Below, one piece after another: positions 1-59,921 of a stretch of DNA of 59,921 nt. The stretch spans positions 1 to 59,921 of IMG/VR virus record IMGVR_UViG_3300037071_000511. One strand, written 5' to 3'. The translations under genes and the position numbers were made by a program. Below the pieces are notes generated by a model. It had not been told where the DNA came from and did no database searches. It saw only the letters and a list, made by a program, of their open reading frames with translations. The stretch is from a virus. How positions within the stretch are numbered: the stretch's first letter is position 1; each line of letters begins with the position of its first letter.

Positions 1-177
1 GGTCACCACATTGCCGGTCTTGTCGACAGTGAATTTGTCGATCGTCCCAACCTGCAACTGCAGCAGCATCGAGCCCGCAGCCGAGGCCGCGTTGGTGACG
101 TTCATCTTGATCCCGGCATAGGTCGTGCCCACCGAGTTCCAGATAGCCGTCATCGCGTTGATATATTGATTGGCCAT
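1..177 (-). CDS. Tail fibre/spike protein, N-terminal fragment
   Basis: The frame opens with ATG at 177 (MANQYINAMTAIW), 3 nt after the stop of the upstream stabilization-type gene, and stays open for 59 codons to the window edge. The tail of the fragment (AGSMLLQLQVGTIDKF followed by a VDKTGN-type segment) resembles the 'S.LL.LQV.G.SKF.VDK.GNV' pattern common near the start of phage tail fibre and tailspike proteins. Position at the end of the tail gene block fits. The rest of the protein, and so the receptor-binding part, lies outside the window. Confidence 0.6.
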   Translation of the reverse strand, partial: MANQYINAMTAIWNSVGTTYAGIKMNVTNAASAAGSMLLQLQVGTIDKFTVDKTGNVVT

Positions 178-180
178 CGC

Positions 181-2058
181 TTACCTCTTCAGGCGGCGTC
201 GGGAAAAATTGTAGGTCTGTGACGAGAGCGTGTGCTGCCGGGCAGTCGCCGAGTTGTGAACCAGCGTGGCCGCGATGTTGGGGCCAATCCCAGAGAGGTG
301 ATATTCCAATCGCCCCTCGATCGGCTGGGTCCAGTCAATCTCCGAATAGTTGTCCGTGCTGATGATCGAGGTGCCAGCATCGACGTCGACAGTCGTTACC
401 GCACCGCCGTCTCCGCGTGCGTAATCAGTATGGAAAGCCACCCCCATCGTGATGTCGTCAGGAGTGTCTACCTCGAAGGCCACCTTCATCCAGCGGGTGT
501 GCTGTGACGGCGATCCGGCGGCGGTGAAGGGAAGCCGGATGTAGCTCTTGATCGCCGCTCCATCGAAAGAGGTGCCGCGATTCATCTCGTAGACGTAGCC
601 GTCAGTAGCGCCGACAAACAGGCGATCGCCCGCGCCATTCTCGATCTCGCCCGAGCAAGCGCAGAAGACTTGGATCGGCAGATTGAACGGCAGCGCCTCC
701 GGGTTCTTGCGGCCGATATACAGGGTGATGCCTGACCCATCGTCCCAGAACAGCCGGTATTGATCCTTGGCCTTGACCAGCAGCGAGGCGGTCGCGATGG
801 CCCCGGTATCCAGCTTCTGCCGGATCAGCCGCTCGATCGACTGCGTCAGCGTTCCCATGCGCCAGTCACCAAACGACGCCGACGCCGACAGTGAGTGGAC
901 ACCGCCGTCATCCAGATAGACCGGCGTGTCCAGCATCTGCGCGCTATAGGGCTGGGCACCTGCATGGTCGGTGATCGGATTGAGCACGAAGGTCGAGGAA
1001 TCCTGCCCGGTGAGATAGTCGATGCGGTTCTGCCCGAAGATCACCATCGAGGTCGACGCCGCCGTCAGCAGCCCGGTGACGCCCTCGCCAAAGGCCATCT
1101 CGCCCGCGCCCAGCGTGGTCTGAAATTCCAGCGGCTCGCCGAGCGCCGAGTTGAGGATCGTGCCCGACGTATAGCCAAGGAACAGGTGGTTCGCGAAGTG
1201 GGTGATGTAGGAGGGCGAATCGAACAGCGCCGACATGAGGATCGTGTCACCATTGACGGCGAGGATGTTGTCCCCATTGGCCGCGAGCAGAAGGACGAGA
1301 TCGACCGGCGTGCCCTCGCTGATGCCCGTCTGGATCGGCACCAGCACGCCAGCCCCGTCCCATTCGAAGGCGGTGTCGGCACCGTTGGCGAAATACATAT
1401 GGGAGCGTGATGCCGCCCCATAGAAATTGTGGTTGGTGAAATCGTAGCGACCGCCGTCACGAATGGAGATCGGCAGCACCGTCGACAGGCCAGAGGCCGA
1501 GCCGCCGCTGTCAGAGCCGGATATGATTTCGTTGCCAAAGACGCCCACCTGCTTGGAGATGATCAGGTAGCCTTCCGCGGTGCCGCTCCATGCGCCTTTG
1601 CGCAGGACGACGCGATCGATATGCGCCATCGCACCCGTGGTCAGGCCTATGACATATTCGCCCACGACGAACTCTTTGGTTCCGGTGTGATACTCCAGCA
1701 CCGAGCCAAAGGTCTGCTTCAGCCAGCCTGCAGCGGTGGCCCGGAACATGCCCGAGGTGCCGTCAGGCTGATCGCGAAAGGCATAGACATAGGTTTCGAA
1801 CACCCACACGCCGCGCACCGGGCCACTGCCGGGAACAGGGGTGATGGCAGCGCGGCGCTCTTCCTGCAGTACCGGGTCGGTCGTATCGGAAGGCCGAGCT
1901 TGCCCATTGAAGCGCTCATGGCCACCCAGTGAGGTGTAGCCTGCAACGTCGGGCTCGTAATTGACGGCGGCAATCGCCCTGCCCGGCGGCAACGCGATCG
2001 GCGGCGTGGCCAGATCGAGGCCACCCGCCATCAGCGAGGTTTGCACTTGGATCGGCAT
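181..2058 (-). CDS. Phage stabilization / tail tubular B-like protein
   Basis: 625 residues. I chose the ATG at 2058 (MPIQVQTSLMAGG), which overlaps the stop of the tail adaptor gene (TGATG), over a start seven codons earlier inside that gene. The pattern is that of podoviral beta-propeller-like tail proteins of the P22 gp10 stabilization / T7 gp12 group: an N-terminal PPGRAIAAVNYEPDVAGY segment, repeated Gly/Tyr-rich beta segments, and a statement-like core (FGQNRIDYLTGQDSSTF). Its place directly after the adaptor supports a head-tail closure or short tail tube role. No signal or membrane segment. Family assignment is from pattern memory, not alignment. Confidence 0.6.
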   Translation of the reverse strand: MPIQVQTSLMAGGLDLATPPIALPPGRAIAAVNYEPDVAGYTSLGGHERFNGQARPSDTTDPVLQEERRAAITPVPGSGPVRGVWVFETYVYAFRDQPDGTSGMFRATAAGWLKQTFGSVLEYHTGTKEFVVGEYVIGLTTGAMAHIDRVVLRKGAWSGTAEGYLIISKQVGVFGNEIISGSDSGGSASGLSTVLPISIRDGGRYDFTNHNFYGAASRSHMYFANGADTAFEWDGAGVLVPIQTGISEGTPVDLVLLLAANGDNILAVNGDTILMSALFDSPSYITHFANHLFLGYTSGTILNSALGEPLEFQTTLGAGEMAFGEGVTGLLTAASTSMVIFGQNRIDYLTGQDSSTFVLNPITDHAGAQPYSAQMLDTPVYLDDGGVHSLSASASFGDWRMGTLTQSIERLIRQKLDTGAIATASLLVKAKDQYRLFWDDGSGITLYIGRKNPEALPFNLPIQVFCACSGEIENGAGDRLFVGATDGYVYEMNRGTSFDGAAIKSYIRLPFTAAGSPSQHTRWMKVAFEVDTPDDITMGVAFHTDYARGDGGAVTTVDVDAGTSIISTDNYSEIDWTQPIEGRLEYHLSGIGPNIAATLVHNSATARQHTLSSQTYNFSRRRLKR

Positions 2059-2768
2059 CAGGCCAGTGGTGCCCCCCATTTCGTATGGGGAAGCTGGTGC
2101 AGTTCCAGCATCGACCAGTTGGGCAGCATGCGCAGCCGGTAGACTGGAATCCGCGGCCCCTCGTCAAAGCCTTCGAGGTAGGACAGCGCCACGTCCTTGA
2201 TCAGCGTGTGGAACTCTGACGGCATCTCGGGGATGTCGCTGTCCAAGGTCAGGTACTGCGGACTTTTGCGGTACTTGCCGCGTAACGTGAAGATGTCATC
2301 GGGGATCGGCGACAGCACCAGCTTGTTGTCGAGGCTGATGGTGTAGAACTGCGGCTTGCCGGGCGTCTGCGGCCCGCGCCCCTGCGTCTCGTAGAAGCGA
2401 TCGACATCCAACCAACGCAGCGGCCCCTCTTCCGCCGCGCCGATCGCAGTGGGGAAGATAGACAGGCCTATGTCGGACCCATCTTCCTTGAATCCCCACT
2501 GAGAAAATCGGGTGATCGGAGTGTTGGTGCGCTCGTCGGTGAAGCCCGTGCCCTGATAAAACCGCTCACCGATTACGGTCTGCCCGGTGAAGCGGCTGTT
2601 CAGCCAGCGCCACATGCGATGCGCGTTCTGGATGTCGAGATAGCCTTCTGAGACGAAGTCCACGATCTGCTTCAGGCGATTGGCCTGCCCGATCACGGTG
2701 GTCGGCAGCACCCCTTGGATGGTGCCGGATTGCTGTACCGTCATCCGGGCAAGCTCAAGGAAGTTCAT
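2058..2768 (-). CDS. Head-tail adaptor / tail tubular A-like protein
   Basis: 236 residues, helical N-terminus (LELARMTVQQSGTIQG) followed by a segment rich in W and R (AHRMWRWLNSRFTGQ). Later comes the 'LVLSPIPDD' segment typical of podoviral adaptor/neck proteins of the P22 gp4 and T7 gp11 type. It would join the portal dodecamer to the tail. Its start overlaps the stop of the upstream 191-residue gene by 4 nt, and its stop overlaps the start of the stabilization-type gene, so the three are translationally coupled. Confidence 0.6.
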   Translation of the reverse strand: MNFLELARMTVQQSGTIQGVLPTTVIGQANRLKQIVDFVSEGYLDIQNAHRMWRWLNSRFTGQTVIGERFYQGTGFTDERTNTPITRFSQWGFKEDGSDIGLSIFPTAIGAAEEGPLRWLDVDRFYETQGRGPQTPGKPQFYTISLDNKLVLSPIPDDIFTLRGKYRKSPQYLTLDSDIPEMPSEFHTLIKDVALSYLEGFDEGPRIPVYRLRMLPNWSMLELHQLPHTKWGAPLA

Positions 2769-3340
2769 GCGGCAGCATCCTCTTCCTCTTCTTCGTCTTC
2801 CCGCTCTGCGTCGGCCAAGGCCAGCGCTGCCGCCTCGATCTCAGCCGCCCGCGCCTTCTCTGCCTTGGTCAGGGGTTTCTCGATCACGAACACCGACACC
2901 GGGTATTCCGGCACCTTGCGATAGCCGGTGATGTTCGAGTCCTGATCCGTCTCCGCGATGTGCGCCACGGCGTTCTGCAGGGCGTGGTAGTACTTGTAAT
3001 CGACCCAGCACGTCTGAGCCCGGGGGATCAGGATGTGGATGCCGTTGACCGAGCAGAAGACCGGCTCGTTGCCGCCCGGCTTTTCCTGTAGCTCGATGCG
3101 CAACTGGACGCTGCGCTTGGCTTCGAGATGCCGCGCCCGGGGCGGTTCAACGCGCTGGATCGGGGCATCTTCCTTGCCGTCATCGATCTCGACGAAGTCG
3201 GTGGGGAAGCCAGCTTGCGCCAGCTTCGCCTTGATACCGGCTACGCCCAATCGAGGATTGACGTCCAACCCCATGTTGGCGGTGACGTGCTCTGCGAGAG
3301 CCGTAGCGCTCATGAGGTCGATTGGGATTCGTTGTCTCAT
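2765..3340 (-). CDS. Hypothetical virion-region protein, acidic C-terminus
   Basis: 191 residues, family not recognised. The N-terminal 60 residues look like a small helical domain with a Lys/Ala-rich helix; a central part contains Cys residues (FCSVNGIHILIPRAQTCW). The C-terminus is a long charged helix ending in a run of Glu and Ala (EREDEEEEEDAAA). It overlaps its neighbours on both sides by ATGA junctions, placing it in the head-tail connector operon. A head-completion or scaffold-like function is possible but not demonstrated. Confidence 0.55.
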   Translation of the reverse strand: MRQRIPIDLMSATALAEHVTANMGLDVNPRLGVAGIKAKLAQAGFPTDFVEIDDGKEDAPIQRVEPPRARHLEAKRSVQLRIELQEKPGGNEPVFCSVNGIHILIPRAQTCWVDYKYYHALQNAVAHIAETDQDSNITGYRKVPEYPVSVFVIEKPLTKAEKARAAEIEAAALALADAEREDEEEEEDAAA

Positions 3341-3579
3341 TTCACCGCCTCGACTGTGCCATCTGCCTTGATGGTGACTTCGGTTGGGGGTTCTGGCGGG
3401 GAGCCAGCGGGAGGAGGAACTGGCTCCCCTGTAACCCGCTCCTCCGGTTGTGGAGCCTCTTCAGGAGCAGGGTTTTCTTCGGCGTCGTCGTCGCCGTTTT
3501 CGTCGTCTTCGATTTCCTCGTCGGGCTCGTCAGGATTCTTTTGGGCCTTTTCCTTTTTAGGCGCGGCTTTCTTGGCCAT
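3337..3579 (-). CDS. Hypothetical Lys-rich then acidic/Pro-rich small protein
   Basis: 80 residues from ATG at 3579, chosen because a good ribosome site (GGAGGAAAT) lies just upstream. The sequence is compositionally extreme: a basic start (MAKKAAPKKEKAQK), a long Glu/Asp stretch, then Pro/Glu repeats. It is probably intrinsically disordered. Its stop overlaps the next gene's start. Function unknown; it could be a small chaperone-like or linker protein of the virion. Confidence 0.55.
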   Translation of the reverse strand: MAKKAAPKKEKAQKNPDEPDEEIEDDENGDDDAEENPAPEEAPQPEERVTGEPVPPPAGSPPEPPTEVTIKADGTVEAVK

Positions 3580-3640
3580 GTTAATTTCCTCCGTGGAATT
3601 TGAGGGGAACCGGGCAGGGATGTCCCGCCCGGGTAGTTCG

Positions 3641-4147
3641 TCAGGCCCAAGGCCCAACTACGGACGCGGACGTGGTTGAGGCCAAGAGGCCGTCGACCAG
3701 CCACAGGTTGGTCGCGATGTCGGTGAAGGTGAGCACCGTCCCCTTCTGCCCGCCGGATGCCGCAACCAGCGTGATAAGCGCGTTGGTGCCACCAACCGCG
3801 TGAGACGAACCCGCACCGAATGTGGCCGTCCCGTAGGTCAGCAGGCCCGTCATGAAGTCGGCAGCGGACGCCGTCTTGATGATGCCGTTGCCGCTGGTGA
3901 TCGCCGTCGAGATGACCACCCGGACAACGTTCTGACTGCCGGTAGCTGGCGGCAGGGTGAAGACGAACCCGCCGGTCGGCTTGTTGATCAGGGTAGTGCC
4001 GGTCGTCAGGGTGCCGCTCACCTGTGCGGTGGCGGGACTGCTTATCGGACTCGATCCGCCCTCGCGCAGGTAGCGCTCAAGCGCAGTATCATCGCCCGAA
4101 AAGATCGCCTTCCGCGCGGCAGCGGCTTCTAGTGGAGTGAATGGCAT
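3641..4147 (-). CDS. Putative head fibre / decoration protein
   Basis: 168 residues, start supported by AAGGAG 8 nt upstream. A short helical N-terminus (MPFTPLEAAAARKAIFSGDD) is followed by about 120 residues of Ser/Thr/Gly-rich beta sequence (TTGTTLINKPTGGFVFTLPP). The architecture is like phage head-fibre or decoration proteins, and the gene lies two genes downstream of the major capsid. About 60 nt separate it from the following gene and hold an imperfect GC-rich inverted repeat without a T-run. Confidence 0.5.
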   Translation of the reverse strand: MPFTPLEAAAARKAIFSGDDTALERYLREGGSSPISSPATAQVSGTLTTGTTLINKPTGGFVFTLPPATGSQNVVRVVISTAITSGNGIIKTASAADFMTGLLTYGTATFGAGSSHAVGGTNALITLVAASGGQKGTVLTFTDIATNLWLVDGLLASTTSASVVGPWA

Positions 4148-4158
4148 GTGCGTTCTCC

Positions 4159-4728
4159 TTATGCGTCATCACGGAAAGCGCGCCACCGGAACAGCTTGCC
4201 TGCAGCCGCGAGCGTCGAGCCAACGGTGAAGCCCCTGCTGGTCGCCGCCGTCGTGCCCTCGAAGCGAGAGATGAAGGTGGCACCTGCCGTCACGGCCGTT
4301 GACTGCGTGGTGATCGACACGTTGTGGACGACTGCGGGGGTGATCGTGGCATCGTCAGTGCCAATCGAGCCGGTGGCCGGGTTGGTGATGACGATGTTTT
4401 CCGAGCCGAAGGCGTTGACGAGCGTGCCTTCCACCAACGTGAAGTTTCCGGCCGCCGTGCCTGCGGCATAGGTGCCAGACATAAGCTGCACGGAATCGAT
4501 CGTGGCCGTGGCACCCGTGGTCGCGCCCCGGATGGTGGACCCAGCGACAGGCACCGCCGTGCCGCCAGAGGTGAACGGCACCACCCACGGGATCAGGTAT
4601 GCGATCTGGACGTTGGTGCCGTCTGTTGCGTTGTAGAGTTCGACGGAGTTTGGAATCCAGCCGAGTTCGACGTTGACGGTCGCGCCAGTTCCGGTGAACG
4701 ACCCACTTTTGGAATTGCCCTTCGCCAT
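4159..4728 (-). CDS. Putative capsid decoration / structural protein
   Basis: 189 residues; AAGGAG precedes the ATG at 4728. Low-complexity beta-rich sequence dominated by Thr, Ala, Gly and Val (GSTIRGATTGATATIDSV), with no helices of note and a basic end (FRWRAFRDD). It is the first gene after the major capsid and its terminator, a usual place for an abundant surface decoration protein. I do not recognise a named family. Confidence 0.5.
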   Translation of the reverse strand: MAKGNSKSGSFTGTGATVNVELGWIPNSVELYNATDGTNVQIAYLIPWVVPFTSGGTAVPVAGSTIRGATTGATATIDSVQLMSGTYAAGTAAGNFTLVEGTLVNAFGSENIVITNPATGSIGTDDATITPAVVHNVSITTQSTAVTAGATFISRFEGTTAATSRGFTVGSTLAAAGKLFRWRAFRDDA

Positions 4729-4751
4729 TGTGAAGGCTCCTTATTCGGTTG

Positions 4752-4777
4752 AAAAAAGACGGCGGTTTCCCGCCGCC
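4752..4777 (-). terminator. Intrinsic terminator after the major capsid gene
   Basis: On the minus strand CGGCGG-GAAA-CCGCCG (plus coordinates 4760-4775) is followed by GTC and then six T. A GC stem with a GNRA-type loop plus a T-run is a classic Rho-independent terminator. It lies between the capsid stop (4789) and the next start (4728) and would give more capsid transcript than downstream transcript. Confidence 0.75.
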
Positions 4778-4788
4778 AGTTTGAGGCG

Positions 4789-5787
4789 TCAGAGTGCCGA
4801 CACGGCGACTTCGAGCCGCGACATCCAAGCCTGATTGAGGATCAGGGCGGCGTGCCACGTTTTCCAACCGACGTACCCACGCTGACCGAGCGGATCGTCT
4901 TTGGTCTTCTGTCCAACCGGGATGATCGTCGGAGACACAGCACCTTGGCCGCGCAACGCCACCATGCCCCAAGCGTCCTGCCCGAAGATGATCACCGGGT
5001 AGACGTCGGCGTTGGTGCCGCTGGTCGATACCATCGTGCCCTTCGCGCCACCGGCATCGAGGAACGGGTTGAGGTCGGGCGACAGGATGTAGCGAACGTC
5101 CTCGCATGAGCCGATCTCGTATTCCGAAATCGGATTGCGGGTGCCGTACTCGGCCACCGTCTTGAAGCCCGGCAGGTTGCGGATGTCGGATTCGACGTCG
5201 GTGTGAGCCACGGCGACGAAAGCCGCTTCGACCGCGCGCGTGCCGTAGTCGGATGACGGCGACAGCGAGCGCGTGATCTTCTGCGCCTTCAGGCTCTTCA
5301 GCGACCGCAACACCGCGCGCTGTTTGGCCAGCGTGATCGGGGTGTTGACGTCGGTGCGCTGCGTGCCGTTGGCGTAGTAGACCGAGGTGCCTGCGCGAAC
5401 GATGCCGTAGTTCAAGGCCTCGATGGTGCGGCCGATATTCTCGCCTGCCTGAACGCTTGCATCGTTCAGCACCGGGTCTTCATGCAAATCTTCTATTTTG
5501 TCAGTAACAACAACGACTTGGCCATACTGGCGAAGGGTCGCTGAGACATCCTCATAGGAGAACTGCGTCTCGGTCGGGGTGACGCCCTCGACCAATGGTG
5601 TCGTTGCGGCCGAGAACACTTTCGGACGCCGGAACTTGATGGTGTCCGTCTTGTTCTTCGGCATCGGCTTTGAAAGGCCGAGCTTCTCCAAGACCATGAC
5701 CGGCTTGGCATAACGGAGCATCTGGCGCTCCGCGTAAACATTAGTCCGTGGAGATATGCCACCATCGGCATAAGCTGTGACAGTCAT
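4789..5787 (-). CDS. Major capsid protein, N4-gp56 family
   Basis: 332 residues, HK97-fold coat protein that forms the icosahedral head. The N-terminal third matches the N4-gp56 family style: NVYAERQMLRYAKPVMVLEK, then PKNKTDTIKFRRPK, then a 'TPLVEGVTPTETQFSYEDV' segment and 'YGQVVVVTDKIEDLHEDPVL'. The length is normal for the shorter members. It sits between scaffold and decoration-type genes. Its ribosome site lies inside a hairpin (see 5790-5814). Confidence 0.88.
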   Translation of the reverse strand: MTVTAYADGGISPRTNVYAERQMLRYAKPVMVLEKLGLSKPMPKNKTDTIKFRRPKVFSAATTPLVEGVTPTETQFSYEDVSATLRQYGQVVVVTDKIEDLHEDPVLNDASVQAGENIGRTIEALNYGIVRAGTSVYYANGTQRTDVNTPITLAKQRAVLRSLKSLKAQKITRSLSPSSDYGTRAVEAAFVAVAHTDVESDIRNLPGFKTVAEYGTRNPISEYEIGSCEDVRYILSPDLNPFLDAGGAKGTMVSTSGTNADVYPVIIFGQDAWGMVALRGQGAVSPTIIPVGQKTKDDPLGQRGYVGWKTWHAALILNQAWMSRLEVAVSAL

Positions 5788-5789
5788 TG

Positions 5790-5814
5790 GAGCGGTCCTT
5801 CACTGTGACCGCTC
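5790..5814 (-). promoter_or_regulatory. Hairpin covering the capsid ribosome-binding site
   Basis: A perfect 8-bp inverted repeat GAGCGGTC / GACCGCTC with a 9-nt loop lies in the 33-nt gap between scaffold stop and capsid start. On the minus-strand RNA the AAGGA ribosome site spans the loop and the 3' arm. There is no T-run, so this is more likely translational control or RNA processing than termination. Confidence 0.5.
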
Positions 5815-5820
5815 AACCCC

Positions 5821-6783
5821 TCATGCGCTACGCCACTTCTTTTCGTCCGGGTCGATATCCCTAAAACCGTTCCACAACATCTGTGGATCACCATCTTCTG
5901 GAATCCCGCTGACCGTGGGTCTTGTGCCCGCCGATTGCGGTGATGCCGAACCTGCCAGTTGCGCCGCTCGCCGTGGGTTGAGCCTTTGCGTTTGAGCCGC
6001 TGCAGGCTGTGGTGCAACCTGCTGCGGCGGTGGTTGGTTTGACGCAACGAACTGCTTGAAGGCACCCAGCGTCTCGATCGCGCTATAGGGATCGAGGATC
6101 GCTTCCTGATTGGTGATGAAGGCTTGGCGAAGGTAGAGCGGCTGATCGACAATCCATGCGCCGAATGCGGCTCCGTGCTCACGCAAGTAACTATCCCAAC
6201 CCGGATGCTGACGTTCCAGCAACTGTTCGTTGGCCTTGAGTTCTGCGTCCATCTGCTGATCGGCGGCCTCTTGGCGGCTTCTCATCTGGGCGTCGAACTG
6301 TGAAAGCTTTTCCGTGATCGGTGCGAGCGTCTTTTTGAGAGGCTCCGCGATCTCAGGATATTCGGCGGCCAACTCCCCAAGGGTATCGGCGGCCTCTTCC
6401 TTAGCGGTGGCGGGCTGTTGCGCGGCAGCGTCGTTCCGCTCTTTCAACCTGCGCGTATAAGCAGTGATCCGGCCTTCGATCGAGCGGCGGGCGTGCTCAT
6501 TCGTTGCAGATTCCAGCGCTCGTACTTGGGCGTCGTGGGCGGCCTTGAGATCAGGCGGCGCGTTTTCCCAGATGTCGGGCGCGTCTTGCTTGGGTGCGGC
6601 ATCCTGCGCAGGAGCGGCTCCTTCGGCGGGCGCATCATTATCCTTTTCAGGCTTTTCTGCAAACTGGTGGTCGGCCGGGGCTTCCTTGGCCTTCTCCTTG
6701 CCTTCCTCTTCAGCCGCCATTTCGGCCCAGAGTTGCTCGTCAGTTTCATCCGGGGGCTGTTGCTGTGGCTTCTGGTCGGTCAT
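5821..6783 (-). CDS. Capsid scaffolding protein
   Basis: 320 residues from the ATG at 6783 (MTDQKPQQQPPDE); a start three codons earlier lacks room for a ribosome site. The protein is acidic and disordered at the N-terminus (Glu/Ala/Pro/Lys rich, about residues 1-80), helical with Gln/Glu-rich coiled coil in the middle (about 85-210), Pro/Gln-rich after that, and ends basic (DEKKWRSA). This profile and the position directly before the N4-type capsid gene are typical of scaffold proteins, which help the coat assemble and then leave. Confidence 0.7.
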   Translation of the reverse strand: MTDQKPQQQPPDETDEQLWAEMAAEEEGKEKAKEAPADHQFAEKPEKDNDAPAEGAAPAQDAAPKQDAPDIWENAPPDLKAAHDAQVRALESATNEHARRSIEGRITAYTRRLKERNDAAAQQPATAKEEAADTLGELAAEYPEIAEPLKKTLAPITEKLSQFDAQMRSRQEAADQQMDAELKANEQLLERQHPGWDSYLREHGAAFGAWIVDQPLYLRQAFITNQEAILDPYSAIETLGAFKQFVASNQPPPQQVAPQPAAAQTQRLNPRRAAQLAGSASPQSAGTRPTVSGIPEDGDPQMLWNGFRDIDPDEKKWRSA

Positions 6784-6798
6784 GGTTTCCATCCCTTT

Positions 6799-7029
6799 TC
6801 AAATCCCGCTGCGATCGCGGGGCCTCATGTCGATCGGTGTGCTGCTCTGGGTGACCACCGCTGGCTTCACCATGTCCAGTAGCTCGCGCATCGCCGTGAT
6901 GCGGCCGCGCACGAACTGGCTCTCGCCATAGCTCTGGTCGTTCTGTTCGAGCCGGGACCGGCCCTGCTCGATGATCTCGTTGCACTTGGCCGCCACGGCC
7001 CGCCATGTGTCGGTGTAAGCGTCGATCAT
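6799..7029 (-). CDS. Hypothetical small helical protein
   Basis: 76 residues, mainly helical (DTWRAVAAKCNEIIEQGRSR; FVRGRITAMRELLDMVKPAV). AGGAGG lies just ahead of the ATG, inside the end of the 32-residue upstream frame. It is between portal and scaffold genes. No family recognised; it may be a small virion-assembly factor. Confidence 0.6.
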   Translation of the reverse strand: MIDAYTDTWRAVAAKCNEIIEQGRSRLEQNDQSYGESQFVRGRITAMRELLDMVKPAVVTQSSTPIDMRPRDRSGI

Positions 7030-7124
7030 TTCCGCCTCCTTGGTTCAAAGGCCGCGAATGGGAATGGCCACATATCGCCCGGCTGGCGGTCGACCCAGCC
7101 GAGGAATCTGAACAGCCGTCTCAT
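7026..7124 (-). CDS. Possible 32-residue protein after the portal
   Basis: A short frame (MRRLFRFLGWVDRQPGDMW...) starts in an ATGA overlap with the portal stop and ends in a TGA that overlaps the next ATG, so both ends are coupled to neighbours. It is Arg- and aromatic-rich. The tidy coupling argues for translation, but the size leaves doubt. Confidence 0.4.
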   Translation of the reverse strand: MRRLFRFLGWVDRQPGDMWPFPFAAFEPRRRK

Positions 7125-9541
7125 GCTGCGGTCTTCTTCTTGGAACCACCGGCCGAGACGTAACCGCCCGAGCCTTTCGGCACCTCGCCGCGCGCCCGGG
7201 CCGCCTCCGCATTGCGCTGCTCGATCGCCACCTCGCTCGCGAAAATGCGCTCTTTCGACTGGTGATCCATCTGCTTGCCAGCCAGCATCGCCTCCAGTTC
7301 CTGCAGGCTCATGTTGAGCTTGGCCGCCGTCTGGTTCATCTGGCTGTCGTAGTTCAGCTTGGCGATCTTCTCGCGCGAAGCGTTGGCCTGATTGGCCAGC
7401 GCCACCTGCATCTCCATCCTGCGAGCTTCGACTTCGGCCTTGGCCTGCTCTTGCGCTGCCGCTGCCTGTGCCGCCGCGTCGGCCTCGCTCTGCTGCGCCG
7501 CTGCCGCCAGCACTGCGTCGATCTCGTCGTCGGACAGCATCACCTCGTCGGCCGGGATCATGTAGCTCTGGAATATCTTGCGGAGCAGTTCGCGGTTGCG
7601 CAGCATCGGACCAAAGATCGGATGCCCGCCTAGCTGGATGGCGATCACCATCAGGTTCTGCGCCTGCATCTCACGCATGAGCAGGACGGAACTGCCGCGC
7701 GCGTCAACCTCGTAATCGCCCTTGATTTCGGGCTTCTCGTTGAACTGCATGTTCCAGTCGTAGGCCCGCCGGATGTCGGGCGTGGTGACGTCGTCATCGA
7801 AATTCTTGACGATCGCCCGGAACACCGTGTTGGCCGAGTTGTGCAGGAGCGCCATGCCGGTCGCCGTCTGCTGCATCTGGTTCGCGCCCACCTCGCCCAT
7901 CTGACCCTGAATGATCTGCGGCACCGCCGACATCGTGTCGATGAACTGGCTGCACAGCATGATGATGTTGGTCAGTTCCTCCTGCCGGGTTTCGACGTGG
8001 AATAGCTGGAACGGCGGGTTCTCCTTCTGGATGCCGTTCTTGGCAATCCAAATCTTGCGCGGCTTGAGCCGATAGTCGCCGTCTTCCGGCTCGATGTTCT
8101 GCGTGTCGATGATGATCTGCGGGCCGCTCGACACCCCGGCGTTGTCCATCATGGCCCGGAACGCGCCATTCATCGCCGACTGCGGATCGCGGATGATCGC
8201 GGGCATGCCGTAGCCAAAGATCGAGGCTTCGTCCTTGACCAGATTGAACACCGAATAGATGCACTCGCCGCTGTCGTAGGGGTACATCGCGAACTTGAGA
8301 ATCTCGCCCTGACAGAACCAGATGCAGGCATTGACCGAGGTCAGCGGGTCAACCTCTTCCACCTGCTTCAGCGCCTCGTCGGCGATCCCGGTGACGGTCG
8401 TGTCCCGGCTCATCAGCATCGACAGCGCGATGTCGCGCATGTCCTCTGGTTCGAGCGGGCCGTAGTACTCGAACACATGGTAGAGGTCGCCGGTCACCTG
8501 CTGGGTGGCGGCGCGGATGTTGCGCAGTTGCGCAAGGTAGGCTGGGGCCGAGGTCGACGGTGCCAGTTGCAGCAACCGGCGGATCGCATCCTTGTCGAAT
8601 CCATCGAGATGCTGAAGCTCGCGCAGCCGCTTGCGGTTCAGCAAATGGCGCTCGAAGGTGCCGCTCGATTCCTCGATGCAGGTAGAGTCCATGTCGGGGA
8701 AGAAGCCCCAGATGTCGACGTAGCGGTAGGCTGGCTGCGAGCCGGTCGAGACGTCGAGCTTGTGCTCGCCGGTCTGCTGGTCCTGCTTCCAGCCGCGCCG
8801 CACCTTGTCGCCGGTCACCGGGCCCTTGGTCACCCCGGTGCCGAGCTTGACCGTGCAATCGATCTGTTGGCGCTTGACGGTCTGGTAGCGGCATTCCGTC
8901 AACTGGTCATCGATCTCCTTCTCCATCAGGTCGGCGCGCTTGCGGCCTTCCTCCAACCGGGCGTTGAGCACCGAGGCCGCTTGCTTGGCTTCGTCGGCCT
9001 GCTGCTGCGCGGCAGCGGCCTGCTGCTGCATGCCAGCCACCTGTTCCGGCGGGACCGGCGCTTGCGGCGGTTGCCCGGCCTGCGGCGGTGCCGCGGCCTG
9101 ATCGGCCTGTGCCTGCGCCTGTGAAGCCTGCTCCTGCTTCTGCCGGAAATCGGCCGCTGCCTTTTCCGCGCTTTCAGCCAGCGTCGGAACCGGCGTGGGA
9201 CTGATGCCCCAGTTCTTGTCGTCGGTCGGAAACAGGAGGTCTTTCAGCCGCGCCGCCAGCGCATCGGATTTGGGTCGGGTCATGTTGATGAACAGGCCCG
9301 AGCGCTGCTCATCGAACAGCAACTTGGCGGTCACCTCGTCATAGCGGCCATGATACTGCTCAAGGTCTGCGATCCAGCGAGTTTCGAGCGAGGTGCGCTT
9401 GCCTATCCGGCTGGTCACCTCCGCTTCCATGCGGCCGACGATCTCTTTCAGCCGGTCTTTCGATGGCGGCTTTCGATCGGGCATGGATTGCGGCATTTGC
9501 TGCCCTTGCTGCGGCGGATTCATTACCATCAGGTCGGCCAT
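7121..9541 (-). CDS. Portal protein
   Basis: 806 residues. It forms the dodecameric ring at the packaging vertex, where the terminase docks and DNA passes. Visible parts: a helical start (about 25-60), a conserved-looking 'LFINMTRPKSDALAARLKDLLFP' region (about 82-105) found in large podoviral portals, a Gln/Ala/Pro-rich insert (about 130-190), a core with 'ADEALKQVEEVDPLTSV', and a C-terminal Gln/Ala/Glu-rich coiled coil (about 680-780), as expected for a barrel. It follows the terminase nuclease gene by one base. The large size agrees with N4-like and P22-like portals. Confidence 0.8.
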   Translation of the reverse strand: MADLMVMNPPQQGQQMPQSMPDRKPPSKDRLKEIVGRMEAEVTSRIGKRTSLETRWIADLEQYHGRYDEVTAKLLFDEQRSGLFINMTRPKSDALAARLKDLLFPTDDKNWGISPTPVPTLAESAEKAAADFRQKQEQASQAQAQADQAAAPPQAGQPPQAPVPPEQVAGMQQQAAAAQQQADEAKQAASVLNARLEEGRKRADLMEKEIDDQLTECRYQTVKRQQIDCTVKLGTGVTKGPVTGDKVRRGWKQDQQTGEHKLDVSTGSQPAYRYVDIWGFFPDMDSTCIEESSGTFERHLLNRKRLRELQHLDGFDKDAIRRLLQLAPSTSAPAYLAQLRNIRAATQQVTGDLYHVFEYYGPLEPEDMRDIALSMLMSRDTTVTGIADEALKQVEEVDPLTSVNACIWFCQGEILKFAMYPYDSGECIYSVFNLVKDEASIFGYGMPAIIRDPQSAMNGAFRAMMDNAGVSSGPQIIIDTQNIEPEDGDYRLKPRKIWIAKNGIQKENPPFQLFHVETRQEELTNIIMLCSQFIDTMSAVPQIIQGQMGEVGANQMQQTATGMALLHNSANTVFRAIVKNFDDDVTTPDIRRAYDWNMQFNEKPEIKGDYEVDARGSSVLLMREMQAQNLMVIAIQLGGHPIFGPMLRNRELLRKIFQSYMIPADEVMLSDDEIDAVLAAAAQQSEADAAAQAAAAQEQAKAEVEARRMEMQVALANQANASREKIAKLNYDSQMNQTAAKLNMSLQELEAMLAGKQMDHQSKERIFASEVAIEQRNAEAARARGEVPKGSGGYVSAGGSKKKTAA

Positions 9542-9542
9542 C

Positions 9543-10295
9543 TCAGTACCCTGCTCTCTTGTCTGCGAGGCCTATGCCTGCCCCGCCTTGCCTGCCCTTG
9601 GGTGACGGCAACCCAGCCACCCGTTCCCATGTGCGCCAGAGGTAGCGCATGCAATCCATCAGGTGATCGGCCTGCCCATCCACGATCTTTCCGCGCTCGT
9701 CGCGCTGGTACACCCGGTACTCAGCCTTGAAGCTCTGCAGCGTCGAGAAAATCTTCAACTGCCCGAGCGCCAGCGCCTGCCAGCACGCGATCAACCCGGC
9801 CTCCAGTTCGTTGTTGGCGTCGATCAGGATCAGGCCGAGCGATTGATATTCGGCCTTCAACTGCTTGCCATCCTTCTGGCTCGACCCTTTGGCGGCCGGA
9901 TCGATCGCGCCCCTGATCCACTCACCCCGGGTCTTGATGGCGGTGGCGTGGACGACCGGCAGTTGCTGGCCTTTGTAGTGCTCGCTGTAGAGGTAGATCG
10001 TGCCGTCGACCGGGTTCTGCGCGCCCCACAGCGCGGCCGTCCGGTTCCAGCCGACATCGAGCGCGTAGCCCTTCTTCCAGCCAAACGGGATGGCGAACGG
10101 CTTGACCTCGATGTCGCTGATGGGGATCGGGTAGATCACCCCCGAACCCATCGTCGGCTCGCCCTTCGAGCGCGCGTCCCGCAGGTATTCCGGCGTCGAG
10201 TCGAGCAGTTCCTGCTTGGTCTTCTCGTCCAGATGCGGGACGCTGTCCCACCCGGCCTGCACGACGTACCGGGATGGAGAAACCTCGCCCATCAT
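9543..10295 (-). CDS. terL: Terminase large subunit, nuclease half (split gene)
   Basis: 251 residues if started at the ATG at 10295, which overlaps the stop of the membrane protein gene (TGATG). It is the RNase H-like nuclease domain of a large terminase: 'YALDVGWNRTAALWG' with Asp near residue 79, 'GAIDPAAKG' near 133, and 'DHLMDCMRYL' near 210. The upstream 'VVQAGWDSVPHL...STPEYLRDARSKG' part is the normal link region of such terminases. No Walker motifs are present. The ATPase half is a separate gene at 21469-22302. The open frame extends to 10370, but that part overlaps the membrane gene and has no ribosome site. Confidence 0.8.
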   Translation of the reverse strand: MMGEVSPSRYVVQAGWDSVPHLDEKTKQELLDSTPEYLRDARSKGEPTMGSGVIYPIPISDIEVKPFAIPFGWKKGYALDVGWNRTAALWGAQNPVDGTIYLYSEHYKGQQLPVVHATAIKTRGEWIRGAIDPAAKGSSQKDGKQLKAEYQSLGLILIDANNELEAGLIACWQALALGQLKIFSTLQSFKAEYRVYQRDERGKIVDGQADHLMDCMRYLWRTWERVAGLPSPKGRQGGAGIGLADKRAGY

Positions 10296-10507
10296 CAGGT
10301 TATCCGCGGCAGGTGCAGGCCGCCTCCGCTTCCCACCAAATCCAGCAAGAGCAGGATCACGATGATACATAGTACAACTATGGCCGCCACCTTCAGTATC
10401 TTCTGCGGCGGCTCTGGGATGAAGCTGTCCACTACGTACACGAATAAGTAGTACAAGATTCCGATAATCAGCAGGTAGATTATGAGCGTTATGATTGCGC
10501 CTATCAT
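10295..10507 (-). CDS. Two-TM small membrane protein
   Basis: 70 residues with two strong hydrophobic helices (about 2-25 and 38-58) linked by VVDSFIPEPPQK, ending in a Gly-rich tail. The plan resembles the small Thivi_2564-type membrane proteins often seen in phages and proteobacteria; a holin role is possible. AAGGAG is 7 nt upstream. It is clearly more AT-rich than its neighbours. Its position between fibre genes and the terminase nuclease is odd. Three TAGTACA-type boxes fall at 10368, 10447 and 10505, the last over the start codon. Confidence 0.65.
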   Translation of the reverse strand: MIGAIITLIIYLLIIGILYYLFVYVVDSFIPEPPQKILKVAAIVVLCIIVILLLLDLVGSGGGLHLPRIT

Positions 10508-10523
10508 AGTACAGTCTCCTTCG

Positions 10524-11270
10524 CTAGTTGCCCATCCAGTTCGACATGGTCTTCATCATGCCCTCGCGCTGGTAGGGAAGACTGACGTGCGGGACATACG
10601 GATTGCTGCCAATGTCACAGACCATTTGAAGGCCTACGACCATAACAGACACATGGGTCTTGACCGAAATCCCGCCGGGCAGGGCGGTCGCAATGGTCAT
10701 CCCGGGCATGGCCGTAATGGTGGCGCTCACGCCTGCCCCAGACGTTGCCGTGCCAGCCGTGATCGTCATACCCGGGACGGCCGCGATCGTCGTGTTGGCC
10801 TTGCCGACGACCGTAACGGTGCCCGCCGTGATCGTCGCCAGATTGGTCGCGGCGAAGGCACCGCTCACGGTCAGGACATTGACGGTGCCTGCGGTCATCG
10901 TCAGCAGGTTGGTGGTCGCCGAGACAACCGCCTTGCCCTGCACCGTGACATTGCCGACTGAGATCAGGGCGAACGAGGTCGCGGCCGACACCGCAACGCC
11001 GGTCCCGGTGGTGACCGTTTCGTCGCCGATCGAGATCGTCAGGAGATTGGTCGTGGCGTTGACGGTGGCCGTGCCGGAAACCGTGACATTGCCAACCGTG
11101 GTTGTCAGCAGGTTGGTGGTGGCGTTGACCGTGACGCGCTGGGGAATGATGACCGTGCCAGCCGTCATCGTCAGCAGGTTGCCGGTAGCGTTGACGGTGA
11201 CGCTGGTGACATCCCACAGGCTGGGGTCGGTCGCCCACGTACCTACCGCACTGTCCCAGTCGTCAGCCAT
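10524..11270 (-). CDS. Repeat-containing tail appendage protein
   Basis: 248 residues. After a short start (MADDWDSAVGTWATDPSLWD) the protein consists of about seven copies of a roughly 21-residue unit of the form V-x-ATTNLLT-x3-G-x2-TV-x-GKA. A different C-terminus follows (HVSVMVVGLQMVCDIG). Such short Ala/Thr/Asn repeats suggest a beta-solenoid or fibre shaft. The same unit occurs in the adjacent upstream 924-residue protein, from which this gene may be a partial duplication. Translation is probably coupled: the start is 3 nt after the preceding stop. Confidence 0.6.
   Translation of the reverse strand: MADDWDSAVGTWATDPSLWDVTSVTVNATGNLLTMTAGTVIIPQRVTVNATTNLLTTTVGNVTVSGTATVNATTNLLTISIGDETVTTGTGVAVSAATSFALISVGNVTVQGKAVVSATTNLLTMTAGTVNVLTVSGAFAATNLATITAGTVTVVGKANTTIAAVPGMTITAGTATSGAGVSATITAMPGMTIATALPGGISVKTHVSVMVVGLQMVCDIGSNPYVPHVSLPYQREGMMKTMSNWMGN
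10778..11204 (-). repeat. 63-bp coding repeats, array A
   Basis: Tandem, degenerate 63-bp units encoding the 21-residue V-x-ATTNLLT unit inside the 248-residue tail gene. Units differ by point changes and by a shorter central variant. Related units lie in arrays B (11415-11810) and C (12557-12765) of the neighbouring gene. Confidence 0.7.
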
Positions 11271-11273
11271 AGG

Positions 11274-14048
11274 TCACGTCCATGCGCTGCCGCTCCAAGT
11301 CTTCGCCGGTTTAGTCACCCATGCGCTGCCGCTCCATACCTTGGTGGGTCGCTGGACCCATGCGCTGCCGTCCCACACGCCTACCGTGCCTGCTGCTGCC
11401 ACCACCCCAGTATCCACCGTGACCGTGCCAACGGTAGATGTGGCCAGATTGGTGGCGGCGTTGACGTTGGCCTTGCCGACAACCGACCCGTTGCCGATCG
11501 AGGTCGTGGCCAGATTGGTGGCGGCGTTGACGTTGGCCTTGCCGACGATCGTCGGCGTGCTCGTCGCCATCGTCGCCAGATTGGTGGTCGCCGAAACGTT
11601 GGCCTTGCCGACAACCGTCTCGTCGCCGCCGGTAATGGTGGCAAGGTTGGTGGTGGCCGAGACTACGGCTTTGCCGACAACCGTCTCATCGCCAATCGAG
11701 GTGGACAACAGGTTGGTGGCAGCGTCGACAACCGCCTTGCCGACAACCGTTTCGTCGCCCACCGAGACGGTGAGGAGATTGGTGGTGGCGTTGGCCGTGG
11801 CGTTGACCGCACCCGTCGTCGGAGCCGCCGACTTATAGGGATGGCCTGATGGCAGTGCGGTGACGTGGGTGGTGACGCCGAGAATCCCGTCCCACTTCCA
11901 CGCGAGATAGCCCGAAACCTTGTCTTGGATGTCCTGCGACATGCCCGCCGTCATGAAGACGAACTCGCGAGCCGTGCCGAAGCCTTGGCCGCCCGCCGTT
12001 CCGTAGTTCATCAGGGCAGGATTGGCGTCGGGAGTGAAGGTTTCCCCTACTTCGTCAAGGGGAGCATTCCCATCCCGGCCGATCTTGATGCCCGTAGCAT
12101 TGGGGCCTGAGAAGTAAATCTGACCATCAGCAGACGGCCACGTCAGCGTGCCAGCCTGAAAGAATCCACCACCGCCACTGTAGGTGCCTAGATTGTTGGT
12201 GCCAGTTTCGAGCAGAACGTGGTGATAGCTGCCAGCCTGATTGGCGAGGAGGGTGCGATAGCTGCCAGCGGCGTTGGGCTTGCCTGCAAATGCCAAGTCG
12301 AAATACGCAGACGGGAGCGTTGGCATTTGGATGTATAGGTTACTGCCACTCGTCGCATTGGCGATGTAAACGCCATCGGAATTGACCGACAATGTGGTGG
12401 TGCCTGCTGGCGTCCCGTGCCGGGCGTTGCCGCTCTTGTCACGCCACTGGGTGAGGAACCCTCCCGACTGGGAAATCGTGGAAGCGTCCGCGAAATCGTA
12501 CCAGACAATGAGATCGCTTCCGATATCAGCCGGTGTCCACAGCGCACCGCCGCCCGTGGTGACCGTCTCATTGCCGAGAGAGAGGGTCAGCAGGTTGGTT
12601 AGCGCATTGACATTGGCCTTGCCGACAACGGTTGTGCCGGTGCCGACTGTCGTGGTCAGTAGATTGGTGGTGGCGTTGACCGTGACGTTGACGCCACCGG
12701 TCGTGACGGTGACAGTGCCAACCGCAGTCGTGGCCAGATTGGTCGTGGCGTTGACGGTAACGCCGCCACTGGCACTCTCGCCCATCCACGACTTGAAGCC
12801 GGATGGAACGGTCTGTGTGAAATTAGCTAGTCTGGTGCGGACGGTGGCAGCGACACCACTCGTCAGAGCCGATATAAAAACCAGATGATAAACGCCATCA
12901 ACTAACGATGATGTGTCTAATCCTCCTGTGTCTGTTGCCGGATCAGCAGTTCCACTGTTATTCCAGAGGCCATTGTTCTTACGGAACCAGATCAGGTCCG
13001 CCCCAGCATTCCATGCCATGCAGGCAATGTCTGCTGTTGCAAAAGTCCCTAACGCTGCGAGTGAAGTCCCACCCTTAAGCGTAACAGCCCCGTTACCTGC
13101 CGCAGTAAATACGTCCGTAGTCGTGGTAACAGAAGAGCTAGCAAGTGATATTCCCCACTTATTCCCGGTATTATGTACGGTGTTCACAAATTCGGCGTAG
13201 TATTTACCCGCTGCGGGTGATGTGCGCCCCTGTGTAGTTCGTATCCCACCAGACGACGACGATGTGCTGGTTGCTCTCGTATCGCTGACGGATACTGTGA
13301 TATTGGATGACTTGTCACCTGCACTCCATGCATCGGTGGTAAGTAATACATCCCTGAACCCGCCAAGGTTCACGCCCTGAGCGGAAGAGATTGAGGCTGT
13401 CGTGCTGATGGTGCCGGTCGCACCCGCAGTTGTCTTAACTGCATCAAAGATGGCGAGCGAGGTCTGTGCGCCATTCAGCGTGAGGCTATCGGCCCGCTCT
13501 ATCCACGTTGTCGTAGAGGGCGCTGTCGTAGTGTCAGTTGCGCCGCTGGCAGTCGAAGGAGCATTGGCAGATTTGAATGCAGAGAAGGTTGATTCTTGCC
13601 CTCCACATGCCATCCCAACCAGCAAATCATCGTTACTTAATGTCGTACCGCCAGTCATGGTGACTGCGGTGATGGCAGGCCCCGTAGTCGTCCAATTGAG
13701 AAGATAACCGAACAGAGTGTTCGTACCGCGATAAGCAACAATTCGTCCCAGAGCGACACTGATGCCAGCCGGATGTGTAAAGGTCAGGGCAGGAGCCGAT
13801 GACCCACGAACGATAAAGGCCATACAGCTAGAAGGAGCGCCGCTGTTCGACGTTAGGGTGTTGCCGCTGTTCTGGTTAGCAATTTGCGTCCAACCGCTAG
13901 GCAGCGTTATTGCGGTACCCGAGCTAGTCCGCGATGAAATGCACGCGACCAGCAGATCGCCAGCCGCGACACCAGCCGGTTCCGTCAGCGTATGGGTGGT
14001 GGTCGCAGTCTCAACGACTGATGAGACGCCGACGAATGACCATGCCAT
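11274..14048 (-). CDS. Modular tail fibre protein with lectin-like domains and repeats
   Basis: 924 residues; GAGGTGA precedes the ATG. Order of parts: an N-terminal beta domain (about 1-235) with the 'PAGVAAGDLLVACISSR' style seen in phage fibres; a SPRY/concanavalin-like segment (about 240-430, GKYYAEFVNT, KWGISLASS, WFRKNNGLWNN); repeat block C; a LamG-like lectin segment (about 510-740, 'LIVWYDFADASTISQSGG', WRDKSGNARHG); repeat block B of the 21-residue unit; and a C-terminal triple 'WxGSAWV-P-K' motif. It probably binds surface glycans. About 12.8-13.9 kb has different codon use (more AT), a sign of mosaic origin. Confidence 0.65.
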   Translation of the reverse strand: MAWSFVGVSSVVETATTTHTLTEPAGVAAGDLLVACISSRTSSGTAITLPSGWTQIANQNSGNTLTSNSGAPSSCMAFIVRGSSAPALTFTHPAGISVALGRIVAYRGTNTLFGYLLNWTTTGPAITAVTMTGGTTLSNDDLLVGMACGGQESTFSAFKSANAPSTASGATDTTTAPSTTTWIERADSLTLNGAQTSLAIFDAVKTTAGATGTISTTASISSAQGVNLGGFRDVLLTTDAWSAGDKSSNITVSVSDTRATSTSSSSGGIRTTQGRTSPAAGKYYAEFVNTVHNTGNKWGISLASSSVTTTTDVFTAAGNGAVTLKGGTSLAALGTFATADIACMAWNAGADLIWFRKNNGLWNNSGTADPATDTGGLDTSSLVDGVYHLVFISALTSGVAATVRTRLANFTQTVPSGFKSWMGESASGGVTVNATTNLATTAVGTVTVTTGGVNVTVNATTNLLTTTVGTGTTVVGKANVNALTNLLTLSLGNETVTTGGGALWTPADIGSDLIVWYDFADASTISQSGGFLTQWRDKSGNARHGTPAGTTTLSVNSDGVYIANATSGSNLYIQMPTLPSAYFDLAFAGKPNAAGSYRTLLANQAGSYHHVLLETGTNNLGTYSGGGGFFQAGTLTWPSADGQIYFSGPNATGIKIGRDGNAPLDEVGETFTPDANPALMNYGTAGGQGFGTAREFVFMTAGMSQDIQDKVSGYLAWKWDGILGVTTHVTALPSGHPYKSAAPTTGAVNATANATTNLLTVSVGDETVVGKAVVDAATNLLSTSIGDETVVGKAVVSATTNLATITGGDETVVGKANVSATTNLATMATSTPTIVGKANVNAATNLATTSIGNGSVVGKANVNAATNLATSTVGTVTVDTGVVAAAGTVGVWDGSAWVQRPTKVWSGSAWVTKPAKTWSGSAWT
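11415..11810 (-). repeat. 63-bp coding repeats, array B
   Basis: About six tandem 63-bp units near the 3' end of the 924-residue fibre gene, encoding V-x-ATNL-x-T...VVGKA. Neighbouring units share long identical stretches (for example the segment encoding DETVVGKAVV), so array length could change by recombination. Confidence 0.7.
12557..12765 (-). repeat. 63-bp coding repeats, array C
   Basis: Three to four units of the same 21-residue repeat, lying between the SPRY-like and LamG-like segments of the 924-residue fibre protein. It acts as a linker between the two lectin-like modules. Confidence 0.65.
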
Positions 14049-14056
14049 CGGTCACC

Positions 14057-16555
14057 TCACGTCGTGTCGATCCAGATATCGCCCACTGAGGGAGAGGATG
14101 GCTCAGTCGATGAGACGGTGATCGTCGGCACCGGTTCCCAAACGGTGTTCCTGCGCGCGTAGAACACGTCGTCATCCGGTGCTTCGGCTATGCCACGAAA
14201 CTCAATGACGACGGCGGAACCATAAGCAGTGAGTGGGGCCAGACCTGTCGATACGGGACTGATAGCCCAGTCGTCATACGTGCCGTGATTGGTATGGTTC
14301 GACTCGATGTCGAGCATGTACCATTTCGACAGATCGTCAGTGTTGCGAATGACAATCCGCGAACCCTTTTTTAGGCTCGCCCGCGTGTAGTATCTGACGG
14401 TGGTGCCATTCTTGTCCTTGTGATGGATGAACATCGTGGTGGCGCTGCCGATGCTGGCGTCATCGAACGTGATCTCGCCATCGACTGTCGGTGCAGCGCC
14501 GCTGTCATTGTAGGTGAAATCGGTCGGCATTCCGCCGCCGCCGACTACCTGCCACGACCCGTCACCGAGACGCCCATAAGCCTCACCATCATCAGGGGGC
14601 AGACCGAATGTCGGCCAGACGGCTGGTGCTCCGTACTCGATTATAGGCGAGATGAGTGGCACTCCGCTGTCTGCCATGACGGTCAGCGGACACTCATCTT
14701 CCACCGTTCCCGAATATCCCTCGGACGTTTCTATTATTGATCCAGATGGGTTGGTCGTCGGGATCGCTAGGCCAAGTACGTTGTCAGAATCCTCGATCCA
14801 TATGGAAACGATCCACACCATATATTGACCGTAGGCAACCATATTCGTGCCAGGAAAGTACGCTTCGAACCAACCAGTACCATTTACTGAATAATCGATC
14901 TGATCAATGATGATGGCTGGGGTGGTCTTGTTGAAGAGATATATCTTTGCGTTACCGTCCGGTGTTCCGTTCGACTGGATGTAGAACCGTGCGCCGACGA
15001 TCTTACACACATCGCCGTAGTAAACGCTCTGCGCATACATCGTGGCGGGACTGCCGCTGTCAGTAGCCGATTCCTCAAGGTATTCAGTCGTGAGAACGCT
15101 GTATGGCTTGGGGCCGTAGAGTATCTGGTTGGCGGTATCGACGTAATAATCGCCCATCTGACCAGTGCCCGAGTCAGGGGGGTATTCACCATTCAAGATC
15201 GCCGGAACCTTATCCCAAGACTCATTTCTTCGGGAATATAAATACTCATCGTTTGGCGCTTCCTCGACGCCTGCTACACCAGTCCCTATCTCTGTCCAAC
15301 CGCTGTACTGCCGTCCGTAGATCAGACCATCTTGTGGCGCATCAGGCAGACCACCAAGAGCATTGATTTGTACAAGCACAGGTTCCGCGATCAGGTTGTC
15401 ACCACCCATTGCATAGTACTCAATGGACCAACTGCCGTATGTGGTGTGACTTGTCATGTCACTGGTGAGTAGGAACGAGAACCATCTATGAGGTGTGTCT
15501 TTGTTCTGGACAAACACCTGCCGACCAGTACGCAATGACGCTGACAACACTCTCCAGATGTCGTTCCCAGTGACATCGGTGAAATGGATCATGATCTCAG
15601 TGGCAAGTTCCTGATTGATGCCCACCTCATTGAGTGTGACTTCTCCTGCTGATGGCTCAGCACCACTGTCTACAAATGTGTAATTCGAGTGTGCGGTTGT
15701 GACTTCCCATCCCGCATCTCTGCGGATGTATGCAAACCCATCACTTGGTGCATCACTGACACCACCAGTCGGTAGCGTCTGCCACGTCTTGTCACCACGC
15801 CAGTACTGCGATGTCGTGCCGGGAGAGACAAAATCCTCCTTGCCCTCCGTCGAACTCTCAACAAACGCAACCGTGGCGATGTCATGTGCCGTGCCGGGCC
15901 ATGTCGGTGTCGGTGCCTGCGGAGAGCCGGTGAACGACGGCGAATCGAGCGGTGCGTATGTCGTCTCGATCGTGTCGATCTGCGACTGCAGGAACGTGTC
16001 CGTGCCCTGCAGCGCAACGATGTTCGTGGTGTGCGTCCCGGTTGTGGAGGTCAGCAGAGCGAGATCGGTCGTCAGGTTGACAATTGTGGACTGGCCCTGC
16101 GTGCCCGTATGGGCGGCGCGATTGAGATAGTAGCTGCCTGTCTGTGCATCCAGCAGATCGGCGTCGAGGTTGCTGCCCGCACCATCGACAGTCAACAATT
16201 TCGTCAGTATCTGCGCGGCCGTGTCAGACCCGCCGAACGGGCCATAGTCCACGCCGTTTACGTGGCCGTAGAAGCCATCGGTCTTCGCCCAGATGTCGCC
16301 GTCGTTGGGGGAGGTCGGCTTTGCACCGGGCGGAACGTTGAGCCCGGCAACGCCCGTGGTCGAGGCCGTCGTGACCAGCTTGCCCACCACCGTCGTCGGC
16401 TTGTTGAGGGTGAGCGTGGTCGAGGTGTCGGCGAACGCCGTCTTCAAGGCGGTCTTGACCGTGCGGATATGGTCGTCGCCCTCGCTGCGAGGATCAGTGC
16501 CGGTCGGCCATGCCTCGTTCAGCCCTGAAATCAGGGAGGTGGATTCCAGACCCAT
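14057..16555 (-). CDS. Tail fibre protein with EAPxDG-type repeats
   Basis: 832 residues. The N-terminus (LNEAWPTGTDPRSEGDDHIR) is a widespread tail-attachment domain of phage fibres. A helical shaft segment (about 130-190) follows. At least five copies of a motif like E-A-P-x-D-G-x2-Y-x-R-x4-W-x-V are spread over the protein, alternating with at least two copies of a beta domain (from 'FVDSGAEPSAGEVTLN' and 'TYNDSGAAPTVDGEITFD'). That domain also appears in the early-region protein at 39507-40256. The start overlaps the preceding stop. Likely an adhesin. Confidence 0.7.
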   Translation of the reverse strand: MGLESTSLISGLNEAWPTGTDPRSEGDDHIRTVKTALKTAFADTSTTLTLNKPTTVVGKLVTTASTTGVAGLNVPPGAKPTSPNDGDIWAKTDGFYGHVNGVDYGPFGGSDTAAQILTKLLTVDGAGSNLDADLLDAQTGSYYLNRAAHTGTQGQSTIVNLTTDLALLTSTTGTHTTNIVALQGTDTFLQSQIDTIETTYAPLDSPSFTGSPQAPTPTWPGTAHDIATVAFVESSTEGKEDFVSPGTTSQYWRGDKTWQTLPTGGVSDAPSDGFAYIRRDAGWEVTTAHSNYTFVDSGAEPSAGEVTLNEVGINQELATEIMIHFTDVTGNDIWRVLSASLRTGRQVFVQNKDTPHRWFSFLLTSDMTSHTTYGSWSIEYYAMGGDNLIAEPVLVQINALGGLPDAPQDGLIYGRQYSGWTEIGTGVAGVEEAPNDEYLYSRRNESWDKVPAILNGEYPPDSGTGQMGDYYVDTANQILYGPKPYSVLTTEYLEESATDSGSPATMYAQSVYYGDVCKIVGARFYIQSNGTPDGNAKIYLFNKTTPAIIIDQIDYSVNGTGWFEAYFPGTNMVAYGQYMVWIVSIWIEDSDNVLGLAIPTTNPSGSIIETSEGYSGTVEDECPLTVMADSGVPLISPIIEYGAPAVWPTFGLPPDDGEAYGRLGDGSWQVVGGGGMPTDFTYNDSGAAPTVDGEITFDDASIGSATTMFIHHKDKNGTTVRYYTRASLKKGSRIVIRNTDDLSKWYMLDIESNHTNHGTYDDWAISPVSTGLAPLTAYGSAVVIEFRGIAEAPDDDVFYARRNTVWEPVPTITVSSTEPSSPSVGDIWIDTT

Positions 16556-17011
16556 TCAGGCAATCCGGATGATCGCGTTCGTCGCATCGGCCGCAGGCAT
16601 GACCACCGTGAAGTCACCCGCGCTCGATGACTTGTCCGAGACGAAGTCCAGCACCAGCACCGATCGGTTGGCGCTGGTGGTGTTGTAAATCAGGGCCCCG
16701 CGCGCCGTGATCGTGCTCGACGTCCACACCGGGTCGGTCGGGCCGAAGTCGGTGATCGCCGTGACGCCGGATGGATTCGTCGGTGTCACGTTGACCAGCG
16801 CTGTGCCGCCGGTCGTGTAGCCGCTGCCGTTTGCCACCTCGCCTGAGATGTTGTTGGTGCCGCCGCTGTAGTGGTCGGTTGTGGCCGAGATCGTGGACGC
16901 GCTGGTGACGAGCGCGATCTTGAAGGCGTGCCCGGTGGATACCGTGAAGTTGTGCAGCGCCGTCATCAGTTCCACCTTGAAGGTGGTGCATATCGCTTGG
17001 GTCGGGGCCAT
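16556..17011 (-). CDS. Hypothetical beta-rich virion protein
   Basis: 151 residues; AGGAAGGA upstream of the ATG. Ser/Thr/Gly-rich beta sequence (HAFKIALVTSASTISATTD; GYTTGGTALVNVTP) typical of small phage structural proteins. It is located immediately before the tail fibre gene, with which it overlaps. No family recognised with certainty. Confidence 0.55.
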   Translation of the reverse strand: MAPTQAICTTFKVELMTALHNFTVSTGHAFKIALVTSASTISATTDHYSGGTNNISGEVANGSGYTTGGTALVNVTPTNPSGVTAITDFGPTDPVWTSSTITARGALIYNTTSANRSVLVLDFVSDKSSSAGDFTVVMPAADATNAIIRIA

Positions 17012-17023
17012 CCGTCGTCCTTC

Positions 17024-17266
17024 CTATTTGCGGTAGATGCGATCGCTCTCGATCGCTGCCTTAATCCCCGCAAGAATGATCTGGTGCATCTGAACCTGAT
17101 ACGACAGCACCTGCTCCTTGAGCGGCTCTGGGATGTTGTCGCCGACATACATCAGCCGGTCCATGATGCGCTCCGCGAAGAACTCCGGTGGTCGACCGCC
17201 ATTGCTCGTCGTCACCACCTTGACGGACCCGACGCTCATAGTGGTCCCGTCGAACTGCAGCACCAT
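17024..17266 (-). CDS. Hypothetical 80-residue protein
   Basis: Beta N-terminus (MVLQFDGTTMSVGSVKVV), helical C-terminal half (EPLKEQVLSYQVQMHQIILAG). Its start overlaps the stop of the coiled-coil gene. Unknown function in the tail fibre neighbourhood. Confidence 0.5.
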   Translation of the reverse strand: MVLQFDGTTMSVGSVKVVTTSNGGRPPEFFAERIMDRLMYVGDNIPEPLKEQVLSYQVQMHQIILAGIKAAIESDRIYRK

Positions 17267-17817
17267 CAGGGTATCAATTCCCGCATCGCATTGATCCGCT
17301 TGTCGACGTCGGCCCCGCGCTTCATCACCTCGGCATCATACGCCGCGAGCTTGCCCCGCTCGTCCTCCAGCGCCTGCAGCTTGGTATCGAGGTCCGCATG
17401 CCGCGCGTCCAGTTCCATCTCGCGATCGTTGAGCGCCGCCTCGCGCACGTCCAGCGCCCGCTGCAGATCGCCCATCTCCTTGGCCACCGCGCCGCGCTCG
17501 GCCGCGGCCTTGGTCACCGTGGCCGCCTGCTCATGCTCCTGCCGGGCGAGCACCTTCTCGCGCGCGTCGAGCGCTACGTTCAGGTCATCCACCTTGCCCT
17601 GCGCCTTCTCGATGTCGGCCTCTCGGTTGTCCAGTTCGAGCGCCAACGCATCGAGTTCCGCCCGCTTCAGCGCCAGCGCCTCGATCGACACCTCGTTGGC
17701 CTCGGTCGCCTTCTGCAGTTGCTCGATGCGCTCCTTGGTGCCCTTCGGATCGCCGACGATGCCGAGCAGGCTGGTGAAGGGATCGGGCCCGGAGGCCCCG
17801 CGTGAACCGCTCATCAT
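17266..17817 (-). CDS. Coiled-coil protein
   Basis: 183 residues, nearly all one long coiled coil (about 28-180) rich in Ala, Leu, Glu and Lys, with heptad-like repeats of 'LDAREKVLARQEHE' and 'LDVREAALNDREMELDAR'. The short start contains SLLGIVGDPKG. Possible rod-like structural or tape-like part of the virion; family not recognised. Confidence 0.6.
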   Translation of the reverse strand: MMSGSRGASGPDPFTSLLGIVGDPKGTKERIEQLQKATEANEVSIEALALKRAELDALALELDNREADIEKAQGKVDDLNVALDAREKVLARQEHEQAATVTKAAAERGAVAKEMGDLQRALDVREAALNDREMELDARHADLDTKLQALEDERGKLAAYDAEVMKRGADVDKRINAMRELIP

Positions 17818-17819
17818 GG

Positions 17820-18125
17820 CTAAACTCCTAAAATCGCAGCGACCCGGAAGCCCCTGCCAGCCGGAATGCCGACATAGCGCGTTTCACCCGCAGCCAGTCG
17901 CTGCTTGGACGTGGTCGCGGTCGGGCTGGTGCCCCATGCGAGGCACGCCGCCTCTTGGGCGTGAACCATCACGAAGGCGGTCTGGGCGTTGAAGACGGCG
18001 GATTGCGCGGTCGAGGAGGTCAGCGTCATCGCCTGTTCGTTGACACTGGGCTCCATGCCTGCAGCGATGAAGTTCGAGCCAATATCGCGCGCAAGATCGC
18101 GGTATTCCGTCAGGAAAAGCGGCAT
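17820..18125 (-). CDS. Hypothetical virion-region protein
   Basis: 101 residues: a helical start (LFLTEYRDLARDIGSNFIAA), then beta segments ending in 'VGIPAGRGFRVAAILGV'. TGAGGGA acts as ribosome site. It is the first gene after an intrinsic terminator, so it may have its own weak promoter or depend on read-through. No family recognised. Confidence 0.5.
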   Translation of the reverse strand: MPLFLTEYRDLARDIGSNFIAAGMEPSVNEQAMTLTSSTAQSAVFNAQTAFVMVHAQEAACLAWGTSPTATTSKQRLAAGETRYVGIPAGRGFRVAAILGV

Positions 18126-18143
18126 GGCATCCCTCAGATAAGC

Positions 18144-18172
18144 AAAATGCCCGCCGGGTGAGGGGCGGGCAT
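18144..18172 (-). terminator. Intrinsic terminator
   Basis: Perfect 9-bp inverted repeat ATGCCCGCC / GGCGGGCAT with an 8-nt loop, followed on the minus strand by TTTTGCTT. It lies in the 113-nt gap between the 131-residue gene (stop 18239) and the 101-residue gene (start 18125). Confidence 0.7.
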
Positions 18173-18238
18173 GGACGTAGTGTCGAAGGCCGTTGACGCG
18201 AGAATATCCCCCAACGGCTACGAAAACACAACAGGTGC

Positions 18239-18634
18239 CTATTTGGCCTCGGCCTGCCGCAACCTGTTGATCAGCCGCAGAAGCATCGCCCAGTTCTCGA
18301 TGCGGCGGTCGTTGGCCATCTTCTCGATCATGTCGACCTCCTCGTTGGTCGCCACATGGGCGTCGAGCTTGGCTGGCTTGGCGCTGGCCACGATCTTGTC
18401 CAGCATCTCGTCAGCTTCATTCGGCCCGAGCACCCTGTAGCTCTCGGCGTTGGCGACAGTCGGGCCATCGCGCAGCGCCTCGTAGGCTTCCTTGGTCAGC
18501 GGCTTGTCGCCCTTGAACACCGCGCCCTTCGAGGTGATCACCTTGGGCTCGGGCGTCACGCCCTCCTCGATCTCTTCGCCGAGATCAGGCACGTAGCGCG
18601 GGATGCCCGTGTCCGGGTCATACTTCATTGGCAT
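18239..18634 (-). CDS. Hypothetical protein
   Basis: 131 residues. An acidic start (MPMKYDPDTGIPRYVPDLGE) is followed by 'KPLTKEAYEALRDGP' and a helical, charged C-terminal half. AGGAG is 9 nt upstream of the first ATG; between them lies a TAGTACA box resembling those in the early promoters. Ends at a terminator. Role unknown. Confidence 0.55.
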   Translation of the reverse strand: MPMKYDPDTGIPRYVPDLGEEIEEGVTPEPKVITSKGAVFKGDKPLTKEAYEALRDGPTVANAESYRVLGPNEADEMLDKIVASAKPAKLDAHVATNEEVDMIEKMANDRRIENWAMLLRLINRLRQAEAK

Positions 18635-18668
18635 TTTGTACTACTCCTGTTCCGATTGATCAGTCCCC

Positions 18669-19013
18669 CTACTGATCAGAAATCCGGGTTCGTTCTCCCC
18701 GCAAGTCCCCGCGCCGCATCCGCAAGTCCTGATCGATGCTGGTCGTCAGCGTCACGGCCCCGATCTTCACCCGGCATTCCATCCTCGTTATCTGCATGTC
18801 GTCCTCGATCGGCCCGCCTGTCACCGTCGTGACCATCTCGCCGGGGTCGGCGTCCAGAAAGCCCCGGTAGAACCGCGTGAAGGTGAACAGGAACATCCCG
18901 ATCTGCTCGACCATCATGGGCGCGTCAAGCTGGGCCGCCAAGCTCTCCGCGATTGCCTCGCACCCGATCGAGGTGCGAGGGGCCAGTTCCGACGTGACGG
19001 TGAACTCGGTCAC
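18669..19013 (-). CDS. Hypothetical protein, GTG start
   Basis: 114 residues from a GTG at 19013 that overlaps the preceding stop (GTGA). It contains an aromatic helical segment (MFLFTFTRFYRGFLDADPG) and a beta segment (MQITRMECRVKIGAVTLTTS). Not recognised; part of the small-gene chain following the terminase ATPase gene. Confidence 0.5.
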   Translation of the reverse strand: MTEFTVTSELAPRTSIGCEAIAESLAAQLDAPMMVEQIGMFLFTFTRFYRGFLDADPGEMVTTVTGGPIEDDMQITRMECRVKIGAVTLTTSIDQDLRMRRGDLRGERTRISDQ

Positions 19014-19207
19014 TCGACGTTGATGCGCACCAACAGCGCCATCCCGCCGGTATCGAAGTCCCATGCCCGCTTGCGCACCACGTACATCTTGCCGTCGATG
19101 ACGACCTGATCGCCCACCGCCGGGTGGGAACTCATGCCGCAGCTTTTGACAAAGCCACTCTCGGTGAAGAAGTCGGTCGGGATCGCGGCCGGTGCGCTCT
19201 CACTCAT
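19010..19207 (-). CDS. Hypothetical 65-residue protein
   Basis: Starts in an 8-nt overlap with the gp49-like gene. Contains a small SH3-like beta core: 'AVGDQVVIDGKMYVVRKRAWDFD'-type sequence (two parts, about residues 30-50). Unknown function; coupled to both neighbours. Confidence 0.5.
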   Translation of the reverse strand: MSESAPAAIPTDFFTESGFVKSCGMSSHPAVGDQVVIDGKMYVVRKRAWDFDTGGMALLVRINVE

Positions 19208-19547
19208 GGGCCAGCCTCTCGCGCAGCGCGTAGCCCTCCAGCGCCCATAGCTGCCGGATCGCATCCTCCCGGGCGAACTTCTGCCCGAGCACCGGATCGA
19301 AGTTCCCGGCGTCGGCGGGCGCGCTCTTGCCCACGACAGCAAAGCCATTCGTCATCGTCATCACGCAGATCGTCATGTGCGGAATGGCCGAGGGGTGCAT
19401 GTACTCCTCGTCTTCGATCTTGGAGAGCATCGAGTCGAGCGTCACCCGGTTGGGCGTCTTCTGCACCGCGGCGCTCTCGGCGTCGGTCATCTCAATCGAT
19501 GACAGGTCGGTGCGTGCCTTGCGCTGTTCGTCGGTTTCGGTGGCCAT
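19200..19547 (-). CDS. N4 gp49 / Sf6 gene 66 family protein
   Basis: 115 residues. The C-terminal half matches the family: 'TNGFAVVGKSAPADAGNFDP', then 'GQKFAREDAIRQLWALEGY' and 'LRERL'. These proteins are widespread in tailed phages and have no firm function. Here it lies in the late, structural strand among small hypothetical genes. Confidence 0.75.
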   Translation of the reverse strand: MATETDEQRKARTDLSSIEMTDAESAAVQKTPNRVTLDSMLSKIEDEEYMHPSAIPHMTICVMTMTNGFAVVGKSAPADAGNFDPVLGQKFAREDAIRQLWALEGYALRERLAHE

Positions 19548-19571
19548 CTTAGGTTCTCCACGGTTATGGGC

Positions 19572-19805
19572 TCATGCCCGTTTGATCAGGTCTTCGATGA
19601 GGTGGACGAGCTTCCTCGCCTCTTCCTGCGACAGCTTGAAGTCGATCGCGATCTCATCCGTGCCGCCTGCCAGTGTCACCACGATCAATCCATCCTTCAG
19701 TCTGGCCGAGATGTCCACCCTGCCTCGCATCGGTTTCCCCTTCGCCAGTGTGATCGGATGCTTGATCTTGCCCATCTGCGAGATGCGCGACGGGTTCTTA
19801 GTCAC
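19572..19805 (-). CDS. Hypothetical 77-residue protein
   Basis: Beta start with several Lys/Arg and a C-terminal helix 'LSQEEARKLVHLIEDLIKRA' that looks like a ribbon-plus-helix fold. It overlaps the preceding gene by 8 nt. No family recognised. Confidence 0.5.
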   Translation of the reverse strand: MTKNPSRISQMGKIKHPITLAKGKPMRGRVDISARLKDGLIVVTLAGGTDEIAIDFKLSQEEARKLVHLIEDLIKRA

Positions 19806-20049
19806 CGTTCAGCCCCTCATGGAAGCGATCGCGCTGCTCCCGCTTGCGCGCCTCGGCCCGCTCGATCTCCTCGGCCTCGCTCACCGCGCTGAACTCGCGT
19901 GCCCGGTGCCGCTGTGGCAGGTGATCCTCCTTGCGATCGCCGTGCCAGCCCAGCCCGGTGGCGTTCTCGTCCTTCGGCGTCGGCGGATGGTAGTCCTTGT
20001 CGTGCCAGTCGCCGAACAGGCGGGCGATCACGTTCCAGAACCAGTTCAT
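19798..20049 (-). CDS. Hypothetical 83-residue protein
   Basis: Short aromatic/hydrophobic start (MNWFWNVIARLFGDW), then a Pro- and charge-rich stretch and an Arg/Glu-rich helix (EEIERAEARKREQRDRF). The start may attach to membrane. Unknown role. Roughly 90 nt upstream is non-coding and shows nothing clear. Confidence 0.5.
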   Translation of the reverse strand: MNWFWNVIARLFGDWHDKDYHPPTPKDENATGLGWHGDRKEDHLPQRHRAREFSAVSEAEEIERAEARKREQRDRFHEGLNGD

Positions 20050-20141
20050 GCCTGCCCCCTTGGTGAGGCTCCCGGCCGCCCGGTCGTCTTAGCGGGGGGC
20101 TGCGAATGGCCGAGAGCGGATGGGGAGCCTCGGCGCGGACC

Positions 20142-20237
20142 CTACCAGAACAGCACCCACACCACAAAGCCCAGCGCCAGCCAGAACAGCACGCTCGCCA
20201 ACAACCAGCCCCATAGGCTGCGCGAGGTCAGGCTCAT
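20142..20237 (-). CDS. 31-residue single-TM peptide
   Basis: MSLTSRSLWGWLLASVLFWL then a second hydrophobic stretch rich in Trp: one membrane helix. ATG overlaps the stop of the upstream 166-residue gene (TGATG). Tiny phage membrane peptides like this are common; function unknown. Confidence 0.5.
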   Translation of the reverse strand: MSLTSRSLWGWLLASVLFWLALGFVVWVLFW

Positions 20238-20737
20238 CAAAACACCACATCCGCTATCAGGTCGTCCATCGTCAGCAGCGCACCATTCGGCACCCAGTAG
20301 GCCGGGCGTCCATTCGGCTTGGCCGGGTTGCACTCGCCGTACCAGTCCTGCCGCTTGATGTCGCGCCCCTGCATCCAGCCCGCCAGCGTCACGATCGGCA
20401 GCTTCTTGGCGACGACATGCGCCAGAATGTACCGCAGATCGTCCGGGTCGTCGTCGTGCGCCCAGAGCCGCTTGTAGGCCGCGTCGGTCGAGCGCACCTC
20501 GAACCTACCGCCGACGTCGATCACCCCAAACTCGGTGGCGTGCCAGTACACGTTGAAGTGCTTGGCCACCGCCATCTCCCCGATACAGCCCATCCAGTGC
20601 TTGTCGAGCCCGAGCCCGCCATCCTGCTCCGCACCGTGCGCGTCCTCGCGTCGACGCTGGATGTTGGCCACGCTACGCTGCAGCGCCGCCTCACCTGCCC
20701 GGTAGACCTCGCCCCATGACAGGTGAACCTCGATCAT
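20237..20737 (-). CDS. Conserved phage hypothetical, possible nuclease-like fold
   Basis: 166 residues from the ATG at 20737, in overlap with the previous gene. The pattern 'MIEVHLSWGEVYRAG', 'WMGCIGEMAVAKHFNVYW', 'GVIDVGGRFEVRSTD', then 'PDDLRYILAHVV' recalls a family of phage proteins often seen near terminases. The order Glu ... Asp ... Glu-x-Arg is reminiscent of PD-(D/E)xK nucleases with Arg instead of Lys. That is an inference and may be wrong. Confidence 0.5.
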   Translation of the reverse strand: MIEVHLSWGEVYRAGEAALQRSVANIQRRREDAHGAEQDGGLGLDKHWMGCIGEMAVAKHFNVYWHATEFGVIDVGGRFEVRSTDAAYKRLWAHDDDPDDLRYILAHVVAKKLPIVTLAGWMQGRDIKRQDWYGECNPAKPNGRPAYWVPNGALLTMDDLIADVVF

Positions 20738-20943
20738 CGCTTGAGGCTCCACCCCTTCCACCACCAATGCCCGGCATCGAACTCGTAATGGCCGCGATCG
20801 ATCTCGCGCCATTCCAGTGGCGGCACATCCTGCCGGATGACCGGCCGCTCCATCCGCGCCATCTGGATGACCGGCTCGATCGACGCGAGGCGCAGGCCCT
20901 TCTTCGGCCCGCCGATTGCATAGCCTACGTACCCGCTAGCCAT
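20734..20943 (-). CDS. Hypothetical 69-residue protein
   Basis: Start ATG overlaps the preceding stop (TGATG). The protein is rich in Trp and basic residues (HWWWKGWSLKR at the end) and includes 'GYAIGGPKKGLRLASIEPV'. No family recognised. Confidence 0.5.
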   Translation of the reverse strand: MASGYVGYAIGGPKKGLRLASIEPVIQMARMERPVIRQDVPPLEWREIDRGHYEFDAGHWWWKGWSLKR

Positions 20944-21137
20944 CACCTGATCCTCGTCGCCTTCTCCCACATCTGCAGCAACTCGCCATTCAGCGTCTCG
21001 GCCACCACCAGCGCCGTCGCGCGGTTGCCGAAGCCCTCGACGCTGCGCTCCGTGCCGAGCGGCATCTTGCGCCACACATGCCAGCGCCGCTCGTACAGGA
21101 TCGGCTGCCAGAGCGGGATGTCGATCGTGTGCTTCAC
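20943..21137 (-). CDS. Hypothetical 64-residue protein, GTG start
   Basis: GTG at 21137 overlaps the preceding stop (GTGA). Sequence VKHTIDIPLWQPILYERRWH plus 'TALVVAETLNGELLQMWEKA'. Beta then helix; unknown role. Longer in-frame extensions lie inside the upstream gene and lack a ribosome site. Confidence 0.5.
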   Translation of the reverse strand: MKHTIDIPLWQPILYERRWHVWRKMPLGTERSVEGFGNRATALVVAETLNGELLQMWEKATRIR

Positions 21138-21457
21138 TGCAGCGGGCGATGGCCGTTGAGTGACGTCACGTTGGCGGCATTCTTGACGGCCTGCGCGTCG
21201 GCTCGCTTCTTGGCTTCCTCCTCCTCGAACTTGCGCTTCTCGATGCGCCATTCCAGTTCGTTCTTCACCGTCCTGATGTCCTGCTCCAAGCAGACCCTCT
21301 GGTGCGCAAGCTCAAGGTCGGCCAGTTCCCGCTTCATGTGCTTGACATCCATCCCGTCGATCTGATCGCTGGCCTCCCAGTCCGTGCCGAACTCATCCGC
21401 CCACTCGCGGTCACGCTGCCTGTTAGCTGCCCGGATCATGTCTGCCAACCTGTTCAT
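21134..21457 (-). CDS. Hypothetical coiled-coil protein next to the terminase ATPase
   Basis: 107 residues from ATG at 21457, with a strong GGAGGTG site placed 12 nt after the terminase ATPase stop. Helical and charged: 'MNRLADMIRAANRQRDREW', then 'LEWRIEKRKFEEEEAKKRAD'. It is exactly where the terminase nuclease domain would be expected, but it is unrelated to a nuclease. Confidence 0.55.
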   Translation of the reverse strand: MNRLADMIRAANRQRDREWADEFGTDWEASDQIDGMDVKHMKRELADLELAHQRVCLEQDIRTVKNELEWRIEKRKFEEEEAKKRADAQAVKNAANVTSLNGHRPLQ

Positions 21458-21468
21458 CGTCACCTCCA

Positions 21469-22302
21469 TCACATGTGCCCCAGTGTCGCTCGATCGGTCG
21501 CAAGCTGGAATTGTAGTACGGTTTCGCTCATGCCTTCAAGTGGCGTAAAGGTCAGGAGTAGTACGCCTTGCGTCGTCATCAGGCGGATCAGGCACTCGCC
21601 GTACACGTCCATTGGGCATTCCTCATCGAGCCAGATGACGTGCTGGCTGGTGCCCTCGAACGAGCCGCGGCCCTGCTCGTAGCTCTTCATGCCGAGCGTG
21701 CTCCAGCCGCCGCTGACGTGGCGCACCTTGACCGTGTCGGTCAGGTCATCGACGCCGCGCTTCCATGTGACCCGGCCAATGAGGTTGCCGGGGACCATGC
21801 CGGTGCCCTGCAAGACCTTGCGTAGGCCGTCGTAAGCCACGGGGCCGAGCAGGGAGGCTTGGACGATGTCGCGGGTGGTTTCGTTGCGTCGTCCGCATGC
21901 CCAAGCCCTAACAGGGTGAGCAAAGCGCTTACCGCTCCACCACGCAGGATATAGACCTGTGAGGTGCGCCGTAAGCTCGAAGGAGCCGCATGTAGTCTTC
22001 CCGACGCGATTGGCTGCGAGAAAACATCGCTCCCTATACTGCGCCCCGGCTCCAAAGAACTCGATATGCTTAGGATAACGATCGCGGGCATAGATGAGTA
22101 TGGAACCGTCATTGCCCACGCGATCCGCGTCGGGGAATAGATCGAAGTATAGACGCTGCTTAAGCTTCTCGACCAGCGTCGACGTGAGCGCCGCCAGACG
22201 CGCCTGCGTCGGCAGCGACAGTCGCTGGACTTGATCCGCGTCCGGTAGGTCAATTAGCTCGCTCATGGCGACTGCTGATGATGCCATCGAGATATCCCGC
22301 AT
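21469..22302 (-). CDS. terL: Terminase large subunit, ATPase half (split gene)
   Basis: 277 residues; GGAAG 6 nt ahead of the ATG at 22302 favours this start over ATGs at 22287 and 22266. It is the packaging ATPase domain: Walker A-type 'AANRVGKTT' near residue 96, Walker B 'VIWLDEE' near 225, motif C 'TFTPLEG' near 250. The frame stops 13 residues after the conserved 'SETVLQFQ', where intact terminases continue through a linker into the nuclease. The nuclease is encoded at 9543-10295. The two halves add up to about 528 residues, normal for a whole protein. No intein residues or intron remnants are apparent at the junction. Confidence 0.85.
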   Translation of the reverse strand: MRDISMASSAVAMSELIDLPDADQVQRLSLPTQARLAALTSTLVEKLKQRLYFDLFPDADRVGNDGSILIYARDRYPKHIEFFGAGAQYRERCFLAANRVGKTTCGSFELTAHLTGLYPAWWSGKRFAHPVRAWACGRRNETTRDIVQASLLGPVAYDGLRKVLQGTGMVPGNLIGRVTWKRGVDDLTDTVKVRHVSGGWSTLGMKSYEQGRGSFEGTSQHVIWLDEECPMDVYGECLIRLMTTQGVLLLTFTPLEGMSETVLQFQLATDRATLGHM

Positions 22303-22501
22303 CGCTGGCTTCCCGGCACAGCATCCTCATCAGGTTGCGGAACTTGGGATCGCTCCAGCTTACGGACACGCCGAGCAGGACCACGAAGTCATCCGGCACC
22401 TCGCCCATGTCGTGCTCCGGGCAGCGCACGATCGGCGTGCCATCGCGGATGATGAGCAGCATGTCGCTGTCGATTGGCAAGATCGCCTCGCCCTCCGACA
22501 C
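22250..22501 (-). CDS. Hypothetical protein between terS and terL
   Basis: 83 residues (MSEGEAILPIDSDMLLIIRD...). The central 'VVLLGVSVSWSDPKFRNLM' is not recognised. It overlaps the terminase ATPase start by about 50 nt. A terminase accessory role is possible from position only. Confidence 0.5.
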   Translation of the reverse strand: MSEGEAILPIDSDMLLIIRDGTPIVRCPEHDMGEVPDDFVVLLGVSVSWSDPKFRNLMRMLCREASDAGYLDGIISSRHERAN

Positions 22502-22512
22502 ATGGTCGACGC

Positions 22513-22944
22513 TCAGTGCTGGACGCCCGGCTTCAGGCTGCGGGCCTCTGCGGTGATTGCGGCGATCTCGAATCGGAGTTCCTCCTCGGTCATCGTGGCA
22601 TAGCTGTGTGTTACGTTAACCGTGGATTTCTCAACAAACAAGCCGTAGAGCTTCGCCTTGGAGTTCGAGGCAGCATGCGCCGCGCTCATTTGCTTCATCT
22701 CGATCGCCAACCTGCGATCCTCATCGAACTGCGCGGCCATCGACTCGACCGTCACCTCGACCTTGTTGAGCGCGGCGATGTGCAGTTCCTTCAGGCGATT
22801 CTGGACCCCGACATTTCTTGACAACCGCGAGGCCGCGCCGGGATCAGGCTTGTAGCCAGCGAGCCTGTATGCCTCCTCCTGCGACTTCCCCTTGAAGCGC
22901 AACTGGCAGAACTTTTCGTGCTTAGGATTCGACAGGGCGGTCAA
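22513..22944 (-). CDS. terS: Terminase small subunit
   Basis: 143 residues, starting at a TTG with AGGA 5 nt upstream; it overlaps the GIY-YIG gene. The Terminase_2-type pattern is clear: 'NPKHEKFCQLRFKGKSQEEA', 'YRLAGYKPDPGAASRLSRN' (helix-turn-helix for pac/cos recognition), and a central helical part for ring formation. It selects phage DNA and loads the large subunit. Next genes: small hypothetical and terminase ATPase. Confidence 0.78.
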   Translation of the reverse strand: MTALSNPKHEKFCQLRFKGKSQEEAYRLAGYKPDPGAASRLSRNVGVQNRLKELHIAALNKVEVTVESMAAQFDEDRRLAIEMKQMSAAHAASNSKAKLYGLFVEKSTVNVTHSYATMTEEELRFEIAAITAEARSLKPGVQH

Positions 22945-23485
22945 AATATCCTCGCTTGATGTCCAGCATCACCTGCAGGAACTGAGCTTTGACCAGCAAA
23001 CGTAACAGCTTGCGCTCGATTGGCCAATCATCGGCCGGTTCAACCAGCCTGTTGATGGCTTCTGACGCCTTGTCGAGCGTCTCAGCGTAGCGTCCGCGAG
23101 AGCCGGGCAGGATGTTGGTCAGGCTGGCAAAGCCGTAGTGCCTGATGCGTTCGAGTTCGATCCTGCAGGCCTCGCGTTCGTACAATCCATTGGCGACGTG
23201 AGTGCGGATCACCTTGAGCCCGGCGGCCTTGATCGAGCGGATGACTGCCATCTTGTTTGGATTGCCCCCGGACAGGGTGTTGCAGTCACGCTTGCCGCTG
23301 CCCTTGCCGACGTAGAACACGCAGGCGGTGCGAGGATCGACAAGCTCGTAGACATAGAAACGCCCCGGCGCTGGGGGAGCGGCCGAGGCGTCATTGGGGC
23401 CGACGACGTCCGTCGATGAGGGGGAAAGAACCGGGACGTCGAGGGTGGGCGCGATGAAGATGGGCGTAGGAAGGGACTGGGTCAA
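22922..23485 (-). CDS. GIY-YIG-like nuclease
   Basis: 187 residues, apparent TTG start. After a disordered Pro/Ser start comes 'FYVYELVDPRTACVFYVGKG' (about 43-62), the GIY and YIG strands in the LEM-3-like variant (YVY...YVGKG). Later follow 'IRTHVANGLYEREACRIELE' with the Glu of that fold and 'LTNILPGSRG'. These enzymes cut DNA. Placed directly before terS, it may assist packaging, degrade host DNA or be a homing-type element. The C-terminal 60 residues are helical. Confidence 0.6.
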   Translation of the reverse strand: MTQSLPTPIFIAPTLDVPVLSPSSTDVVGPNDASAAPPAPGRFYVYELVDPRTACVFYVGKGSGKRDCNTLSGGNPNKMAVIRSIKAAGLKVIRTHVANGLYEREACRIELERIRHYGFASLTNILPGSRGRYAETLDKASEAINRLVEPADDWPIERKLLRLLVKAQFLQVMLDIKRGYFDRPVES

Positions 23486-23490
23486 GATGG

Positions 23491-23742
23491 CTAGACCTGT
23501 TCATGTGCTCTAACGAGGGCGGCTGTAGCGTCCTTCCATTTCCTATCCTCCCGCTCATATCCGATTTCGGGCAGACCATCGCGCAGAACAGCGATGTAGA
23601 CCACCCGTGGATCGATTGCTGCGAACACGCCAATGCAAATCTGCATGTTGGGTGTGCTGCCGTCCTTCACATCGAGCAGGCCAGCGTTTTCGGTAAAGTC
23701 GTAGCGGATGATGGCAGCGAAGTGATCTTGGTTATCGTTCAT
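23491..23742 (-). CDS. Hypothetical 83-residue protein
   Basis: Starts at the ATG at 23742 behind GGAGG; earlier in-frame ATGs fall inside the repeat-rich intergenic zone and are unlikely. Sequence MNDNQDHFAAIIRYDFTENA, then 'RDGLPEIGYEREDRKWKDAT'. Beta/alpha mix, unknown role. First gene downstream of the iteron array. Confidence 0.55.
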   Translation of the reverse strand: MNDNQDHFAAIIRYDFTENAGLLDVKDGSTPNMQICIGVFAAIDPRVVYIAVLRDGLPEIGYEREDRKWKDATAALVRAHEQV

Positions 23743-23752
23743 AGGTTCCTCC

Positions 23753-23983
23753 CATGTTGCCGTACCGGACTGAATGCCACCGGAACCTACCCACCCCGCC
23801 CCCCTACATACTCCGTATGGGGGTCCGGCAACGGGTGTGTGCGGTGTTGGTTTTGCCGTACCCATTGCCGGGCCTGTGCCGGGCCTGTGCCGGGCCCAAC
23901 TCAACCTGTATGAAGTCCGGCATTTCCATTCTCAATCCTTGATACACACGTCGGACCCATTTCCGGGCTCTTGCCGGACCCAA
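23753..23983 (+). repeat. Iteron array, candidate replication origin
   Basis: A roughly 240-bp gene-free gap with many copies of an 11-bp unit, consensus TTGCCGGACCC. Cluster 1 (23853-23898) has four head-to-tail units, cluster 2 (23949-23982) has three with exact 11-bp period. Exact copies are at 23971-23981 (direct) and 23821-23831 (inverted), plus weaker copies near 23757 and 23914. A more AT-rich stretch (23921-23948) separates the clusters. It lies directly after the RepA-like helicase gene, as in iteron origins. A promoter/operator role for the 83-residue gene is the alternative. Confidence 0.6.
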
Positions 23984-23984
23984 A

Positions 23985-25292
23985 TCAGGTGACAACGCTG
24001 AGTCCGACACGGTCGCTATAGAATTGAGTTCGTTCACGTTTTGCGGTGAAGCCGTCGATGACGTAGATGCTCTTGGTTCTCACCCATGTTCCAAGGTAGG
24101 TGCGGATGTTGGCGCGATTGGTTGCCTGCTCCTTCGAGCGCTGCTTGGCAGCAATGCCGCGGCCGATATCCCAGCCCAGCACATCGGCAACGGCGTAGCC
24201 GCCCCAGTCGACTGATTGTTCGTTGACGCGCCAGCTACCCTTGGCGAACTTCTCCTTCACCCGGTCGACGTCGCTGACAGTGATGCGATCGAAAGCGCTT
24301 TGGATTTCGGCCTTCACGAATCGGCCCTGCTTCCACTTCAATTCCCAGCGGATGCTGCCAGCCTTGGCGTAGTTGGCCTTCATGACCTCGAAGATGCGAT
24401 CGTCATCGCCAGCGTCTGCACTATCTGGCTTGTGGAAGTATGGCCGCACCCGCACCGAATTGTTCCACCCGGTCGAGCCGCTCTCGCCTGTACCCTTGTC
24501 TCGCCCGGACAGGCTTGGATGGCCGAGCAGGATGATGATGCAATCGTATTTCAGGCAGAGCCCGCGCAGCAGGGTGATGAACTGCTTGGCATGGGTGCGA
24601 TTGTTCTCGTTGCCAGAGAACACGTCAGCCAGATTGTCGATGATGAGCAGTGCTGGCCGGTAGAGATCGAGCGTGACGCACAGGCGATGGTAGACTGCTG
24701 TTGGCTGCAGCCGCTTGTTGCGATCCTCGACGGCAAGCACGGTGTCTTGCCCCACCATGTCGAGGATGGTGAGTCCTTCAGCCAGATCGAGATCGATGCC
24801 ATCAGCATCACAGATTTCATTCAACCTATTGGTGATTTCCTGTCGGTCATCCTCTGCGGAGAGGTACACAACCGGGCCTTGCAACACGTCGACACTGAGC
24901 CACTGGGTCGCAGTCGTGCAGGCAAGCGCAAGTTGCAGGATCAGCAGGCTCTTGCCGATCGCGCCATCGCCCATGAACAGGGCGACGTTGCGCACCGGGA
25001 AGATTTCGGAGACATCGAGGAACTCGCGTGGCTTCTGCTTGCCCTTGAGCGTGGCAGCACTGATGCCGGTGAGCGGCTCTGGCTTTGGTGGCTCTCTGTG
25101 GCCATTGGGCTTGGGCGGTTCGTGGAATGTTCGTGCGTGCTCTTCCTCGATCCGCTCGTAGTAGGCCCTGACTTCGTCGGATTCCTCGAAGCTGGTGTCA
25201 TCAAACCCAGCGTCTGCGCGCATCTGGCGGGATTCGGCGAGGAGCCGGGCAATTTCTTCGGGTGTCGGCAAATTTCCGGGTGCGTCACTCAT
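23985..25292 (-). CDS. RepA-like (AAA_25) replicative helicase
   Basis: 435 residues, RecA-fold ATPase. An acidic N-terminal helical part (1-90) is followed by Walker A 'GDGAIGKSLL' near residue 107, 'VVYLSAEDDRQEI' around 142, Walker B 'LLIIDNLADVF' near 216 and 'IIILLGHPSLSG' near 255. This order is that of RepA/RSF1010-type hexameric helicases of plasmids and phages. The C-terminal 120 residues probably form a winged-helix part. The DNA just downstream holds the iteron array. No primase or polymerase is in the window. Confidence 0.75.
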   Translation of the reverse strand: MSDAPGNLPTPEEIARLLAESRQMRADAGFDDTSFEESDEVRAYYERIEEEHARTFHEPPKPNGHREPPKPEPLTGISAATLKGKQKPREFLDVSEIFPVRNVALFMGDGAIGKSLLILQLALACTTATQWLSVDVLQGPVVYLSAEDDRQEITNRLNEICDADGIDLDLAEGLTILDMVGQDTVLAVEDRNKRLQPTAVYHRLCVTLDLYRPALLIIDNLADVFSGNENNRTHAKQFITLLRGLCLKYDCIIILLGHPSLSGRDKGTGESGSTGWNNSVRVRPYFHKPDSADAGDDDRIFEVMKANYAKAGSIRWELKWKQGRFVKAEIQSAFDRITVSDVDRVKEKFAKGSWRVNEQSVDWGGYAVADVLGWDIGRGIAAKQRSKEQATNRANIRTYLGTWVRTKSIYVIDGFTAKRERTQFYSDRVGLSVVT

Positions 25293-25450
25293 GACACACC
25301 TGACCCGTTGAATCTCAGGGGCTTTCCGCTATTGTGACAGCACACTGGTGATCCTTTCTGACCCTTCGCATGGTAGGCAGGCACGGTGTGAGGGATGAAT
25401 ACAGGGCTCGGCGCGCGATCAACGCCCGAGCCCTTCTATCTTTAGCCACC
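25293..25450. other. Non-coding gap with stem-loop and dyad
   Basis: No gene seen. A perfect 9-bp stem AGGGCTCGG / CCGAGCCCT (25403-25434) has only a weak T tract on the plus strand and none on the minus strand. It also holds a TGTG/CACA dyad (25334-25345) ahead of the helicase start, similar to the TGTG-A-CACA operator copy at 37929. A helicase promoter is expected here but not clear. Confidence 0.4.
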
Positions 25451-25868
25451 TCAGAAATGAATGCGAGTCGAAATCGCGCCCCACTCCGTCAGAATCTTCT
25501 CAGCTTCCTTGACCGATCGCGCCACCCGGTGCGGCACGCCGCGCAGGTGCATCTGGGTGGCGAAAGTCCATTGCGCCTCGCTCAACTTGCCCTTTTCCTG
25601 CTTGAGTTCGAGCCAGTAATGCACGCCTGTCGGGCCGACGAGCACCAGATCGGACCAGCCCGGCTGCAGCCCGGCCCGCTTGAGGCGCGCACCTGTCTCG
25701 TCGGTTCGTAGCTCTCCCGCCGGGAAGTGGTTCCATAGCCAGCCCGGCGCGCAGCCTACCCGCAGAAGATCAGCGACGGCGCATTGAATCTGGAACTCGC
25801 TAGGCCCGGGAGCCTTTGTTCCCTTTTGCCGCTTGCCCTTGAGTAGATCGAGTTGGCGCTCTTCCATT
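25451..25868 (-). CDS. VRR-NUC domain nuclease
   Basis: 138 residues from the ATG at 25868 (MEERQLDLLKGKRQKG), with GGGGAAG upstream. The PD-(D/E)xK-type VRR-NUC core is visible: Glu in 'PSEFQIQCAVADLL', 'GAGLKPGWSDL'-type segment here as 'AGLQPGWSDLVLV' with Asp near 72, and 'YWLELKQEKGKLSEAQ' with the Glu-x-Lys near 87. Small stand-alone VRR-NUC proteins in phages act as structure-specific or Holliday-type nucleases. Divergent from the early plus-strand genes. Confidence 0.75.
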
Positions 25869-25944
25869 TTGATTCTTCCCCATGTCGAGCTTTTATAGTA
25901 CGACAGCCGAACGGGTGGAAGAATCAAGTGGAAGGAAAAGCCAG
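25869..25944. promoter_or_regulatory. Divergent control region with TATAGTACG box
   Basis: The 76-bp gap separates the late minus strand from the early plus strand. It carries one degenerate copy (TATA-G-TACG, 25894-25902) of the early-promoter palindrome. A plus-strand TTGATT (25869) with TATAGT (25894) has long spacing; on the minus strand TATAAA overlaps the same box. One operator could control both directions. Confidence 0.5.
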
Positions 25945-26226
25945 ATGGCCATTGTCGCAGCGATCGATCCCACGGAAGGCCGCCGCAAGCTCGCGGACCC
26001 AGTCCTGCCCAAGGCACCACCGGCAACCAACCCGTCGCCAATGGCCGCGGGCCTTGTCGCAGGTGGAGCCCCACTCGCCGCCCCGGGCGCTGTCGCGCGC
26101 AACCCGGCGGCAACGGCCGCAATGACCCGCACCAAGCTATTGGCTGCAGGCATGCCAGACCTGATGCAGCAACGGGAGCGGAACGCGCTGCGCGGCTTCG
26201 GAACGGCGCTGGCACGTCCTCTATGA
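25945..26226 (+). CDS. Hypothetical Ala/Pro-rich protein
   Basis: 93 residues starting MAIVAAIDPTEGRRKLADPV behind GGAAGGA. The middle is Ala/Pro/Gly-rich and likely disordered; the end has a basic helix (MTRTKLLAAGMPDLMQQRER). First gene of the early strand. No family recognised. Confidence 0.5.
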   Translation: MAIVAAIDPTEGRRKLADPVLPKAPPATNPSPMAAGLVAGGAPLAAPGAVARNPAATAAMTRTKLLAAGMPDLMQQRERNALRGFGTALARPL

Positions 26227-26582
26227 GTCAGCCGGGGGGCAAGCTGGTCGACTGCGCGCCGATCATCATCAACACGCCGCACCTGATCGCGCCGCTGCTC
26301 AACTACGATCACCCCGGTGCCGTGCTGGTGATCTACATGGCGCAGCGCTGGTCGGTGAACCGGATCAACCGGGCCGAGCTTCGCCGGGTGGTCAAGCTGG
26401 ACGGCAAAGAGCCGCGCTTCGCAGCCTCGTTCGAGTGGCTGCTTCTCAGGATCAACGACACCCTGCCGCTGACCGGCTGGGTCATTGACGAGGAGCGTGA
26501 GCGCTACCGGCTCGAACCCATCAGCCAGAGGCACCACGAACGACTGGTGCGCAGATACAGTCGCCTACAGGGGCGTGGATAG
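26223..26582 (+). CDS. Hypothetical protein
   Basis: 119 residues in ATGA overlap with the previous gene. Contains 'LIAPLLNYDHPGAVLVIYMA' and a basic C-terminus (RHHERLVRRYSRLQGRG). Mixed alpha/beta; possible small nucleic-acid-binding protein. Not recognised. Confidence 0.5.
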   Translation: MSQPGGKLVDCAPIIINTPHLIAPLLNYDHPGAVLVIYMAQRWSVNRINRAELRRVVKLDGKEPRFAASFEWLLLRINDTLPLTGWVIDEERERYRLEPISQRHHERLVRRYSRLQGRG

Positions 26583-26602
26583 AAACAATGCAAGGAGATG
26601 AC

Positions 26603-26986
26603 ATGAACAAGCCAACGACAGACAACGACTTCGAGACGGCGGTCGAGGTGGCGCTGGACGGCATGCAGACCGCGACAAACCCCCAGCCGCTGCATGCGCA
26701 GGGCGAGCAAGTCAATTACGAAAAACCCCCGACGAATTTTTCGTCAAACCGCGACCTGATCGAGAAGACCCGGGTGCTGTTCGCCAAGCAACTGGAATCG
26801 CTGCAAGTGCGCATCGACGCGGTCAACGAAGAGATCGCCCGGTCGATCAAGGCGCGCGACGAGGCGGTGACGATGGCCGAGAACCAGCACAGGGATCGCA
26901 TGCGGGAGCATGAGCGCGACCTGTACCAGATCAAGACGCTGCGCGCCGCGGTCGAACTGGCGGTGGCGGCGCTGGGCTATGAGTAG
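26603..26986 (+). CDS. Hypothetical coiled-coil protein
   Basis: 127 residues; AAGGAG lies 7 nt before the ATG at 26603. A low-complexity first third is followed by a long coiled coil (from about 55: 'LFAKQLESLQVRIDAVNEEI'). Unknown; a scaffold- or inhibitor-like role in the early phase is possible. Confidence 0.5.
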   Translation: MNKPTTDNDFETAVEVALDGMQTATNPQPLHAQGEQVNYEKPPTNFSSNRDLIEKTRVLFAKQLESLQVRIDAVNEEIARSIKARDEAVTMAENQHRDRMREHERDLYQIKTLRAAVELAVAALGYE

Positions 26987-27596
26987 GTTCATCGTCAGGC
27001 CGATCTTCAAGCAACCCAACGGCTACTGGTGGGCCTACAGCTTCGTGCGGGCGAACACTGTCTACTCGCTGAACACCCGCGACATGAGCAAGGCGCAGGC
27101 CGCGTACAACGAACAACTGGACAGGCTGCGCCGGTATGCCGGTAGCATCGACCCGGCCGACGCAGGCATGGAAGCCGAAAGCCAATGCGCCGAATGGCCG
27201 CGCTGCGCTTGTGGCCGGGGTGGACCTGATTTGTGCTGCGAGTGCATTTCGCAGGAAACCTGTAACTGCGTTAGCCCGGATGCCTATGGCAGAAAGCACG
27301 ACGCTGACCCGGCCGACGCAGGCATGGACAACCCGCCAGAGCCGGAAGTCGAGGTGCTGGACCGGCGACTGATCCTTGCATGGAAAACGATAGGCGAGCT
27401 TCAACAGCGCGTGGAAGAGTTAGGGCGGCAACGAGATCAGGCGATTGAAACGGCAATGCAATTACAGGATGCGGCAGCACGCGGGCGGGTACTGCGTGAG
27501 GCGCTGGAATGGATGGATCGCAAAGGCGGACTTGGATTGGATGTCCATGATCGCATCCGCGCCGCTCTCTCGGCCAGCAAGGAGGGCGGGGAATGA
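26979..27596 (+). CDS. Cys-rich protein with coiled coil
   Basis: 205 residues, start overlapping the previous stop by 8 nt. N-terminus has a beta domain (MSRFIVRPIFKQPNGYWWAY). The central Cys cluster (CACGRGGPDLCCECISQETC) looks like a metal-binding knuckle and is flanked by two copies of DPADAGM. The C-terminus is a coiled coil ending 'LREALEWMDRKGGLGLDVHD'. Parts of it recur in the next gene (see repeats). Confidence 0.5.
   Translation: MSRFIVRPIFKQPNGYWWAYSFVRANTVYSLNTRDMSKAQAAYNEQLDRLRRYAGSIDPADAGMEAESQCAEWPRCACGRGGPDLCCECISQETCNCVSPDAYGRKHDADPADAGMDNPPEPEVEVLDRRLILAWKTIGELQQRVEELGRQRDQAIETAMQLQDAAARGRVLREALEWMDRKGGLGLDVHDRIRAALSASKEGGE
27150..27328 (+). repeat. 23-bp direct repeat within the Cys-rich gene
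   Basis: Identical 23-bp copies at 27150-27172 and 27306-27328 encode DPADAGM on either side of the Cys cluster. It is a candidate site for loss or gain of the finger module by recombination. Confidence 0.7.
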
Positions 27597-27817
27597 GCGA
27601 CGTGGCGGAACTGATCGAGCGGCTGCGCGACTTTGAGATGGCGAACCACAGCCTGCACGAAGATTTGAGTGAGTTGCTGATAGACGCCGCATCTTGTCTC
27701 GCCGCGCTTCAACAGCGCGTGGAAGAGCTAGAGCAGATGGTCGCCACATTGCTTGCGGCTAAGCGCATCGTTGGTGCCGAGGCAGAGGCACGCGAGCGGG
27801 TACTGCGTGAGGCGCTG
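27398..27817 (+). repeat. Shared repeats between two adjacent genes
   Basis: Two pairs of 22-bp identical segments: 27398-27419 with 27706-27727 (encoding LQQRVEE) and 27485-27506 with 27796-27817 (encoding RVLREAL). Order and spacing are kept (308 and 311 bp apart), so the coiled-coil parts of the 26979 and 27593 genes are probably a diverged duplication. Confidence 0.7.
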
Positions 27818-27931
27818 AACAGCTTGATTGAATGGCAGTACTACGTCACGAAGAAGGCGAAGGCCGACGATCTGCGGGAGTGGCATTCACGGCTCGCAGC
27901 CGCCCGCGCCGCTCTAGGGGAGAAGCCATGA
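27593..27931 (+). CDS. Hypothetical coiled-coil protein
   Basis: 112 residues in ATGA overlap. Helical throughout (MSDVAELIERLRDFEMANHS; LAALQQRVEELEQMVATLLA), with the RVLREAL element shared with the previous gene. Probably a paralogue of that gene's C-terminus. Unknown function. Confidence 0.5.
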   Translation: MSDVAELIERLRDFEMANHSLHEDLSELLIDAASCLAALQQRVEELEQMVATLLAAKRIVGAEAEARERVLREALNSLIEWQYYVTKKAKADDLREWHSRLAAARAALGEKP

Positions 27932-28548
27932 GCGAACTCCGCTCTGCCCGCGGCCTGTTCGCAGCCACCGGCAAGATCGCGCTGCCGATCGAGCGCATCC
28001 CGCAGGACTTCTATGCCACCCCGGCCGAGGTGACCCGGGCTCTGCTACGGGTGGAAGGCGATCGACTGGATTCCTTCCCGGTGATCTGGGAGCCAGCGGC
28101 CGGGACTGGCGCGATTGTCGAGGTGCTGAAGCGCAACCATTCTGTCGTGTTCTCCGACATCGCCGATCGAGGCTATCCCCACGTCCGGGTGCAATCGTTC
28201 TTCGACTACCGCGCACCACCGGCCTTGGCAATTGTCACCAATCCACCGTTCTCCGAGGTCAACTGGCGCGACGGCAAAGGCCGCTGGATCACCCATGCGC
28301 TGGACGTGCTCGACATCGAGTACATGGCGCTGCTGCTGCCGTGGACGTGGCCTGCGGCCGCCGGGCTGGGCGAAATATGGGAGAAGCATCCGCCAGCGAT
28401 CGTCTATTTGATGCGTTGGCGAATCGACTGGACCGAGCAGGGCGCACCGCCATCAAGTCACGCTTGGTTCATCTATGACAGGGGACACCGAGGGGAAACC
28501 ATCCTACGCATGTTGGACAGGGAGCCGAAACAGGGGAAACTGCTATGA
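27928..28548 (+). CDS. DNA adenine methyltransferase-like protein
   Basis: 206 residues, ATGA overlap with the preceding gene. SAM-binding motif I 'WEPAAGTGAIVEVL' near residue 51 and catalytic motif 'TNPPFSEVNW' near 107 place it with class I N6-adenine or N4-cytosine methyltransferases. It is short and has no obvious separate target-recognition domain. It may protect phage DNA from restriction together with the Mom-like protein. Compare the stand-alone phage methyltransferases with NPPF. Confidence 0.65.
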   Translation: MSELRSARGLFAATGKIALPIERIPQDFYATPAEVTRALLRVEGDRLDSFPVIWEPAAGTGAIVEVLKRNHSVVFSDIADRGYPHVRVQSFFDYRAPPALAIVTNPPFSEVNWRDGKGRWITHALDVLDIEYMALLLPWTWPAAAGLGEIWEKHPPAIVYLMRWRIDWTEQGAPPSSHAWFIYDRGHRGETILRMLDREPKQGKLL

Positions 28549-28727
28549 GCAACATGCTTGAGCATGCCCGAGATGAATATCGCCGCTTGCTGCGCCTGCC
28601 TCTGGGCGGCTGGGAACGGCATTACAATCAGGCGTATCTGGCCTTTCTCCGTGACTTCATTGCGGAGATGGAAGGTCGTGATCCGCAGGCCGTGCAGGAA
28701 GAGTACGAGGGGGCAGCGCAGCTATGA
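28545..28727 (+). CDS. Hypothetical 60-residue protein
   Basis: Helical, mixed charge (MSNMLEHARDEYRRLLRLPL; AFLRDFIAEMEGRDPQAVQE). Coupled to both neighbours by ATGA overlaps. Not recognised. Confidence 0.5.
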   Translation: MSNMLEHARDEYRRLLRLPLGGWERHYNQAYLAFLRDFIAEMEGRDPQAVQEEYEGAAQL

Positions 28728-29182
28728 CTCTGGCGGTTCCGTACAAGCGCACGATGGCTGGGGCCAAGTGGCGGGGGCGGGAGAGCGAGCCGGTGTCGAC
28801 GCCGAAGCGCGACCGGGTGATCAAACTGGCGCAGCGGTGGAACAGGGAGAACCACCTGCGCAAGATGAAGGCCGAGATCAGCGCGCTCGACAGGAAGCTC
28901 GACGTGGCGATCGAGCGCAGCCGTTTTCCGATCGTGCCATTCACCAGTCCGAACACCATCATTCAACAGGTTGGGTTCTGGCACGGCCTGACGGTGCATG
29001 AGATTCTCAGCGACAGCCGCCTGATCCCGATCGTGGAGGCACGCTTCGATGCGATCGTCGCGGTGCGCATCAATTGCCGGATTGGGGGGAAGCGGCCGGG
29101 CCTGATGGATTTGGCCCGGCTGTTCAATCGCGATCACACGTCGATCATTTCTGCGCTTCGGCAGCGCGGATTGCGCGGCTGA
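28724..29182 (+). CDS. DnaA C-terminal-domain-like DNA-binding protein
   Basis: 152 residues. The basic N-terminus and coiled coil (1-65) are followed by a region like domain IV of the replication initiator DnaA. That region has helices 'VEARFDAIVAVRINCRI' and 'MDLARLFNRDHTSIISALRQ', where the RDHTS-I-x-x-A pattern matches the DnaA signature that contacts DnaA boxes. There is no AAA+ domain. It may bind host DnaA boxes or a phage origin, or act as a regulator. Its 3' end overlaps the minus-strand RHH gene by 38 nt. Confidence 0.6.
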   Translation: MTLAVPYKRTMAGAKWRGRESEPVSTPKRDRVIKLAQRWNRENHLRKMKAEISALDRKLDVAIERSRFPIVPFTSPNTIIQQVGFWHGLTVHEILSDSRLIPIVEARFDAIVAVRINCRIGGKRPGLMDLARLFNRDHTSIISALRQRGLRG

Positions 29183-29348
29183 TGCGCTGGTTCATGGCTC
29201 GCTTGAGGGTATCGTTGACACCCTGCAGCCAGCCCTTGCCGCCTAGCTCCCTGTAGAACGTCACGATTTCCGGCTCTAGCCGCAGCGTCAGGAGCTTCTT
29301 CCTCGACGGAGGCCTGCCTACCTTCTTCTTCTCTGCCATTGCGTCCAT
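29145..29348 (-). CDS. Ribbon-helix-helix (CopG-like) transcription regulator
   Basis: 67 residues; AGGAG 7 nt upstream. Lys-rich start (MDAMAEKKKVGRPPSRKKL) is followed by a beta strand 'LLTLRLEPEIVTFYRELGGK' and two helices ending 'NQRISRAIRAAEAQK': the RHH fold of CopG/Arc-type dimeric repressors. It is the only minus-strand gene inside the early region, and copies of the CGTA-N-TACG palindrome flank its divergent promoter. Binding to those boxes throughout the early region is a reasonable inference. Confidence 0.7.
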   Translation of the reverse strand: MDAMAEKKKVGRPPSRKKLLTLRLEPEIVTFYRELGGKGWLQGVNDTLKRAMNQRISRAIRAAEAQK

Positions 29349-29368
29349 GCGTTTTCTCCTCGCAAAAT

Positions 29369-29414
29369 TGTACTACGTAACCCCCTTGCGGGTCATTTGG
29401 TTCCGTACTACATA
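29369..29414. promoter_or_regulatory. Divergent promoter with two operator boxes
   Basis: Plus-strand promoter: TTGCGG (29386-29391), 17-bp spacer, TACATA (29409-29414). Minus-strand promoter for the RHH gene: ATGACC, 18-bp spacer, TACAAT, the latter inside the left box. Boxes: TGTA-C-TACG at 29369-29377 and CGTA-C-TACA at 29404-29412, centres 35 bp apart. Each box overlaps one -10 element, as expected for autoregulated repression. Confidence 0.65.
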
Positions 29415-29440
29415 ATGGATGTAGCAACGGAGATCAAGAC

Positions 29441-29836
29441 ATGACCACCAACTTTGACACCAACATCGCCCGCGCCAAGGCGAAGGGCTGGAAGGAAGGA
29501 GTCAGGCGCATGCGCATGGAAAAGCGCATGGCCAGCGGGCTGGTCAAGGCCTGCCTCGCCCGGGGCTACCGGATCACCGTGAACAACGGCGAGGACGTCC
29601 CGATCCGTAAGAGCAAGAGCTACCGGGCCGTCATGGACGCCCTGTGGCAGACCGACGAGGAACATCTCTACATCTACGACGACGCCGACACGCGGCAGGG
29701 GTGGTTCTTCTTGGTCTTCGGCAACGACGGCTGGGATTTGGTCGCTGACTACAGCGACAACGACGCCTGCAACGAGGTCTGGAAGACGGTGCTGAGCCCC
29801 TTGAGCGACAAGCTCTGCATGGAGGCAGTCGGATGA
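29441..29836 (+). CDS. Hypothetical early protein
   Basis: 131 residues, first gene after the divergent promoter, with GGAG upstream. A basic, Met/Arg-rich helix (KGWKEGVRRMRMEKRMASGL) precedes a mixed domain with 'EEHLYIYDDADTRQGWFFLV' and an acidic part. Looks like a small regulator or inhibitor; not recognised. Confidence 0.55.
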   Translation: MTTNFDTNIARAKAKGWKEGVRRMRMEKRMASGLVKACLARGYRITVNNGEDVPIRKSKSYRAVMDALWQTDEEHLYIYDDADTRQGWFFLVFGNDGWDLVADYSDNDACNEVWKTVLSPLSDKLCMEAVG

Positions 29837-30021
29837 CCCGGGACGAATGGGAACACTTCTGCAACTGGCAGTACGACACCAACCAGTCGCTGGCCTGCTT
29901 TCTCAGTGGCACCCAGCCAGACGTCGGCCATTGGTACGAGCCGTCATGGCTGTGGCTCGGCCCGGTGCTCTTCGTAGCGCTCGGCATGTTCCTCGACTGG
30001 AAAAACGACCGGGCCAAATAA
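29833..30021 (+). CDS. Small single-TM protein
   Basis: 62 residues in ATGA overlap. Aromatic N-terminal part (TRDEWEHFCNWQYDTNQ) then one membrane helix 'LWLGPVLFVALGMFLDW' and a short charged tail (KNDRAK). Probably inserted in the inner membrane; unknown function. Confidence 0.5.
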   Translation: MTRDEWEHFCNWQYDTNQSLACFLSGTQPDVGHWYEPSWLWLGPVLFVALGMFLDWKNDRAK

Positions 30022-30023
30022 AT

Positions 30024-30067
30024 TGTGGTACACCACTCTTGCGTTTCGTAGTACAGCAGCCTATGTA
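30024..30067 (+). promoter_or_regulatory. Early promoter with paired boxes
   Basis: -35 TTGCGT (30039-30044), 17-bp spacer, -10 TATGTA (30062-30067). Box 1 TGTG-G-TACA (30024-30032) lies upstream of the -35; box 2 CGTA-G-TACA (30047-30055) lies in the spacer. Centres are 23 bp apart. Confidence 0.7.
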
Positions 30068-30089
30068 AGAGGGGAAAGGAGTTCCCCGA

Positions 30090-30248
30090 ATGAGATTCAC
30101 CGAATGGATGGCCAAGGTCGACGCGATCTTGATGCGCAAGTGCGGCCTCGACAGCCGCGACCTCGCTGACTGGATGTACGTCGACGCATTCGAAGACGGG
30201 TACACGCCAGCCGCCGCCGCACGAGAAGCCCTTCAGGAACAGGAGTAG
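30090..30248 (+). CDS. Small conserved phage protein (DUF5419-like)
   Basis: 52 residues behind AAAGGAG. 'MRFTEWMAKVDAILMRKCGL' then 'SRDLADWMYVDAFEDGYTPA' has the plan of very small phage proteins annotated as DUF5419; the identification is from memory. First gene of its cassette. Confidence 0.55.
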   Translation: MRFTEWMAKVDAILMRKCGLDSRDLADWMYVDAFEDGYTPAAAAREALQEQE

Positions 30249-30252
30249 CCCC

Positions 30253-30501
30253 ATGACCAAATTCCAACTCGTCACCAACAAGGCCACCAAGGCCGAGGTC
30301 TTCGACCACGCGGTCGTCGCCTTCGCCGAGCGCGGCTTCGTTCTCGCTGCCTACATGGACAACCCCCGGGTGCGCACCGAGCTTCAGGGCCAACCCAAGT
30401 TCGAAGGGCTCTACGGCCCCATGTGGGGCGGATGGGACGACGATGGGCAGGCGGTGATCCGCTACGAGGATCACGGCAGCTACGACTTCCTGAGCACGTA
30501 G
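30253..30501 (+). CDS. Hypothetical early protein
   Basis: 82 residues; the ribosome site AGGAG is inside the end of the previous gene. Sequence begins MTKFQLVTNKATKAEVFDHA and ends 'GGWDDDGQAVIRYEDHGSYD'. Alpha/beta, acidic. Unknown. Confidence 0.5.
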   Translation: MTKFQLVTNKATKAEVFDHAVVAFAERGFVLAAYMDNPRVRTELQGQPKFEGLYGPMWGGWDDDGQAVIRYEDHGSYDFLST

Positions 30502-30552
30502 TTCGGTTTCCGGCCTCCGGGCCGGTTTCCCAACCACATGAAGGAGATGTCC

Positions 30553-30792
30553 ATGAAGAAGAAGCTCGACTATCGCGAGTACCCCAAGCCCAGCGGCTAC
30601 CGCAGCGGGTGCAAGGTGTCTTGGTACTACTACCACGACCGCGCCAACGCCGATAAGGCCGCCGCAGCCGCCAAGCACAACGCCGTCATTCAGGCCGGGC
30701 TGGGCTTCGACTTCGGCTATCAGGCTCCCGGCTCGATCCACAAGGCCGAGGGTGGCGACAACGCTGGCATGTGGGAGGTGTGCATCCCGTGA
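30553..30792 (+). CDS. Hypothetical early protein
   Basis: 79 residues from the ATG at 30553, with AAGGAG 6 nt upstream. Tyr-rich and basic (KKKLDYREYPKPSGYRSGCK; VSWYYYHDRANADKAAAAAK). Might contact nucleic acid. Not recognised. Confidence 0.5.
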   Translation: MKKKLDYREYPKPSGYRSGCKVSWYYYHDRANADKAAAAAKHNAVIQAGLGFDFGYQAPGSIHKAEGGDNAGMWEVCIP

Positions 30793-30989
30793 CCTTCCAC
30801 GAATACAAGAATGGCATGACCGTGATGGAGGGTGGCCGCAGCATTGCGGTCGCCCGCGATCGCAGCCCCAACGGCTGGCTGCTGACCCACTACACCGGCT
30901 GCTGGGTGCCGCGCCGCAGGTTCACCAACCTGCTCCGGGTCAAGACCCGCGCCGAGGCCCGCACCATCCTGCAGCAATTAATTTTGTAG
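30789..30989 (+). CDS. Hypothetical early protein, GTG start
   Basis: 66 residues from a GTG overlapping the previous stop (GTGA). 'MTFHEYKNGMTVMEGGRSIA' (first residue read as Met) and 'WVPRRRFTNLLRVKTRAEAR': beta then basic helix. Last gene before the next operator promoter, whose box 1 begins inside its final codons. Confidence 0.5.
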   Translation: MTFHEYKNGMTVMEGGRSIAVARDRSPNGWLLTHYTGCWVPRRRFTNLLRVKTRAEARTILQQLIL

Positions 30990-31028
30990 CACGGGCCCCT
31001 TGACTTTCGTAGTACAGACGCCTAAGTC
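30985..31028 (+). promoter_or_regulatory. Early promoter with paired boxes
   Basis: -35 TTGACT (31000-31005), 17-bp spacer, -10 TAAGTC (31023-31028). Box 1 TGTA-G-CACG (30985-30993), box 2 CGTA-G-TACA (31008-31016), centres 23 bp apart, the same geometry as at 30024 and 33267. Confidence 0.7.
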
Positions 31029-31050
31029 AAGGGGGAAAGGAGTTCCCATC

Positions 31051-31308
31051 ATGCGTAAGGAATACAACGGCCACCCTAGCTGGAACTGCTGGAACGTGGC
31101 GCTCTGGATCGGCAACGACGAATTTCTCTACCGTGCCGCCGTCGAGGCGCTGAACAGCACCCACACCCCGAGGCACGCGACCAACGTGTTCTTCGGCCTG
31201 ACCGGCATGAAGTACGAGAAGACCCCGGACGGTGGCGAGTTCAACCCCACCGCTGTCGAGCGGGCTCTGGTCGGGCTGGAGATCGTCCAGCCCAAGAGGG
31301 GGTACTGA
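31051..31308 (+). CDS. Hypothetical early protein
   Basis: 85 residues, AAAGGAG upstream. Starts MRKEYNGHPSWNCWNVALWI and contains 'NDEFLYRAAVEALNSTHTPR'. Small proteins with 'HPSWNxWNVxLWI' starts recur in phage early regions. Function unknown. Confidence 0.5.
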   Translation: MRKEYNGHPSWNCWNVALWIGNDEFLYRAAVEALNSTHTPRHATNVFFGLTGMKYEKTPDGGEFNPTAVERALVGLEIVQPKRGY

Positions 31309-31309
31309 C

Positions 31310-31495
31310 ATGGCCATGCGGATCGAGTTCGACACCGACAACGCCGCCTTCGAAGACAACCCGATCGGCGAGATCAAGGCGATCCTCGCCCGGGTCGCGC
31401 AACTGGTCGCCAACGGGGGCGATGAGGCCACCGTCTACGACACCAACGGAAACCGCGTTGGCTTCTGGACCCTGAACAAGGGGGAATGGAAATGA
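31310..31495 (+). CDS. Hypothetical early protein
   Basis: 61 residues, MAMRIEFDTDNAAFEDNPIG then 'IKAILARVAQLVANGGDEAT' and a beta end 'YDTNGNRVGFWTL'. Acidic, alpha/beta. Follows the previous stop by one base. Unknown. Confidence 0.5.
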   Translation: MAMRIEFDTDNAAFEDNPIGEIKAILARVAQLVANGGDEATVYDTNGNRVGFWTLNKGEWK

Positions 31496-31686
31496 CCGAC
31501 ATCAAGATCGTCCACAACAAGCTGCTTGGCGGCTGGTTCATCGTGCGAGGCCCGCACCAGACCCCGCTCGGCGGGCGCTTCGACACCAAGGCCGCCGCCC
31601 TCGCCCACCTGAACAGGAACCGCGAGACAGCGCGTACCACCCGGTTCAACCCGGTGGTCTGGGCCCAGAACAACAGGGGAGAATGA
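31492..31686 (+). CDS. Hypothetical early protein
   Basis: 64 residues, start ATGACC at 31492 inside an ATGA overlap. Sequence MTDIKIVHNKLLGGWFIVRG and basic 'AALAHLNRNRETARTTRF'. Resembles small KOW/SH3-like beta proteins with a basic helix; not recognised. Confidence 0.5.
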   Translation: MTDIKIVHNKLLGGWFIVRGPHQTPLGGRFDTKAAALAHLNRNRETARTTRFNPVVWAQNNRGE

Positions 31687-31688
31687 CC

Positions 31689-31976
31689 ATGAACACCATC
31701 CGCTTCAACACCGGCCGCAAGTACACCGCCGCAGGCCAGCGCATCGTCGCCACCTACCGCCCGCACAACGAGGCGGAAGATGAGGGCGGCACGGTCACCT
31801 TCTTCGACCACGACCGCATGGTCGACGGTGAGTTCGATATCTCCAGCGAGATGCTCTTCAACCAGCGCACCGTCATGGACGCCTACGACCTCTACAACGC
31901 CCCCAGCACCAAGCGCTCTTGGCAGGACGGCCTGCAGCGCGGGGGATGCAACACCGATCTAGGAGGACTGAAATGA
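31689..31976 (+). CDS. Hypothetical early protein
   Basis: 95 residues (MNTIRFNTGRKYTAAGQRIV...), AGGGGAGA site ahead. Beta-rich first half with 'TVTFFDHDRMVDGEFDISSE', helical end. Ends in an ATGA overlap. Unknown. Confidence 0.5.
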   Translation: MNTIRFNTGRKYTAAGQRIVATYRPHNEAEDEGGTVTFFDHDRMVDGEFDISSEMLFNQRTVMDAYDLYNAPSTKRSWQDGLQRGGCNTDLGGLK

Positions 31977-32521
31977 CCTACACCACCTACGACACCGTCC
32001 CGGCCTACGAGGCCCCGGTCTGGCACGTTGACGAGCAGGGCCGCCACAACGGACTCGACAACAGGGACAACACCAAGTGGAGCGGCAAGGAGCCGCCGCC
32101 GCCGATCGGCACCGAGGTCGTCGTCACCATGTGGAACCCCACCGGGCTAGGCGTGGTCACCGGCTACTTCACCGAGGGCGGCTGGCTGGGCTTGCTGGTC
32201 AGCATGTACACGGCCCCCGAGTGGTTCACGAAGCGCAACCCGCACAACATGAAGGCCCACGTCTTCGGCCCCGAGTGGCGCAGAGCCATCACGGAAGGCA
32301 CCCTCAACGAGATCGATATCGCAGCGCTCACCAGCTACGCCGCCGAGCACGGCCGCAAGTGGAAGGAGGCGCTGCGGGAAGACTGGATGAAGGCCCGCGC
32401 CGAGCCCGGCCGCTACTGGGCCGATCGCGGCCGTGTCCTGCACCGCCTGCGCAACAACCCGGACTTCGGCCCCCGCGGGCTTGAGAAGTTCCGGCTCAAT
32501 CAGGAAAGGAAGATCGCATGA
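31973..32521 (+). CDS. Hypothetical early protein
   Basis: 182 residues, the largest of this cassette. Tyr/Pro-rich start (MTYTTYDTVPAYEAPVWHVD), a beta core 'IGTEVVVTMWNPTGLGVVTG' and 'GWLGLLVSMYTAPEWFTKRN', and a charged helical C-terminal half (GRKWKEALREDWMKARAEPG). No family recognised. Confidence 0.5.
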   Translation: MTYTTYDTVPAYEAPVWHVDEQGRHNGLDNRDNTKWSGKEPPPPIGTEVVVTMWNPTGLGVVTGYFTEGGWLGLLVSMYTAPEWFTKRNPHNMKAHVFGPEWRRAITEGTLNEIDIAALTSYAAEHGRKWKEALREDWMKARAEPGRYWADRGRVLHRLRNNPDFGPRGLEKFRLNQERKIA

Positions 32522-32814
32522 GCTACAAGACATTCCGCCGCGATCGGCTGCGCAAGCTGATCGAGCAGGGCAGAGTCGAGGCGGTGAACACCTACCACTT
32601 CGATGACATGCACGGCACCGCCACCAGCACCGAGGTTCGCCCGGTGGCGATCGGCAGCATGGACTGGAACACCCGTAAGGCAGGCGTCTGCTACCTCTTC
32701 GACCACGACTTCACCGCCAAGTCTGGCGCGTGCTGGCAGAACGACAACGGCACCGTCACCTTGGTTGTCCACTCCAACAGCAACTACACCCTCAGAATAA
32801 AGGAACCATCATGA
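32518..32814 (+). CDS. Hypothetical early protein
   Basis: 98 residues: basic helix (SYKTFRRDRLRKLIEQGRVE) and a beta part with 'AGVCYLFDHDFTAKSGACW'. Overlaps both neighbours. Unknown function. Confidence 0.5.
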   Translation: MSYKTFRRDRLRKLIEQGRVEAVNTYHFDDMHGTATSTEVRPVAIGSMDWNTRKAGVCYLFDHDFTAKSGACWQNDNGTVTLVVHSNSNYTLRIKEPS

Positions 32815-33083
32815 ACGCCCTCAGACGCAAGGAACTGGCCCTCTTGTACGGCCAGTTGGTCGACCTCAAGGGCAAGGTCGAGGACATCCGCGACCAGATC
32901 GACAGCTTGAAGGATGAGGAGCAGGAATCCTACGACAACCTGCCCGAGGGATTCCAGAACGGCGAGCGCGGCAGCGCCATCGAGCGGGCGGTCGACCAGT
33001 TGCAGACCACCTACGACGAACTCGACACGGCCGTCACCGCAATGGACGACGCCCTGTCCAGCTTGGATGAGGCCAGCCAGTGA
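32811..33083 (+). CDS. Conserved small coiled-coil phage protein
   Basis: 90 residues forming two helices: 'LALLYGQLVDLKGKVEDIRD' and 'IERAVDQLQTTYDELDTAVT', joined by 'SYDNLPEGFQNGERGSA'. This 'NLPE..Q.SERG' hairpin protein is a frequent phage hypothetical. Acidic; role unknown. Confidence 0.55.
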   Translation: MNALRRKELALLYGQLVDLKGKVEDIRDQIDSLKDEEQESYDNLPEGFQNGERGSAIERAVDQLQTTYDELDTAVTAMDDALSSLDEASQ

Positions 33084-33271
33084 GCGCCCGCGACGTCAAG
33101 GAATGGTTCCAGATGATCCAGACGATGGATGACAAGAAGCTTGCCCAGCACCTGCTGGGCGATCTCCGCGCCTACCGCAATCACAGCCAATGGGAAGGCC
33201 AAGACATCGAACAGGTGCTCGCCATCTTCACCGCGATCCGGCTCGACCAGATGACCAAGGAAAATTCGTAG
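33080..33271 (+). CDS. Hypothetical early protein, GTG start
   Basis: 63 residues from a GTG overlapping the previous stop. Helical (KEWFQMIQTMDDKKLAQHLL; EQVLAIFTAIRLDQMTKE). Its stop codon lies within operator box 1 of the next promoter (33267-33275). Confidence 0.5.
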   Translation: MSARDVKEWFQMIQTMDDKKLAQHLLGDLRAYRNHSQWEGQDIEQVLAIFTAIRLDQMTKENS

Positions 33272-33310
33272 TACGCCCCTCTTGCATTACGTAGTACGAT
33301 GCTCCATATT
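33267..33310 (+). promoter_or_regulatory. Early promoter with two perfect boxes
   Basis: -35 TTGCAT (33282-33287), 17-bp spacer, -10 CATATT (33305-33310). Both boxes are the exact 9-bp palindrome CGTAGTACG, at 33267-33275 and 33290-33298, centres 23 bp apart. This is the best-conserved example in the window. Confidence 0.75.
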
Positions 33311-33331
33311 CGGGATAGGAAAGGAGCCCCA

Positions 33332-33544
33332 ATGACCAACCTCGAACTGATCCGCGAACTGGCGAAGCCCGGCAAGGTCTACATGCCGGTCGTCACCGCC
33401 GACGACATCGTCCACCTCGCGATCGAGAAGGCCTATCTGATCGGCCTCCTGAAAGACCAACCCCCCAACGACGAGGCTTGGTGGCGCTTCTACGGCACCG
33501 ATCGCAACATCGCCACCGAGCGCTGGCTCGACGTCAACAAATGA
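33332..33544 (+). CDS. Hypothetical early protein
   Basis: 70 residues behind AAAGGAG. MTNLELIRELAKPGKVYMPV then 'AYLIGLLKDQPPNDEAWWRF'. Alpha/beta, acidic. Unknown. Confidence 0.5.
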   Translation: MTNLELIRELAKPGKVYMPVVTADDIVHLAIEKAYLIGLLKDQPPNDEAWWRFYGTDRNIATERWLDVNK

Positions 33545-33558
33545 AAGGAGAACTCAAC

Positions 33559-33798
33559 ATGGCCCGATTCAAGAAGGGCGACACCGTCTTCTATTTCGCG
33601 CAGGGCAACCCGCGCTGGCCCGTCCGCGCCCGGGTGGACAAGGTTCACCGCGACGGCACCTACACCGTCACCGCGCTCTGGAACGTCGACCGGGCGACCG
33701 GGCAGGACACCGTCGACATGGGCCACCTTGGCTACGTCTACCGCATGCACGGCGGCTTGCTGATGGACCGGGTGGGCAGGGACAGGAGGACAGCATGA
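33559..33798 (+). CDS. Hypothetical SH3-like early protein
   Basis: 79 residues. 'FKKGDTVFYFAQGNPRWPVR' and 'GTYTVTALWNVDRATGQDTV' make a basic SH3/KOW-like beta barrel plausible; the end is Arg-rich (GRDRRTA). Ribosome site AAAGGAGAA. Function unknown. Confidence 0.5.
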   Translation: MARFKKGDTVFYFAQGNPRWPVRARVDKVHRDGTYTVTALWNVDRATGQDTVDMGHLGYVYRMHGGLLMDRVGRDRRTA

Positions 33799-34073
33799 CC
33801 AAGATCATCCCGCACCCCGCCCTACGCTACGTCACCCCTGACACGGTGGCCGAATGCTGGGACGGCGTCGAAGACAACCTCTACGAGGCGCTCTGGAACT
33901 GCGTCGGCAAGTACGACAACGCATGGCGCGCCAACATCGAGGACATCGGCCCGCACGACGTCATCGGCATCAACGCCATCACGGAGTTCTGGGCCGAGTT
34001 CACCCCCGAGCAGCAGATCAAGCTGAACGCGGTCGCTGCCGATCAGCAGGCCATGCGGGAGGAGTTGAGATGA
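33795..34073 (+). CDS. Hypothetical early protein
   Basis: 92 residues in ATGA overlap. Acidic and helical (PDTVAECWDGVEDNLYEALW; FWAEFTPEQQIKLNAVAADQ). Not recognised. Confidence 0.5.
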   Translation: MTKIIPHPALRYVTPDTVAECWDGVEDNLYEALWNCVGKYDNAWRANIEDIGPHDVIGINAITEFWAEFTPEQQIKLNAVAADQQAMREELR

Positions 34074-34267
34074 CCGACACCCTGCGGGTTCAGATCCCCG
34101 TCTATGAAGATCGTTGGATGATGGGCGATCGCTACGGCACCGTCGTCAAGACCACACGACGCGTGCGTCTGCACACCAATGGCCAGATCGAAGAGATCGC
34201 CCACGTCCTGCTCGACAAGAGCAACAAGGTCGTTCGCGTCATCCTCGCCGACTGCGAGGTGATTTAG
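34070..34267 (+). CDS. Hypothetical early protein
   Basis: 65 residues in ATGA overlap. Mostly beta: MTDTLRVQIPVYEDRWMMGD, 'RRVRLHTNGQIEEIAHVLLD'. Unknown. Confidence 0.5.
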   Translation: MTDTLRVQIPVYEDRWMMGDRYGTVVKTTRRVRLHTNGQIEEIAHVLLDKSNKVVRVILADCEVI

Positions 34268-34540
34268 ATGATCATCAAGCCCGTCACCATCACCGTCAGC
34301 GAACACCACCTGAAGGCCGCGATGAATGCGCTGTCCTACAGGCTCACCAAGATGCAGCCCAACACCCCGGGCTACCGGAACGCCGACTACGCATTGGATG
34401 CGTTCTACGAGGCCTTCGTTGCCGCCCTGAAAGCCAAGGAAAAGGCGGCGACCGCCGAGTACGACAAGTACGCGAAGGAGCGCGCGATCCAAGCCTACCT
34501 CGACACCGAGCAACTCAAGAAGCAGGAGAAAGCGACATGA
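34268..34540 (+). CDS. Hypothetical early protein
   Basis: 90 residues, directly following the previous stop. Starts MIIKPVTITVSEHHLKAAMN and has a Lys/Ala-rich helical C-terminal half (ALKAKEKAATAEYDKYAKER). Unknown. Confidence 0.5.
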   Translation: MIIKPVTITVSEHHLKAAMNALSYRLTKMQPNTPGYRNADYALDAFYEAFVAALKAKEKAATAEYDKYAKERAIQAYLDTEQLKKQEKAT

Positions 34541-34848
34541 CCGACAAGATCAACACCATCGTCAAGATCATCGAACGCGCGGAGCCGATCGCCCGCAGGC
34601 ACCACATCCACCTCGATCGGCTGACCTCGATCATGGATGTCGAGAACGCCAACGACCAGTACCCGCTCGACCTCGATGCGTGGCTGGCCGCGGACGACTC
34701 GAACTTCGTCCACGACTTCTTCGGCATCCGGGCCAACATCAACCGCGAGACTGGCGTGCTCGACAACTGCTTCGTGCCGCGCTTCTACAGGCAGGTGGAG
34801 CCCGTCGATGACGGCGGCATGGCTGAAGAGCGGGAGCGCCACCCATGA
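34537..34848 (+). CDS. DUF6874-like protein
   Basis: 103 residues, ATGA overlap. 'IARRHHIHLDRLTSIMDVEN' then 'DSNFVHDFFGIRANINRETG' and 'LDNCFVPRF' fit the plan of the phage DUF6874 family (F-HD..GI...I.R.TG.L..CF.PRF). No known biochemical role. Confidence 0.55.
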   Translation: MTDKINTIVKIIERAEPIARRHHIHLDRLTSIMDVENANDQYPLDLDAWLAADDSNFVHDFFGIRANINRETGVLDNCFVPRFYRQVEPVDDGGMAEERERHP

Positions 34849-35156
34849 TGACCTACATCAGCCTCGATCCCCGCTTCGACATGGAGCAGCTAGGCTACCT
34901 GCCGAGCTTCCTCGATGAGGATGATCCGCGATCAGCCGCAGAGCAGTACGACGCCAACTACGTCAGTGGCTGGCGACCGCTCGATGGGTGGGTGCTGACT
35001 GATCCCGCGACGATGGGCATCACCTACCCCGGCGACCCGACGCTGTTCCCGTTCGCCATGACCAACCTGCGCGACGAGTCGATCCTCTTCTATCGCTACG
35101 CGCAGGTGCTGATCCTGCAGAAGGACGGCTCGTTCGAAGTCTGCCGGATGGATTGA
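34845..35156 (+). CDS. Hypothetical early protein
   Basis: 103 residues: MMTYISLDPRFDMEQLGYLP, acidic middle, 'TLFPFAMTNLRDESILFYRY' and a beta end. ATGA overlap with the previous gene. Unknown. Confidence 0.5.
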   Translation: MMTYISLDPRFDMEQLGYLPSFLDEDDPRSAAEQYDANYVSGWRPLDGWVLTDPATMGITYPGDPTLFPFAMTNLRDESILFYRYAQVLILQKDGSFEVCRMD

Positions 35157-35181
35157 ATGAAACAGAGACAGGAGGAATGAC

Positions 35182-35523
35182 ATGATGATGTTGAGATCAG
35201 CCAAGGGCGATCGCACGCAGCACTACGAGAACCTGAACGCCTACACCCGCAACGGGTTTCCCGCCCGCTGGATGTTGGGCAAGTACTGGCAGATCGATGA
35301 GGCGATTTTCTGGGAGTTCCTAGAGATGCTGCCGCCAGAAACCTGTGAGAACGGGTTCCGCATGATCGAGCGTCTGACCGGCGACATCGCCGCCACCTAC
35401 CTCAAGATCGATGACGACTACTGGTGCGCCATGACCGATCTCACCACGACCCGGCCCGACAAGATGGTCCGGGCGATCCGCAAGCGCGGGATCGGGACGA
35501 GGCGCTGGCTCGCGAGGACATAA
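35182..35523 (+). CDS. DUF1419-like protein
   Basis: 113 residues. 'GDRTQHYENLNAYTRNGFPA', 'DEAIFWEFLEMLPPETCENG' and 'FRMIERLTGDIAATYLKIDD' resemble the DUF1419 family, found in alphaproteobacteria and their phages. Directly followed (TAATG overlap) by the Mom-like gene, with which it may work. Function unknown. Confidence 0.55.
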   Translation: MMMLRSAKGDRTQHYENLNAYTRNGFPARWMLGKYWQIDEAIFWEFLEMLPPETCENGFRMIERLTGDIAATYLKIDDDYWCAMTDLTTTRPDKMVRAIRKRGIGTRRWLART

Positions 35524-36338
35524 TGATTGCGCATCAGCGCCGCATTCGCGAGGCGATGGCCGAGACACACCCGCGTGAGTCTGCCCTCTCTCTGGCAGGC
35601 TATTCGGTCGAGACGATCAGCCGCGCCGACGCCACGCCGATCATCATGCATTACGAGTGGCTGCACACACTCGGGCAATCGACCCTGTTTGTCGGGCTCC
35701 TCTCCCCGTCTAGGGAGATCGAGGGCGTGGCTTGTTTCGGCTGGGGACCGACCGGTCCCATCCGGCAACTGATCGGATCGCCAGCCTTCTGTCTGGAGCG
35801 CGGAGCCTGCGTGCATTACGCACCGCCGAATGCCGCATCGTTCCTGATCACCGCCGCCTGCAAGCTGATCTACCGGGTGAGGGGCGTGGCGCGATTCTTC
35901 GCCTATGCTGATCCGATGGCAGGCGAGTACGGCGCGGTCTATCAGGCGGCGAACTGGCTCTATCTCGGGCAGGGTCTTAACGGTGGCAAAGGCCGCGAGC
36001 AGCGGCTGTTCGTGCTGCCACCCGGCAAGGACGCCAACGAACCATCGCACTGGCAGACGACGCGCATCCTGCGACGGCAGAAGCCCAAGCTATACCTGAC
36101 GACATGCGAGGCTGCGGGCTGGCGGGTTGCCAAGCGCGAGGCCAAGCACGTCTATGCGCTCAACGTCGGGCGCGATCGCAATGGCTGGAAGAAGGAGCTT
36201 CGCGCCAAGCAGGGCGATCGTCCCTATCCAGCACCGCGACCGGAGCTAAAGCGCAAGTCCAGCACGGCCGTGAAGTTTCGAATTGAGCCGCCGATCAAGC
36301 CGCAGTCGGAACTTTTCGAAGCAAGTCTTTCGAAATAG
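35523..36338 (+). CDS. Mom-like DNA modification protein
   Basis: 271 residues from ATG at 35523, overlapping the previous stop. The core has a GNAT-type plan like phage Mu Mom, which converts adenine to N6-carbamoylmethyl-adenine and so blocks restriction. Seen here: 'PIIMHYEWLHTLGQST' (about 38-53), 'GVACFGWGPTG', 'CLERGACVHYAPPNAASFLI' and 'FFAYADPMAGEYGAVYQAAN' (about 125-144). The C-terminal 70 residues are basic. The family call is by motif memory; a different phage acyltransferase cannot be excluded. Confidence 0.6.
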   Translation: MIAHQRRIREAMAETHPRESALSLAGYSVETISRADATPIIMHYEWLHTLGQSTLFVGLLSPSREIEGVACFGWGPTGPIRQLIGSPAFCLERGACVHYAPPNAASFLITAACKLIYRVRGVARFFAYADPMAGEYGAVYQAANWLYLGQGLNGGKGREQRLFVLPPGKDANEPSHWQTTRILRRQKPKLYLTTCEAAGWRVAKREAKHVYALNVGRDRNGWKKELRAKQGDRPYPAPRPELKRKSSTAVKFRIEPPIKPQSELFEASLSK

Positions 36339-36342
36339 ACGA

Positions 36343-36371
36343 TTGACAACTCTGGAATTTCGTAGTTTTAA
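36343..36371 (+). promoter_or_regulatory. Promoter with a half box
   Basis: -35 TTGACA (36343-36348), 17-bp spacer, -10 TTTTAA (36366-36371). Only the left half of the palindrome is kept (CGTA-G at 36361-36365) and there is no second box 23 bp upstream. Two TTTCGAA direct repeats lie just before it (about 36313 and 36328). Drives the DGQHR gene, probably under different control. Confidence 0.6.
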
Positions 36372-36440
36372 ATGATGACGCCGCCCATCCGGCCAAGGAT
36401 TGAGGGCGGCGCTTTTAACGGTCAGCAAGAGGAGAATCTC

Positions 36441-37883
36441 ATGACCGCCACCGATAATATCGTGCGCTTCGCACCCCTTACAACTCACAATGTTACGTTG
36501 CCCGATCACCTGAGTGTCAAGGTGACCAAGGGCAATCTGATCGATGACGCCAGACCGTATGGCTACGATGGCGAAATCTTTTTCGGCGTCTGCTTCATTC
36601 AGGGCGGCCGTATCATGTTCTCGACCGCCATGCCGATCAGCACCATGCTGAAGGTGTCAAAGGTCGATCGCGCCAAGGCAGGCTCGACCGTCAGCGAGGT
36701 GATGGAGAAGGCCAACCGGCCCAAGATCGCTGGCCATGCGCAGGCACTTCGCAAGTACCTGCTCAACACCGCATGCGTAGGCGAGAAGTTCATCCTGCCC
36801 GGGATGAGCTTCAATTTCGGTGATGAGAGCACGACCCCGGAAGACGCGCCGGATGCAGTGCTCGTCATCTACGCCGACGAGAACGAACAGGCGAGCAATG
36901 GCTGGCCGGCCCGCTTCCACCTGCCCCGCGCCATCCTGCTCGATACGACGGACGGCGGTCACCGTGGCGGCGAAACCGCTGCCATCATCAACGACGGCGG
37001 CAATAGCTTTACGACGGATCAGGAACGCGAGAACCTGCGCCGCAATGCCGTGCCCGTGACCATCATCTTCGAGCGCAAGCGCATCGATGCGCATCAGGAT
37101 TTTGCTGATGCTGCGCGGGCAAAGCCGATCACCGGCTCGCTGATCTCCACCTTCGACGTCCGCGATCTTCGCAATTCGCGCACCATCAGGCTGGTCGAGA
37201 GCGTGCCGTTCCTGAAGCATTACGTCGATGCGACGGCGGCCAACGTCAACCTGTCGGCAGGCAGTCTGAAAATATGGTCGATGTCGGCAGCGCGTGGCTT
37301 CGTCAGCCACATTCAGGATCGCTATCCTCCAGCCAAGGATGGCGACGTCGAGAAGACTCTGGTCGAGAAACTGGAGGGTGCCGAGGATTTCTTCGGCTCC
37401 GTCATCCAGCACATGCCGCAGCTTCACACGCTTGACCTTGCTCGCCTTGAAGCAGATGCGCGCAAGCAATCCAGTGCTCCAGTGGCAACGCCCCCGGTGC
37501 GCACGGAGACGCCCAAGACGTTCCGCAACAAGCGGGGCGGCGACATCGCCCTGCGCGGCGTCGGTCTGAGCCTTCTGGCGCGGGCCTTCATCCATGCCAA
37601 GGAATACGGCATGAGCTTCGATGACGTGGCGCAGAGACTGGGACAGGTCGACTGGCACCTGCTCGACATCGAGAAGGATCAGCTTCCTGATCCGACGACA
37701 GACGAGGGTCGCCAGACCTTCGCCGCCGAGGTCAAGAAGCATGTGCTGCCCATCTGGGGATCGATGGTGATCATTGGCGAGAGCCGTTACAAGATCGGCT
37801 CCTCCAACGAGGAGGCCAATGGTGCGTGGGAACGCATCAAGGCCAAGCACTTCGATGCGCCGCAGACGCTCGCTGCCGAGTAG
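36441..37883 (+). CDS. DGQHR/DndB-like protein
   Basis: 480 residues from ATG at 36441 (GAGGAGA upstream). The family motif appears as 'TDGGHRGGETAAI' near residue 169 (DGGHR in place of DGQHR). It is followed by 'VPVTIIFERKRIDAHQDFAD' and 'ISTFDVRDLRNS', the usual next elements of DndB/DpdB-type proteins. Such proteins accompany phosphorothioate or deazaguanine DNA modification, but no other dnd or dpd gene is visible here. The C-terminal 150 residues are helical. It has its own promoter and terminator, so it is an independent unit. Confidence 0.65.
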   Translation: MTATDNIVRFAPLTTHNVTLPDHLSVKVTKGNLIDDARPYGYDGEIFFGVCFIQGGRIMFSTAMPISTMLKVSKVDRAKAGSTVSEVMEKANRPKIAGHAQALRKYLLNTACVGEKFILPGMSFNFGDESTTPEDAPDAVLVIYADENEQASNGWPARFHLPRAILLDTTDGGHRGGETAAIINDGGNSFTTDQERENLRRNAVPVTIIFERKRIDAHQDFADAARAKPITGSLISTFDVRDLRNSRTIRLVESVPFLKHYVDATAANVNLSAGSLKIWSMSAARGFVSHIQDRYPPAKDGDVEKTLVEKLEGAEDFFGSVIQHMPQLHTLDLARLEADARKQSSAPVATPPVRTETPKTFRNKRGGDIALRGVGLSLLARAFIHAKEYGMSFDDVAQRLGQVDWHLLDIEKDQLPDPTTDEGRQTFAAEVKKHVLPIWGSMVIIGESRYKIGSSNEEANGAWERIKAKHFDAPQTLAAE

Positions 37884-37900
37884 GCACCACCAAAGCAGAA

Positions 37901-37929
37901 AGGGGTCGCCAGTGGCGGCCCCTTTTTTT
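37901..37929 (+). terminator. Intrinsic terminator after the DGQHR gene
   Basis: AGGGGTCGCC / GGCGGCCCCT: ten pairs (one G-U) with an AGT loop, followed by seven T (37923-37929). The T-run touches operator box 1 of the next promoter (37929-37937). Confidence 0.88.
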
Positions 37930-37971
37930 GTGACACACCCCCTTGCAATTTCGTAGTACGGTCGCTATGTT
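37929..37971 (+). promoter_or_regulatory. Early promoter with paired boxes
   Basis: -35 TTGCAA (37943-37948), 17-bp spacer, -10 TATGTT (37966-37971). Box 1 is TGTG-A-CACA (37929-37937), a perfect palindrome with different outer bases; box 2 is the exact CGTAGTACG (37952-37960). Centres 23 bp apart. Confidence 0.72.
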
Positions 37972-38018
37972 CGTGGTGGAACTAGAAACCAGCGCAGAGC
38001 CCCCGGAGGTGGGCGGTT

Positions 38019-38141
38019 ATGCTGACCAGAAGAATGATGAAGCGAAACAGAGCCAGAGCCAGAGCCAAGCAGAGGATGCGCGCAGTGATGCAGGCGATCT
38101 TCGACACGCTCTTCGGCACAATGAGGGAGATGACCGCGTGA
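38019..38141 (+). CDS. 40-residue Arg-rich peptide
   Basis: MLTRRMMKRNRARARAKQRM then a helix 'AVMQAIFDTLFGTMREM'. GGAGG is 9 nt upstream and the stop overlaps the GTG start of the next gene (GTGA). It is strongly basic; it could bind RNA or DNA, or only serve as a coupled leader peptide. Confidence 0.45.
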   Translation: MLTRRMMKRNRARARAKQRMRAVMQAIFDTLFGTMREMTA

Positions 38142-38461
38142 CTGAACTAGAAACCATGATTGCCGAGATGGCCCGCCTCAAGCAGGCGCGAGCCGATACC
38201 TACCTCGCCCACAGTGAGGCGGATAAGGCCTACACGGAAGGCAGCAAGCGCCTGACCGATGCGCTCATCGCCGCTGGCGGATGGAAGGAAGATCAGGTGA
38301 TCAAGCTGCAGAGCGGTGGCGAGGCCAAGATCGGCCACTTCCGCCGCACCGACGACGGCACCCTGATGGCGGCCTGCTACGACCGCACCGGAAACGGTGC
38401 ATGGAGCAAGCGCGCCCGCCTGCTCGTCACACTCAGAACCCCTGCGAAGGAGACAGCATGA
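38138..38461 (+). CDS. Hypothetical early protein, GTG start
   Basis: 107 residues from the GTG at 38138 with GAGGGAG upstream; the longer in-frame opening would start within the promoter. Coiled N-terminus (VTELETMIAEMARLKQARAD) then a beta part 'QVIKLQSGGEAKIGHFRRTD'. Unknown role. Confidence 0.5.
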   Translation: MTELETMIAEMARLKQARADTYLAHSEADKAYTEGSKRLTDALIAAGGWKEDQVIKLQSGGEAKIGHFRRTDDGTLMAACYDRTGNGAWSKRARLLVTLRTPAKETA

Positions 38462-38805
38462 CCAACCCGGCAAGAGAAGCCCTGACCCGCGCGGTCAATC
38501 GAGCGATCGAGGAAGGCGCACCCGTCTACGTCAACAAGGCGGACCCTACCCTCCTGACCACCATGCCCACACTGGGCCTCACTGACAGCGGTGCCGAGAT
38601 CAAGATGCGCCGCACCCTGCCCAATCGCAGCGGCAACCTCGCGGCCGAGATCGTGCTCTGTCACCTGCCTTGGAACACGGTCACCCCGTTCGTGACGTGG
38701 CAGGCCAACACCGATAGCCAGTACGGCGGGACGTACTGGGGCCATTACTTCAAGGCCGACGAGGCCGACGAGGCCGTAACCGATTTCATGAAGAGAGGAC
38801 GCTGA
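38458..38805 (+). CDS. Hypothetical early protein
   Basis: 115 residues in ATGA overlap. MTNPAREALTRAVNRAIEEG, then beta with 'NLAAEIVLCHLPWNTVTPFV'. Not recognised. Confidence 0.5.
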   Translation: MTNPAREALTRAVNRAIEEGAPVYVNKADPTLLTTMPTLGLTDSGAEIKMRRTLPNRSGNLAAEIVLCHLPWNTVTPFVTWQANTDSQYGGTYWGHYFKADEADEAVTDFMKRGR

Positions 38806-38806
38806 C

Positions 38807-39334
38807 ATGCTCGCCAACAAAATCCAATTCGGCAAGGAGTACGCCGTCAACTACAAGGGCGCGCTCCACTCCCTGCGCGTGACCGAGATGCACAACATCC
38901 GCACCGGGAACCATAACGCCACCAACTACGTCGTTGGCAGCATCACCACCGCCGAGCCGAACGAGATCGGCATGTATCCCACGGTCAAGTTCCAAGCCTC
39001 CGACATCCTCGATGAGGTCGAGAAGTACCGCGAACTGGTCGAGGAGAAGGCCCGCCAGAAGCGCGAAACCGACGCCCGGATCGAGGCAGCTACCGCCAAG
39101 AAGGAACTGGCCGCCACCCTGCTCGCCAAGGCGATCGGCGTGCCGGTCATCCTCACGACCAAGGCAGGGAACTATGCGCAGATGGCGCAGGAGGCCCACG
39201 TCAGCGCGAGCAGCTACAGCGGCATCGTTGTTGACGCGAAGGCCTTCGACGCCCTGATCGTCTACCTGCAGCACGCAGGCGTTACCGTGGGCGAAACGGT
39301 TGACGCCGCTGGGCTCTTCAAGGAAGAGGCATGA
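38807..39334 (+). CDS. Hypothetical early protein
   Basis: 175 residues. N-terminal beta part (YAVNYKGALHSLRVTEMHNI), central charged coiled coil (VEEKARQKRETDARIEAATA), then a second alpha/beta part. May be an oligomeric regulator. No family recognised. Confidence 0.5.
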   Translation: MLANKIQFGKEYAVNYKGALHSLRVTEMHNIRTGNHNATNYVVGSITTAEPNEIGMYPTVKFQASDILDEVEKYRELVEEKARQKRETDARIEAATAKKELAATLLAKAIGVPVILTTKAGNYAQMAQEAHVSASSYSGIVVDAKAFDALIVYLQHAGVTVGETVDAAGLFKEEA

Positions 39335-39514
39335 ATGCGAATCAACCACGTCGAAGACGCCGACATCGCCACCCTGCGCAACATCCTCGTTCGCCTGTAT
39401 GATGCCACCCGGCTGTCGGATGACGAGCGCCGCGATCTGGCGACCATCATGCACCTGATCCTCGATCGCATCGAGACGGCCGACGTCGAGGTGAAGGAGC
39501 CCGAGCATGGCTGA
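39335..39514 (+). CDS. Hypothetical 59-residue protein
   Basis: MRINHVEDADIATLRNILVR and 'SDDERRDLATIMHLILDRIE': helical, acidic. It begins directly after the previous stop and overlaps the next start by 8 nt. Unknown. Confidence 0.5.
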   Translation: MRINHVEDADIATLRNILVRLYDATRLSDDERRDLATIMHLILDRIETADVEVKEPEHG

Positions 39515-40256
39515 CGAATTTCCTGCCCAGCAACCAGCGTTTCTCAGCGAGTGGAACTTCGTCACGGCGACCGGGGCACCGCCGCTGACTACGGAGGTGC
39601 GGCTCAATCAGACCTCGCAGAAGGCCGCGAACCGACTGCGGATTCACAAGATCACCGCTAACGGTATCGATGCATCCATCCAACTGGACGTGGTCAAGAT
39701 CGGTGACGTGATCAAACTTCATGACCTCAACGATACGACCAAGTGGCATGACTTCGCGGTCACTGCCGCCCCGATCAAACAGGTGGACTACTGGGATTAC
39801 CCGGTCAATTGGCAGACTGGCGGGGGAAATTCCCTGACCGCCGGGAAGGTCGCCATCAACCTGCCCACTATCGGCATCAGCGTCAGTGTCACTGCCCCCG
39901 CTGCCCTGCACGTCGCCACCAATCACGTCGACATCACCGGGCAGTTGATCATCCGCGACTTTGCCTATCCGTTCCAAGGCATTCACTACACCAACCCCGG
40001 CCTGACGCGCCGCCAGTGGTACGCCGGGATGGCGATGCAGGGATGGATCGCCAATGCGGCATCACCTGCCGCCAACCTGATCGGCAAGATCGCTGACTAT
40101 TGCTTCAAGGTCGCCGACTCGATGATCGAGCATGAGGACGCAGAGGCCGCGGGCGAGTCACAGCCGGTCGCTGGGCAACCCAAGGTGACGACCATCGAGC
40201 AACTGAAGAACGAGCAGGCCGCCGAGGTTCAGGCGCTGGCCCGCAAGGCGTCCTGA
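39507..40256 (+). CDS. Fusion of a tail-fibre-type domain and a small phage domain
   Basis: 249 residues. Residues about 1-90 (WNFVTATGAPPLTTEVRLN, 'TTKWHDFAVTAAPIKQVDYW') match the beta domain present twice in the 832-residue tail fibre. Residues about 165-215 (RRQWYAGMAMQGWIANAASP, 'IADYCFKVADSMIEH') resemble a small helical domain often found alone in phages as a putative DNA- or virion-associated protein. The early location of a fibre-type domain is unusual. The last 30 residues form a charged helix. Confidence 0.55.
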   Translation: MADEFPAQQPAFLSEWNFVTATGAPPLTTEVRLNQTSQKAANRLRIHKITANGIDASIQLDVVKIGDVIKLHDLNDTTKWHDFAVTAAPIKQVDYWDYPVNWQTGGGNSLTAGKVAINLPTIGISVSVTAPAALHVATNHVDITGQLIIRDFAYPFQGIHYTNPGLTRRQWYAGMAMQGWIANAASPAANLIGKIADYCFKVADSMIEHEDAEAAGESQPVAGQPKVTTIEQLKNEQAAEVQALARKAS

Positions 40257-40265
40257 ATTTATTTT

Positions 40266-40311
40266 CGTAGCACGGTTGACAACGGAGAATCCAAGCTCTA
40301 CCTGTACTACG
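40266..40311 (+). promoter_or_regulatory. Promoter with boxes outside the core
   Basis: -35 TTGACA (40276-40281), 17-bp spacer, -10 TACCTG (40299-40304). Box 1 CGTA-G-CACG (40266-40274) precedes the -35; box 2 TGTA-C-TACG (40303-40311) lies at the end of the -10. Centres are 37 bp apart, not 23, like the 35 bp at 29369. Confidence 0.65.
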
Positions 40312-40341
40312 TAAGTTCAACGCGCATGGGATAGATGCCCA

Positions 40342-41262
40342 ATGAACACCACCATCACCACCCCCCGGAAACCGGGCGACTACCTGTTCGAGGAAGGCTT
40401 CGACGCCGACTTCGGCAGAGAGCCCACCACCCCCGAGGACATCCGCAAGAACGCCCACGTCGTCAACGGCGGCGAGCAGCAGTTCACCTGCCCCGCCTGC
40501 AGAGGCAGAGGGCGCTTCATCAGCTACGCTGGCCGCGATGTCGGACCCTGCTTCAAGTGCAAGGGCACCAAGTTCATCACCAAGGGCCAGAACGCCGCGA
40601 TCAAGGGCAAGGCCACCAAGGAGCGCAACAAGCTCGACTGGGCACAGGCCAACACCGAGGTGATCGCCTACGCCACCAAGCGCCGCGACAAGGGTAGCCA
40701 GTTCTACGCTGGCCTGCTGACCAGCCTCGACGCCTACGGCCACTGGACCGAGAATCAGGTCGCCCTGATCCACCGCGACATGGCCAAGGATGCCGAGTTC
40801 TTCAAGAAGCGCGAGGCCGCCCGGCCGGTGGTCCCCACCGAGGGCATACAGGCCTTGTTCGACCGGGCTCCGGTCAAGCTGGTCAAGAAGCCGATCTTCA
40901 GGACGACCGAGGTGACGATCAATCAGGCCCCGATGACGGGCAAGAACCCCGGCGCTCTCTACGTCCGCGACACCGACACCGACGACTATCTGGGCATGAT
41001 CAAGGATGGCAAGTGGATCGCCAAGTGGGGCACCAAGGATGTGACCGAGGTGCTGCAGCGGGTAGCTGCCGATCCCACCGCCGAGGCGATCGCCTACGCC
41101 CGGAAGTTCCGGGCCTGCTGCTGCTGCGGCAAGACCCTGCGTGACCCGGTCAGCGTGCTGGCGGTTGTCGGCCCGATCTGCGGACCTCGCTGGGGACTGG
41201 ATCACCTGCGGATGCAGGCGGCCGCGATGCTGGCCGCCGAGAAGGAGCAGGACAATGAATAG
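40342..41262 (+). CDS. Zinc-finger protein (DnaJ-type finger plus DUF6011-like end)
   Basis: 306 residues. An N-terminal finger 'CPACRGRGRFISYAGRDVGP' continuing to 'CFKCKGTK' (two CxxC pairs, about residues 50-75) recalls the DnaJ zinc domain. The C-terminus 'RACCCCGKTLRDPVSVLAVV' and 'GPICG' fits the DUF6011 four-Cys motif. The middle is basic and helical. Probably binds nucleic acid; first gene of the last early operon. Confidence 0.6.
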   Translation: MNTTITTPRKPGDYLFEEGFDADFGREPTTPEDIRKNAHVVNGGEQQFTCPACRGRGRFISYAGRDVGPCFKCKGTKFITKGQNAAIKGKATKERNKLDWAQANTEVIAYATKRRDKGSQFYAGLLTSLDAYGHWTENQVALIHRDMAKDAEFFKKREAARPVVPTEGIQALFDRAPVKLVKKPIFRTTEVTINQAPMTGKNPGALYVRDTDTDDYLGMIKDGKWIAKWGTKDVTEVLQRVAADPTAEAIAYARKFRACCCCGKTLRDPVSVLAVVGPICGPRWGLDHLRMQAAAMLAAEKEQDNE

Positions 41263-41695
41263 GGCCACCCTGTGGGTATGGGGTCGGGTGGCCCGGGCGG
41301 TCGTGATCATTGGGGCTGCGACCGCCCTCCCTTTACCGGCGCTGGCCGACGATGGCTACCCGCCCAGCCGGTACGATATCGGCGGGGACAGCGAGGCCGA
41401 GGTGCTGCGCAACGTCAGCGACATCTTCGGCACCGACGCACCGCCGCTGATCAGCGTGCCCTACAGGCAGGCCAAGGCCGAGTGCGATCGCATCAACCTG
41501 ATGCGCTACGGCCATCAATACCCGGAAGGCAACGACGGCACCCTTCTGGTGGGTTGCCTGATCCGCGACTGGGACTTCTCGAACCCGGTCATCGTCTACA
41601 GCCACGGTGATCCGACAGACCCGGACTTGGCCCAGCGCCTGCTCCGACATGAGATAGCGCATTTACTGGGCTGGCCACCGGAGCATCCGAGATGA
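41255..41695 (+). CDS. Secreted HExxH protein (putative metallopeptidase)
   Basis: 146 residues from the ATG at 41255, overlapping the previous stop. Residues 1-31 form a classical signal peptide: basic start, hydrophobic 'AVVIIGAATALPLPALA', cleavage before DDG. Near the C-terminus 'RHEIAHLLGWPPEH' carries the zinc motif HExxH. A periplasmic zincin in the early region is unusual. It might process an envelope protein or exclude other phages. A third zinc ligand cannot be named with certainty (His in 'PPEH' is possible). Confidence 0.6.
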   Translation: MNRATLWVWGRVARAVVIIGAATALPLPALADDGYPPSRYDIGGDSEAEVLRNVSDIFGTDAPPLISVPYRQAKAECDRINLMRYGHQYPEGNDGTLLVGCLIRDWDFSNPVIVYSHGDPTDPDLAQRLLRHEIAHLLGWPPEHPR

Positions 41696-42102
41696 ACGGT
41701 CATGGCCATTCAAGACCACCCACCAGAACCTACAAAAGCTGGGCTGACATGATCCAGCGCTGCGAGAATCCTAAACGCTCAAAGTTCAAATACTACGGCG
41801 GGCGCGGCATCACGGTCTGCGAGCGCTGGTATGACTTCGCCAATTTCCTCGCTGACATGGGCGAGCGCCCGGAGGGCAGGAGCATCGATCGCATCGACAA
41901 CGATGGCAACTACGAGCCCGGCAATTGTCGATGGGCGACCCGGGCAGAGCAATTGGCTAACCGCAAAAAGAAGTATTCCCGCAAATTCACGGACGCCCAG
42001 ATCGCTGCGATCCGGGCAGATGGCCGATCGGAGCGGGCCATAGCGGCTGAGTATAGCTGTGCTCACTCCACGATCGGCAACATCAAACACAGGAGAGACT
42101 AA
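41692..42102 (+). CDS. HNH endonuclease-like protein
   Basis: 136 residues. 'YYGGRGITVCERWYDFANFL', 'RSIDRIDNDGNYEPGNCRWA' and 'TRAEQLANRK' are the pattern of phage HNH/AP2-type homing endonucleases. The C-terminal 40 residues look like a helix-turn-helix (FTDAQIAAIRADGRSERAIA). It overlaps both neighbours by ATGA. Likely a free-standing homing enzyme in the early operon. Confidence 0.75.
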   Translation: MNGHGHSRPPTRTYKSWADMIQRCENPKRSKFKYYGGRGITVCERWYDFANFLADMGERPEGRSIDRIDNDGNYEPGNCRWATRAEQLANRKKKYSRKFTDAQIAAIRADGRSERAIAAEYSCAHSTIGNIKHRRD

Positions 42103-43016
42103 TGAGCAACGCTTGGTACTGGTGGCAGAAGGCTCTCGAAAGCCCCAAGGAAATCGGACAGCAGCACCTGCCAGTCAGCGTCGACTCGCCAGAGCAGGGC
42201 TTCTACCGCATCCGCTTCAAAGACAAGCTGTGGGAGCCGGTCGCCATCTGGAAAGAGATGGGCAAGTGGGTGGCGCTGCGCAACGGCAAGCCCGTCGACG
42301 CGATGCAGGTATGGAACTGGTGCTGCCGCAACCCGGTGACCGCCGAGGCCTACGAGAACGCTCTGGCTGGCGAAGGCTGGGCGGATGACGATCCCACCGT
42401 GGTCGCCATGATGGGCCACAACGTCGGCGACACCGACGACATCGAGACGCTGGCCGATCAGATCGAGAGCGCCAAGGTTGGTGCCGAGGCCTACCGGGAT
42501 ATCCAGTCCGAGGAGGAGGCCGCCAAGGCGCAGTCGCTCCGGGCGAGGCTGAATGAATTGAGCGGCCAAGCCGACAAGAAGCGCGAGGCTTTCAAGAAGC
42601 CGCACCTCGAAGCGGGCAAGGCCATCGACCAGAAATGGATGCCGCTGGTGAAGGAAGCCAAGGGCATCGCCGATCAGCTTCGCAAGTACATCGAGGTCTT
42701 CAAAACGGCCCAGCTATTGCAACGCCGCCTTGAGGAACGGCAGCGGGAAGATGCGGCGCGGAAGGCTGGGGAGGATGCCCCTGCGCCGCCCCCGCTGCCA
42801 CCCGTCGACACCACCATCAAGGGCAGTTACGGCAGGGCCGCCACCGTTGGCACCGAGCTAGTCGTCACCGCCATCACCGATCAGGACGCGGTGTACCAGT
42901 TCTTCCGCGACAACCCCGATCTGCAGGCCTGCCTGTTCAAGCTGGCGCAGTGGGGGATCAAGGCGCAACTCGCCGTCCCCGGCATCACCACAGAAGAGAG
43001 AGCAAAGATATCATGA
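42102..43016 (+). CDS. Hypothetical protein of the recombination operon
   Basis: 304 residues. After an aromatic N-terminal domain comes a helical region (about 150-225) with 'LSGQADKKREAFKKPHLEAG' and 'KAIDQKWMPLVKEAKGIADQ', known from proteins next to RecT/Bet genes in alphaproteobacterial phages. Pro-rich linker, then a C-terminal helical/beta part. Probably cooperates with the recombinase; exact role unknown. Confidence 0.55.
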   Translation: MSNAWYWWQKALESPKEIGQQHLPVSVDSPEQGFYRIRFKDKLWEPVAIWKEMGKWVALRNGKPVDAMQVWNWCCRNPVTAEAYENALAGEGWADDDPTVVAMMGHNVGDTDDIETLADQIESAKVGAEAYRDIQSEEEAAKAQSLRARLNELSGQADKKREAFKKPHLEAGKAIDQKWMPLVKEAKGIADQLRKYIEVFKTAQLLQRRLEERQREDAARKAGEDAPAPPPLPPVDTTIKGSYGRAATVGTELVVTAITDQDAVYQFFRDNPDLQACLFKLAQWGIKAQLAVPGITTEERAKIS

Positions 43017-43435
43017 CGATCGAGTTCAAAGAGCGCCGCACCTTCGACCGGGAGGACTACAACCCGTACATTGGCAAGCTGGGCAACGAGCGCCTGCAGC
43101 CGCTGCCCAACGCCGAGGATGTCGATCCGATCGAGTTCCTCAACCACATCGCATCTGGCGGCCACATGATGCAGCCGGTCTGGGGCTATGCGCTCACGCC
43201 AAGTGGCAGCAACCAGTGGACCCAATTTTTCATCACGTCGTACATGATGTCCGGGTGCGACGGCGGTGGCTATGCCGTCACCTACAGCAGTCGTAAGGAA
43301 GGCCCGTATGTCAGGCGCTTCCGCATCTGTGCGCACGAAGTGCAAGACCATCCCGGCGCGAACCACAATCGCGGCTGGCACCCCGGCCACTGCGTCAAGT
43401 GTGGCTTCGACATGACCTACGATTCAGGAGATTGA
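43013..43435 (+). CDS. Hypothetical protein
   Basis: 140 residues from the ATG at 43013 (MTIEFKERRTFDREDYNPYI), overlapping the previous stop. The C-terminal 'HRGWHPGHCVKCGFDM'-like end (seen as RGWHPGHCVKCGFDMTYDSG) offers two His and two Cys for metal. Not recognised. Confidence 0.5.
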   Translation: MTIEFKERRTFDREDYNPYIGKLGNERLQPLPNAEDVDPIEFLNHIASGGHMMQPVWGYALTPSGSNQWTQFFITSYMMSGCDGGGYAVTYSSRKEGPYVRRFRICAHEVQDHPGANHNRGWHPGHCVKCGFDMTYDSGD

Positions 43436-43436
43436 G

Positions 43437-43616
43437 ATGGGCGAAGAAGCGACACTGGCCGAGATCATTGCCTTGCTCGACAAGGCGGCCACCATTCTGA
43501 CCAAGGAGATTCCACAGCCCGACGCAATGTACGTCTCTGAATGGAACGCCACGCCGATCGGCCGCGCCGTTGGTGCGATCGGTGAAGCTCTCTCACTGCT
43601 GGAGGATTTAGAATGA
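43437..43616 (+). CDS. Hypothetical 59-residue protein
   Basis: MGEEATLAEIIALLDKAATI then 'EWNATPIGRAVGAIGEALSL': two helices, acidic. The start lies just after the previous stop with AGGAG upstream; the stop overlaps the Bet gene start (ATGA). Small recombination accessory by position. Confidence 0.5.
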   Translation: MGEEATLAEIIALLDKAATILTKEIPQPDAMYVSEWNATPIGRAVGAIGEALSLLEDLE

Positions 43617-44548
43617 ACGCCCAACCCAAACAACAACTGATGCTGCTCGACGGGATGGCGGCCAAGTACGGCCTCGCCCCGCAGGAGTTCAGCGCCACGG
43701 TGCGCATGGCCTGCGGCATGCCCAACGCCAGCCCGGAAGAGTTCGCCGCGTTCGTGTCGGTCTGCCGGGAGTACGGGCTCAACCCGATCACCCGGGAAAT
43801 CTACGCCATGCCAAAAAAAGGGGGCGGGCTGATCCCGGTCGTCGGCATCGATGGCTGGATTCATTTGATCAACGACCACCCGGCGGCGGATGGGTTCGAG
43901 TTCGATGTCCATGAGAAGGACGGCGAACTGGTGGCGATCACCTGCCGCATGTTCCGCAAGGATCGCGCGCACCCGGTCGAGGTCACCGAATACCTGTCCG
44001 AGTGCGTCCGGGTGAGTGATCCTTGGAAGATGAAGCACCGCATGCTGCGCCACAAGGCGCTGATCCAAGCGGCGCGCTATGCCTTCGGATTCAGCGGCAT
44101 CTACGAGGAGGATGAGGCCGAGCGCTTCGCAGGGATGAAGGATGTCACGCCGCCCAAGCCTCCGTCTCTGAGCCAGCCGATCCTATCGCGAGAGCCGGTG
44201 TCGTCGGTCCAGCGCATGCCGACACCACCCAAGCCACCTGTCAATGGGAAACAAACTGCCCCGAAACAGGAGCAAACGGTTCCCATTGACATCGAACTGC
44301 ACAATCTGTCCGTGCCCGGTTCGTTCGAGGAGGTGGTCGACGGCAGCACCGGGGAGGTGAGCACGCCCGGGCAGATGCTGTCCGATCTGGACGACGCGCT
44401 CGACAGCGCCACCACCGAGGCCGAGATCGAGGAAATCTGGAACGAGCACGATCTCCCAGCCAAGCTGCAGAACATCACCAAGGGCGACGAGTTCATTGGC
44501 GTGGCGATCGGCATCAAGCGCAGGCACCTGAAGCGGGTGACGCCATGA
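43613..44548 (+). CDS. Bet/RecT family single-strand annealing recombinase
   Basis: 311 residues. The N-terminal 180 residues follow the Bet plan: 'FAAFVSVCREYGLNPITREI', 'YAMPKKGGGLIPVVGIDGWI', then 'VTEYLSECVRVSDPWKMKHR' and 'MLRHKALIQAARYAFGFSGI'. The C-terminal third is Pro-rich and acidic, a common tail. It pairs complementary single strands in phage recombination and repair. No partner exonuclease of the lambda Exo type is seen; the VRR-NUC protein is a possible substitute. Confidence 0.85.
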   Translation: MNAQPKQQLMLLDGMAAKYGLAPQEFSATVRMACGMPNASPEEFAAFVSVCREYGLNPITREIYAMPKKGGGLIPVVGIDGWIHLINDHPAADGFEFDVHEKDGELVAITCRMFRKDRAHPVEVTEYLSECVRVSDPWKMKHRMLRHKALIQAARYAFGFSGIYEEDEAERFAGMKDVTPPKPPSLSQPILSREPVSSVQRMPTPPKPPVNGKQTAPKQEQTVPIDIELHNLSVPGSFEEVVDGSTGEVSTPGQMLSDLDDALDSATTEAEIEEIWNEHDLPAKLQNITKGDEFIGVAIGIKRRHLKRVTP

Positions 44549-45441
44549 CCGTCCTGCGCGGCAAGAGCGACGACAGCCCCACCATCACCATGCGCATCGA
44601 GAAGGGGCGGCTGGTGCCGGTAAGCGCCTACGATCTGGAGCTTGTGAACCAGTGGCACGAAGGGGCCGAGGTCAACGTCGACGTCGTGCGCGTCAAGGTG
44701 CGCCCGGCCGAGAAGGCCTACTTCGCCATGCTGTCGCACCTGATCAAGACGGCCGACACGCCGTGGAGCAATACGGAAACGGCGCACGAAGCGATCAAAC
44801 TGGCCGCAGGGTTCACCGATCCCTACAAGAAAAAGAACGGCGAATGGGGCGCGCACCCCCGCCACATTGCTACGTTTACAGACCGGGAACTTTCGGAGTT
44901 CGTAACTATTTTTGAGGGGATCGTTCAGGAGAGGTTTGGGATAGACCCGGGAACGCTTAAGAGGGAAGCCCCGAACAGTAGATTCGTATCGTCTGGCGCA
45001 GTCGGTGACGACGCAGCCGATGATGCCCCCAGCGCACGCCCTATCCCGGTGGGCGCTGGGGTGCCTATACCGCCCGGGGCTCGACCTTCGGCCGGTGTAC
45101 CAGAGGCAGGCGGTGGCGTCGAAGCCATCCCTCGCGACGTGTCGCCGCCTGCCCGCGGTCCTATCCTATCTCAAGACGAATGGCACTGGGTGCGTCAGAC
45201 CGCCCGGATGCTAGTGGCCGCAACAGAGCCGGGCGGTGACGTTGGCATTCTGAACCGGCAGGCGCAGGGGATCAAGGATAACCACACCCCTCCGTCCATC
45301 ACTCCAGAAGCCAAGGATGTCGGTAACCTGATCTACCGTCACTGCCTAGCTGTCTGCAGGGGCAATAGGCCGATCGACCTGAAGTGGATCGCCGGTCAGG
45401 CGCATTGCACGCTGGCCGATCTGCGCCCGGAGGCACGATGA
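44545..45441 (+). CDS. DUF1367/NinB-like protein with mosaic C-terminus
   Basis: 298 residues. The first 135 residues (VPVSAYDLELVNQWHEGAEV, 'VRPAEKAYFAMLSHLIKTAD', 'KKNGEWGAHPRHIATFTD') match DUF1367-type recombination accessory proteins. From about 44870 codon use becomes clearly more AT-rich and less biased. The middle is Pro/Gly-rich and disordered, followed by a helical end (LSQDEWHWVRQTARMLVAAT). The change suggests recombination with another phage lineage. Confidence 0.55.
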   Translation: MTVLRGKSDDSPTITMRIEKGRLVPVSAYDLELVNQWHEGAEVNVDVVRVKVRPAEKAYFAMLSHLIKTADTPWSNTETAHEAIKLAAGFTDPYKKKNGEWGAHPRHIATFTDRELSEFVTIFEGIVQERFGIDPGTLKREAPNSRFVSSGAVGDDAADDAPSARPIPVGAGVPIPPGARPSAGVPEAGGGVEAIPRDVSPPARGPILSQDEWHWVRQTARMLVAATEPGGDVGILNRQAQGIKDNHTPPSITPEAKDVGNLIYRHCLAVCRGNRPIDLKWIAGQAHCTLADLRPEAR

Positions 45442-45782
45442 AACCGATCTGGTCGTGGCCGCATTTGCCGGGCGTCTATACGCTGGAGATCGGTGACGAC
45501 GGCGGCGCGTTCGCGATGAAGTCACCCACCGATCGCAAGCCTCTCAAGGTCATCGCCTCGAACGGCGATGGCTGGGATCACGTCAGCGTCAGCCGCGACG
45601 ATCGCTGCCCGGACTGGGCAGAGATGGAGCACGTCAAGCGGCTGTTCTTTCAGGACTGGGAGACGGCCATGCAGTTGCACGTTGCCGTCGCGGACCACAT
45701 CAGCCTGCATCCGAACTGCCTGCATATGTGGCGACCGCAGACGGAACTGATTCCGCTGCCGCGGCCGTACATGGTGGCGTGA
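45438..45782 (+). CDS. DUF7694-like protein
   Basis: 114 residues, ATGA overlap. 'KVIASNGDGWDHVSVSRDDR' and 'CPDWAEMEHVKRLFFQDWET' with 'HPNCLHMWRP' match a frequent phage family (DUF7694) without known role. Confidence 0.6.
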   Translation: MKPIWSWPHLPGVYTLEIGDDGGAFAMKSPTDRKPLKVIASNGDGWDHVSVSRDDRCPDWAEMEHVKRLFFQDWETAMQLHVAVADHISLHPNCLHMWRPQTELIPLPRPYMVA

Positions 45783-46141
45783 TGGGCATCGTCAGCCAGC
45801 GCCTGCGTGACAGCGCCAAGGGGCAGGAGTGTACGCTGCAGTTCCCCGGCGTCTGCAACCATAACCTTGAAACAACCGTGCTAGCCCACCTGCCGAGCCC
45901 GGTGAAGGGCATGGGCACCAAGTCCGATGATTTCTACGGGGTGTTCGCCTGCAGCGCCTGCCACGCCGCGCTCGACAACCATCCCACCGGGCTGACGATC
46001 GCCGTTTATATGCTCGCCGCCCTGCAGCGCACCCAGAAATACTGGTTCGAGCATGGCGACCTCATGATCGCCGGGGTGAAGCTGGTGAATGCCAAGCCGA
46101 CGACCAAGAGCCTGCCGCCGAGGAAACTGTTCGACAGATGA
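45782..46141 (+). CDS. DUF1364-like (HNH-type finger) protein
   Basis: 119 residues. 'GQECTLQFPGVCNHNLETTV', 'LAHLPSPVKGMGTKSDDFYG' and 'VFACSACHAALDN' match DUF1364 proteins of lambda-like phages, which have four Cys and a His arranged like HNH/treble-clef domains. Possibly a structure-specific nuclease for recombination, in line with its neighbours. Confidence 0.65.
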   Translation: MGIVSQRLRDSAKGQECTLQFPGVCNHNLETTVLAHLPSPVKGMGTKSDDFYGVFACSACHAALDNHPTGLTIAVYMLAALQRTQKYWFEHGDLMIAGVKLVNAKPTTKSLPPRKLFDR

Positions 46142-46248
46142 AGCGCGATCTCGCCGCCTTTGCGATTGGGTTCCTCATCGCGACCTTCGTGTTGATCGTC
46201 GTGCTGGGCCTTGATCCGTCCAACCCCCTACCTTTGGAGTGGTTCTGA
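46138..46248 (+). CDS. 36-residue membrane peptide
   Basis: MKRDLAAFAIGFLIATFVLI with a total of one membrane helix and a short Pro-rich outer end (DPSNPLPLEWF). Coupled both sides (ATGA, TGATG). Confidence 0.5.
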   Translation: MKRDLAAFAIGFLIATFVLIVVLGLDPSNPLPLEWF

Positions 46249-46646
46249 TGCCAGACGGACAATTCTGTGGGCCATGCTGGCGCTGCAAGTGCGAGATGTG
46301 GTTGCCGACGTCACTCTACAACGCCGCCAAGCACAGCAGCAGGATCGTCTTCTGCTGTGCATACGGCCACGAACAGGTGTTCGCCGAGGGCGAGGGCGAG
46401 GAAGCCAAGCTGCGCCGCGAGCGTGATATGCTCAAGCAGCAGATGGCGCAGCGAGACGACGTGATCAGCCAGCAAAGCAAGGAACTTGAGCGAGAGCGGG
46501 CAGCAGTGCGTGCTCTCAAGGACGGCTCCGTTCGCGCGCGCAAGCGCAGCATCGCTGGCACCTGCCCGTGCTGTAAGCGGACGTTCCGCCAGATGGCGCT
46601 GCACATGGCCAAGCAGCATCCCGAGTTCAAAGCCGAGGCAGCATGA
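46248..46646 (+). CDS. Zinc-finger protein with coiled coil
   Basis: 132 residues starting MPDGQFCGPCWRCKCEMWLP. An N-terminal Cys cluster, a central coiled coil (EAKLRRERDMLKQQMAQRDD) and a C2H2-like finger at the end (CPCCKRTFRQMALHMAKQHP). It probably binds DNA or RNA; could regulate late genes, given its place at the end of the early operon. Not a named family. Confidence 0.55.
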   Translation: MPDGQFCGPCWRCKCEMWLPTSLYNAAKHSSRIVFCCAYGHEQVFAEGEGEEAKLRRERDMLKQQMAQRDDVISQQSKELERERAAVRALKDGSVRARKRSIAGTCPCCKRTFRQMALHMAKQHPEFKAEAA

Positions 46647-46756
46647 GGTTCTGGCTGATCATACTGGCCGGTGCGATCGTCACTGCTCTCGCGTGGTGGT
46701 TTGTGGTCGTGCCGATCGGCCAGACGATCGCCGAGGCATTGGAATGCAAATGCTAA
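46643..46756 (+). CDS. 37-residue membrane peptide
   Basis: MRFWLIILAGAIVTALAWWF then 'VVVPIGQTIAEALECKC'. One membrane helix with two Cys at the end, last gene before the terminator. Unknown role. Confidence 0.5.
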   Translation: MRFWLIILAGAIVTALAWWFVVVPIGQTIAEALECKC

Positions 46757-46803
46757 TCGCAGCCGCTTAACCCCCTCAACGGCTAGGGCCGCTGCGATAG
46801 ACT

Positions 46804-46832
46804 GGCCGATCCAAGTGGGTCGGCCTTTTTTT
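46804..46832 (+). terminator. Strong terminator at the end of the early operon
   Basis: GGCCGATCC / GGGTCGGCC (9 pairs with one G-U) around an AAGT loop, followed by seven T (46826-46832). It ends the plus-strand early region. The stop codon of the convergent spanin gene overlaps the T-run (46831-46833). Confidence 0.88.
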
Positions 46833-47259
46833 ATTCACCGCCATGACCCGGCTTGTCGCCCCCGTCAGGAGGAGGCTTGCCAGTATCACCGCCTCCACCA
46901 CCGCCGCCGCAGCCATCGCCGTGACACTCCGGTGGCGGCTCGATAACCGGCGGTTCTGGTGGCTCTGGCTTGGTCGGTGGCGTCGGCGGCGTGGGTGTCG
47001 GTGGCGTCGGCGGCGTGGGTGTCGGGCTGGGCTGATTGCTGCCACCTGACCCGCTCTCGACCGGCGGTGCCGCGTTGGGGCTGGGGCTGGGCGCTGGTGT
47101 CGTTGACGGCGAGACGCCCGGCGGGCGCTTGCACAGGAGCGCCGTGTTGACGATTCGATGCTGCTGCAGGTAGCGGCACTGCGCCTCATCGAACTCGACG
47201 TTGGCCGTCCTGCAGGAGGCTAGGACGAAAAGGACGAAAACTATCCCTGCAGTTTTCAT
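46831..47259 (-). CDS. Proline-rich lipoprotein, outer spanin candidate
   Basis: 142 residues from the ATG at 47259. Signal with lipobox: MKTAGIVFVLFVLASC, cleavage before Cys-16. The mature part has a short conserved region (FDEAQCRYLQQHRIVNTALL) and a long Pro/Thr region (PTPPTPPTPTPPTPPT), then Gly-rich end. This is the plan of Rz1-type outer-membrane spanins, although longer. The DNA holds a 24-bp tandem repeat near 46975-47030. Last gene of the lysis block. Confidence 0.6.
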   Translation of the reverse strand: MKTAGIVFVLFVLASCRTANVEFDEAQCRYLQQHRIVNTALLCKRPPGVSPSTTPAPSPSPNAAPPVESGSGGSNQPSPTPTPPTPPTPTPPTPPTKPEPPEPPVIEPPPECHGDGCGGGGGGGDTGKPPPDGGDKPGHGGE

Positions 47260-47393
47260 CCTTTCAGCCTTGCCTTCTTCTTGGGCTGGGGACAGATGTC
47301 GCGCGTGTCGACGCCCACCTGCTTCAAGACCCGGCACTGATCGGCGCTGAAGGTTGGCTTTTTCCCGCTCAACAACAGGCCCGCCGCCAGCAC
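47256..47393 (-). CDS. Possible 45-residue lysis-block protein
   Basis: Reads VLAAGLLLSGKKPTFSADQC then 'RVLKQVGVDTRDICPQPKKK' from a GTG 2 nt after the previous stop; the stop overlaps the spanin ATG. If translation begins earlier, the hydrophobic start would be longer (a membrane helix). GGAAGGA lies 11 nt upstream of the GTG. Two Cys. Low certainty. Confidence 0.4.
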   Translation of the reverse strand: MLAAGLLLSGKKPTFSADQCRVLKQVGVDTRDICPQPKKKARLKG

Positions 47394-47395
47394 GA

Positions 47396-47884
47396 TCAGG
47401 GCGATCCTTCCAGCGGATAGTGCCAGATCAATGGCTCGTCTGTTCCCGGGAAGGTGGGCGATTTCGAATCAGGCCTCCGCATGTGATCCACGATCAGTTG
47501 CAATGTTGCGCAATACGATTCGAGCTTTGCTTCGTCAGGCCGGTCTTCGAGGATGACGCCCACCGTGTACCTGTCAGACCCTTGGTAGGCGAACCCGGTC
47601 GAGACGCTGAAGATGTCGCCGCCGCCGCGCTGGCTGGCGATGCGCAGGACGCAGGGCATTTTGTCCGACGTGTATTCCTCGTAGCGCGAGAGGAATTTAT
47701 TCAGCATCGACACATCGTTCATCGCCCGCCAGAACACGTATGAGGGAATTGCGATCGCGACGAGCAAGGCGATCGTCAAGACCTGTGACAGGGTGAGCGA
47801 TTGGACGATCTTCACCAGTTCGCCAACCAGACCGATACGCCCCCCCAACGCAGGCGGCGGTGCCGGTGGCGGCTGCTCAGTCAT
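47396..47884 (-). CDS. Single-TM lysis-block protein
   Basis: 162 residues. Pro-rich cytoplasmic start, one membrane helix 'LTIALLVAIAIPSYVFW' (about 36-52) and a periplasmic domain of about 105 residues with two Cys, beta/alpha. By place it could be the holin or the inner spanin, but it lacks the coiled coil of usual inner spanins. Overlaps the endolysin by 8 nt. Confidence 0.5.
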   Translation of the reverse strand: MTEQPPPAPPPALGGRIGLVGELVKIVQSLTLSQVLTIALLVAIAIPSYVFWRAMNDVSMLNKFLSRYEEYTSDKMPCVLRIASQRGGGDIFSVSTGFAYQGSDRYTVGVILEDRPDEAKLESYCATLQLIVDHMRRPDSKSPTFPGTDEPLIWHYPLEGSP

Positions 47885-48548
47885 CCCGCTCGACCTTGAC
47901 CTCGACTGGCGTGCCGTCTGGCACCGTGACTGTCACCCGGTAGACGATCTCCATCAGACCCGCGGCCACTTCCGAGATCATCAGAGCTTCGAGGAACTTG
48001 TCGTGATACCCGGCGACCCTCGCGCCGTTGGTCTTGACGTCGTTGTTGATGATGATGCGCGCCCCGGTCGGATCGTTCTTGGTCGCCGAGAAGAAGTCAT
48101 CGAGCGCCTTGCCAGTGAACCAGCCGCCTTCCATCCCGTGGTACATCACGTTGGCAGATATGGTTGGATCGAGCGCCCGATCAGGGTGCCACTCCAAGTC
48201 ATCCGTACCGCCAGTCAGATCCAATTCTCTAGTAGCGTTTCTGTAGTTCTCGCGCCACGTAAGTTGAACGTCGCCCCTTCCATAATATGCGTGCCCCGTT
48301 TCTTTATCAACAGCCCCGTATTTCTTGCCTTTACCTTTGCCATACTCTTCGATCGGCCACATAGTCTTTGCCGTTTCATGGTAACTCGTTGCAAAGGGGT
48401 AGGCGAGGTGGCGTAAGTCTGAGGATAGCGTGCTCGCTTCATAGGCCGCTAGCTTGAAGTTCATTCCGTCTACCTGTTGCTGAGACATCCCCTTCGGAAA
48501 GAGGCTGGCGCGAATCGAATTGAAGAATTTGGTCCGGTCGAATTTCAT
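47877..48548 (-). CDS. Endolysin, GH19-like
   Basis: 223 residues. No signal peptide. 'FATSYHETAKTMWPIEEYGK' (Glu in HET is the catalytic acid of the lysozyme/GH19 fold) followed by 'HAYYGRGDVQLTWRENYRNA' match GH19-type phage lysins that cut peptidoglycan glycan chains. The C-terminus adds a short beta part (VYRVTVTVPDGTPVEVKVER). About 48225-48500 is more AT-rich than the rest, suggesting domain acquisition. Stop and start overlap neighbours. Confidence 0.75.
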   Translation of the reverse strand: MKFDRTKFFNSIRASLFPKGMSQQQVDGMNFKLAAYEASTLSSDLRHLAYPFATSYHETAKTMWPIEEYGKGKGKKYGAVDKETGHAYYGRGDVQLTWRENYRNATRELDLTGGTDDLEWHPDRALDPTISANVMYHGMEGGWFTGKALDDFFSATKNDPTGARIIINNDVKTNGARVAGYHDKFLEALMISEVAAGLMEIVYRVTVTVPDGTPVEVKVERDD

Positions 48549-51500
48549 TGCACCGGCTCCTTCTTCGGCTTCCGGGTGCGCGTATCGAACTCGTCCACCC
48601 GCTGCCCAAGGTTCTCGAACTTCGACATGATGTCGGCCGCCCGGGAATCATGTGCCGACTGGCTGATCAAGCCCCGGTCGAGGTCACTGGCGTTGTCACG
48701 GAACTCTTTCGTCAGCGCTCTCTGCACCTTCTGGAAATCGAAGAAGTGCCACATGATTCCGTTCTCGACGTCGACCGGCTTGAACTTGATGCCGATCGAA
48801 CTAAGCGCCGCCTGCGTCAGCGAATAGGGGCGGTCGGTGTACTTTTCCTTCGCGCCGTAAAGCGCGTTGGCGATCTTCGTCCAGTACCACGACCGTGGCG
48901 TCCAGAACGATGCCGGTGCCCACGACTTCCACGCCCAGTCGGCCACGCCCGAAAACTTGTCACCAGCATCCTGCGTCAGTTGGTTGGTGATGTCCTCGCC
49001 CGAGAAGGCCTGCCGGTTGAGCATGAACTCGAAGGCCATCTGCAGCGGCCCGCCGAACTGCAGCGGGGCCGGGATCGGCAGCGCGCTCGACCCCTGCGAG
49101 GTGTCGAAGATGTCCCCGGCCGGTATCCAGCGGCGCACGTCGAGGAATACCGGCAGGCCATGCGCATCGCGCCACGGCATGCGCAACATGCGCGGTGTGC
49201 CCAGCCAAGTGTATCCTTGCTCTTCATCCCGCAGCGCCGCGCGCTCGCGTTCCTCGCCGTCGTCGCCGTCGTCCCACAGATAGGCCAGCGCGTTGACCGC
49301 GTAGGCGATCGCCATATACTTCGCCACCTTCCACGGCCGGTGCATGAGGCCTTCTGCTAGCTTCGGCACCGCCCGGTAGGTGTAGCTGATGAACGGGAAC
49401 AGCGAGTTGCGCATCATCACGATCCACGGCGCGCGGATGTCGTAGTTGAGGAACTGATCCCGGGCATTCGCTGCAGCCACCTGTGGGCTTTCGCCCTGTG
49501 AGCGCCGCCGCATGTAGGTGGCCATGCGGAATAATTGATCCTCGGCCTGATAGGCACGCAGCATGCCGTCGTCGGCGGTCTTGGCCCACGTCCACAGCTT
49601 GTCGGCGACGACGCCCAGAACGCCTGCCCGAGCGAGGAACGGATTGCTCGCGCCCGTGGTCTGCTTGCTGATCTCATCGAGGATCGGCTTGAACACCTGA
49701 TCGCGAATCTCTTGGCTGATCTGGTCGCCACCGAAAGCGCCGTTGTCGAGCGCCTCCTGATAGTTGGCATCGCCCTTGTAGAAAGCCTTGATCCCGGCGG
49801 CGAGGTCTTGCATCCGCACGTCGGCCAAATCCATGAGCACCAAATTCGAGTTGATGTTGTTCATGTGGACGACCGGGTTGCGGCCGGTCTTGTTCTTCTT
49901 GAACTGCGACATCAACTTGCGCCACGTCCCCGGCCGGTTGGCGATGTCGACTTCGTTGAGGTCGCGCCATATCTCGGCGCGCACGAACTTCCCGGCCAGC
50001 GCGCCCCAGCGCTTCTTGCCGCCGGTCCCCTGAATGTTGGTGTCGGGCACCTTGACCCAGCCGATCGACGGGTCTTCCCAGAAGCGGCCGTATTCGCTCG
50101 CGTCCTTCCATGTGCCATCCGGCGGCGGCGTCGACTTCGTCCACTCCTGCTTGACCGCCACGTCACGGAAGAAACGACCAGTGCTGAGATCGTTAGCCAT
50201 CAGCATGAAGGTCTTGGCGATTGTGTAGCGGGCGTCGACAATTTCGCCCATCTTGTCGCGCTCTGTCTTGGTGTAGTCGCGCCACAACGTGTTGGTCTTG
50301 CCCTGCTTGCGCACCTCCCACGTTCCCCGATCGACCCAGTTCGCGCCCTGATACTTAGCCGGAATAGTTTCGTTAGCTGGCAAATAGACGCGCCGCAGAG
50401 TCTTCTCTACAGGCGCTGCGCCCGGCGTCAGACTGGCCATCGTGCTGACCTCATCGATCACCCGGAACTTCTCGCCCAGAACGGGCGCACCGCGACCGCC
50501 GCTCTTGAACGATTCCACATCCTGCATCAGGCGATCGCCCTCGACATCCATGAAGATGCCCCGGCCTTTCAGTTCATCGCCAATGATCTTCTTGCGGCGG
50601 TTGCTCATCTTGGCCGACACCCAGCCCGCCAGCGTCGACTGGTCGACCTCGTTCTTGGCATAGACCCGGTGGAGATAAGCGCCACGATTACGCTCAAAAC
50701 TCTCGGCCGAGATCAGCCCGAGCGAAACGGCCTCGGCCCCCATGTCATCGATCGCTTTGCGAATCGGCACCGACAGCTTGATCATGTCAGCATCGGTGAC
50801 GTTCTCGCCGGTCAGCACCGCCTGCAGCACCTTGGCTTCCGCCGTGCCGACGCCAGCATTCGACAACACCTTCAGGACACCCTGCGTCTCGCGCAGGATC
50901 GCGGCCTTGCCAAGATCGCTCTTGCGGTAGGTGTCGATGTATTCCGGGTCGAGCCCGTAGCCGTCGATCAGCCCGCGCTTGGCGTTCTCCGCGAAGTGGC
51001 CCATGAACCCGAATGCCCCGGTCGTCGGCCACGGCTTGGAGCCAAGGATGTAAGCGCCCACCGATCCGCCTGCGGCAAAGCCGATCGCGCCACCGACAGG
51101 ACCGCCGATCGCACTGCCGACGCCAGCACCAATGACGCCACCGATCCCCAAGCCTTGTATCCCGGCCGGTCCCATCTTGTCGGTCAGCCGCTTGCCCGGC
51201 CGCCAGCGGCTCTGGTTGTCAAGCCCGCCGAGCATATCGAACGGCACGCGAATCGCGCGGTCGACCGGCTGGCCGCGATTGAGGAATCCTTGGCTGACCT
51301 GTTGCGCCTGCTGCGCACTGTGCGGCGCGGTGAGCAGGCTGAAGCGCGCATCATTCGGCCCGCTGGGCGGCTTGCTGAATTTGGCGACGTTCTCTGTCGT
51401 CGGCGGGTGCCACCACATCAGGCCCTGCTTGCCCAGCTTGAAGCCCCACTTGGTGTAGATTTTGGCCAGCTTCTTCGCGCCGATCGCACCGCGGTCCCAC

Positions 51501-54500
51501 GTCGTCAGCGCCAGCGGCACGTTGTGCTTGGTGGCAAGCTCCTTCAGGTACTCCATGCCCTGCGTGCCCATGCCGGATTTCTGCGGATAGGCCGACAGCC
51601 ACTTCACGTACAGGGCGTCACCGTAGTTCTCCAACTGCATCATGATGGCCGCGGTCTGCTCTTTGTTGGCAAACCCGATCTCGGCATTGTTCAGCGGATT
51701 GGGGAACAGGGTGGCGAAGGCCTCGTTGAGCGCGGCATCGATGCGCGTCTTCACCGCCGCCTTCTCACCGCCGCCGAGATTGAGCGGCTTCGAGAACAGC
51801 GCCAGTTGATTCTTCTCGTCGCCGAACAGCGGCAGTTCGCCGACATCCTTCTGGCCCACGGTCGGCCGCATTGGCGCTTCCGCCCGGCGCTGCGCCAGCG
51901 TTTTCTCGCTGACCTTCTCGGCCCCCGGAATGACCAACTGTTCCGCCGGGCCATCGAACAGGTCGACTATCTCGGTCGGGACCGGCGGCGCTGGCTGCGC
52001 TGCCCGCTTCTCCTCCATATACAGATGGGTCGCGAGGCTCGATGCGTGATTGTACTGGGTCAGCGGATAGGCACTGCGCATCAGTTCGCCAGTGCGGCGA
52101 TCGCGGACGATGTACTGGTTCTTGCCGATCGGGCCATATTCAAAATCCCCAGCGCGCCCCTTCTGCACGAACCCCTCGGGCGCTGGCTTGGAGAACTTCG
52201 CGCCTTCGGTCACCAGCTTGCCGGTAGCATCTACGAACACCTGATTCTCTGGCCTGTTGATCAGGATGAACTCGCCTTCGCCGCCGCGATCGGTGACCGC
52301 CAGAATGTGCTCGCTGTCGAGCGGCACCTCGGCGCTGAGAATCTGGAACTCCTGCTGCACGCCTTCCTTGTGCGCTGGCTGGTGGCCCTGCGAGGCGTAG
52401 TCGTAGCTCACGCTCCACGACAGGATGGTCCGCTTGCTGCCCTGTGCGACCTGTCTCTGCTTGCGGTAGAGCTTGACGGTCGGCCCGTAATTGTCCCGCA
52501 GGATTTCCAAAATGGGTTCGACATCCGCCCTGATCTTGTCCAGCAATGCCGGGTCATCGCCTCGCGCCGCCCTTTCAAGCTGGCCCTGCCCCTGTCGAAC
52601 GGCGAGGCTCATGGCCCCCGTTCCAACCCGCTCTCCCCGCGGCGTCCATTGCGTGTACTCGACTATCGCCTCCTGCACGGCGGTGTTGAGTTTTTGGTCG
52701 GCCCGATCCAGCTTTTCCTTGACGTTGCGCGGGAAGTTTTCGCGTTTCGGCTCGACCTTGCTGAACCACGGCTGGCCCTCCATCCACGCAGGTTCACTAG
52801 GCGAGGCTTGCCCGGGCGATGTCACCTCGATGCCAGCGCCCACCTGCGTGCGACCGCCGATCTTGCCGCTCTGCACCTGCCGGAACACGTCCTCGGCCGT
52901 GCGAATGTCGTGACCTGTCAGCGCCTGATACAGCGCCTTCAGGAAGGTTTTGAATTTCTTGAAGGTGCGGCTGATCATGCCGTCCATGCGAGCGCCGTTC
53001 AGCCACTCGACATAGGCGTGCGTGATGCCCTCCTCGACCCACTGCGCCTGCGGATACTGCCGCTTGATCTCGTCGGTGATCCATTCCTTCCGCGACTTGC
53101 GCCGCAGGATCGCCTTCTCGCTGTCGGTCGCGGCGAGTTCCATAATGGCGTGCATCACCTCATGGTGCAGCGCGTCTTCCGGGCTAGCGACCGGCTTCGA
53201 TCCGATCTGCAACGCGACATTGATTGCGTCGTGGAGATAGACGCCGTTGACGTTGAACTCGTCTTCGCCCTGAGTGACGAGAACTTCCTCCCAGACACTC
53301 AGGTCGACGCCCTTCAGGCCATAGCCGTCGAGGATTTTGCGGAAGCTCTTGAGGAACCCTGCCGCCTTGGCGACGAACGCTGGCGTGGTGGTGTAGGTGA
53401 TGTTTTCGGCGGGAGTAACGACAGTTTCCTGCCGCCCGGCCGGTGGCAGCAGGAGGCTTGGCGCTGCCCGTGCAATGGCTACTTCTTGCTGCCGAGCCGC
53501 CCTGCCTGCGCCGGGCCGTATTTTTTCTGGACGTTGGCCACGGCCTCTTCGCTCAACATGTCTCCCCGCTCCAATTTTTCCTCCGGCGACAAACCGGGCT
53601 CCGAGAGCCAAGAGCGGTGCTTTTCCCGTAGCCTCTGAGACTCTTGCGTTAAGATGGTCGTCCGATCTGATTTTGACATAGCTGGCGAATTTACCTTTCG
53701 ATTTCGCGTAGTCGAAAATATACGGCGGGGCCGCCACCACCTTCATGAAAAAGTCCGGGTTGATCAGCCGTCCCTTTTCTACGAATCTCTTCCACATACG
53801 GCGCGCGGCCGTGTCCTGCGTGACATCCAGCAAGGCGAGATGGACGGTATAGCCGTTCTTCTCCAGCATGCCGCGCCACCACTCGATGCTGCCGTGCTGG
53901 TCGCCCACCGTGGGGATGATGAGATTGGCACCCTCGCTGACAAGCTGGTCAGTGACCATATCGCCTAGCTGTTTGCTTTCGTTATGAACTGCGTTCGCGC
54001 CCATGCCGGGCGTCATCTTCCCATTGGCGTCCGGGGCGGTGTATCCGGGGATGACCTTCTTGGCCTCATCGACATCGGTGATTGCCGCCTTGAACTCATA
54101 GGCAAGTGCATTGGCGATAGTCGATTTGCCTGCCGCAGGTGGGCCCTGAACGATGATCGCGAGGCGCTTGTTCTCGACAGTGTACGGCTTGACGTGGTCG
54201 AGCCGCACCCCCACCCCCGTCTCTCTCACCTTTGCGTTGTGGTAGTCGATGCCTTCATTGATCTCCTTGGTCGCCAGCCCGTGGGCAACGTCGTACAGAT
54301 AATCGAGCGCTTCCTGCAGCTTGACCTTTGCGCCTTTGACATTCCACCGCCGGGCCGCCAACCACTCGGGCGTCCAGTATCCTTCCTCATCAGACGTGAT
54401 GGGGACGTCGTTCATTGCCTTCACGGCGGCAAGGGCTTCAGGCGTCTTCAGCTTCTTGAGCGCCCGTTTCCTGAGTAGCTTCTCAACCAGACCCAGCCTG

Positions 54501-57500
54501 CGCGGCGGCGGCTCATCGGTTGTCGGCATCTGCCGTGAGAACTTCGCGCCTTCCTTGGCCTTCGCCTCTGCCTCTTGCCTCTCTGCCAGCGCCTGCGCTT
54601 TGGCCGCAGCCGCACGCTTTTCACCATCCGCCTTGATCTGGGCGGCCATCGCCTCTTTAGCTGTCAGTTCCTCTTTGGCAGGTGCTTTTGGCGCAGGACT
54701 TGGGCGTCCTTCAGCTTTCGGTCGCGGTTTAGTTTCGACGGCTCGCCCTTGGCTTGGTGCTCCAGCGTTCTTGCCAGTAGCTCGATCGCCACCGGGGAGC
54801 TTTTCTTGGACTGCTGTTTCGCCATATTGCCGTGCCTTTGCCGTTGCGAGAATCGCTGTTGCCGGGGGTGCCGTCTCGCCAAGCAGATCGACCCCGGAGG
54901 TCGTCTTGCGAGCTTCCGTCGCATAGAAGCGCAACGCATCGGCCAGCTTCTCACGCCCAGCGGGCATCGTCCAGCTTGCCGTATTACGAAACATCAGCCG
55001 CAATATGGCCTCGGCCGCGGGCGAGATCGTTGACCCGGAGAAGATATCCTTCTGCGCGACGAACTCGGCGAGTGGCCGCCCTTCGCTGCGCGCACGCTGC
55101 ACCAGCCGCACCGCTTCGAGCACGGCCGCGGTGACGTCCACGTCGGGATCGATCGCGTCACTCTTGGCCTCGTCGCGCATCTGCGCCCACACGCCAGCCA
55201 CGTCCATCAGCGCGCCGCCGATCGCCTTGATGTTGGTGTCGGTGGATTCGACCAGAGCGCCGACGAGATCGGCATCGCCATAGGCCCGGGCAAGCAGCGC
55301 ACTCTGTATGCGCCGGATCGCCTCCTGCGACAGGCCGCCTTCCGGCGTGACCATCGCCGCCTGTTCGTTGGGATTGACCACCTGCTGCATGAAGGAGCGG
55401 ACGAAATCGCGGTTGCCAGCGTCGGCGATATCACCGCCCCGATAGAGTTCGACCGTCTCTGGCTTCATCGCCGCCGCGTCAGCCAGCGCCCGCTCTGTCG
55501 CCGACATCGCCAGCGTGGTCCGTTCGTTGGCTTCCCGGGTGAAGGCCTGCCGCTGGTCCGTTGCCAGTTGCCCCTTCCTGACACGCACAAGCACGGGACG
55601 GCGCATCCCCTGCACCGGGTAGCCCTTGGATGCCAGATAGTCGACGTAGGCCTTGGCCGTGGCCAAGCCTTGGGTGAAGGCGCGACGGATCGCCAGCACG
55701 CGGCCGTTGCCGCTCTCGACAACACCGTCTTCCGAAATAATCGGAGCACCGTCGCTGGCGTTTGGATTCTGGTCGAGCAGCGCCGGGTTGAGGTTCTGGG
55801 CGATCTTGTTGATTTGCTGATCCGACGTGCCGCGGCTGCGGTCGCGCGGCTGCAGTTCACCCGGATAGGCCGGGTTGACCCCGCCCTCGTCGCGCTGCGA
55901 GGCGATCAGGTCGTCGGCCTCGATCACGGCGTAGGTGACAGGCACGTCGCGGCCTGACGCAGTGATGGCGACATCGTCCTTGATCGGGCGCGTCTCTGGC
56001 CTCGCCTGTACTTCCGGCGCGGCGGCTCCGCGATTGGCTTCGAGCTTCGCCTTCAGTTCCGATTGCTTGGGTGGTTCCGCCGCGGTCGGCTGCTCGACCG
56101 GGACATAGCCGTCGCGCAAGGCCTCGTTGGCCGCCTCCTTCAGCGTGTTGAACGTGGTGTGGCCGAACGGCCCTGCCTTGTCGAAACGGGTGATTCGGAA
56201 TTTCCCGGGCTCTGCCATGTCGGGCCCGATCAGCGCCCGGTGTCCGTCCCGGGACTGATGCTCCATCCGGGTCGATCCGCCCTTCTCCGCGATCGCCTCG
56301 GCCTTGGCCTCGCGCTCTGCCAGATGGGCCTTGGACTTGGCGACGAACTCCTCGAACGACTGCGTGTCTTCGGATCGCGGGTGCGCGTCGTCGCTGACAT
56401 CCTCGATCGGTGGCGCTGGCGTCGGTGCCGTTGCCCGTTCGAGCGCCGTGTCCACAGGAGGCGCTACAGCGGCGGGAGCAGCGGCGGGTGCCGCAGTACC
56501 GCCCACCTCGGCCGCGCTCGCTGGCGGGGCCGCCTGCTGCCCGGGCGTGGCAATTGGAGAGGGAGCAACCCCTCCCGTAATCTGGGCGATAAGCGCCGCT
56601 GTGTTGGCCCGCAGTTCCGCCGTCAGATCGGCCACCGGGGTCTGCACCACCTGTCGCTTGCCGTTGACCAATTCGGTGTGGGTGACGGTCGATGGCTGGC
56701 CGGTCGCCACCTCGACCAGTGCCTTGCCGTCATCGATGACGTCGTTGGGGATAGGCGACGAGCGATCCGTCTCGGTCAGCCGCGGACTGGCAACGCGCTC
56801 ATCTTCCGGCGGCTGCAGCGCTTCTTTGACCGCGCCCTCGGCCACCTCGACTGTCGGCTTGAGCAGGGCGTTGCCGATCATCGTGATGCTGCCGTCTGCA
56901 AGACGGACTTGAGTCATGTTGTCGCCGCGCTTGATCACGTCCACGGTCATGCCGTGCAGCGGGCCTGCCGGTTGCTCGACGCCAGACTCGTCAGTGAACG
57001 CCGGATCATTGACGACCATCGTCGGGGATGGCTCGACGGCGAGCGCCTCCTCCGCTGGGATTATGTCCTCGGCCGGTTGCGCCCCGGCTGGCGGTTCATA
57101 GCGCGCCCGGGGCTGTCCCTCTGGCGCGGGTGCCTCGCGCTCACCACCCAGCGTGAACGGCAGCGCCGCCGCTGTGACCGTGGTGCCGACAGCGCCACCG
57201 ACAGCAACGCTCTGCGCGACGTTCTCGTAGGGGTCTTGGTCGGGGTTGTAGGTGAACTGGGCAATCTTGTTCTGCATGAATTGCTGCAGACCCTCTTGCC
57301 CACCTTCAACGACAAAGCCCTTGCCCAGCTTGACCAGCGCGTCAGCGAACTTGCCCCACTTGCCGACAGGCACCTTGCTGAAGAAAGCCTCCAGCGGGGC
57401 GTACTCCGTCGCGCCCGGGAAGAATGAAAGATTGGCCGCCTGCAGGACGTCTTCCTTGGAAGCCCCTTGCTTCAGCGCCATGTCGACCTGTTCGCCGACT

Positions 57501-58081
57501 GACATCTGGACGCCGACGCCAATGCCCGCGCCCCGGCTGATGAGCGATGTGCCCACCATCGTGGCCATCGAGCCAAGCCCTTCGGTGAACGTCCGGGTCA
57601 GCGACTTCTCGTAATCCTCGGCGGCTTTGAATTGTTCTTGGGAGTATTTCTGTACCGCCGCGCCAGCCTGATAGAGCGGGCTCTTGGTAAGGTCTTCATC
57701 GCCAGCCCGTTGGATTTTGGACGCTGCAACCGCCGCCTCACGCAGTTGAGCGCGCTGCTCCGGTGTCGAATCCTGATAGAGCGTGGTGAGGCCCAGCAGA
57801 TCGGGATCGGTGATCTTGCCGGGCTCTTTGCCCGCATCGATGCGCGCGAAATAGCGGCCTGCGTTCTGCCAGTATTCCCGGGTATCGGCCGCAGCCACTG
57901 CCTGCGCGGCGGCCTGTCCCTCAAGCGCCGTCCCGGCAGCGCTGACTGCGCCACCCGCGATGCCCTTCACCACCTCGGTCGGGAACGAGCCTTCTTCCGC
58001 GTCAGGCAGACCGGCGAACGGATTGGTCGAGGCGTCTTCGTCGGCACCCGGGAGGTTGGCAAAGAAGTTGGCATCGGCCAT
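48545..58081 (-). CDS. Giant polyvalent virion protein (DarB/LPP-type)
   Basis: 3178 residues, one frame. Parts by position: acidic start; hydrophobic/Gly-rich segments (30-320); Ala/Pro-rich (to 700); ParB/DdrB-like domain (about 705-1075, 'ESGNGRVLAIRRAFTQG'); P-loop kinase like zeta toxins (about 1300-1490, 'QGPPAAGKSTIANAL', Walker A at 1312); zincin-like 'HEVMHAIMELAA' at 1640; ADP-ribosyltransferase-like segment (about 1870-1950, 'ILSWSVSYDYA', 'GEGEFILIN'); GNAT-like domain (about 2110-2220, 'KSGMGTQGMEYLKELA'); glycine-zipper (about 2310-2345); helical LPD38-like end (about 2600-3178, 'RNSLFPFISYTYRAVPKLAE'). Tags of type K-F-S-K/R-P separate modules. Such proteins enter the host with DNA and may block host defences. 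Confidence 0.75.
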   Translation of the reverse strand: MADANFFANLPGADEDASTNPFAGLPDAEEGSFPTEVVKGIAGGAVSAAGTALEGQAAAQAVAAADTREYWQNAGRYFARIDAGKEPGKITDPDLLGLTTLYQDSTPEQRAQLREAAVAASKIQRAGDEDLTKSPLYQAGAAVQKYSQEQFKAAEDYEKSLTRTFTEGLGSMATMVGTSLISRGAGIGVGVQMSVGEQVDMALKQGASKEDVLQAANLSFFPGATEYAPLEAFFSKVPVGKWGKFADALVKLGKGFVVEGGQEGLQQFMQNKIAQFTYNPDQDPYENVAQSVAVGGAVGTTVTAAALPFTLGGEREAPAPEGQPRARYEPPAGAQPAEDIIPAEEALAVEPSPTMVVNDPAFTDESGVEQPAGPLHGMTVDVIKRGDNMTQVRLADGSITMIGNALLKPTVEVAEGAVKEALQPPEDERVASPRLTETDRSSPIPNDVIDDGKALVEVATGQPSTVTHTELVNGKRQVVQTPVADLTAELRANTAALIAQITGGVAPSPIATPGQQAAPPASAAEVGGTAAPAAAPAAVAPPVDTALERATAPTPAPPIEDVSDDAHPRSEDTQSFEEFVAKSKAHLAEREAKAEAIAEKGGSTRMEHQSRDGHRALIGPDMAEPGKFRITRFDKAGPFGHTTFNTLKEAANEALRDGYVPVEQPTAAEPPKQSELKAKLEANRGAAAPEVQARPETRPIKDDVAITASGRDVPVTYAVIEADDLIASQRDEGGVNPAYPGELQPRDRSRGTSDQQINKIAQNLNPALLDQNPNASDGAPIISEDGVVESGNGRVLAIRRAFTQGLATAKAYVDYLASKGYPVQGMRRPVLVRVRKGQLATDQRQAFTREANERTTLAMSATERALADAAAMKPETVELYRGGDIADAGNRDFVRSFMQQVVNPNEQAAMVTPEGGLSQEAIRRIQSALLARAYGDADLVGALVESTDTNIKAIGGALMDVAGVWAQMRDEAKSDAIDPDVDVTAAVLEAVRLVQRARSEGRPLAEFVAQKDIFSGSTISPAAEAILRLMFRNTASWTMPAGREKLADALRFYATEARKTTSGVDLLGETAPPATAILATAKARQYGETAVQEKLPGGDRATGKNAGAPSQGRAVETKPRPKAEGRPSPAPKAPAKEELTAKEAMAAQIKADGEKRAAAAKAQALAERQEAEAKAKEGAKFSRQMPTTDEPPPRRLGLVEKLLRKRALKKLKTPEALAAVKAMNDVPITSDEEGYWTPEWLAARRWNVKGAKVKLQEALDYLYDVAHGLATKEINEGIDYHNAKVRETGVGVRLDHVKPYTVENKRLAIIVQGPPAAGKSTIANALAYEFKAAITDVDEAKKVIPGYTAPDANGKMTPGMGANAVHNESKQLGDMVTDQLVSEGANLIIPTVGDQHGSIEWWRGMLEKNGYTVHLALLDVTQDTAARRMWKRFVEKGRLINPDFFMKVVAAPPYIFDYAKSKGKFASYVKIRSDDHLNARVSEATGKAPLLALGARFVAGGKIGAGRHVERRGRGQRPEKIRPGAGRAARQQEVAIARAAPSLLLPPAGRQETVVTPAENITYTTTPAFVAKAAGFLKSFRKILDGYGLKGVDLSVWEEVLVTQGEDEFNVNGVYLHDAINVALQIGSKPVASPEDALHHEVMHAIMELAATDSEKAILRRKSRKEWITDEIKRQYPQAQWVEEGITHAYVEWLNGARMDGMISRTFKKFKTFLKALYQALTGHDIRTAEDVFRQVQSGKIGGRTQVGAGIEVTSPGQASPSEPAWMEGQPWFSKVEPKRENFPRNVKEKLDRADQKLNTAVQEAIVEYTQWTPRGERVGTGAMSLAVRQGQGQLERAARGDDPALLDKIRADVEPILEILRDNYGPTVKLYRKQRQVAQGSKRTILSWSVSYDYASQGHQPAHKEGVQQEFQILSAEVPLDSEHILAVTDRGGEGEFILINRPENQVFVDATGKLVTEGAKFSKPAPEGFVQKGRAGDFEYGPIGKNQYIVRDRRTGELMRSAYPLTQYNHASSLATHLYMEEKRAAQPAPPVPTEIVDLFDGPAEQLVIPGAEKVSEKTLAQRRAEAPMRPTVGQKDVGELPLFGDEKNQLALFSKPLNLGGGEKAAVKTRIDAALNEAFATLFPNPLNNAEIGFANKEQTAAIMMQLENYGDALYVKWLSAYPQKSGMGTQGMEYLKELATKHNVPLALTTWDRGAIGAKKLAKIYTKWGFKLGKQGLMWWHPPTTENVAKFSKPPSGPNDARFSLLTAPHSAQQAQQVSQGFLNRGQPVDRAIRVPFDMLGGLDNQSRWRPGKRLTDKMGPAGIQGLGIGGVIGAGVGSAIGGPVGGAIGFAAGGSVGAYILGSKPWPTTGAFGFMGHFAENAKRGLIDGYGLDPEYIDTYRKSDLGKAAILRETQGVLKVLSNAGVGTAEAKVLQAVLTGENVTDADMIKLSVPIRKAIDDMGAEAVSLGLISAESFERNRGAYLHRVYAKNEVDQSTLAGWVSAKMSNRRKKIIGDELKGRGIFMDVEGDRLMQDVESFKSGGRGAPVLGEKFRVIDEVSTMASLTPGAAPVEKTLRRVYLPANETIPAKYQGANWVDRGTWEVRKQGKTNTLWRDYTKTERDKMGEIVDARYTIAKTFMLMANDLSTGRFFRDVAVKQEWTKSTPPPDGTWKDASEYGRFWEDPSIGWVKVPDTNIQGTGGKKRWGALAGKFVRAEIWRDLNEVDIANRPGTWRKLMSQFKKNKTGRNPVVHMNNINSNLVLMDLADVRMQDLAAGIKAFYKGDANYQEALDNGAFGGDQISQEIRDQVFKPILDEISKQTTGASNPFLARAGVLGVVADKLWTWAKTADDGMLRAYQAEDQLFRMATYMRRRSQGESPQVAAANARDQFLNYDIRAPWIVMMRNSLFPFISYTYRAVPKLAEGLMHRPWKVAKYMAIAYAVNALAYLWDDGDDGEERERAALRDEEQGYTWLGTPRMLRMPWRDAHGLPVFLDVRRWIPAGDIFDTSQGSSALPIPAPLQFGGPLQMAFEFMLNRQAFSGEDITNQLTQDAGDKFSGVADWAWKSWAPASFWTPRSWYWTKIANALYGAKEKYTDRPYSLTQAALSSIGIKFKPVDVENGIMWHFFDFQKVQRALTKEFRDNASDLDRGLISQSAHDSRAADIMSKFENLGQRVDEFDTRTRKPKKEPVQ

Positions 58082-58084
58082 CGA

Positions 58085-59077
58085 TCACAGCCCTGCGTCC
58101 GCTGGATCGACACCTGCCGCCTCAAGCGCGTTTCGCACCGCGGTCCTGCTCCTGCCAAGCCCACCCTGTTCCTTCGGCAGGATGGCCGTCTTGGCGTCCG
58201 AGATCAGCTTCTGCTTCTGAGCGGACGTGAGCGGGGTCTTCTCCTGTGTTGCGGACGACGGTGCCGCGGGCGATGCCGGTGCGGCCGGTGCCGTTGGAGC
58301 ATCCGCTGGTCCGTAGATGCTGTCAGTGATCGTCGCCGCTTTCTTCTGGGCGAAATCGAAATCATCCTCGCCCAGATTTTTCATGGTGCTCATGCCATCA
58401 ACGATCGACTTGAAGATGCCAGCCTGCGCCAGATCGCGGTTGGCGTTCTTGGCGTTGTAGACCAGCGCCATCGCCTTATCCTTGTCGACGCCGAGCGTGA
58501 GCAGATACTTGACGTTCTTCGCCTCGTTGGTGTCGTTATCCGAAATCGCCGGGACCATCGGCTTGCCCGTCGCCGGGTCGACCGGCATCGAGACAGGCTT
58601 GCCAGCCCGCATCATCACCGACGATCCATCCGCCTGCGTCTGGAAGGTCACGTTGAGGTCTTTCTGTGCCTCGATCTGCGCCTGCGCGATATCCTTTTGG
58701 GTATCGGTCTGCAGCTTGGTCTGCTTCTCGCCCGACTCGATCTGCGCATAAACCTCATCCCTGCGCGCATCGATCTGCGCTTGGGTCATCTTGGCACCTG
58801 TGTCGGTGGCATGCCGTGTCTCACCGACTTGTGCCATTCCAAGTTTTTCCTGAACGCCGAGTGTCGCCTGCGTCAGCTTCTCTTGGCTGGCACGGTTGGC
58901 AGCGCCCTCTTCTCGCAGGAACGCTTGGCGATTGGCCTCAAGGCGATCGGCGCGATCGTCGGCGAGTTGCTGCTTCTTTAGCTCGCGCCTGTGCTCGACA
59001 TCTGCAAGCATGCCGGTGCCAGCGCCGCCCACTGCCCCGGCGAATATCCCCGCAAGCGCCCCACCAAACCCAGCCAT
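58085..59077 (-). CDS. Putative internal virion / ejection protein
   Basis: 330 residues. Gly-rich hydrophobic N-terminus (FGGALAGIFAGAVGGAGTGM, a glycine-zipper), then a long Gln/Ala/Lys-rich coiled coil (about 30-150), a 'MPVDPATGKPMVPAISDNDT' loop, and a helical C-terminus. Small proteins with glycine zippers next to a giant virion protein often form part of the ejection apparatus through the envelope. It overlaps the upstream gene (ATG/TGA). Role inferred. Confidence 0.5.
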   Translation of the reverse strand: MAGFGGALAGIFAGAVGGAGTGMLADVEHRRELKKQQLADDRADRLEANRQAFLREEGAANRASQEKLTQATLGVQEKLGMAQVGETRHATDTGAKMTQAQIDARRDEVYAQIESGEKQTKLQTDTQKDIAQAQIEAQKDLNVTFQTQADGSSVMMRAGKPVSMPVDPATGKPMVPAISDNDTNEAKNVKYLLTLGVDKDKAMALVYNAKNANRDLAQAGIFKSIVDGMSTMKNLGEDDFDFAQKKAATITDSIYGPADAPTAPAAPASPAAPSSATQEKTPLTSAQKQKLISDAKTAILPKEQGGLGRSRTAVRNALEAAGVDPADAGL

Positions 59078-59871
59078 CAGATTGCTCCCTGTCTTGCCGG
59101 TGTCTTTGCCTCGGCCGCCACGCCCAAGCCCTTCGGCTTGAAGCCCGCAGGCGCATTCGGCCCGCCCGGGCCACCTGCTTCGCCCGACTGATCACTGGCC
59201 GCCAGATCGCGCATGATCTTGTCCAGCGTGCCGTTCTGATCCATCTGCGACAGCCGATCGAGATCAGCCTTGGCCCCCTCCTGATCGATCTCGTCCACCC
59301 CTGCCAGCCGCTCGCGGAACATATCGAGCGCCACGAACCACGCCTTTTCCAGCGCGTCCGGGTCTTTCGAATAGTCCTTGATCTTGCCGATCGCCGACAC
59401 GTCGGCGAGTTCCTCAAGGATGTCAGCGCCCGCGTGATAGACAACATCCGGCTGCAGCGTTTCGCCCGCCTGCTCTGCCGCCTGCCCGACGCGCGCGACC
59501 ACCATTTCGGTCGCCGTCGCCAGCCCTTGGACCGGGTCGCCTTCCTGCGTGTCATCGCCGCCACCTTCGAGCATCTGCAGGATTTGGGGCCACATCTCGT
59601 CGGAATAGATCAACTCCCATGCCTTCTTGACGAAGTGATCCTTCTGCTCCTGCTCTTCCGGTGAGGCTTGGGTGATACCCTCTTCCTGATCGCTGACAGC
59701 CGGTGGCACGCCTGCATCCGGCCCCTCTTCAGGTGGCACGCCATCGACCGGCTCCTCATCCGGCGTCGGCTCCATCTGTTCCTGTCCGGGCTGCTCACCC
59801 GGTTCTTCAGGTGGCAGGCCGCCGGGTGGCGGGACGCCGGGCCGTTGCATACGGGGATCGAGCGGGGGCAT
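59077..59871 (-). CDS. Hypothetical acidic virion protein
   Basis: 264 residues. The first 85 residues are Pro/Glu/Asp/Gly-rich and disordered (PPGGLPPEEPGEQPGQEQ). The rest is helical: 'DHFVKKAWELIYSDEMWPQI', 'TATEMVVARVGQAAEQAGET', 'YHAGADILEELADVSAIGKI'. GGAGTG lies ahead of the ATG. This resembles structural proteins upstream of ejection genes in podoviruses; family not certain. Confidence 0.5.
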   Translation of the reverse strand: MPPLDPRMQRPGVPPPGGLPPEEPGEQPGQEQMEPTPDEEPVDGVPPEEGPDAGVPPAVSDQEEGITQASPEEQEQKDHFVKKAWELIYSDEMWPQILQMLEGGGDDTQEGDPVQGLATATEMVVARVGQAAEQAGETLQPDVVYHAGADILEELADVSAIGKIKDYSKDPDALEKAWFVALDMFRERLAGVDEIDQEGAKADLDRLSQMDQNGTLDKIMRDLAASDQSGEAGGPGGPNAPAGFKPKGLGVAAEAKTPARQGAI

Positions 59872-59872
59872 T

Positions 59873-59921
59873 TCACGCCACTCCTATGTATTTGGAGGAT
59901 TGCCAGTCCCACTTCTGTTCC
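59873..59921 (-). CDS. C-terminal end of an upstream virion gene
   Basis: The minus strand reads EQKWDWQSSKYIGVA and a TGA at 59875-59873, 1 nt before the next ATG. Only 15 codons are in the window. The 'KWDWQSSKYIGVA' ending is seen in phage structural proteins. The rest of the gene lies beyond the right edge. Confidence 0.5.
   Translation of the reverse strand, partial: EQKWDWQSSKYIGVA

What the first reader, a model, noticed from the sequence alone, without database searches (positions are those of the whole stretch)
9543..22302. Terminase large subunit split into two genes 11 kb apart
The ATPase domain (21469-22302) has all its motifs and stops shortly after motif C. The nuclease domain (9543-10295) has its own start and all its acidic residues, and sits beside the portal. 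Together they would give a normal-length TerL (about 528 residues). Between them are about 11 kb of small genes and tail fibres that normally lie elsewhere. Both halves have coupled starts and intact frames, so this looks like a functional split and not decay. A two-chain packaging motor would be unusual. An insertion or gene-block move that landed exactly in the inter-domain linker is the simplest explanation.
Basis: partly seen in the sequence, partly recalled or inferred. Interest (0 to 1): 0.88.

Follow-up and report, generated by a model that had tools for sequence, protein, structure and literature searches.

The report
Phage DNA-packaging motor gene in two pieces
In this phage and a whole clade of relatives, the DNA-packaging motor protein, normally one polypeptide, is encoded as two separate genes cut inside its ATP-burning domain, here 11 kb apart with tail-fibre and other genes between them, so the motor most likely has to be put together from two chains.

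Summary
Window 21469-22302(-) encodes the ATPase core of a P22-gp2-like large terminase; 9543-10295(-) encodes the nuclease part. They lie 11.2 kb apart, with about 19 same-strand ORFs between them, and no other copy of either half was found. It is not decay or misassembly: of 226 non-redundant related loci, 108 have the same break, some in contigs of cultured bacteria. The window sits in a supported clade (UFboot 96/SH-aLRT 91) in which all 35 members are split, with gaps of 7 nt to 11.2 kb, so the split is older than the inserted block. Both genes are under purifying selection (dN/dS 0.06-0.19) and diverge together as tightly as fused halves. One correction: the break is not at the ATPase/nuclease linker but inside the ATPase domain, between the ASCE core and the lid subdomain, so chain 2 is lid + linker + nuclease. 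Likeliest mechanism: a two-chain TerL whose lid/nuclease chain completes the ATPase unit in trans. No intron or split intein was found. HNH genes sit in the same gap in three relatives, not in the window. Split TerL is already known (Arthrobacter cluster AY, consecutive genes); the ASCE|lid cut and long cargo appear new. There is no protein-level evidence.

The parts
21469..22302 (-). TerL chain 1: ASCE ATPase core (P-loop AANRVGKTT, Walker B IWLDEE, motif C TFTPLEG), ending 12 residues after ..SETVLQF; start possibly the internal ATG at 22266
9543..10295 (-). TerL chain 2: lid subdomain (about residues 17-45) + linker (about 46-57) + RNase H-like nuclease; start at 10295 or 10292, overlapping the upstream stop (TGATGATG)
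10296..21468 (-). 11.2 kb cargo block between the two terL pieces, about 19 same-strand ORFs
10295..10507 (-). 70-aa putative membrane protein whose stop overlaps the start of chain 2; homologue in the same place in at least 8 relatives
10524..11270 (-). repeat-rich fibre-like ORF (248 aa)
11274..14048 (-). repeat-rich fibre-like ORF (924 aa) with 66-nt repeats
14057..16555 (-). tail fibre-like protein (832 aa; PHROG tail fibre and Fibritin_C matches)
16556..18125 (-). cargo core of four ORFs (16556-17011 phrog_644, 17024-17266, 17266-17817, 17820-18125), shared with most window-subclade members; two of them lie between nuclease and portal in L037/L064
18239..21472 (-). variable small ORFs, including 19200-19547 (N4 gp49/Sf6 gene 66 family)
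22513..22944 (-). terminase small subunit, upstream of chain 1
   Evidence: phrog_51, 8e-11
7121..9541 (-). portal, directly downstream of chain 2
   Evidence: phrog_332 head-tail adaptor, phrog_1216 portal
4789..5787 (-). major capsid protein
   Evidence: phrog_1357

Best explanation
An anciently split, working large terminase of the P22 gp2 type. Gene A gives the ASCE ATPase core. Gene B gives the lid subdomain, linker and RNase H-like nuclease. Shown here: both genes are intact, conserved, single-copy and co-evolving, and the break is at one place between motif C and the lid in every member of the window's clade. Inferred: the two chains are translated separately from late mRNA and assemble non-covalently. 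The lid of chain B docks on the ASCE core of chain A in place of the missing covalent connection, so each functional motor subunit is an A:B pair and ATP-driven lid movement and DNA cutting depend on both chains. The origin was probably a stop/restart, or a homing-endonuclease insertion, at the ASCE-lid hinge. Once the gene was two cistrons, the junction became a tolerated insertion site that gathered HNH genes, single small genes, and then the tail-fibre cargo of up to 11 kb seen here.
For: Same break in 108 of 226 non-redundant loci, with gaps from 7 nt to 11.2 kb, found with ATPase or nuclease queries in IMG/VR and in contigs of cultured bacteria. In a careful ML tree the window lies in a 35-locus clade (UFboot 96/SH-aLRT 91), all split. 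Uniform chain-1 tails (mostly 8-13 aa) and own starts of chain 2, often TGATG/TAATG overlaps. dN/dS 0.06-0.19 for both genes. Distances of the two halves correlate r=0.64 when the gap is at least 300 nt, against 0.60 when fused. Lid on chain 2: its residues align to D6E TerL from chain position 203, whose lid residues Y213, M216, R224 and linker 230-241 are given in PMC5727402. AF2 models both chains well: pLDDT 92.5 and 82.5, with lid-like helices 24-33 and 36-44 on chain 2. TerS-A-[block]-B-portal-scaffold-capsid order is kept wherever those genes are present in the window subclade. Other phage enzymes split this way reassemble: Aeh1 NrdA, phage 25 gp43 (PMC2988022).
Against: No protein, transcript or packaging data. 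The complex of the two chains was not modelled. The D6E-to-window lid mapping is a distant alignment (about 20% identity). The window and its nearest relatives are uncultured contigs, and no isolate phage with this exact split was examined. The split label follows reading frames, so some adjacent cases outside the main clade could be sequencing errors or programmed frameshifts.
Confidence: 0.8

Rival explanations
1. Chain A is a self-sufficient translocase, like the phi29 gp16 ATPase, and chain B is only a separate cutting enzyme; the two need not form one motor subunit.
For: phi29-type packaging ATPases move DNA with at most a vestigial nuclease domain (PMC7672431 abstract). The chains have separate start and stop codons.
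Against: The lid subdomain, which contacts ATP and moves on hydrolysis in other TerLs (PMC5727402), is on chain B, so chain A alone lacks part of the ATPase domain. The halves co-diverge as tightly as fused ones.
Confidence: 0.1
2. The halves are rejoined: by a trans-spliced or giant intron, a split intein, or excision of the 11 kb block in the cell.
For: terL genes split by group I introns and spliced are known in Jug phages (PMC12363816). L016 and L052 have intein-like insertions in their terL reading frames.
Against: No Rfam intron in the window at E up to 5, nor in nine related loci at gathering score. Chain A has only about 12 extra residues and chain B about 8-16 before the lid, too little for the two halves of an intein. 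Stop and start codons at the break are conserved, and gaps differ wildly in content. No long direct repeats flank the block.
Confidence: 0.05
3. Assembly chimera or a decaying terL in this one contig.
For: The window is a single metagenomic virus record.
Against: Same order in independent contigs L001, L002, L003, L007, L062 and related splits in cultured-strain contigs; dN/dS well below 1.
Confidence: 0.02

Closest known systems
P22 gp2-type large terminase (fused)
   Same: Same family by sequence: 34% identity over most of P22 gp2; nuclease structure 4dkw matched at E 7e-47; same neighbours TerS and portal.
   Different: One polypeptide in P22-like phages and EBPR podovirus 1; two genes here, 11 kb apart.
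Arthrobacter cluster AY terminase (BillyTP), ATPase and nuclease domains in two consecutive genes
   Same: TerL coded by two genes, annotated as ATPase domain and nuclease domain (PMC11920828; PP978841).
   Different: Different TerL family (Pfam TerL_nuclease), genes overlap. About 105 residues follow the putative motif C in the ATPase chain, so by inspection the lid stays with the ATPase and the cut is at the true linker. Here the cut is ASCE|lid and the genes are far apart.
Genes-in-pieces by homing endonuclease insertion (Aeh1 nrdA/mobE, T4 gene 60/mobA, phage 25 gene 43)
   Same: One enzyme split into two polypeptides that reassemble (Aeh1, phage 25); HNH genes sit between the terL pieces in L016, L230 and L052.
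   Different: No endonuclease was found in the window block; the cargo is 11 kb of fibre and small genes.
Group I introns in terL of Jug phages (PMC12363816)
   Same: terL interrupted in DNA.
   Different: Spliced there; no intron detected here.

Membership tests
P22 gp2-type TerL | ASCE ATPase motifs (P-loop, Walker B, motif C) | tested here: met
   Invariant N98 R99 G101 K102, D226 E227, T251 T253 P254 in 76 sequences; Terminase_6N
P22 gp2-type TerL | RNase H-like nuclease fold with conserved acidic residues | tested here: met
   4dkw match; D80 invariant, D132, D210, D214 nearly invariant
P22 gp2-type TerL | Lid subdomain between ATPase core and nuclease | tested here: met
   Present, but on chain 2
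P22 gp2-type TerL | Single polypeptide | tested here: not met
   Two ORFs 11.2 kb apart
P22 gp2-type TerL | Packaging and cleavage activity | not testable with these tools
   Needs biochemistry
Two-gene TerL as in cluster AY | Two consecutive genes cut at the ATPase/nuclease linker | tested here: not met
   Cut is ASCE|lid and the genes are far apart
Homing-endonuclease split gene | Endonuclease gene between the pieces | tested here: not met
   None recognised in the window; met in L016, L230, L052
Group I/II intron | Ribozyme structure at the junction | tested here: not met
   No Rfam match in the window up to E=5
Split intein | Intein N and C halves at the break | tested here: not met
   Only about 12 residues after the motif-C helix start and about 16 before the lid

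The most novel reading that the evidence does not exclude
A whole clade of tailed phages packages DNA with an obligate two-gene motor in which the ATPase core and its mechanical lid are separate polypeptides, so the ATP site is completed in trans and ATP-driven movement is coupled across a non-covalent interface; the junction between the two genes acts as a long-lived insertion site for accessory genes.
Probability: 0.6. Interest if true: 0.78.

Novelty: new variant of a known kind. Interest (0 to 1): 0.62.

Why it matters
How ATP hydrolysis is passed from the ASCE core through the lid to DNA movement is an open question in viral packaging motors. A natural motor in which core and lid/nuclease are separate chains would let each be purified, swapped and titrated. 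It also shows that an essential enzyme can stay cut inside a catalytic domain for a long time, and it corrects annotation: the core alone falls in a PHROG of unknown function (phrog_31467), so such phages may be called terminase-less or incomplete.

Tried and rejected
Intron hypothesis: Rfam on the window and nine loci gave no intron. Intein hypothesis for the window: no room at the termini; intein-like insertions seen only in L016 and L052. Second intact terL in the record: none. Extra fragments at Walker A in L016/L052 looked like introns at first but are in frame. Promoter and terminator scans in the block found fewer sites than shuffles, uninformative. Flanking repeats for block excision: none of note. 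Literature searches for 'split terminase' found little. A first tree placed L236 (fused) inside the split clade; the careful tree did not. Which mechanism first split the gene is not resolved.

Full report
What is there. On the minus strand the window reads TerS (22513-22944), an 83-aa ORF, the ATPase ORF (21469-22302), about 19 ORFs over 11.2 kb, the nuclease ORF (9543-10295), portal, a small ORF, a putative scaffold and the major capsid protein. Both terL ORFs are intact. The ATPase ORF matches Pfam Terminase_6N at 2e-15 and its model resembles T4 gp17 ATPase and D6E TerL (pLDDT 92.5). The nuclease ORF matches the P22 nuclease structure 4dkw by profile (7e-47) and by fold (TM 0.82 on the target). 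Joined, they match P22 gp2-type terminases at about 34-50% identity over 80-93%. Each half occurs once in the record.

Is it real? Related loci were gathered with each half and with alignments from IMG/VR and from GTDB genome contigs. Of 226 non-redundant loci with both halves, 118 have one reading frame and 108 are split at the same place: 47 with a gap under 100 nt, 33 with 0.1-1 kb, 18 with 1-4 kb, 10 with 4 kb or more. Split cases include contigs of cultured bacteria such as Aminobacter aganoensis (1.8 kb), Azospirillum agricola (1.2 kb), Sphingopyxis flava (1.8 kb) and Bradyrhizobium sp. (5.4 kb). In isolate phage records most hits are fused (387 of 415 cover at least 80% in one place). 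So the split is neither an assembly error nor private to this contig.

Age of the split. A quick tree of 211 loci needs 30 changes between split and fused, against a mean of 70 when labels are shuffled. A careful tree of 84 loci puts the window in a clade of 35 (UFboot 96, SH-aLRT 91), every member split, with gaps from 7 nt to 11,212 nt. Fused is taken as ancestral because P22-like and EBPR terminases are fused; the tree itself does not prove the direction. Within the clade chain 1 ends a near-constant distance after motif C, and chain 2 has its own start, often in a TGATG or TAATG overlap with whatever gene is upstream. Both genes show dN/dS 0.06-0.19 among six window-clade members, and the two halves diverge in step (r=0.64 for gaps of at least 300 nt, Mantel 0 of 2000; 0.60 in fused ones).

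Where the break is. The profile of the nuclease chain aligns to D6E TerL from chain position 203 onward. PMC5727402 gives Y213, M216 and R224 as lid residues and 230-241 as the linker; a constant offset of 3 between chain position and paper numbering places all three residues inside the aligned stretch. In the window this is roughly residues 17-45, modelled as two helices (24-33 and 36-44) before the nuclease core. So chain 2 is lid + linker + nuclease and chain 1 is the ASCE core. This is inference from a distant alignment plus a predicted model, not a solved structure.

The cargo. Gaps hold different genes in different relatives: HNH/endonuclease VII-like genes in L016, L230 and L052, single small genes, fibre-like or beta-helix genes (L014, L231), and in the window's subclade a recurring core (16556-18125), fibre-like genes and a 70-aa membrane gene just before chain 2. 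In L037/L064 two core genes lie between nuclease and portal instead, so cargo and nuclease gene have changed places. The fibre genes of the window have lower GC (0.54-0.58) than their surroundings.

Mechanism. Most likely a two-chain TerL with the lid of chain 2 docked on the core of chain 1. Shown: conservation, co-divergence, intact motifs, fixed break. Inferred: assembly, stoichiometry, trans completion of the ATPase unit. Reassembly of split phage enzymes has precedent (PMC2988022). Intron, split intein and decay are disfavoured.

Known or new. Two-gene TerL is known in Arthrobacter cluster AY (PMC11920828). In BillyTP the ATPase gene product continues about 105 residues past the putative motif C, so by inspection that cut is after the lid; no structure match was found for it. 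The ASCE|lid cut, its age and the long cargo were not found described in the papers searched, but the library lacks most subscription journals. Hence: new variant of a known kind.

Noticed in passing
L016:8807-10579 and 11135-12841; L052:5956-8568: Intein-like in-frame insertions in split TerL genes: in the P-loop of chain 1 (L016), two in chain 1 of L052, and one near the last acidic motif of chain 2 (L016). Identified by reading the translations, not by a profile.
   Followed up: partly
window 21469-22302 (phrog_31467): A PHROG of 'unknown function' (261 positions) matches the ATPase core chain at 4e-81 and is probably TerL chain 1.
   Followed up: no
window 10801-12758: Fibre-like genes carry many 66-nt (22-aa) repeats, about 60-76% alike.
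   Followed up: no
window 30023-30086 and 30984-31047: Two 64-nt direct repeats, 77% alike, 961 nt apart, possibly phage promoters.
   Followed up: no
L065 (L037) and L064: Homologues of window ORFs 17024-17266 and 16556-17011 lie between nuclease and portal, with a further gap of about 3.4 kb after the nuclease gene.
   Followed up: partly
loci outside the 35-member clade: More than 60 further split terL loci in other parts of the tree, many with overlapping ORFs; independent splits or frameshifts not resolved.
   Followed up: partly

Follow-up and report, generated by a model that had tools for sequence, protein, structure and literature searches.

Does a small RHH protein govern the short palindromes that recur at the promoters of its own phage? 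We analysed the whole of a viral record (the window, 59,921 bases), the genes of which include those for a major capsid protein, a portal, terminase halves, a helicase, RecT and an endolysin. The initial annotation had named the RHH protein as candidate master regulator of the operator set, and this proposal is supported by the co-occurrence of box and gene and by the half-sites of chromosomal brnTA promoters. On our reading it is probably a repressor that controls its own gene together with early promoters of the host-sigma70 type, and that descended from BrnA and lost the toxin-binding part; its binding, repression and timing are what we infer from the results below.

The RHH gene and its BrnA-like protein

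The gene had been placed at 29145-29414 as a minus-strand gene for a small RHH protein. It is real, and the product of the ORF 29145-29348 exceeds the cut-off of the Pfam profile BrnA_antitoxin (PF14384; 31.9 against 26.1 bits); the frame ends at 29348, and the remainder up to 29414 is promoter (Table 1). It had also been called the only minus-strand gene of the early region, and it is indeed the sole well-supported one from about 26.2 to 46 kb: the minus frames 34495-34842, 37982-38119 and 38786-39607, though conserved, were set aside as shadow frames of plus genes. A plus-strand gene with a weak match to the DnaA C-terminal HTH (28724-29182) converges on and overlaps the RHH gene.

The 67-aa protein also matched phrog_4692, labeled "antitoxin", and has orthologues in G001, G006, G007 and G029; it is conserved in one close relative (G001/L009) at 79-88% identity, and the RHH proteins of four close relatives scored 32.8-44.4 bits with PF14384. 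The match to the BrnA profile spans positions 24-68 only, so that the first 23 positions are missing and just the RHH half is covered. Alignment gave the same picture: in two chromosomal BrnA proteins the RHH domain is preceded by a long segment, where the phage proteins have about 10 residues. Judged by profile match and alignment, the phage protein thus lacks the N-terminal segment that precedes the RHH domain in a BrnTA module. Nor does a brnT gene adjoin the brnA-like gene, since BrnT (PF04365) had no match in the window and none in any of the seven records searched. The RHH protein is apparently what remains of a BrnA antitoxin of which the DNA-binding domain was kept, while the toxin and the part that binds it were lost.

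Structural and database comparisons were also made. The AlphaFold model is a monomer of mediocre confidence (pLDDT 72) without a strand, with helices at 26-36 and 40-65 after an extended stretch; Foldseek matched this poor model to no RHH structure in the PDB, an absence that carries no meaning because the model is too poor. Sequence searches of the PDB with single-sequence and profile queries matched nothing relevant, none of the five RHH proteins (0/5) matched a relevant NCBIfam family, and neither the RHH protein nor the DNA of 28-36.5 kb had a match among INPHARED phages.

Table 1. Coordinates of the RHH gene and of the promoter boxes in the window
Feature	Position	Strand	Arrangement	Relatives or basis
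RHH gene	29145..29348	-	67 aa, ATG start; BrnA-like, N-terminal part of BrnA profile absent	Translation, PF14384, phrog_4692
Box GTACTAC (minus strand GTAGTAC)	29370..29376		Overlaps minus-strand -10-like TACAAT (29372-29367) of RHH gene	Conserved in G001, G006
-35-like TTGCGG (G001: TTGACG)	29386..29391	+	Between the two boxes	Consensus match only
Box GTACTAC	29405..29411		Overlaps plus-strand -10-like TACATA (29409-29414) of gene at 29441	Conserved in G001, G006
Paired boxes 30025 (GTGGTAC, 1 mismatch) and 30048	30025..30054	+	23 bp apart, flank -35-like TTGCGT	G001: 40814/40837
Paired boxes 30986 (GTAGCAC, 1 mismatch) and 31009	30986..31015	+	23 bp apart, flank TTGACT	G001: 39580/39603
Paired exact boxes 33268 and 33291	33268..33297	+	23 bp apart, flank TTGCAT	G001: 37248/37270 (22 bp)
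Box	37953..37959	+	Within spacer of TTGCAA-17-TATGTT	G001: 32740
Boxes 40267 (GTAGCAC, 1 mismatch) and 40304	40267..40310	+	37 bp apart, TTGACA between	G001: 29942/29979
Boxes 10369 (ATAGTAC), 10448 (exact) and 10506 (ATAGTAC)	10369..10512	-	At and upstream of start of TerL C-terminal-half gene	Matrix trained on other phages
Near-box ATAGTAC	25895..25901	-	Upstream of minus VRR-NUC gene	G001: 44519 (conserved); found by matrix from other phages

Palindromic boxes at the RHH promoter and across the window

As had been annotated, the divergent promoter of the RHH gene carries two palindromes that overlap the -10-like hexamers in both directions (Table 1). Their spacing had been given as 23 bp, a distance that occurs instead at 30025/30048, 30986/31009 and 33268/33291; the two boxes of the RHH promoter lie 35 bp apart in the window and in G006 and 34 bp apart in G001, and the argument that two turns would place two dimers on one DNA face is therefore rejected there. 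The RHH gene's own promoter is boxed in all five RHH records, the second box being degenerate in G007 and G029. At the level of sequence, the five records thus have operator-like boxes both at the gene's own promoter and at other phage promoters, the pattern of an autoregulated multi-site phage repressor. A scan for sigma70-like promoters and for terminators did not rise above chance (promoters: 2 found, 2.1 expected), and the promoter hexamers are accordingly consensus readings only.

Across the window GTANTAC occurs 18 times against 2.0 expected, a higher over-representation than for any other of the 64 odd palindromes; the form GTACTAC accounts for 16 occurrences, with a shuffle mean of 0.77. 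Intergenic DNA makes up 10.4% of the window and holds 8 of the 18 exact boxes (binomial P 2e-4, on a gene set that was partly hand-curated, with 16 frames dropped and 24 added). The boxes at 31009 and 33268, which look regulatory, fell into the coding class only through a TTG-start frame and an overlap of 4 bases. Coding copies do exist; the one at 30624, for instance, has counterparts in both G001 and G006, and its reading frame encodes tyrosines. We make no regulatory claim for these copies.

Pairs of boxes 22-23 bp apart, with at most one mismatch in all, were found three times in the window and three times in G001, and not once in 60 Markov simulations of either genome. Most pairs flank a -35-like TTGAC or TTGCA. 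As far as consensus hexamers allow, the downstream box lies in the -35/-10 spacer in pairs 20-23 bp apart and over the -10 in pairs 33-35 bp apart. Since the box shifts in this way relative to the -10 and -35, it is unlikely to be part of the core promoter read by sigma and is placed like an operator.

A weight matrix was built from 20 sites of G006, G007 and G029 only, in both orientations. Seven of its top eight matches in the window are promoter boxes, and the remaining one (21510) falls within a terminase gene; only the first five matches, the terminase site included, exceeded the highest of ten simulated genomes. The three boxes of the TerL region are present also in G001 (57346, 57404 and 57483).

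Box and gene in related phages and at chromosomal brnTA promoters

G001 (64,139 bases), a circularly permuted relative with conserved synteny, matches most window genes. A capsid-protein scan yielded 49 loci, 27 of which were used for tests of PF14384 and of CGTAGTAC, the other 22 being fragments of at most 13.4 kb or the record of G001. PF14384 was present in 4 of the 27 records, namely G006 and G007, which have the window's type of protein, G003, whose related protein (MITLRLEP) is about 50% identical to the window's, and G026, whose protein is different and has a long N-terminus. A profile scan added one more RHH record, G029, and the LLTLRLE-type RHH is known from one lineage only (5 records). 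L010, a relative found via a 306-aa protein, was too distant and was not used.

In each of the four near-complete RHH records GTANTAC ranked first of the 64 odd palindromes, with z values of 10.5 (window), 7.5 (G001), 6.3 (G006) and 10.0 (G007). The proposed regulator had been open to the objection that the boxes might be kept in relatives lacking the RHH gene; in seven such relatives (G013, G016, G019, G020, G022, G025 and G027; 52-61 kb) no enrichment was detected (z -0.9 to 1.5), and the proposal stood. This composition-controlled test covered seven of the eight RHH-less records of at least 50 kb, while G021 (101.7 kb) was counted by pattern only and gave 0 for CGTAGTAC and 5 for GTANTAC. 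Counts of CGTAGTAC were 6 in G006 and 11 in G007, compared with 0-2 in those eight records. Because raw counts are less clean without composition control, expectations were computed for G019, G025 and G027, which hold 8, 14 and 8 copies of GTANTAC against 6.9, 15.3 and 4.7 expected (the calculation for G025 stops at base 60,000 of its 61,175, a stretch that holds 13 copies). G029, a 20-kb fragment found by its RHH gene alone, is weak by count (z 2.3, rank 3) and has boxes at the RHH promoter and in a neighbouring pair. No exact box was seen in the 19-20 kb read of G003 and G026, the records with divergent BrnA-like proteins, which in the case of G003 counts against control by the RHH protein. 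The palindrome and the RHH gene thus appear and vanish together in related phages, and the RHH protein is very probably the phage's master switch for early genes. Separately, six loose GTANTAC-like pairs, 18-40 bp apart, were noticed in G019 (L185-L187), where the box itself is not enriched.

If BrnA-like proteins read the boxes, a related site is expected at chromosomal brnTA promoters. We searched 136 bases at the brnT start of loci in which a brnT-like frame precedes brnA, which left 31 of 44 loci in a first set and 49 of 60 in a held-out set; the rest had no brnT frame upstream or a short upstream sequence. GTA-N2-TAC occurred in 13 of the 31 promoters (0.47 expected from shuffled sequence, 0.15 when other windows of these loci serve as background) and in 13 of the 49 held-out ones (0.56 expected), and in both sets it was the most enriched 3+3 palindrome with spacers of 0-4. 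L084 and L085 had been excluded from the 31 since their frame start was mis-set; by eye, GTA-N2-TAC is contained in L084 and L088, both outside the 31. In many other brnTA loci near forms such as GTTACTAC and GTGCATAC stand right at TACAAT. A promoter-side primer for Brucella brnTA contains the GTA-N2-TAC motif as well (PMC11150624). These sequences make GTA-N2-TAC a candidate operator for BrnTA operons in general.

The phage form, GTA-N1-TAC, was found at 0 of the 31 and 1 of the 49 promoters. The phage boxes therefore do not conform to the operator GTA-N2-TAC derived here for BrnA; the half-sites are common to the phage and the BrnA family, and the spacer, one base shorter in the phage, is not. 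In the literature searched, no BrnA-like protein was described as a phage regulator and GTA-N2-TAC was not described as a BrnA operator, which the primary BrnA paper may contain. A code linking beta-strand to operator (TLR with GTAG) was tried and dropped: it held in 5/5 cases of the first set (P 0.007, post hoc) and in 3/4 held-out cases against 5/9 others, and was not specific. Among chromosomal loci L081-L184, variants such as GTTACTAC were seen tied to particular BrnA beta-strands (VSTTVRF).

Proposed role and alternatives

We attribute control of the boxes to the RHH protein because box and gene co-occur, because all five records (5/5) have boxes at the gene's own promoter, and because the half-sites resemble those of brnTA promoters. 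Each GTA-N-TAC box would take up the paired beta-strands (LLTLRLE) of an RHH dimer, and dimers on two boxes would flank the -35 of a host-sigma70-type promoter, the second box lying in the -35/-10 spacer or over the -10. Boxes so occupied would block RNA polymerase at the promoter of the RHH gene itself and at a group of early promoters, and one late promoter and one promoter of the replication block may belong to the same regulon. Both the number of dimers per box pair and repression over activation are what we infer.

A tyrosine integrase (PF00589), which a lysogeny (immunity) repressor would be expected to accompany, was found neither in the window nor in G001, G006 or G007. The likelihood of a classical prophage repressor is thereby lowered and that of a switch of early transcription raised; the protein would shut off early transcription once it is sufficient, rather than silence an integrated prophage. 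PF00589 is present in the RHH-less G013 and G022, with a weak match in G016, and a change of life style together with a switch of regulator is possible.

The boxes might instead be read by another protein of the early module, such as the DnaA-like product of 28724-29182, with the RHH gene merely a target. Shared descent could bring box and RHH gene together in this case too, and the adjoining protein does have its DnaA-like HTH match, albeit below cut-off. We consider this unlikely, since BrnA-family promoters independently bear palindromes of GTA/TAC half-sites, which ties the family to such sites, since boxes at a divergent promoter of its own in all five records are the usual mark of an autoregulator, and since the 20 early proteins scanned contain no further DNA-binding family. 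If the RHH protein is the reader, it could still act as an activator, or as a dose-dependent repressor-activator, of middle promoters. Several -35-like hexamers are imperfect, and AvtR, an RHH protein of an archaeal virus, works as both activator and repressor (PMC5569661); in most pairs, however, one box covers the -10 or lies in the spacer between it and the -35, and a protein bound there would be expected to block the polymerase, so that activation is an improbable account.

The family names BrnA_antitoxin and phrog_4692 antitoxin would suit an orphan antitoxin that shields the phage from a host BrnT, the boxes being incidental. The absence of BrnA profile positions 1-23 and of the long chromosomal N-terminal segment argues against that, as do boxes that lie far above chance and track the RHH gene, and we regard it as very unlikely. 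Plasmid RHH proteins bind iterated sites, and on that precedent the boxes could form a centromere-like set of partition or replication sites bound by an RHH partition protein. Each promoter has just one or two of them, they extend across about 11 kb and further without forming a single array, and they are located at promoter-like hexamers, so that this possibility is barely credible.

The preferred reading, an autoregulated early repressor, has one of its closest known counterparts in the BrnT/BrnA type II modules (PF14384; Brucella abortus), with which the phage shares the Pfam family above cut-off, the RHH domain and, at the -10 of promoters in that family, palindromes made of GTA/TAC half-sites. 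The phage differs in having neither BrnT nor the N-terminal segment, many operators rather than one promoter, and a spacer of one base rather than two. The archaeal virus proteins SvtR, AvtR and F55 are likewise small viral RHH proteins that act on their own and other viral promoters, but the promoters are archaeal, the recognition sequences are unrelated, and the passages of PMC5569661 consulted give no link to an antitoxin family. MrpR of the Bacillus prophage SPbeta resembles it as a single phage repressor with a short element (SPBRE) repeated at many phage promoters, whereas MrpR is of recombinase fold and keeps the prophage (PMC10516654); the present protein is RHH, and its phage showed no tyrosine integrase. 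In the mycobacteriophage stoperator systems (PMC9283540), one repressor also has many genome-wide sites, although these are asymmetric and also stop elongation, unlike the present palindromes on promoters.

Boxes and RHH gene could have descended jointly as one early module. More tentatively, and with somewhat less than even confidence, we suggest that an antitoxin's DNA-binding domain, without toxin or toxin-binding part, was adopted by a phage lineage as a global early switch, and that its operator was shortened by one base, avoiding cross-talk with host BrnTA operons. This would suggest a route from a toxin-antitoxin module to a viral transcription switch. The work names a regulator-operator pair that is cheap to test for a phage group nearly without functional annotation, and a family-wide BrnA operator rule, GTA-N2-TAC, would predict binding sites at once.

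Other features of the genome were noted in passing. The large terminase seems to be divided between two minus-strand genes that lie 11 kb from each other (21469-22302 and 9543-10370), one for an ATPase half and the other for a nuclease half; G001 shows this division too (48023-48799 and 57491-58318). Genes of the Mom and DndB families, both linked to DNA modification, adjoin each other on the plus strand (35424-36338 and 36372-37883), and a single minus-strand gene of 3178 aa (48545-58081) combines a ddrB-like ParB domain with a zeta-toxin-like kinase domain.
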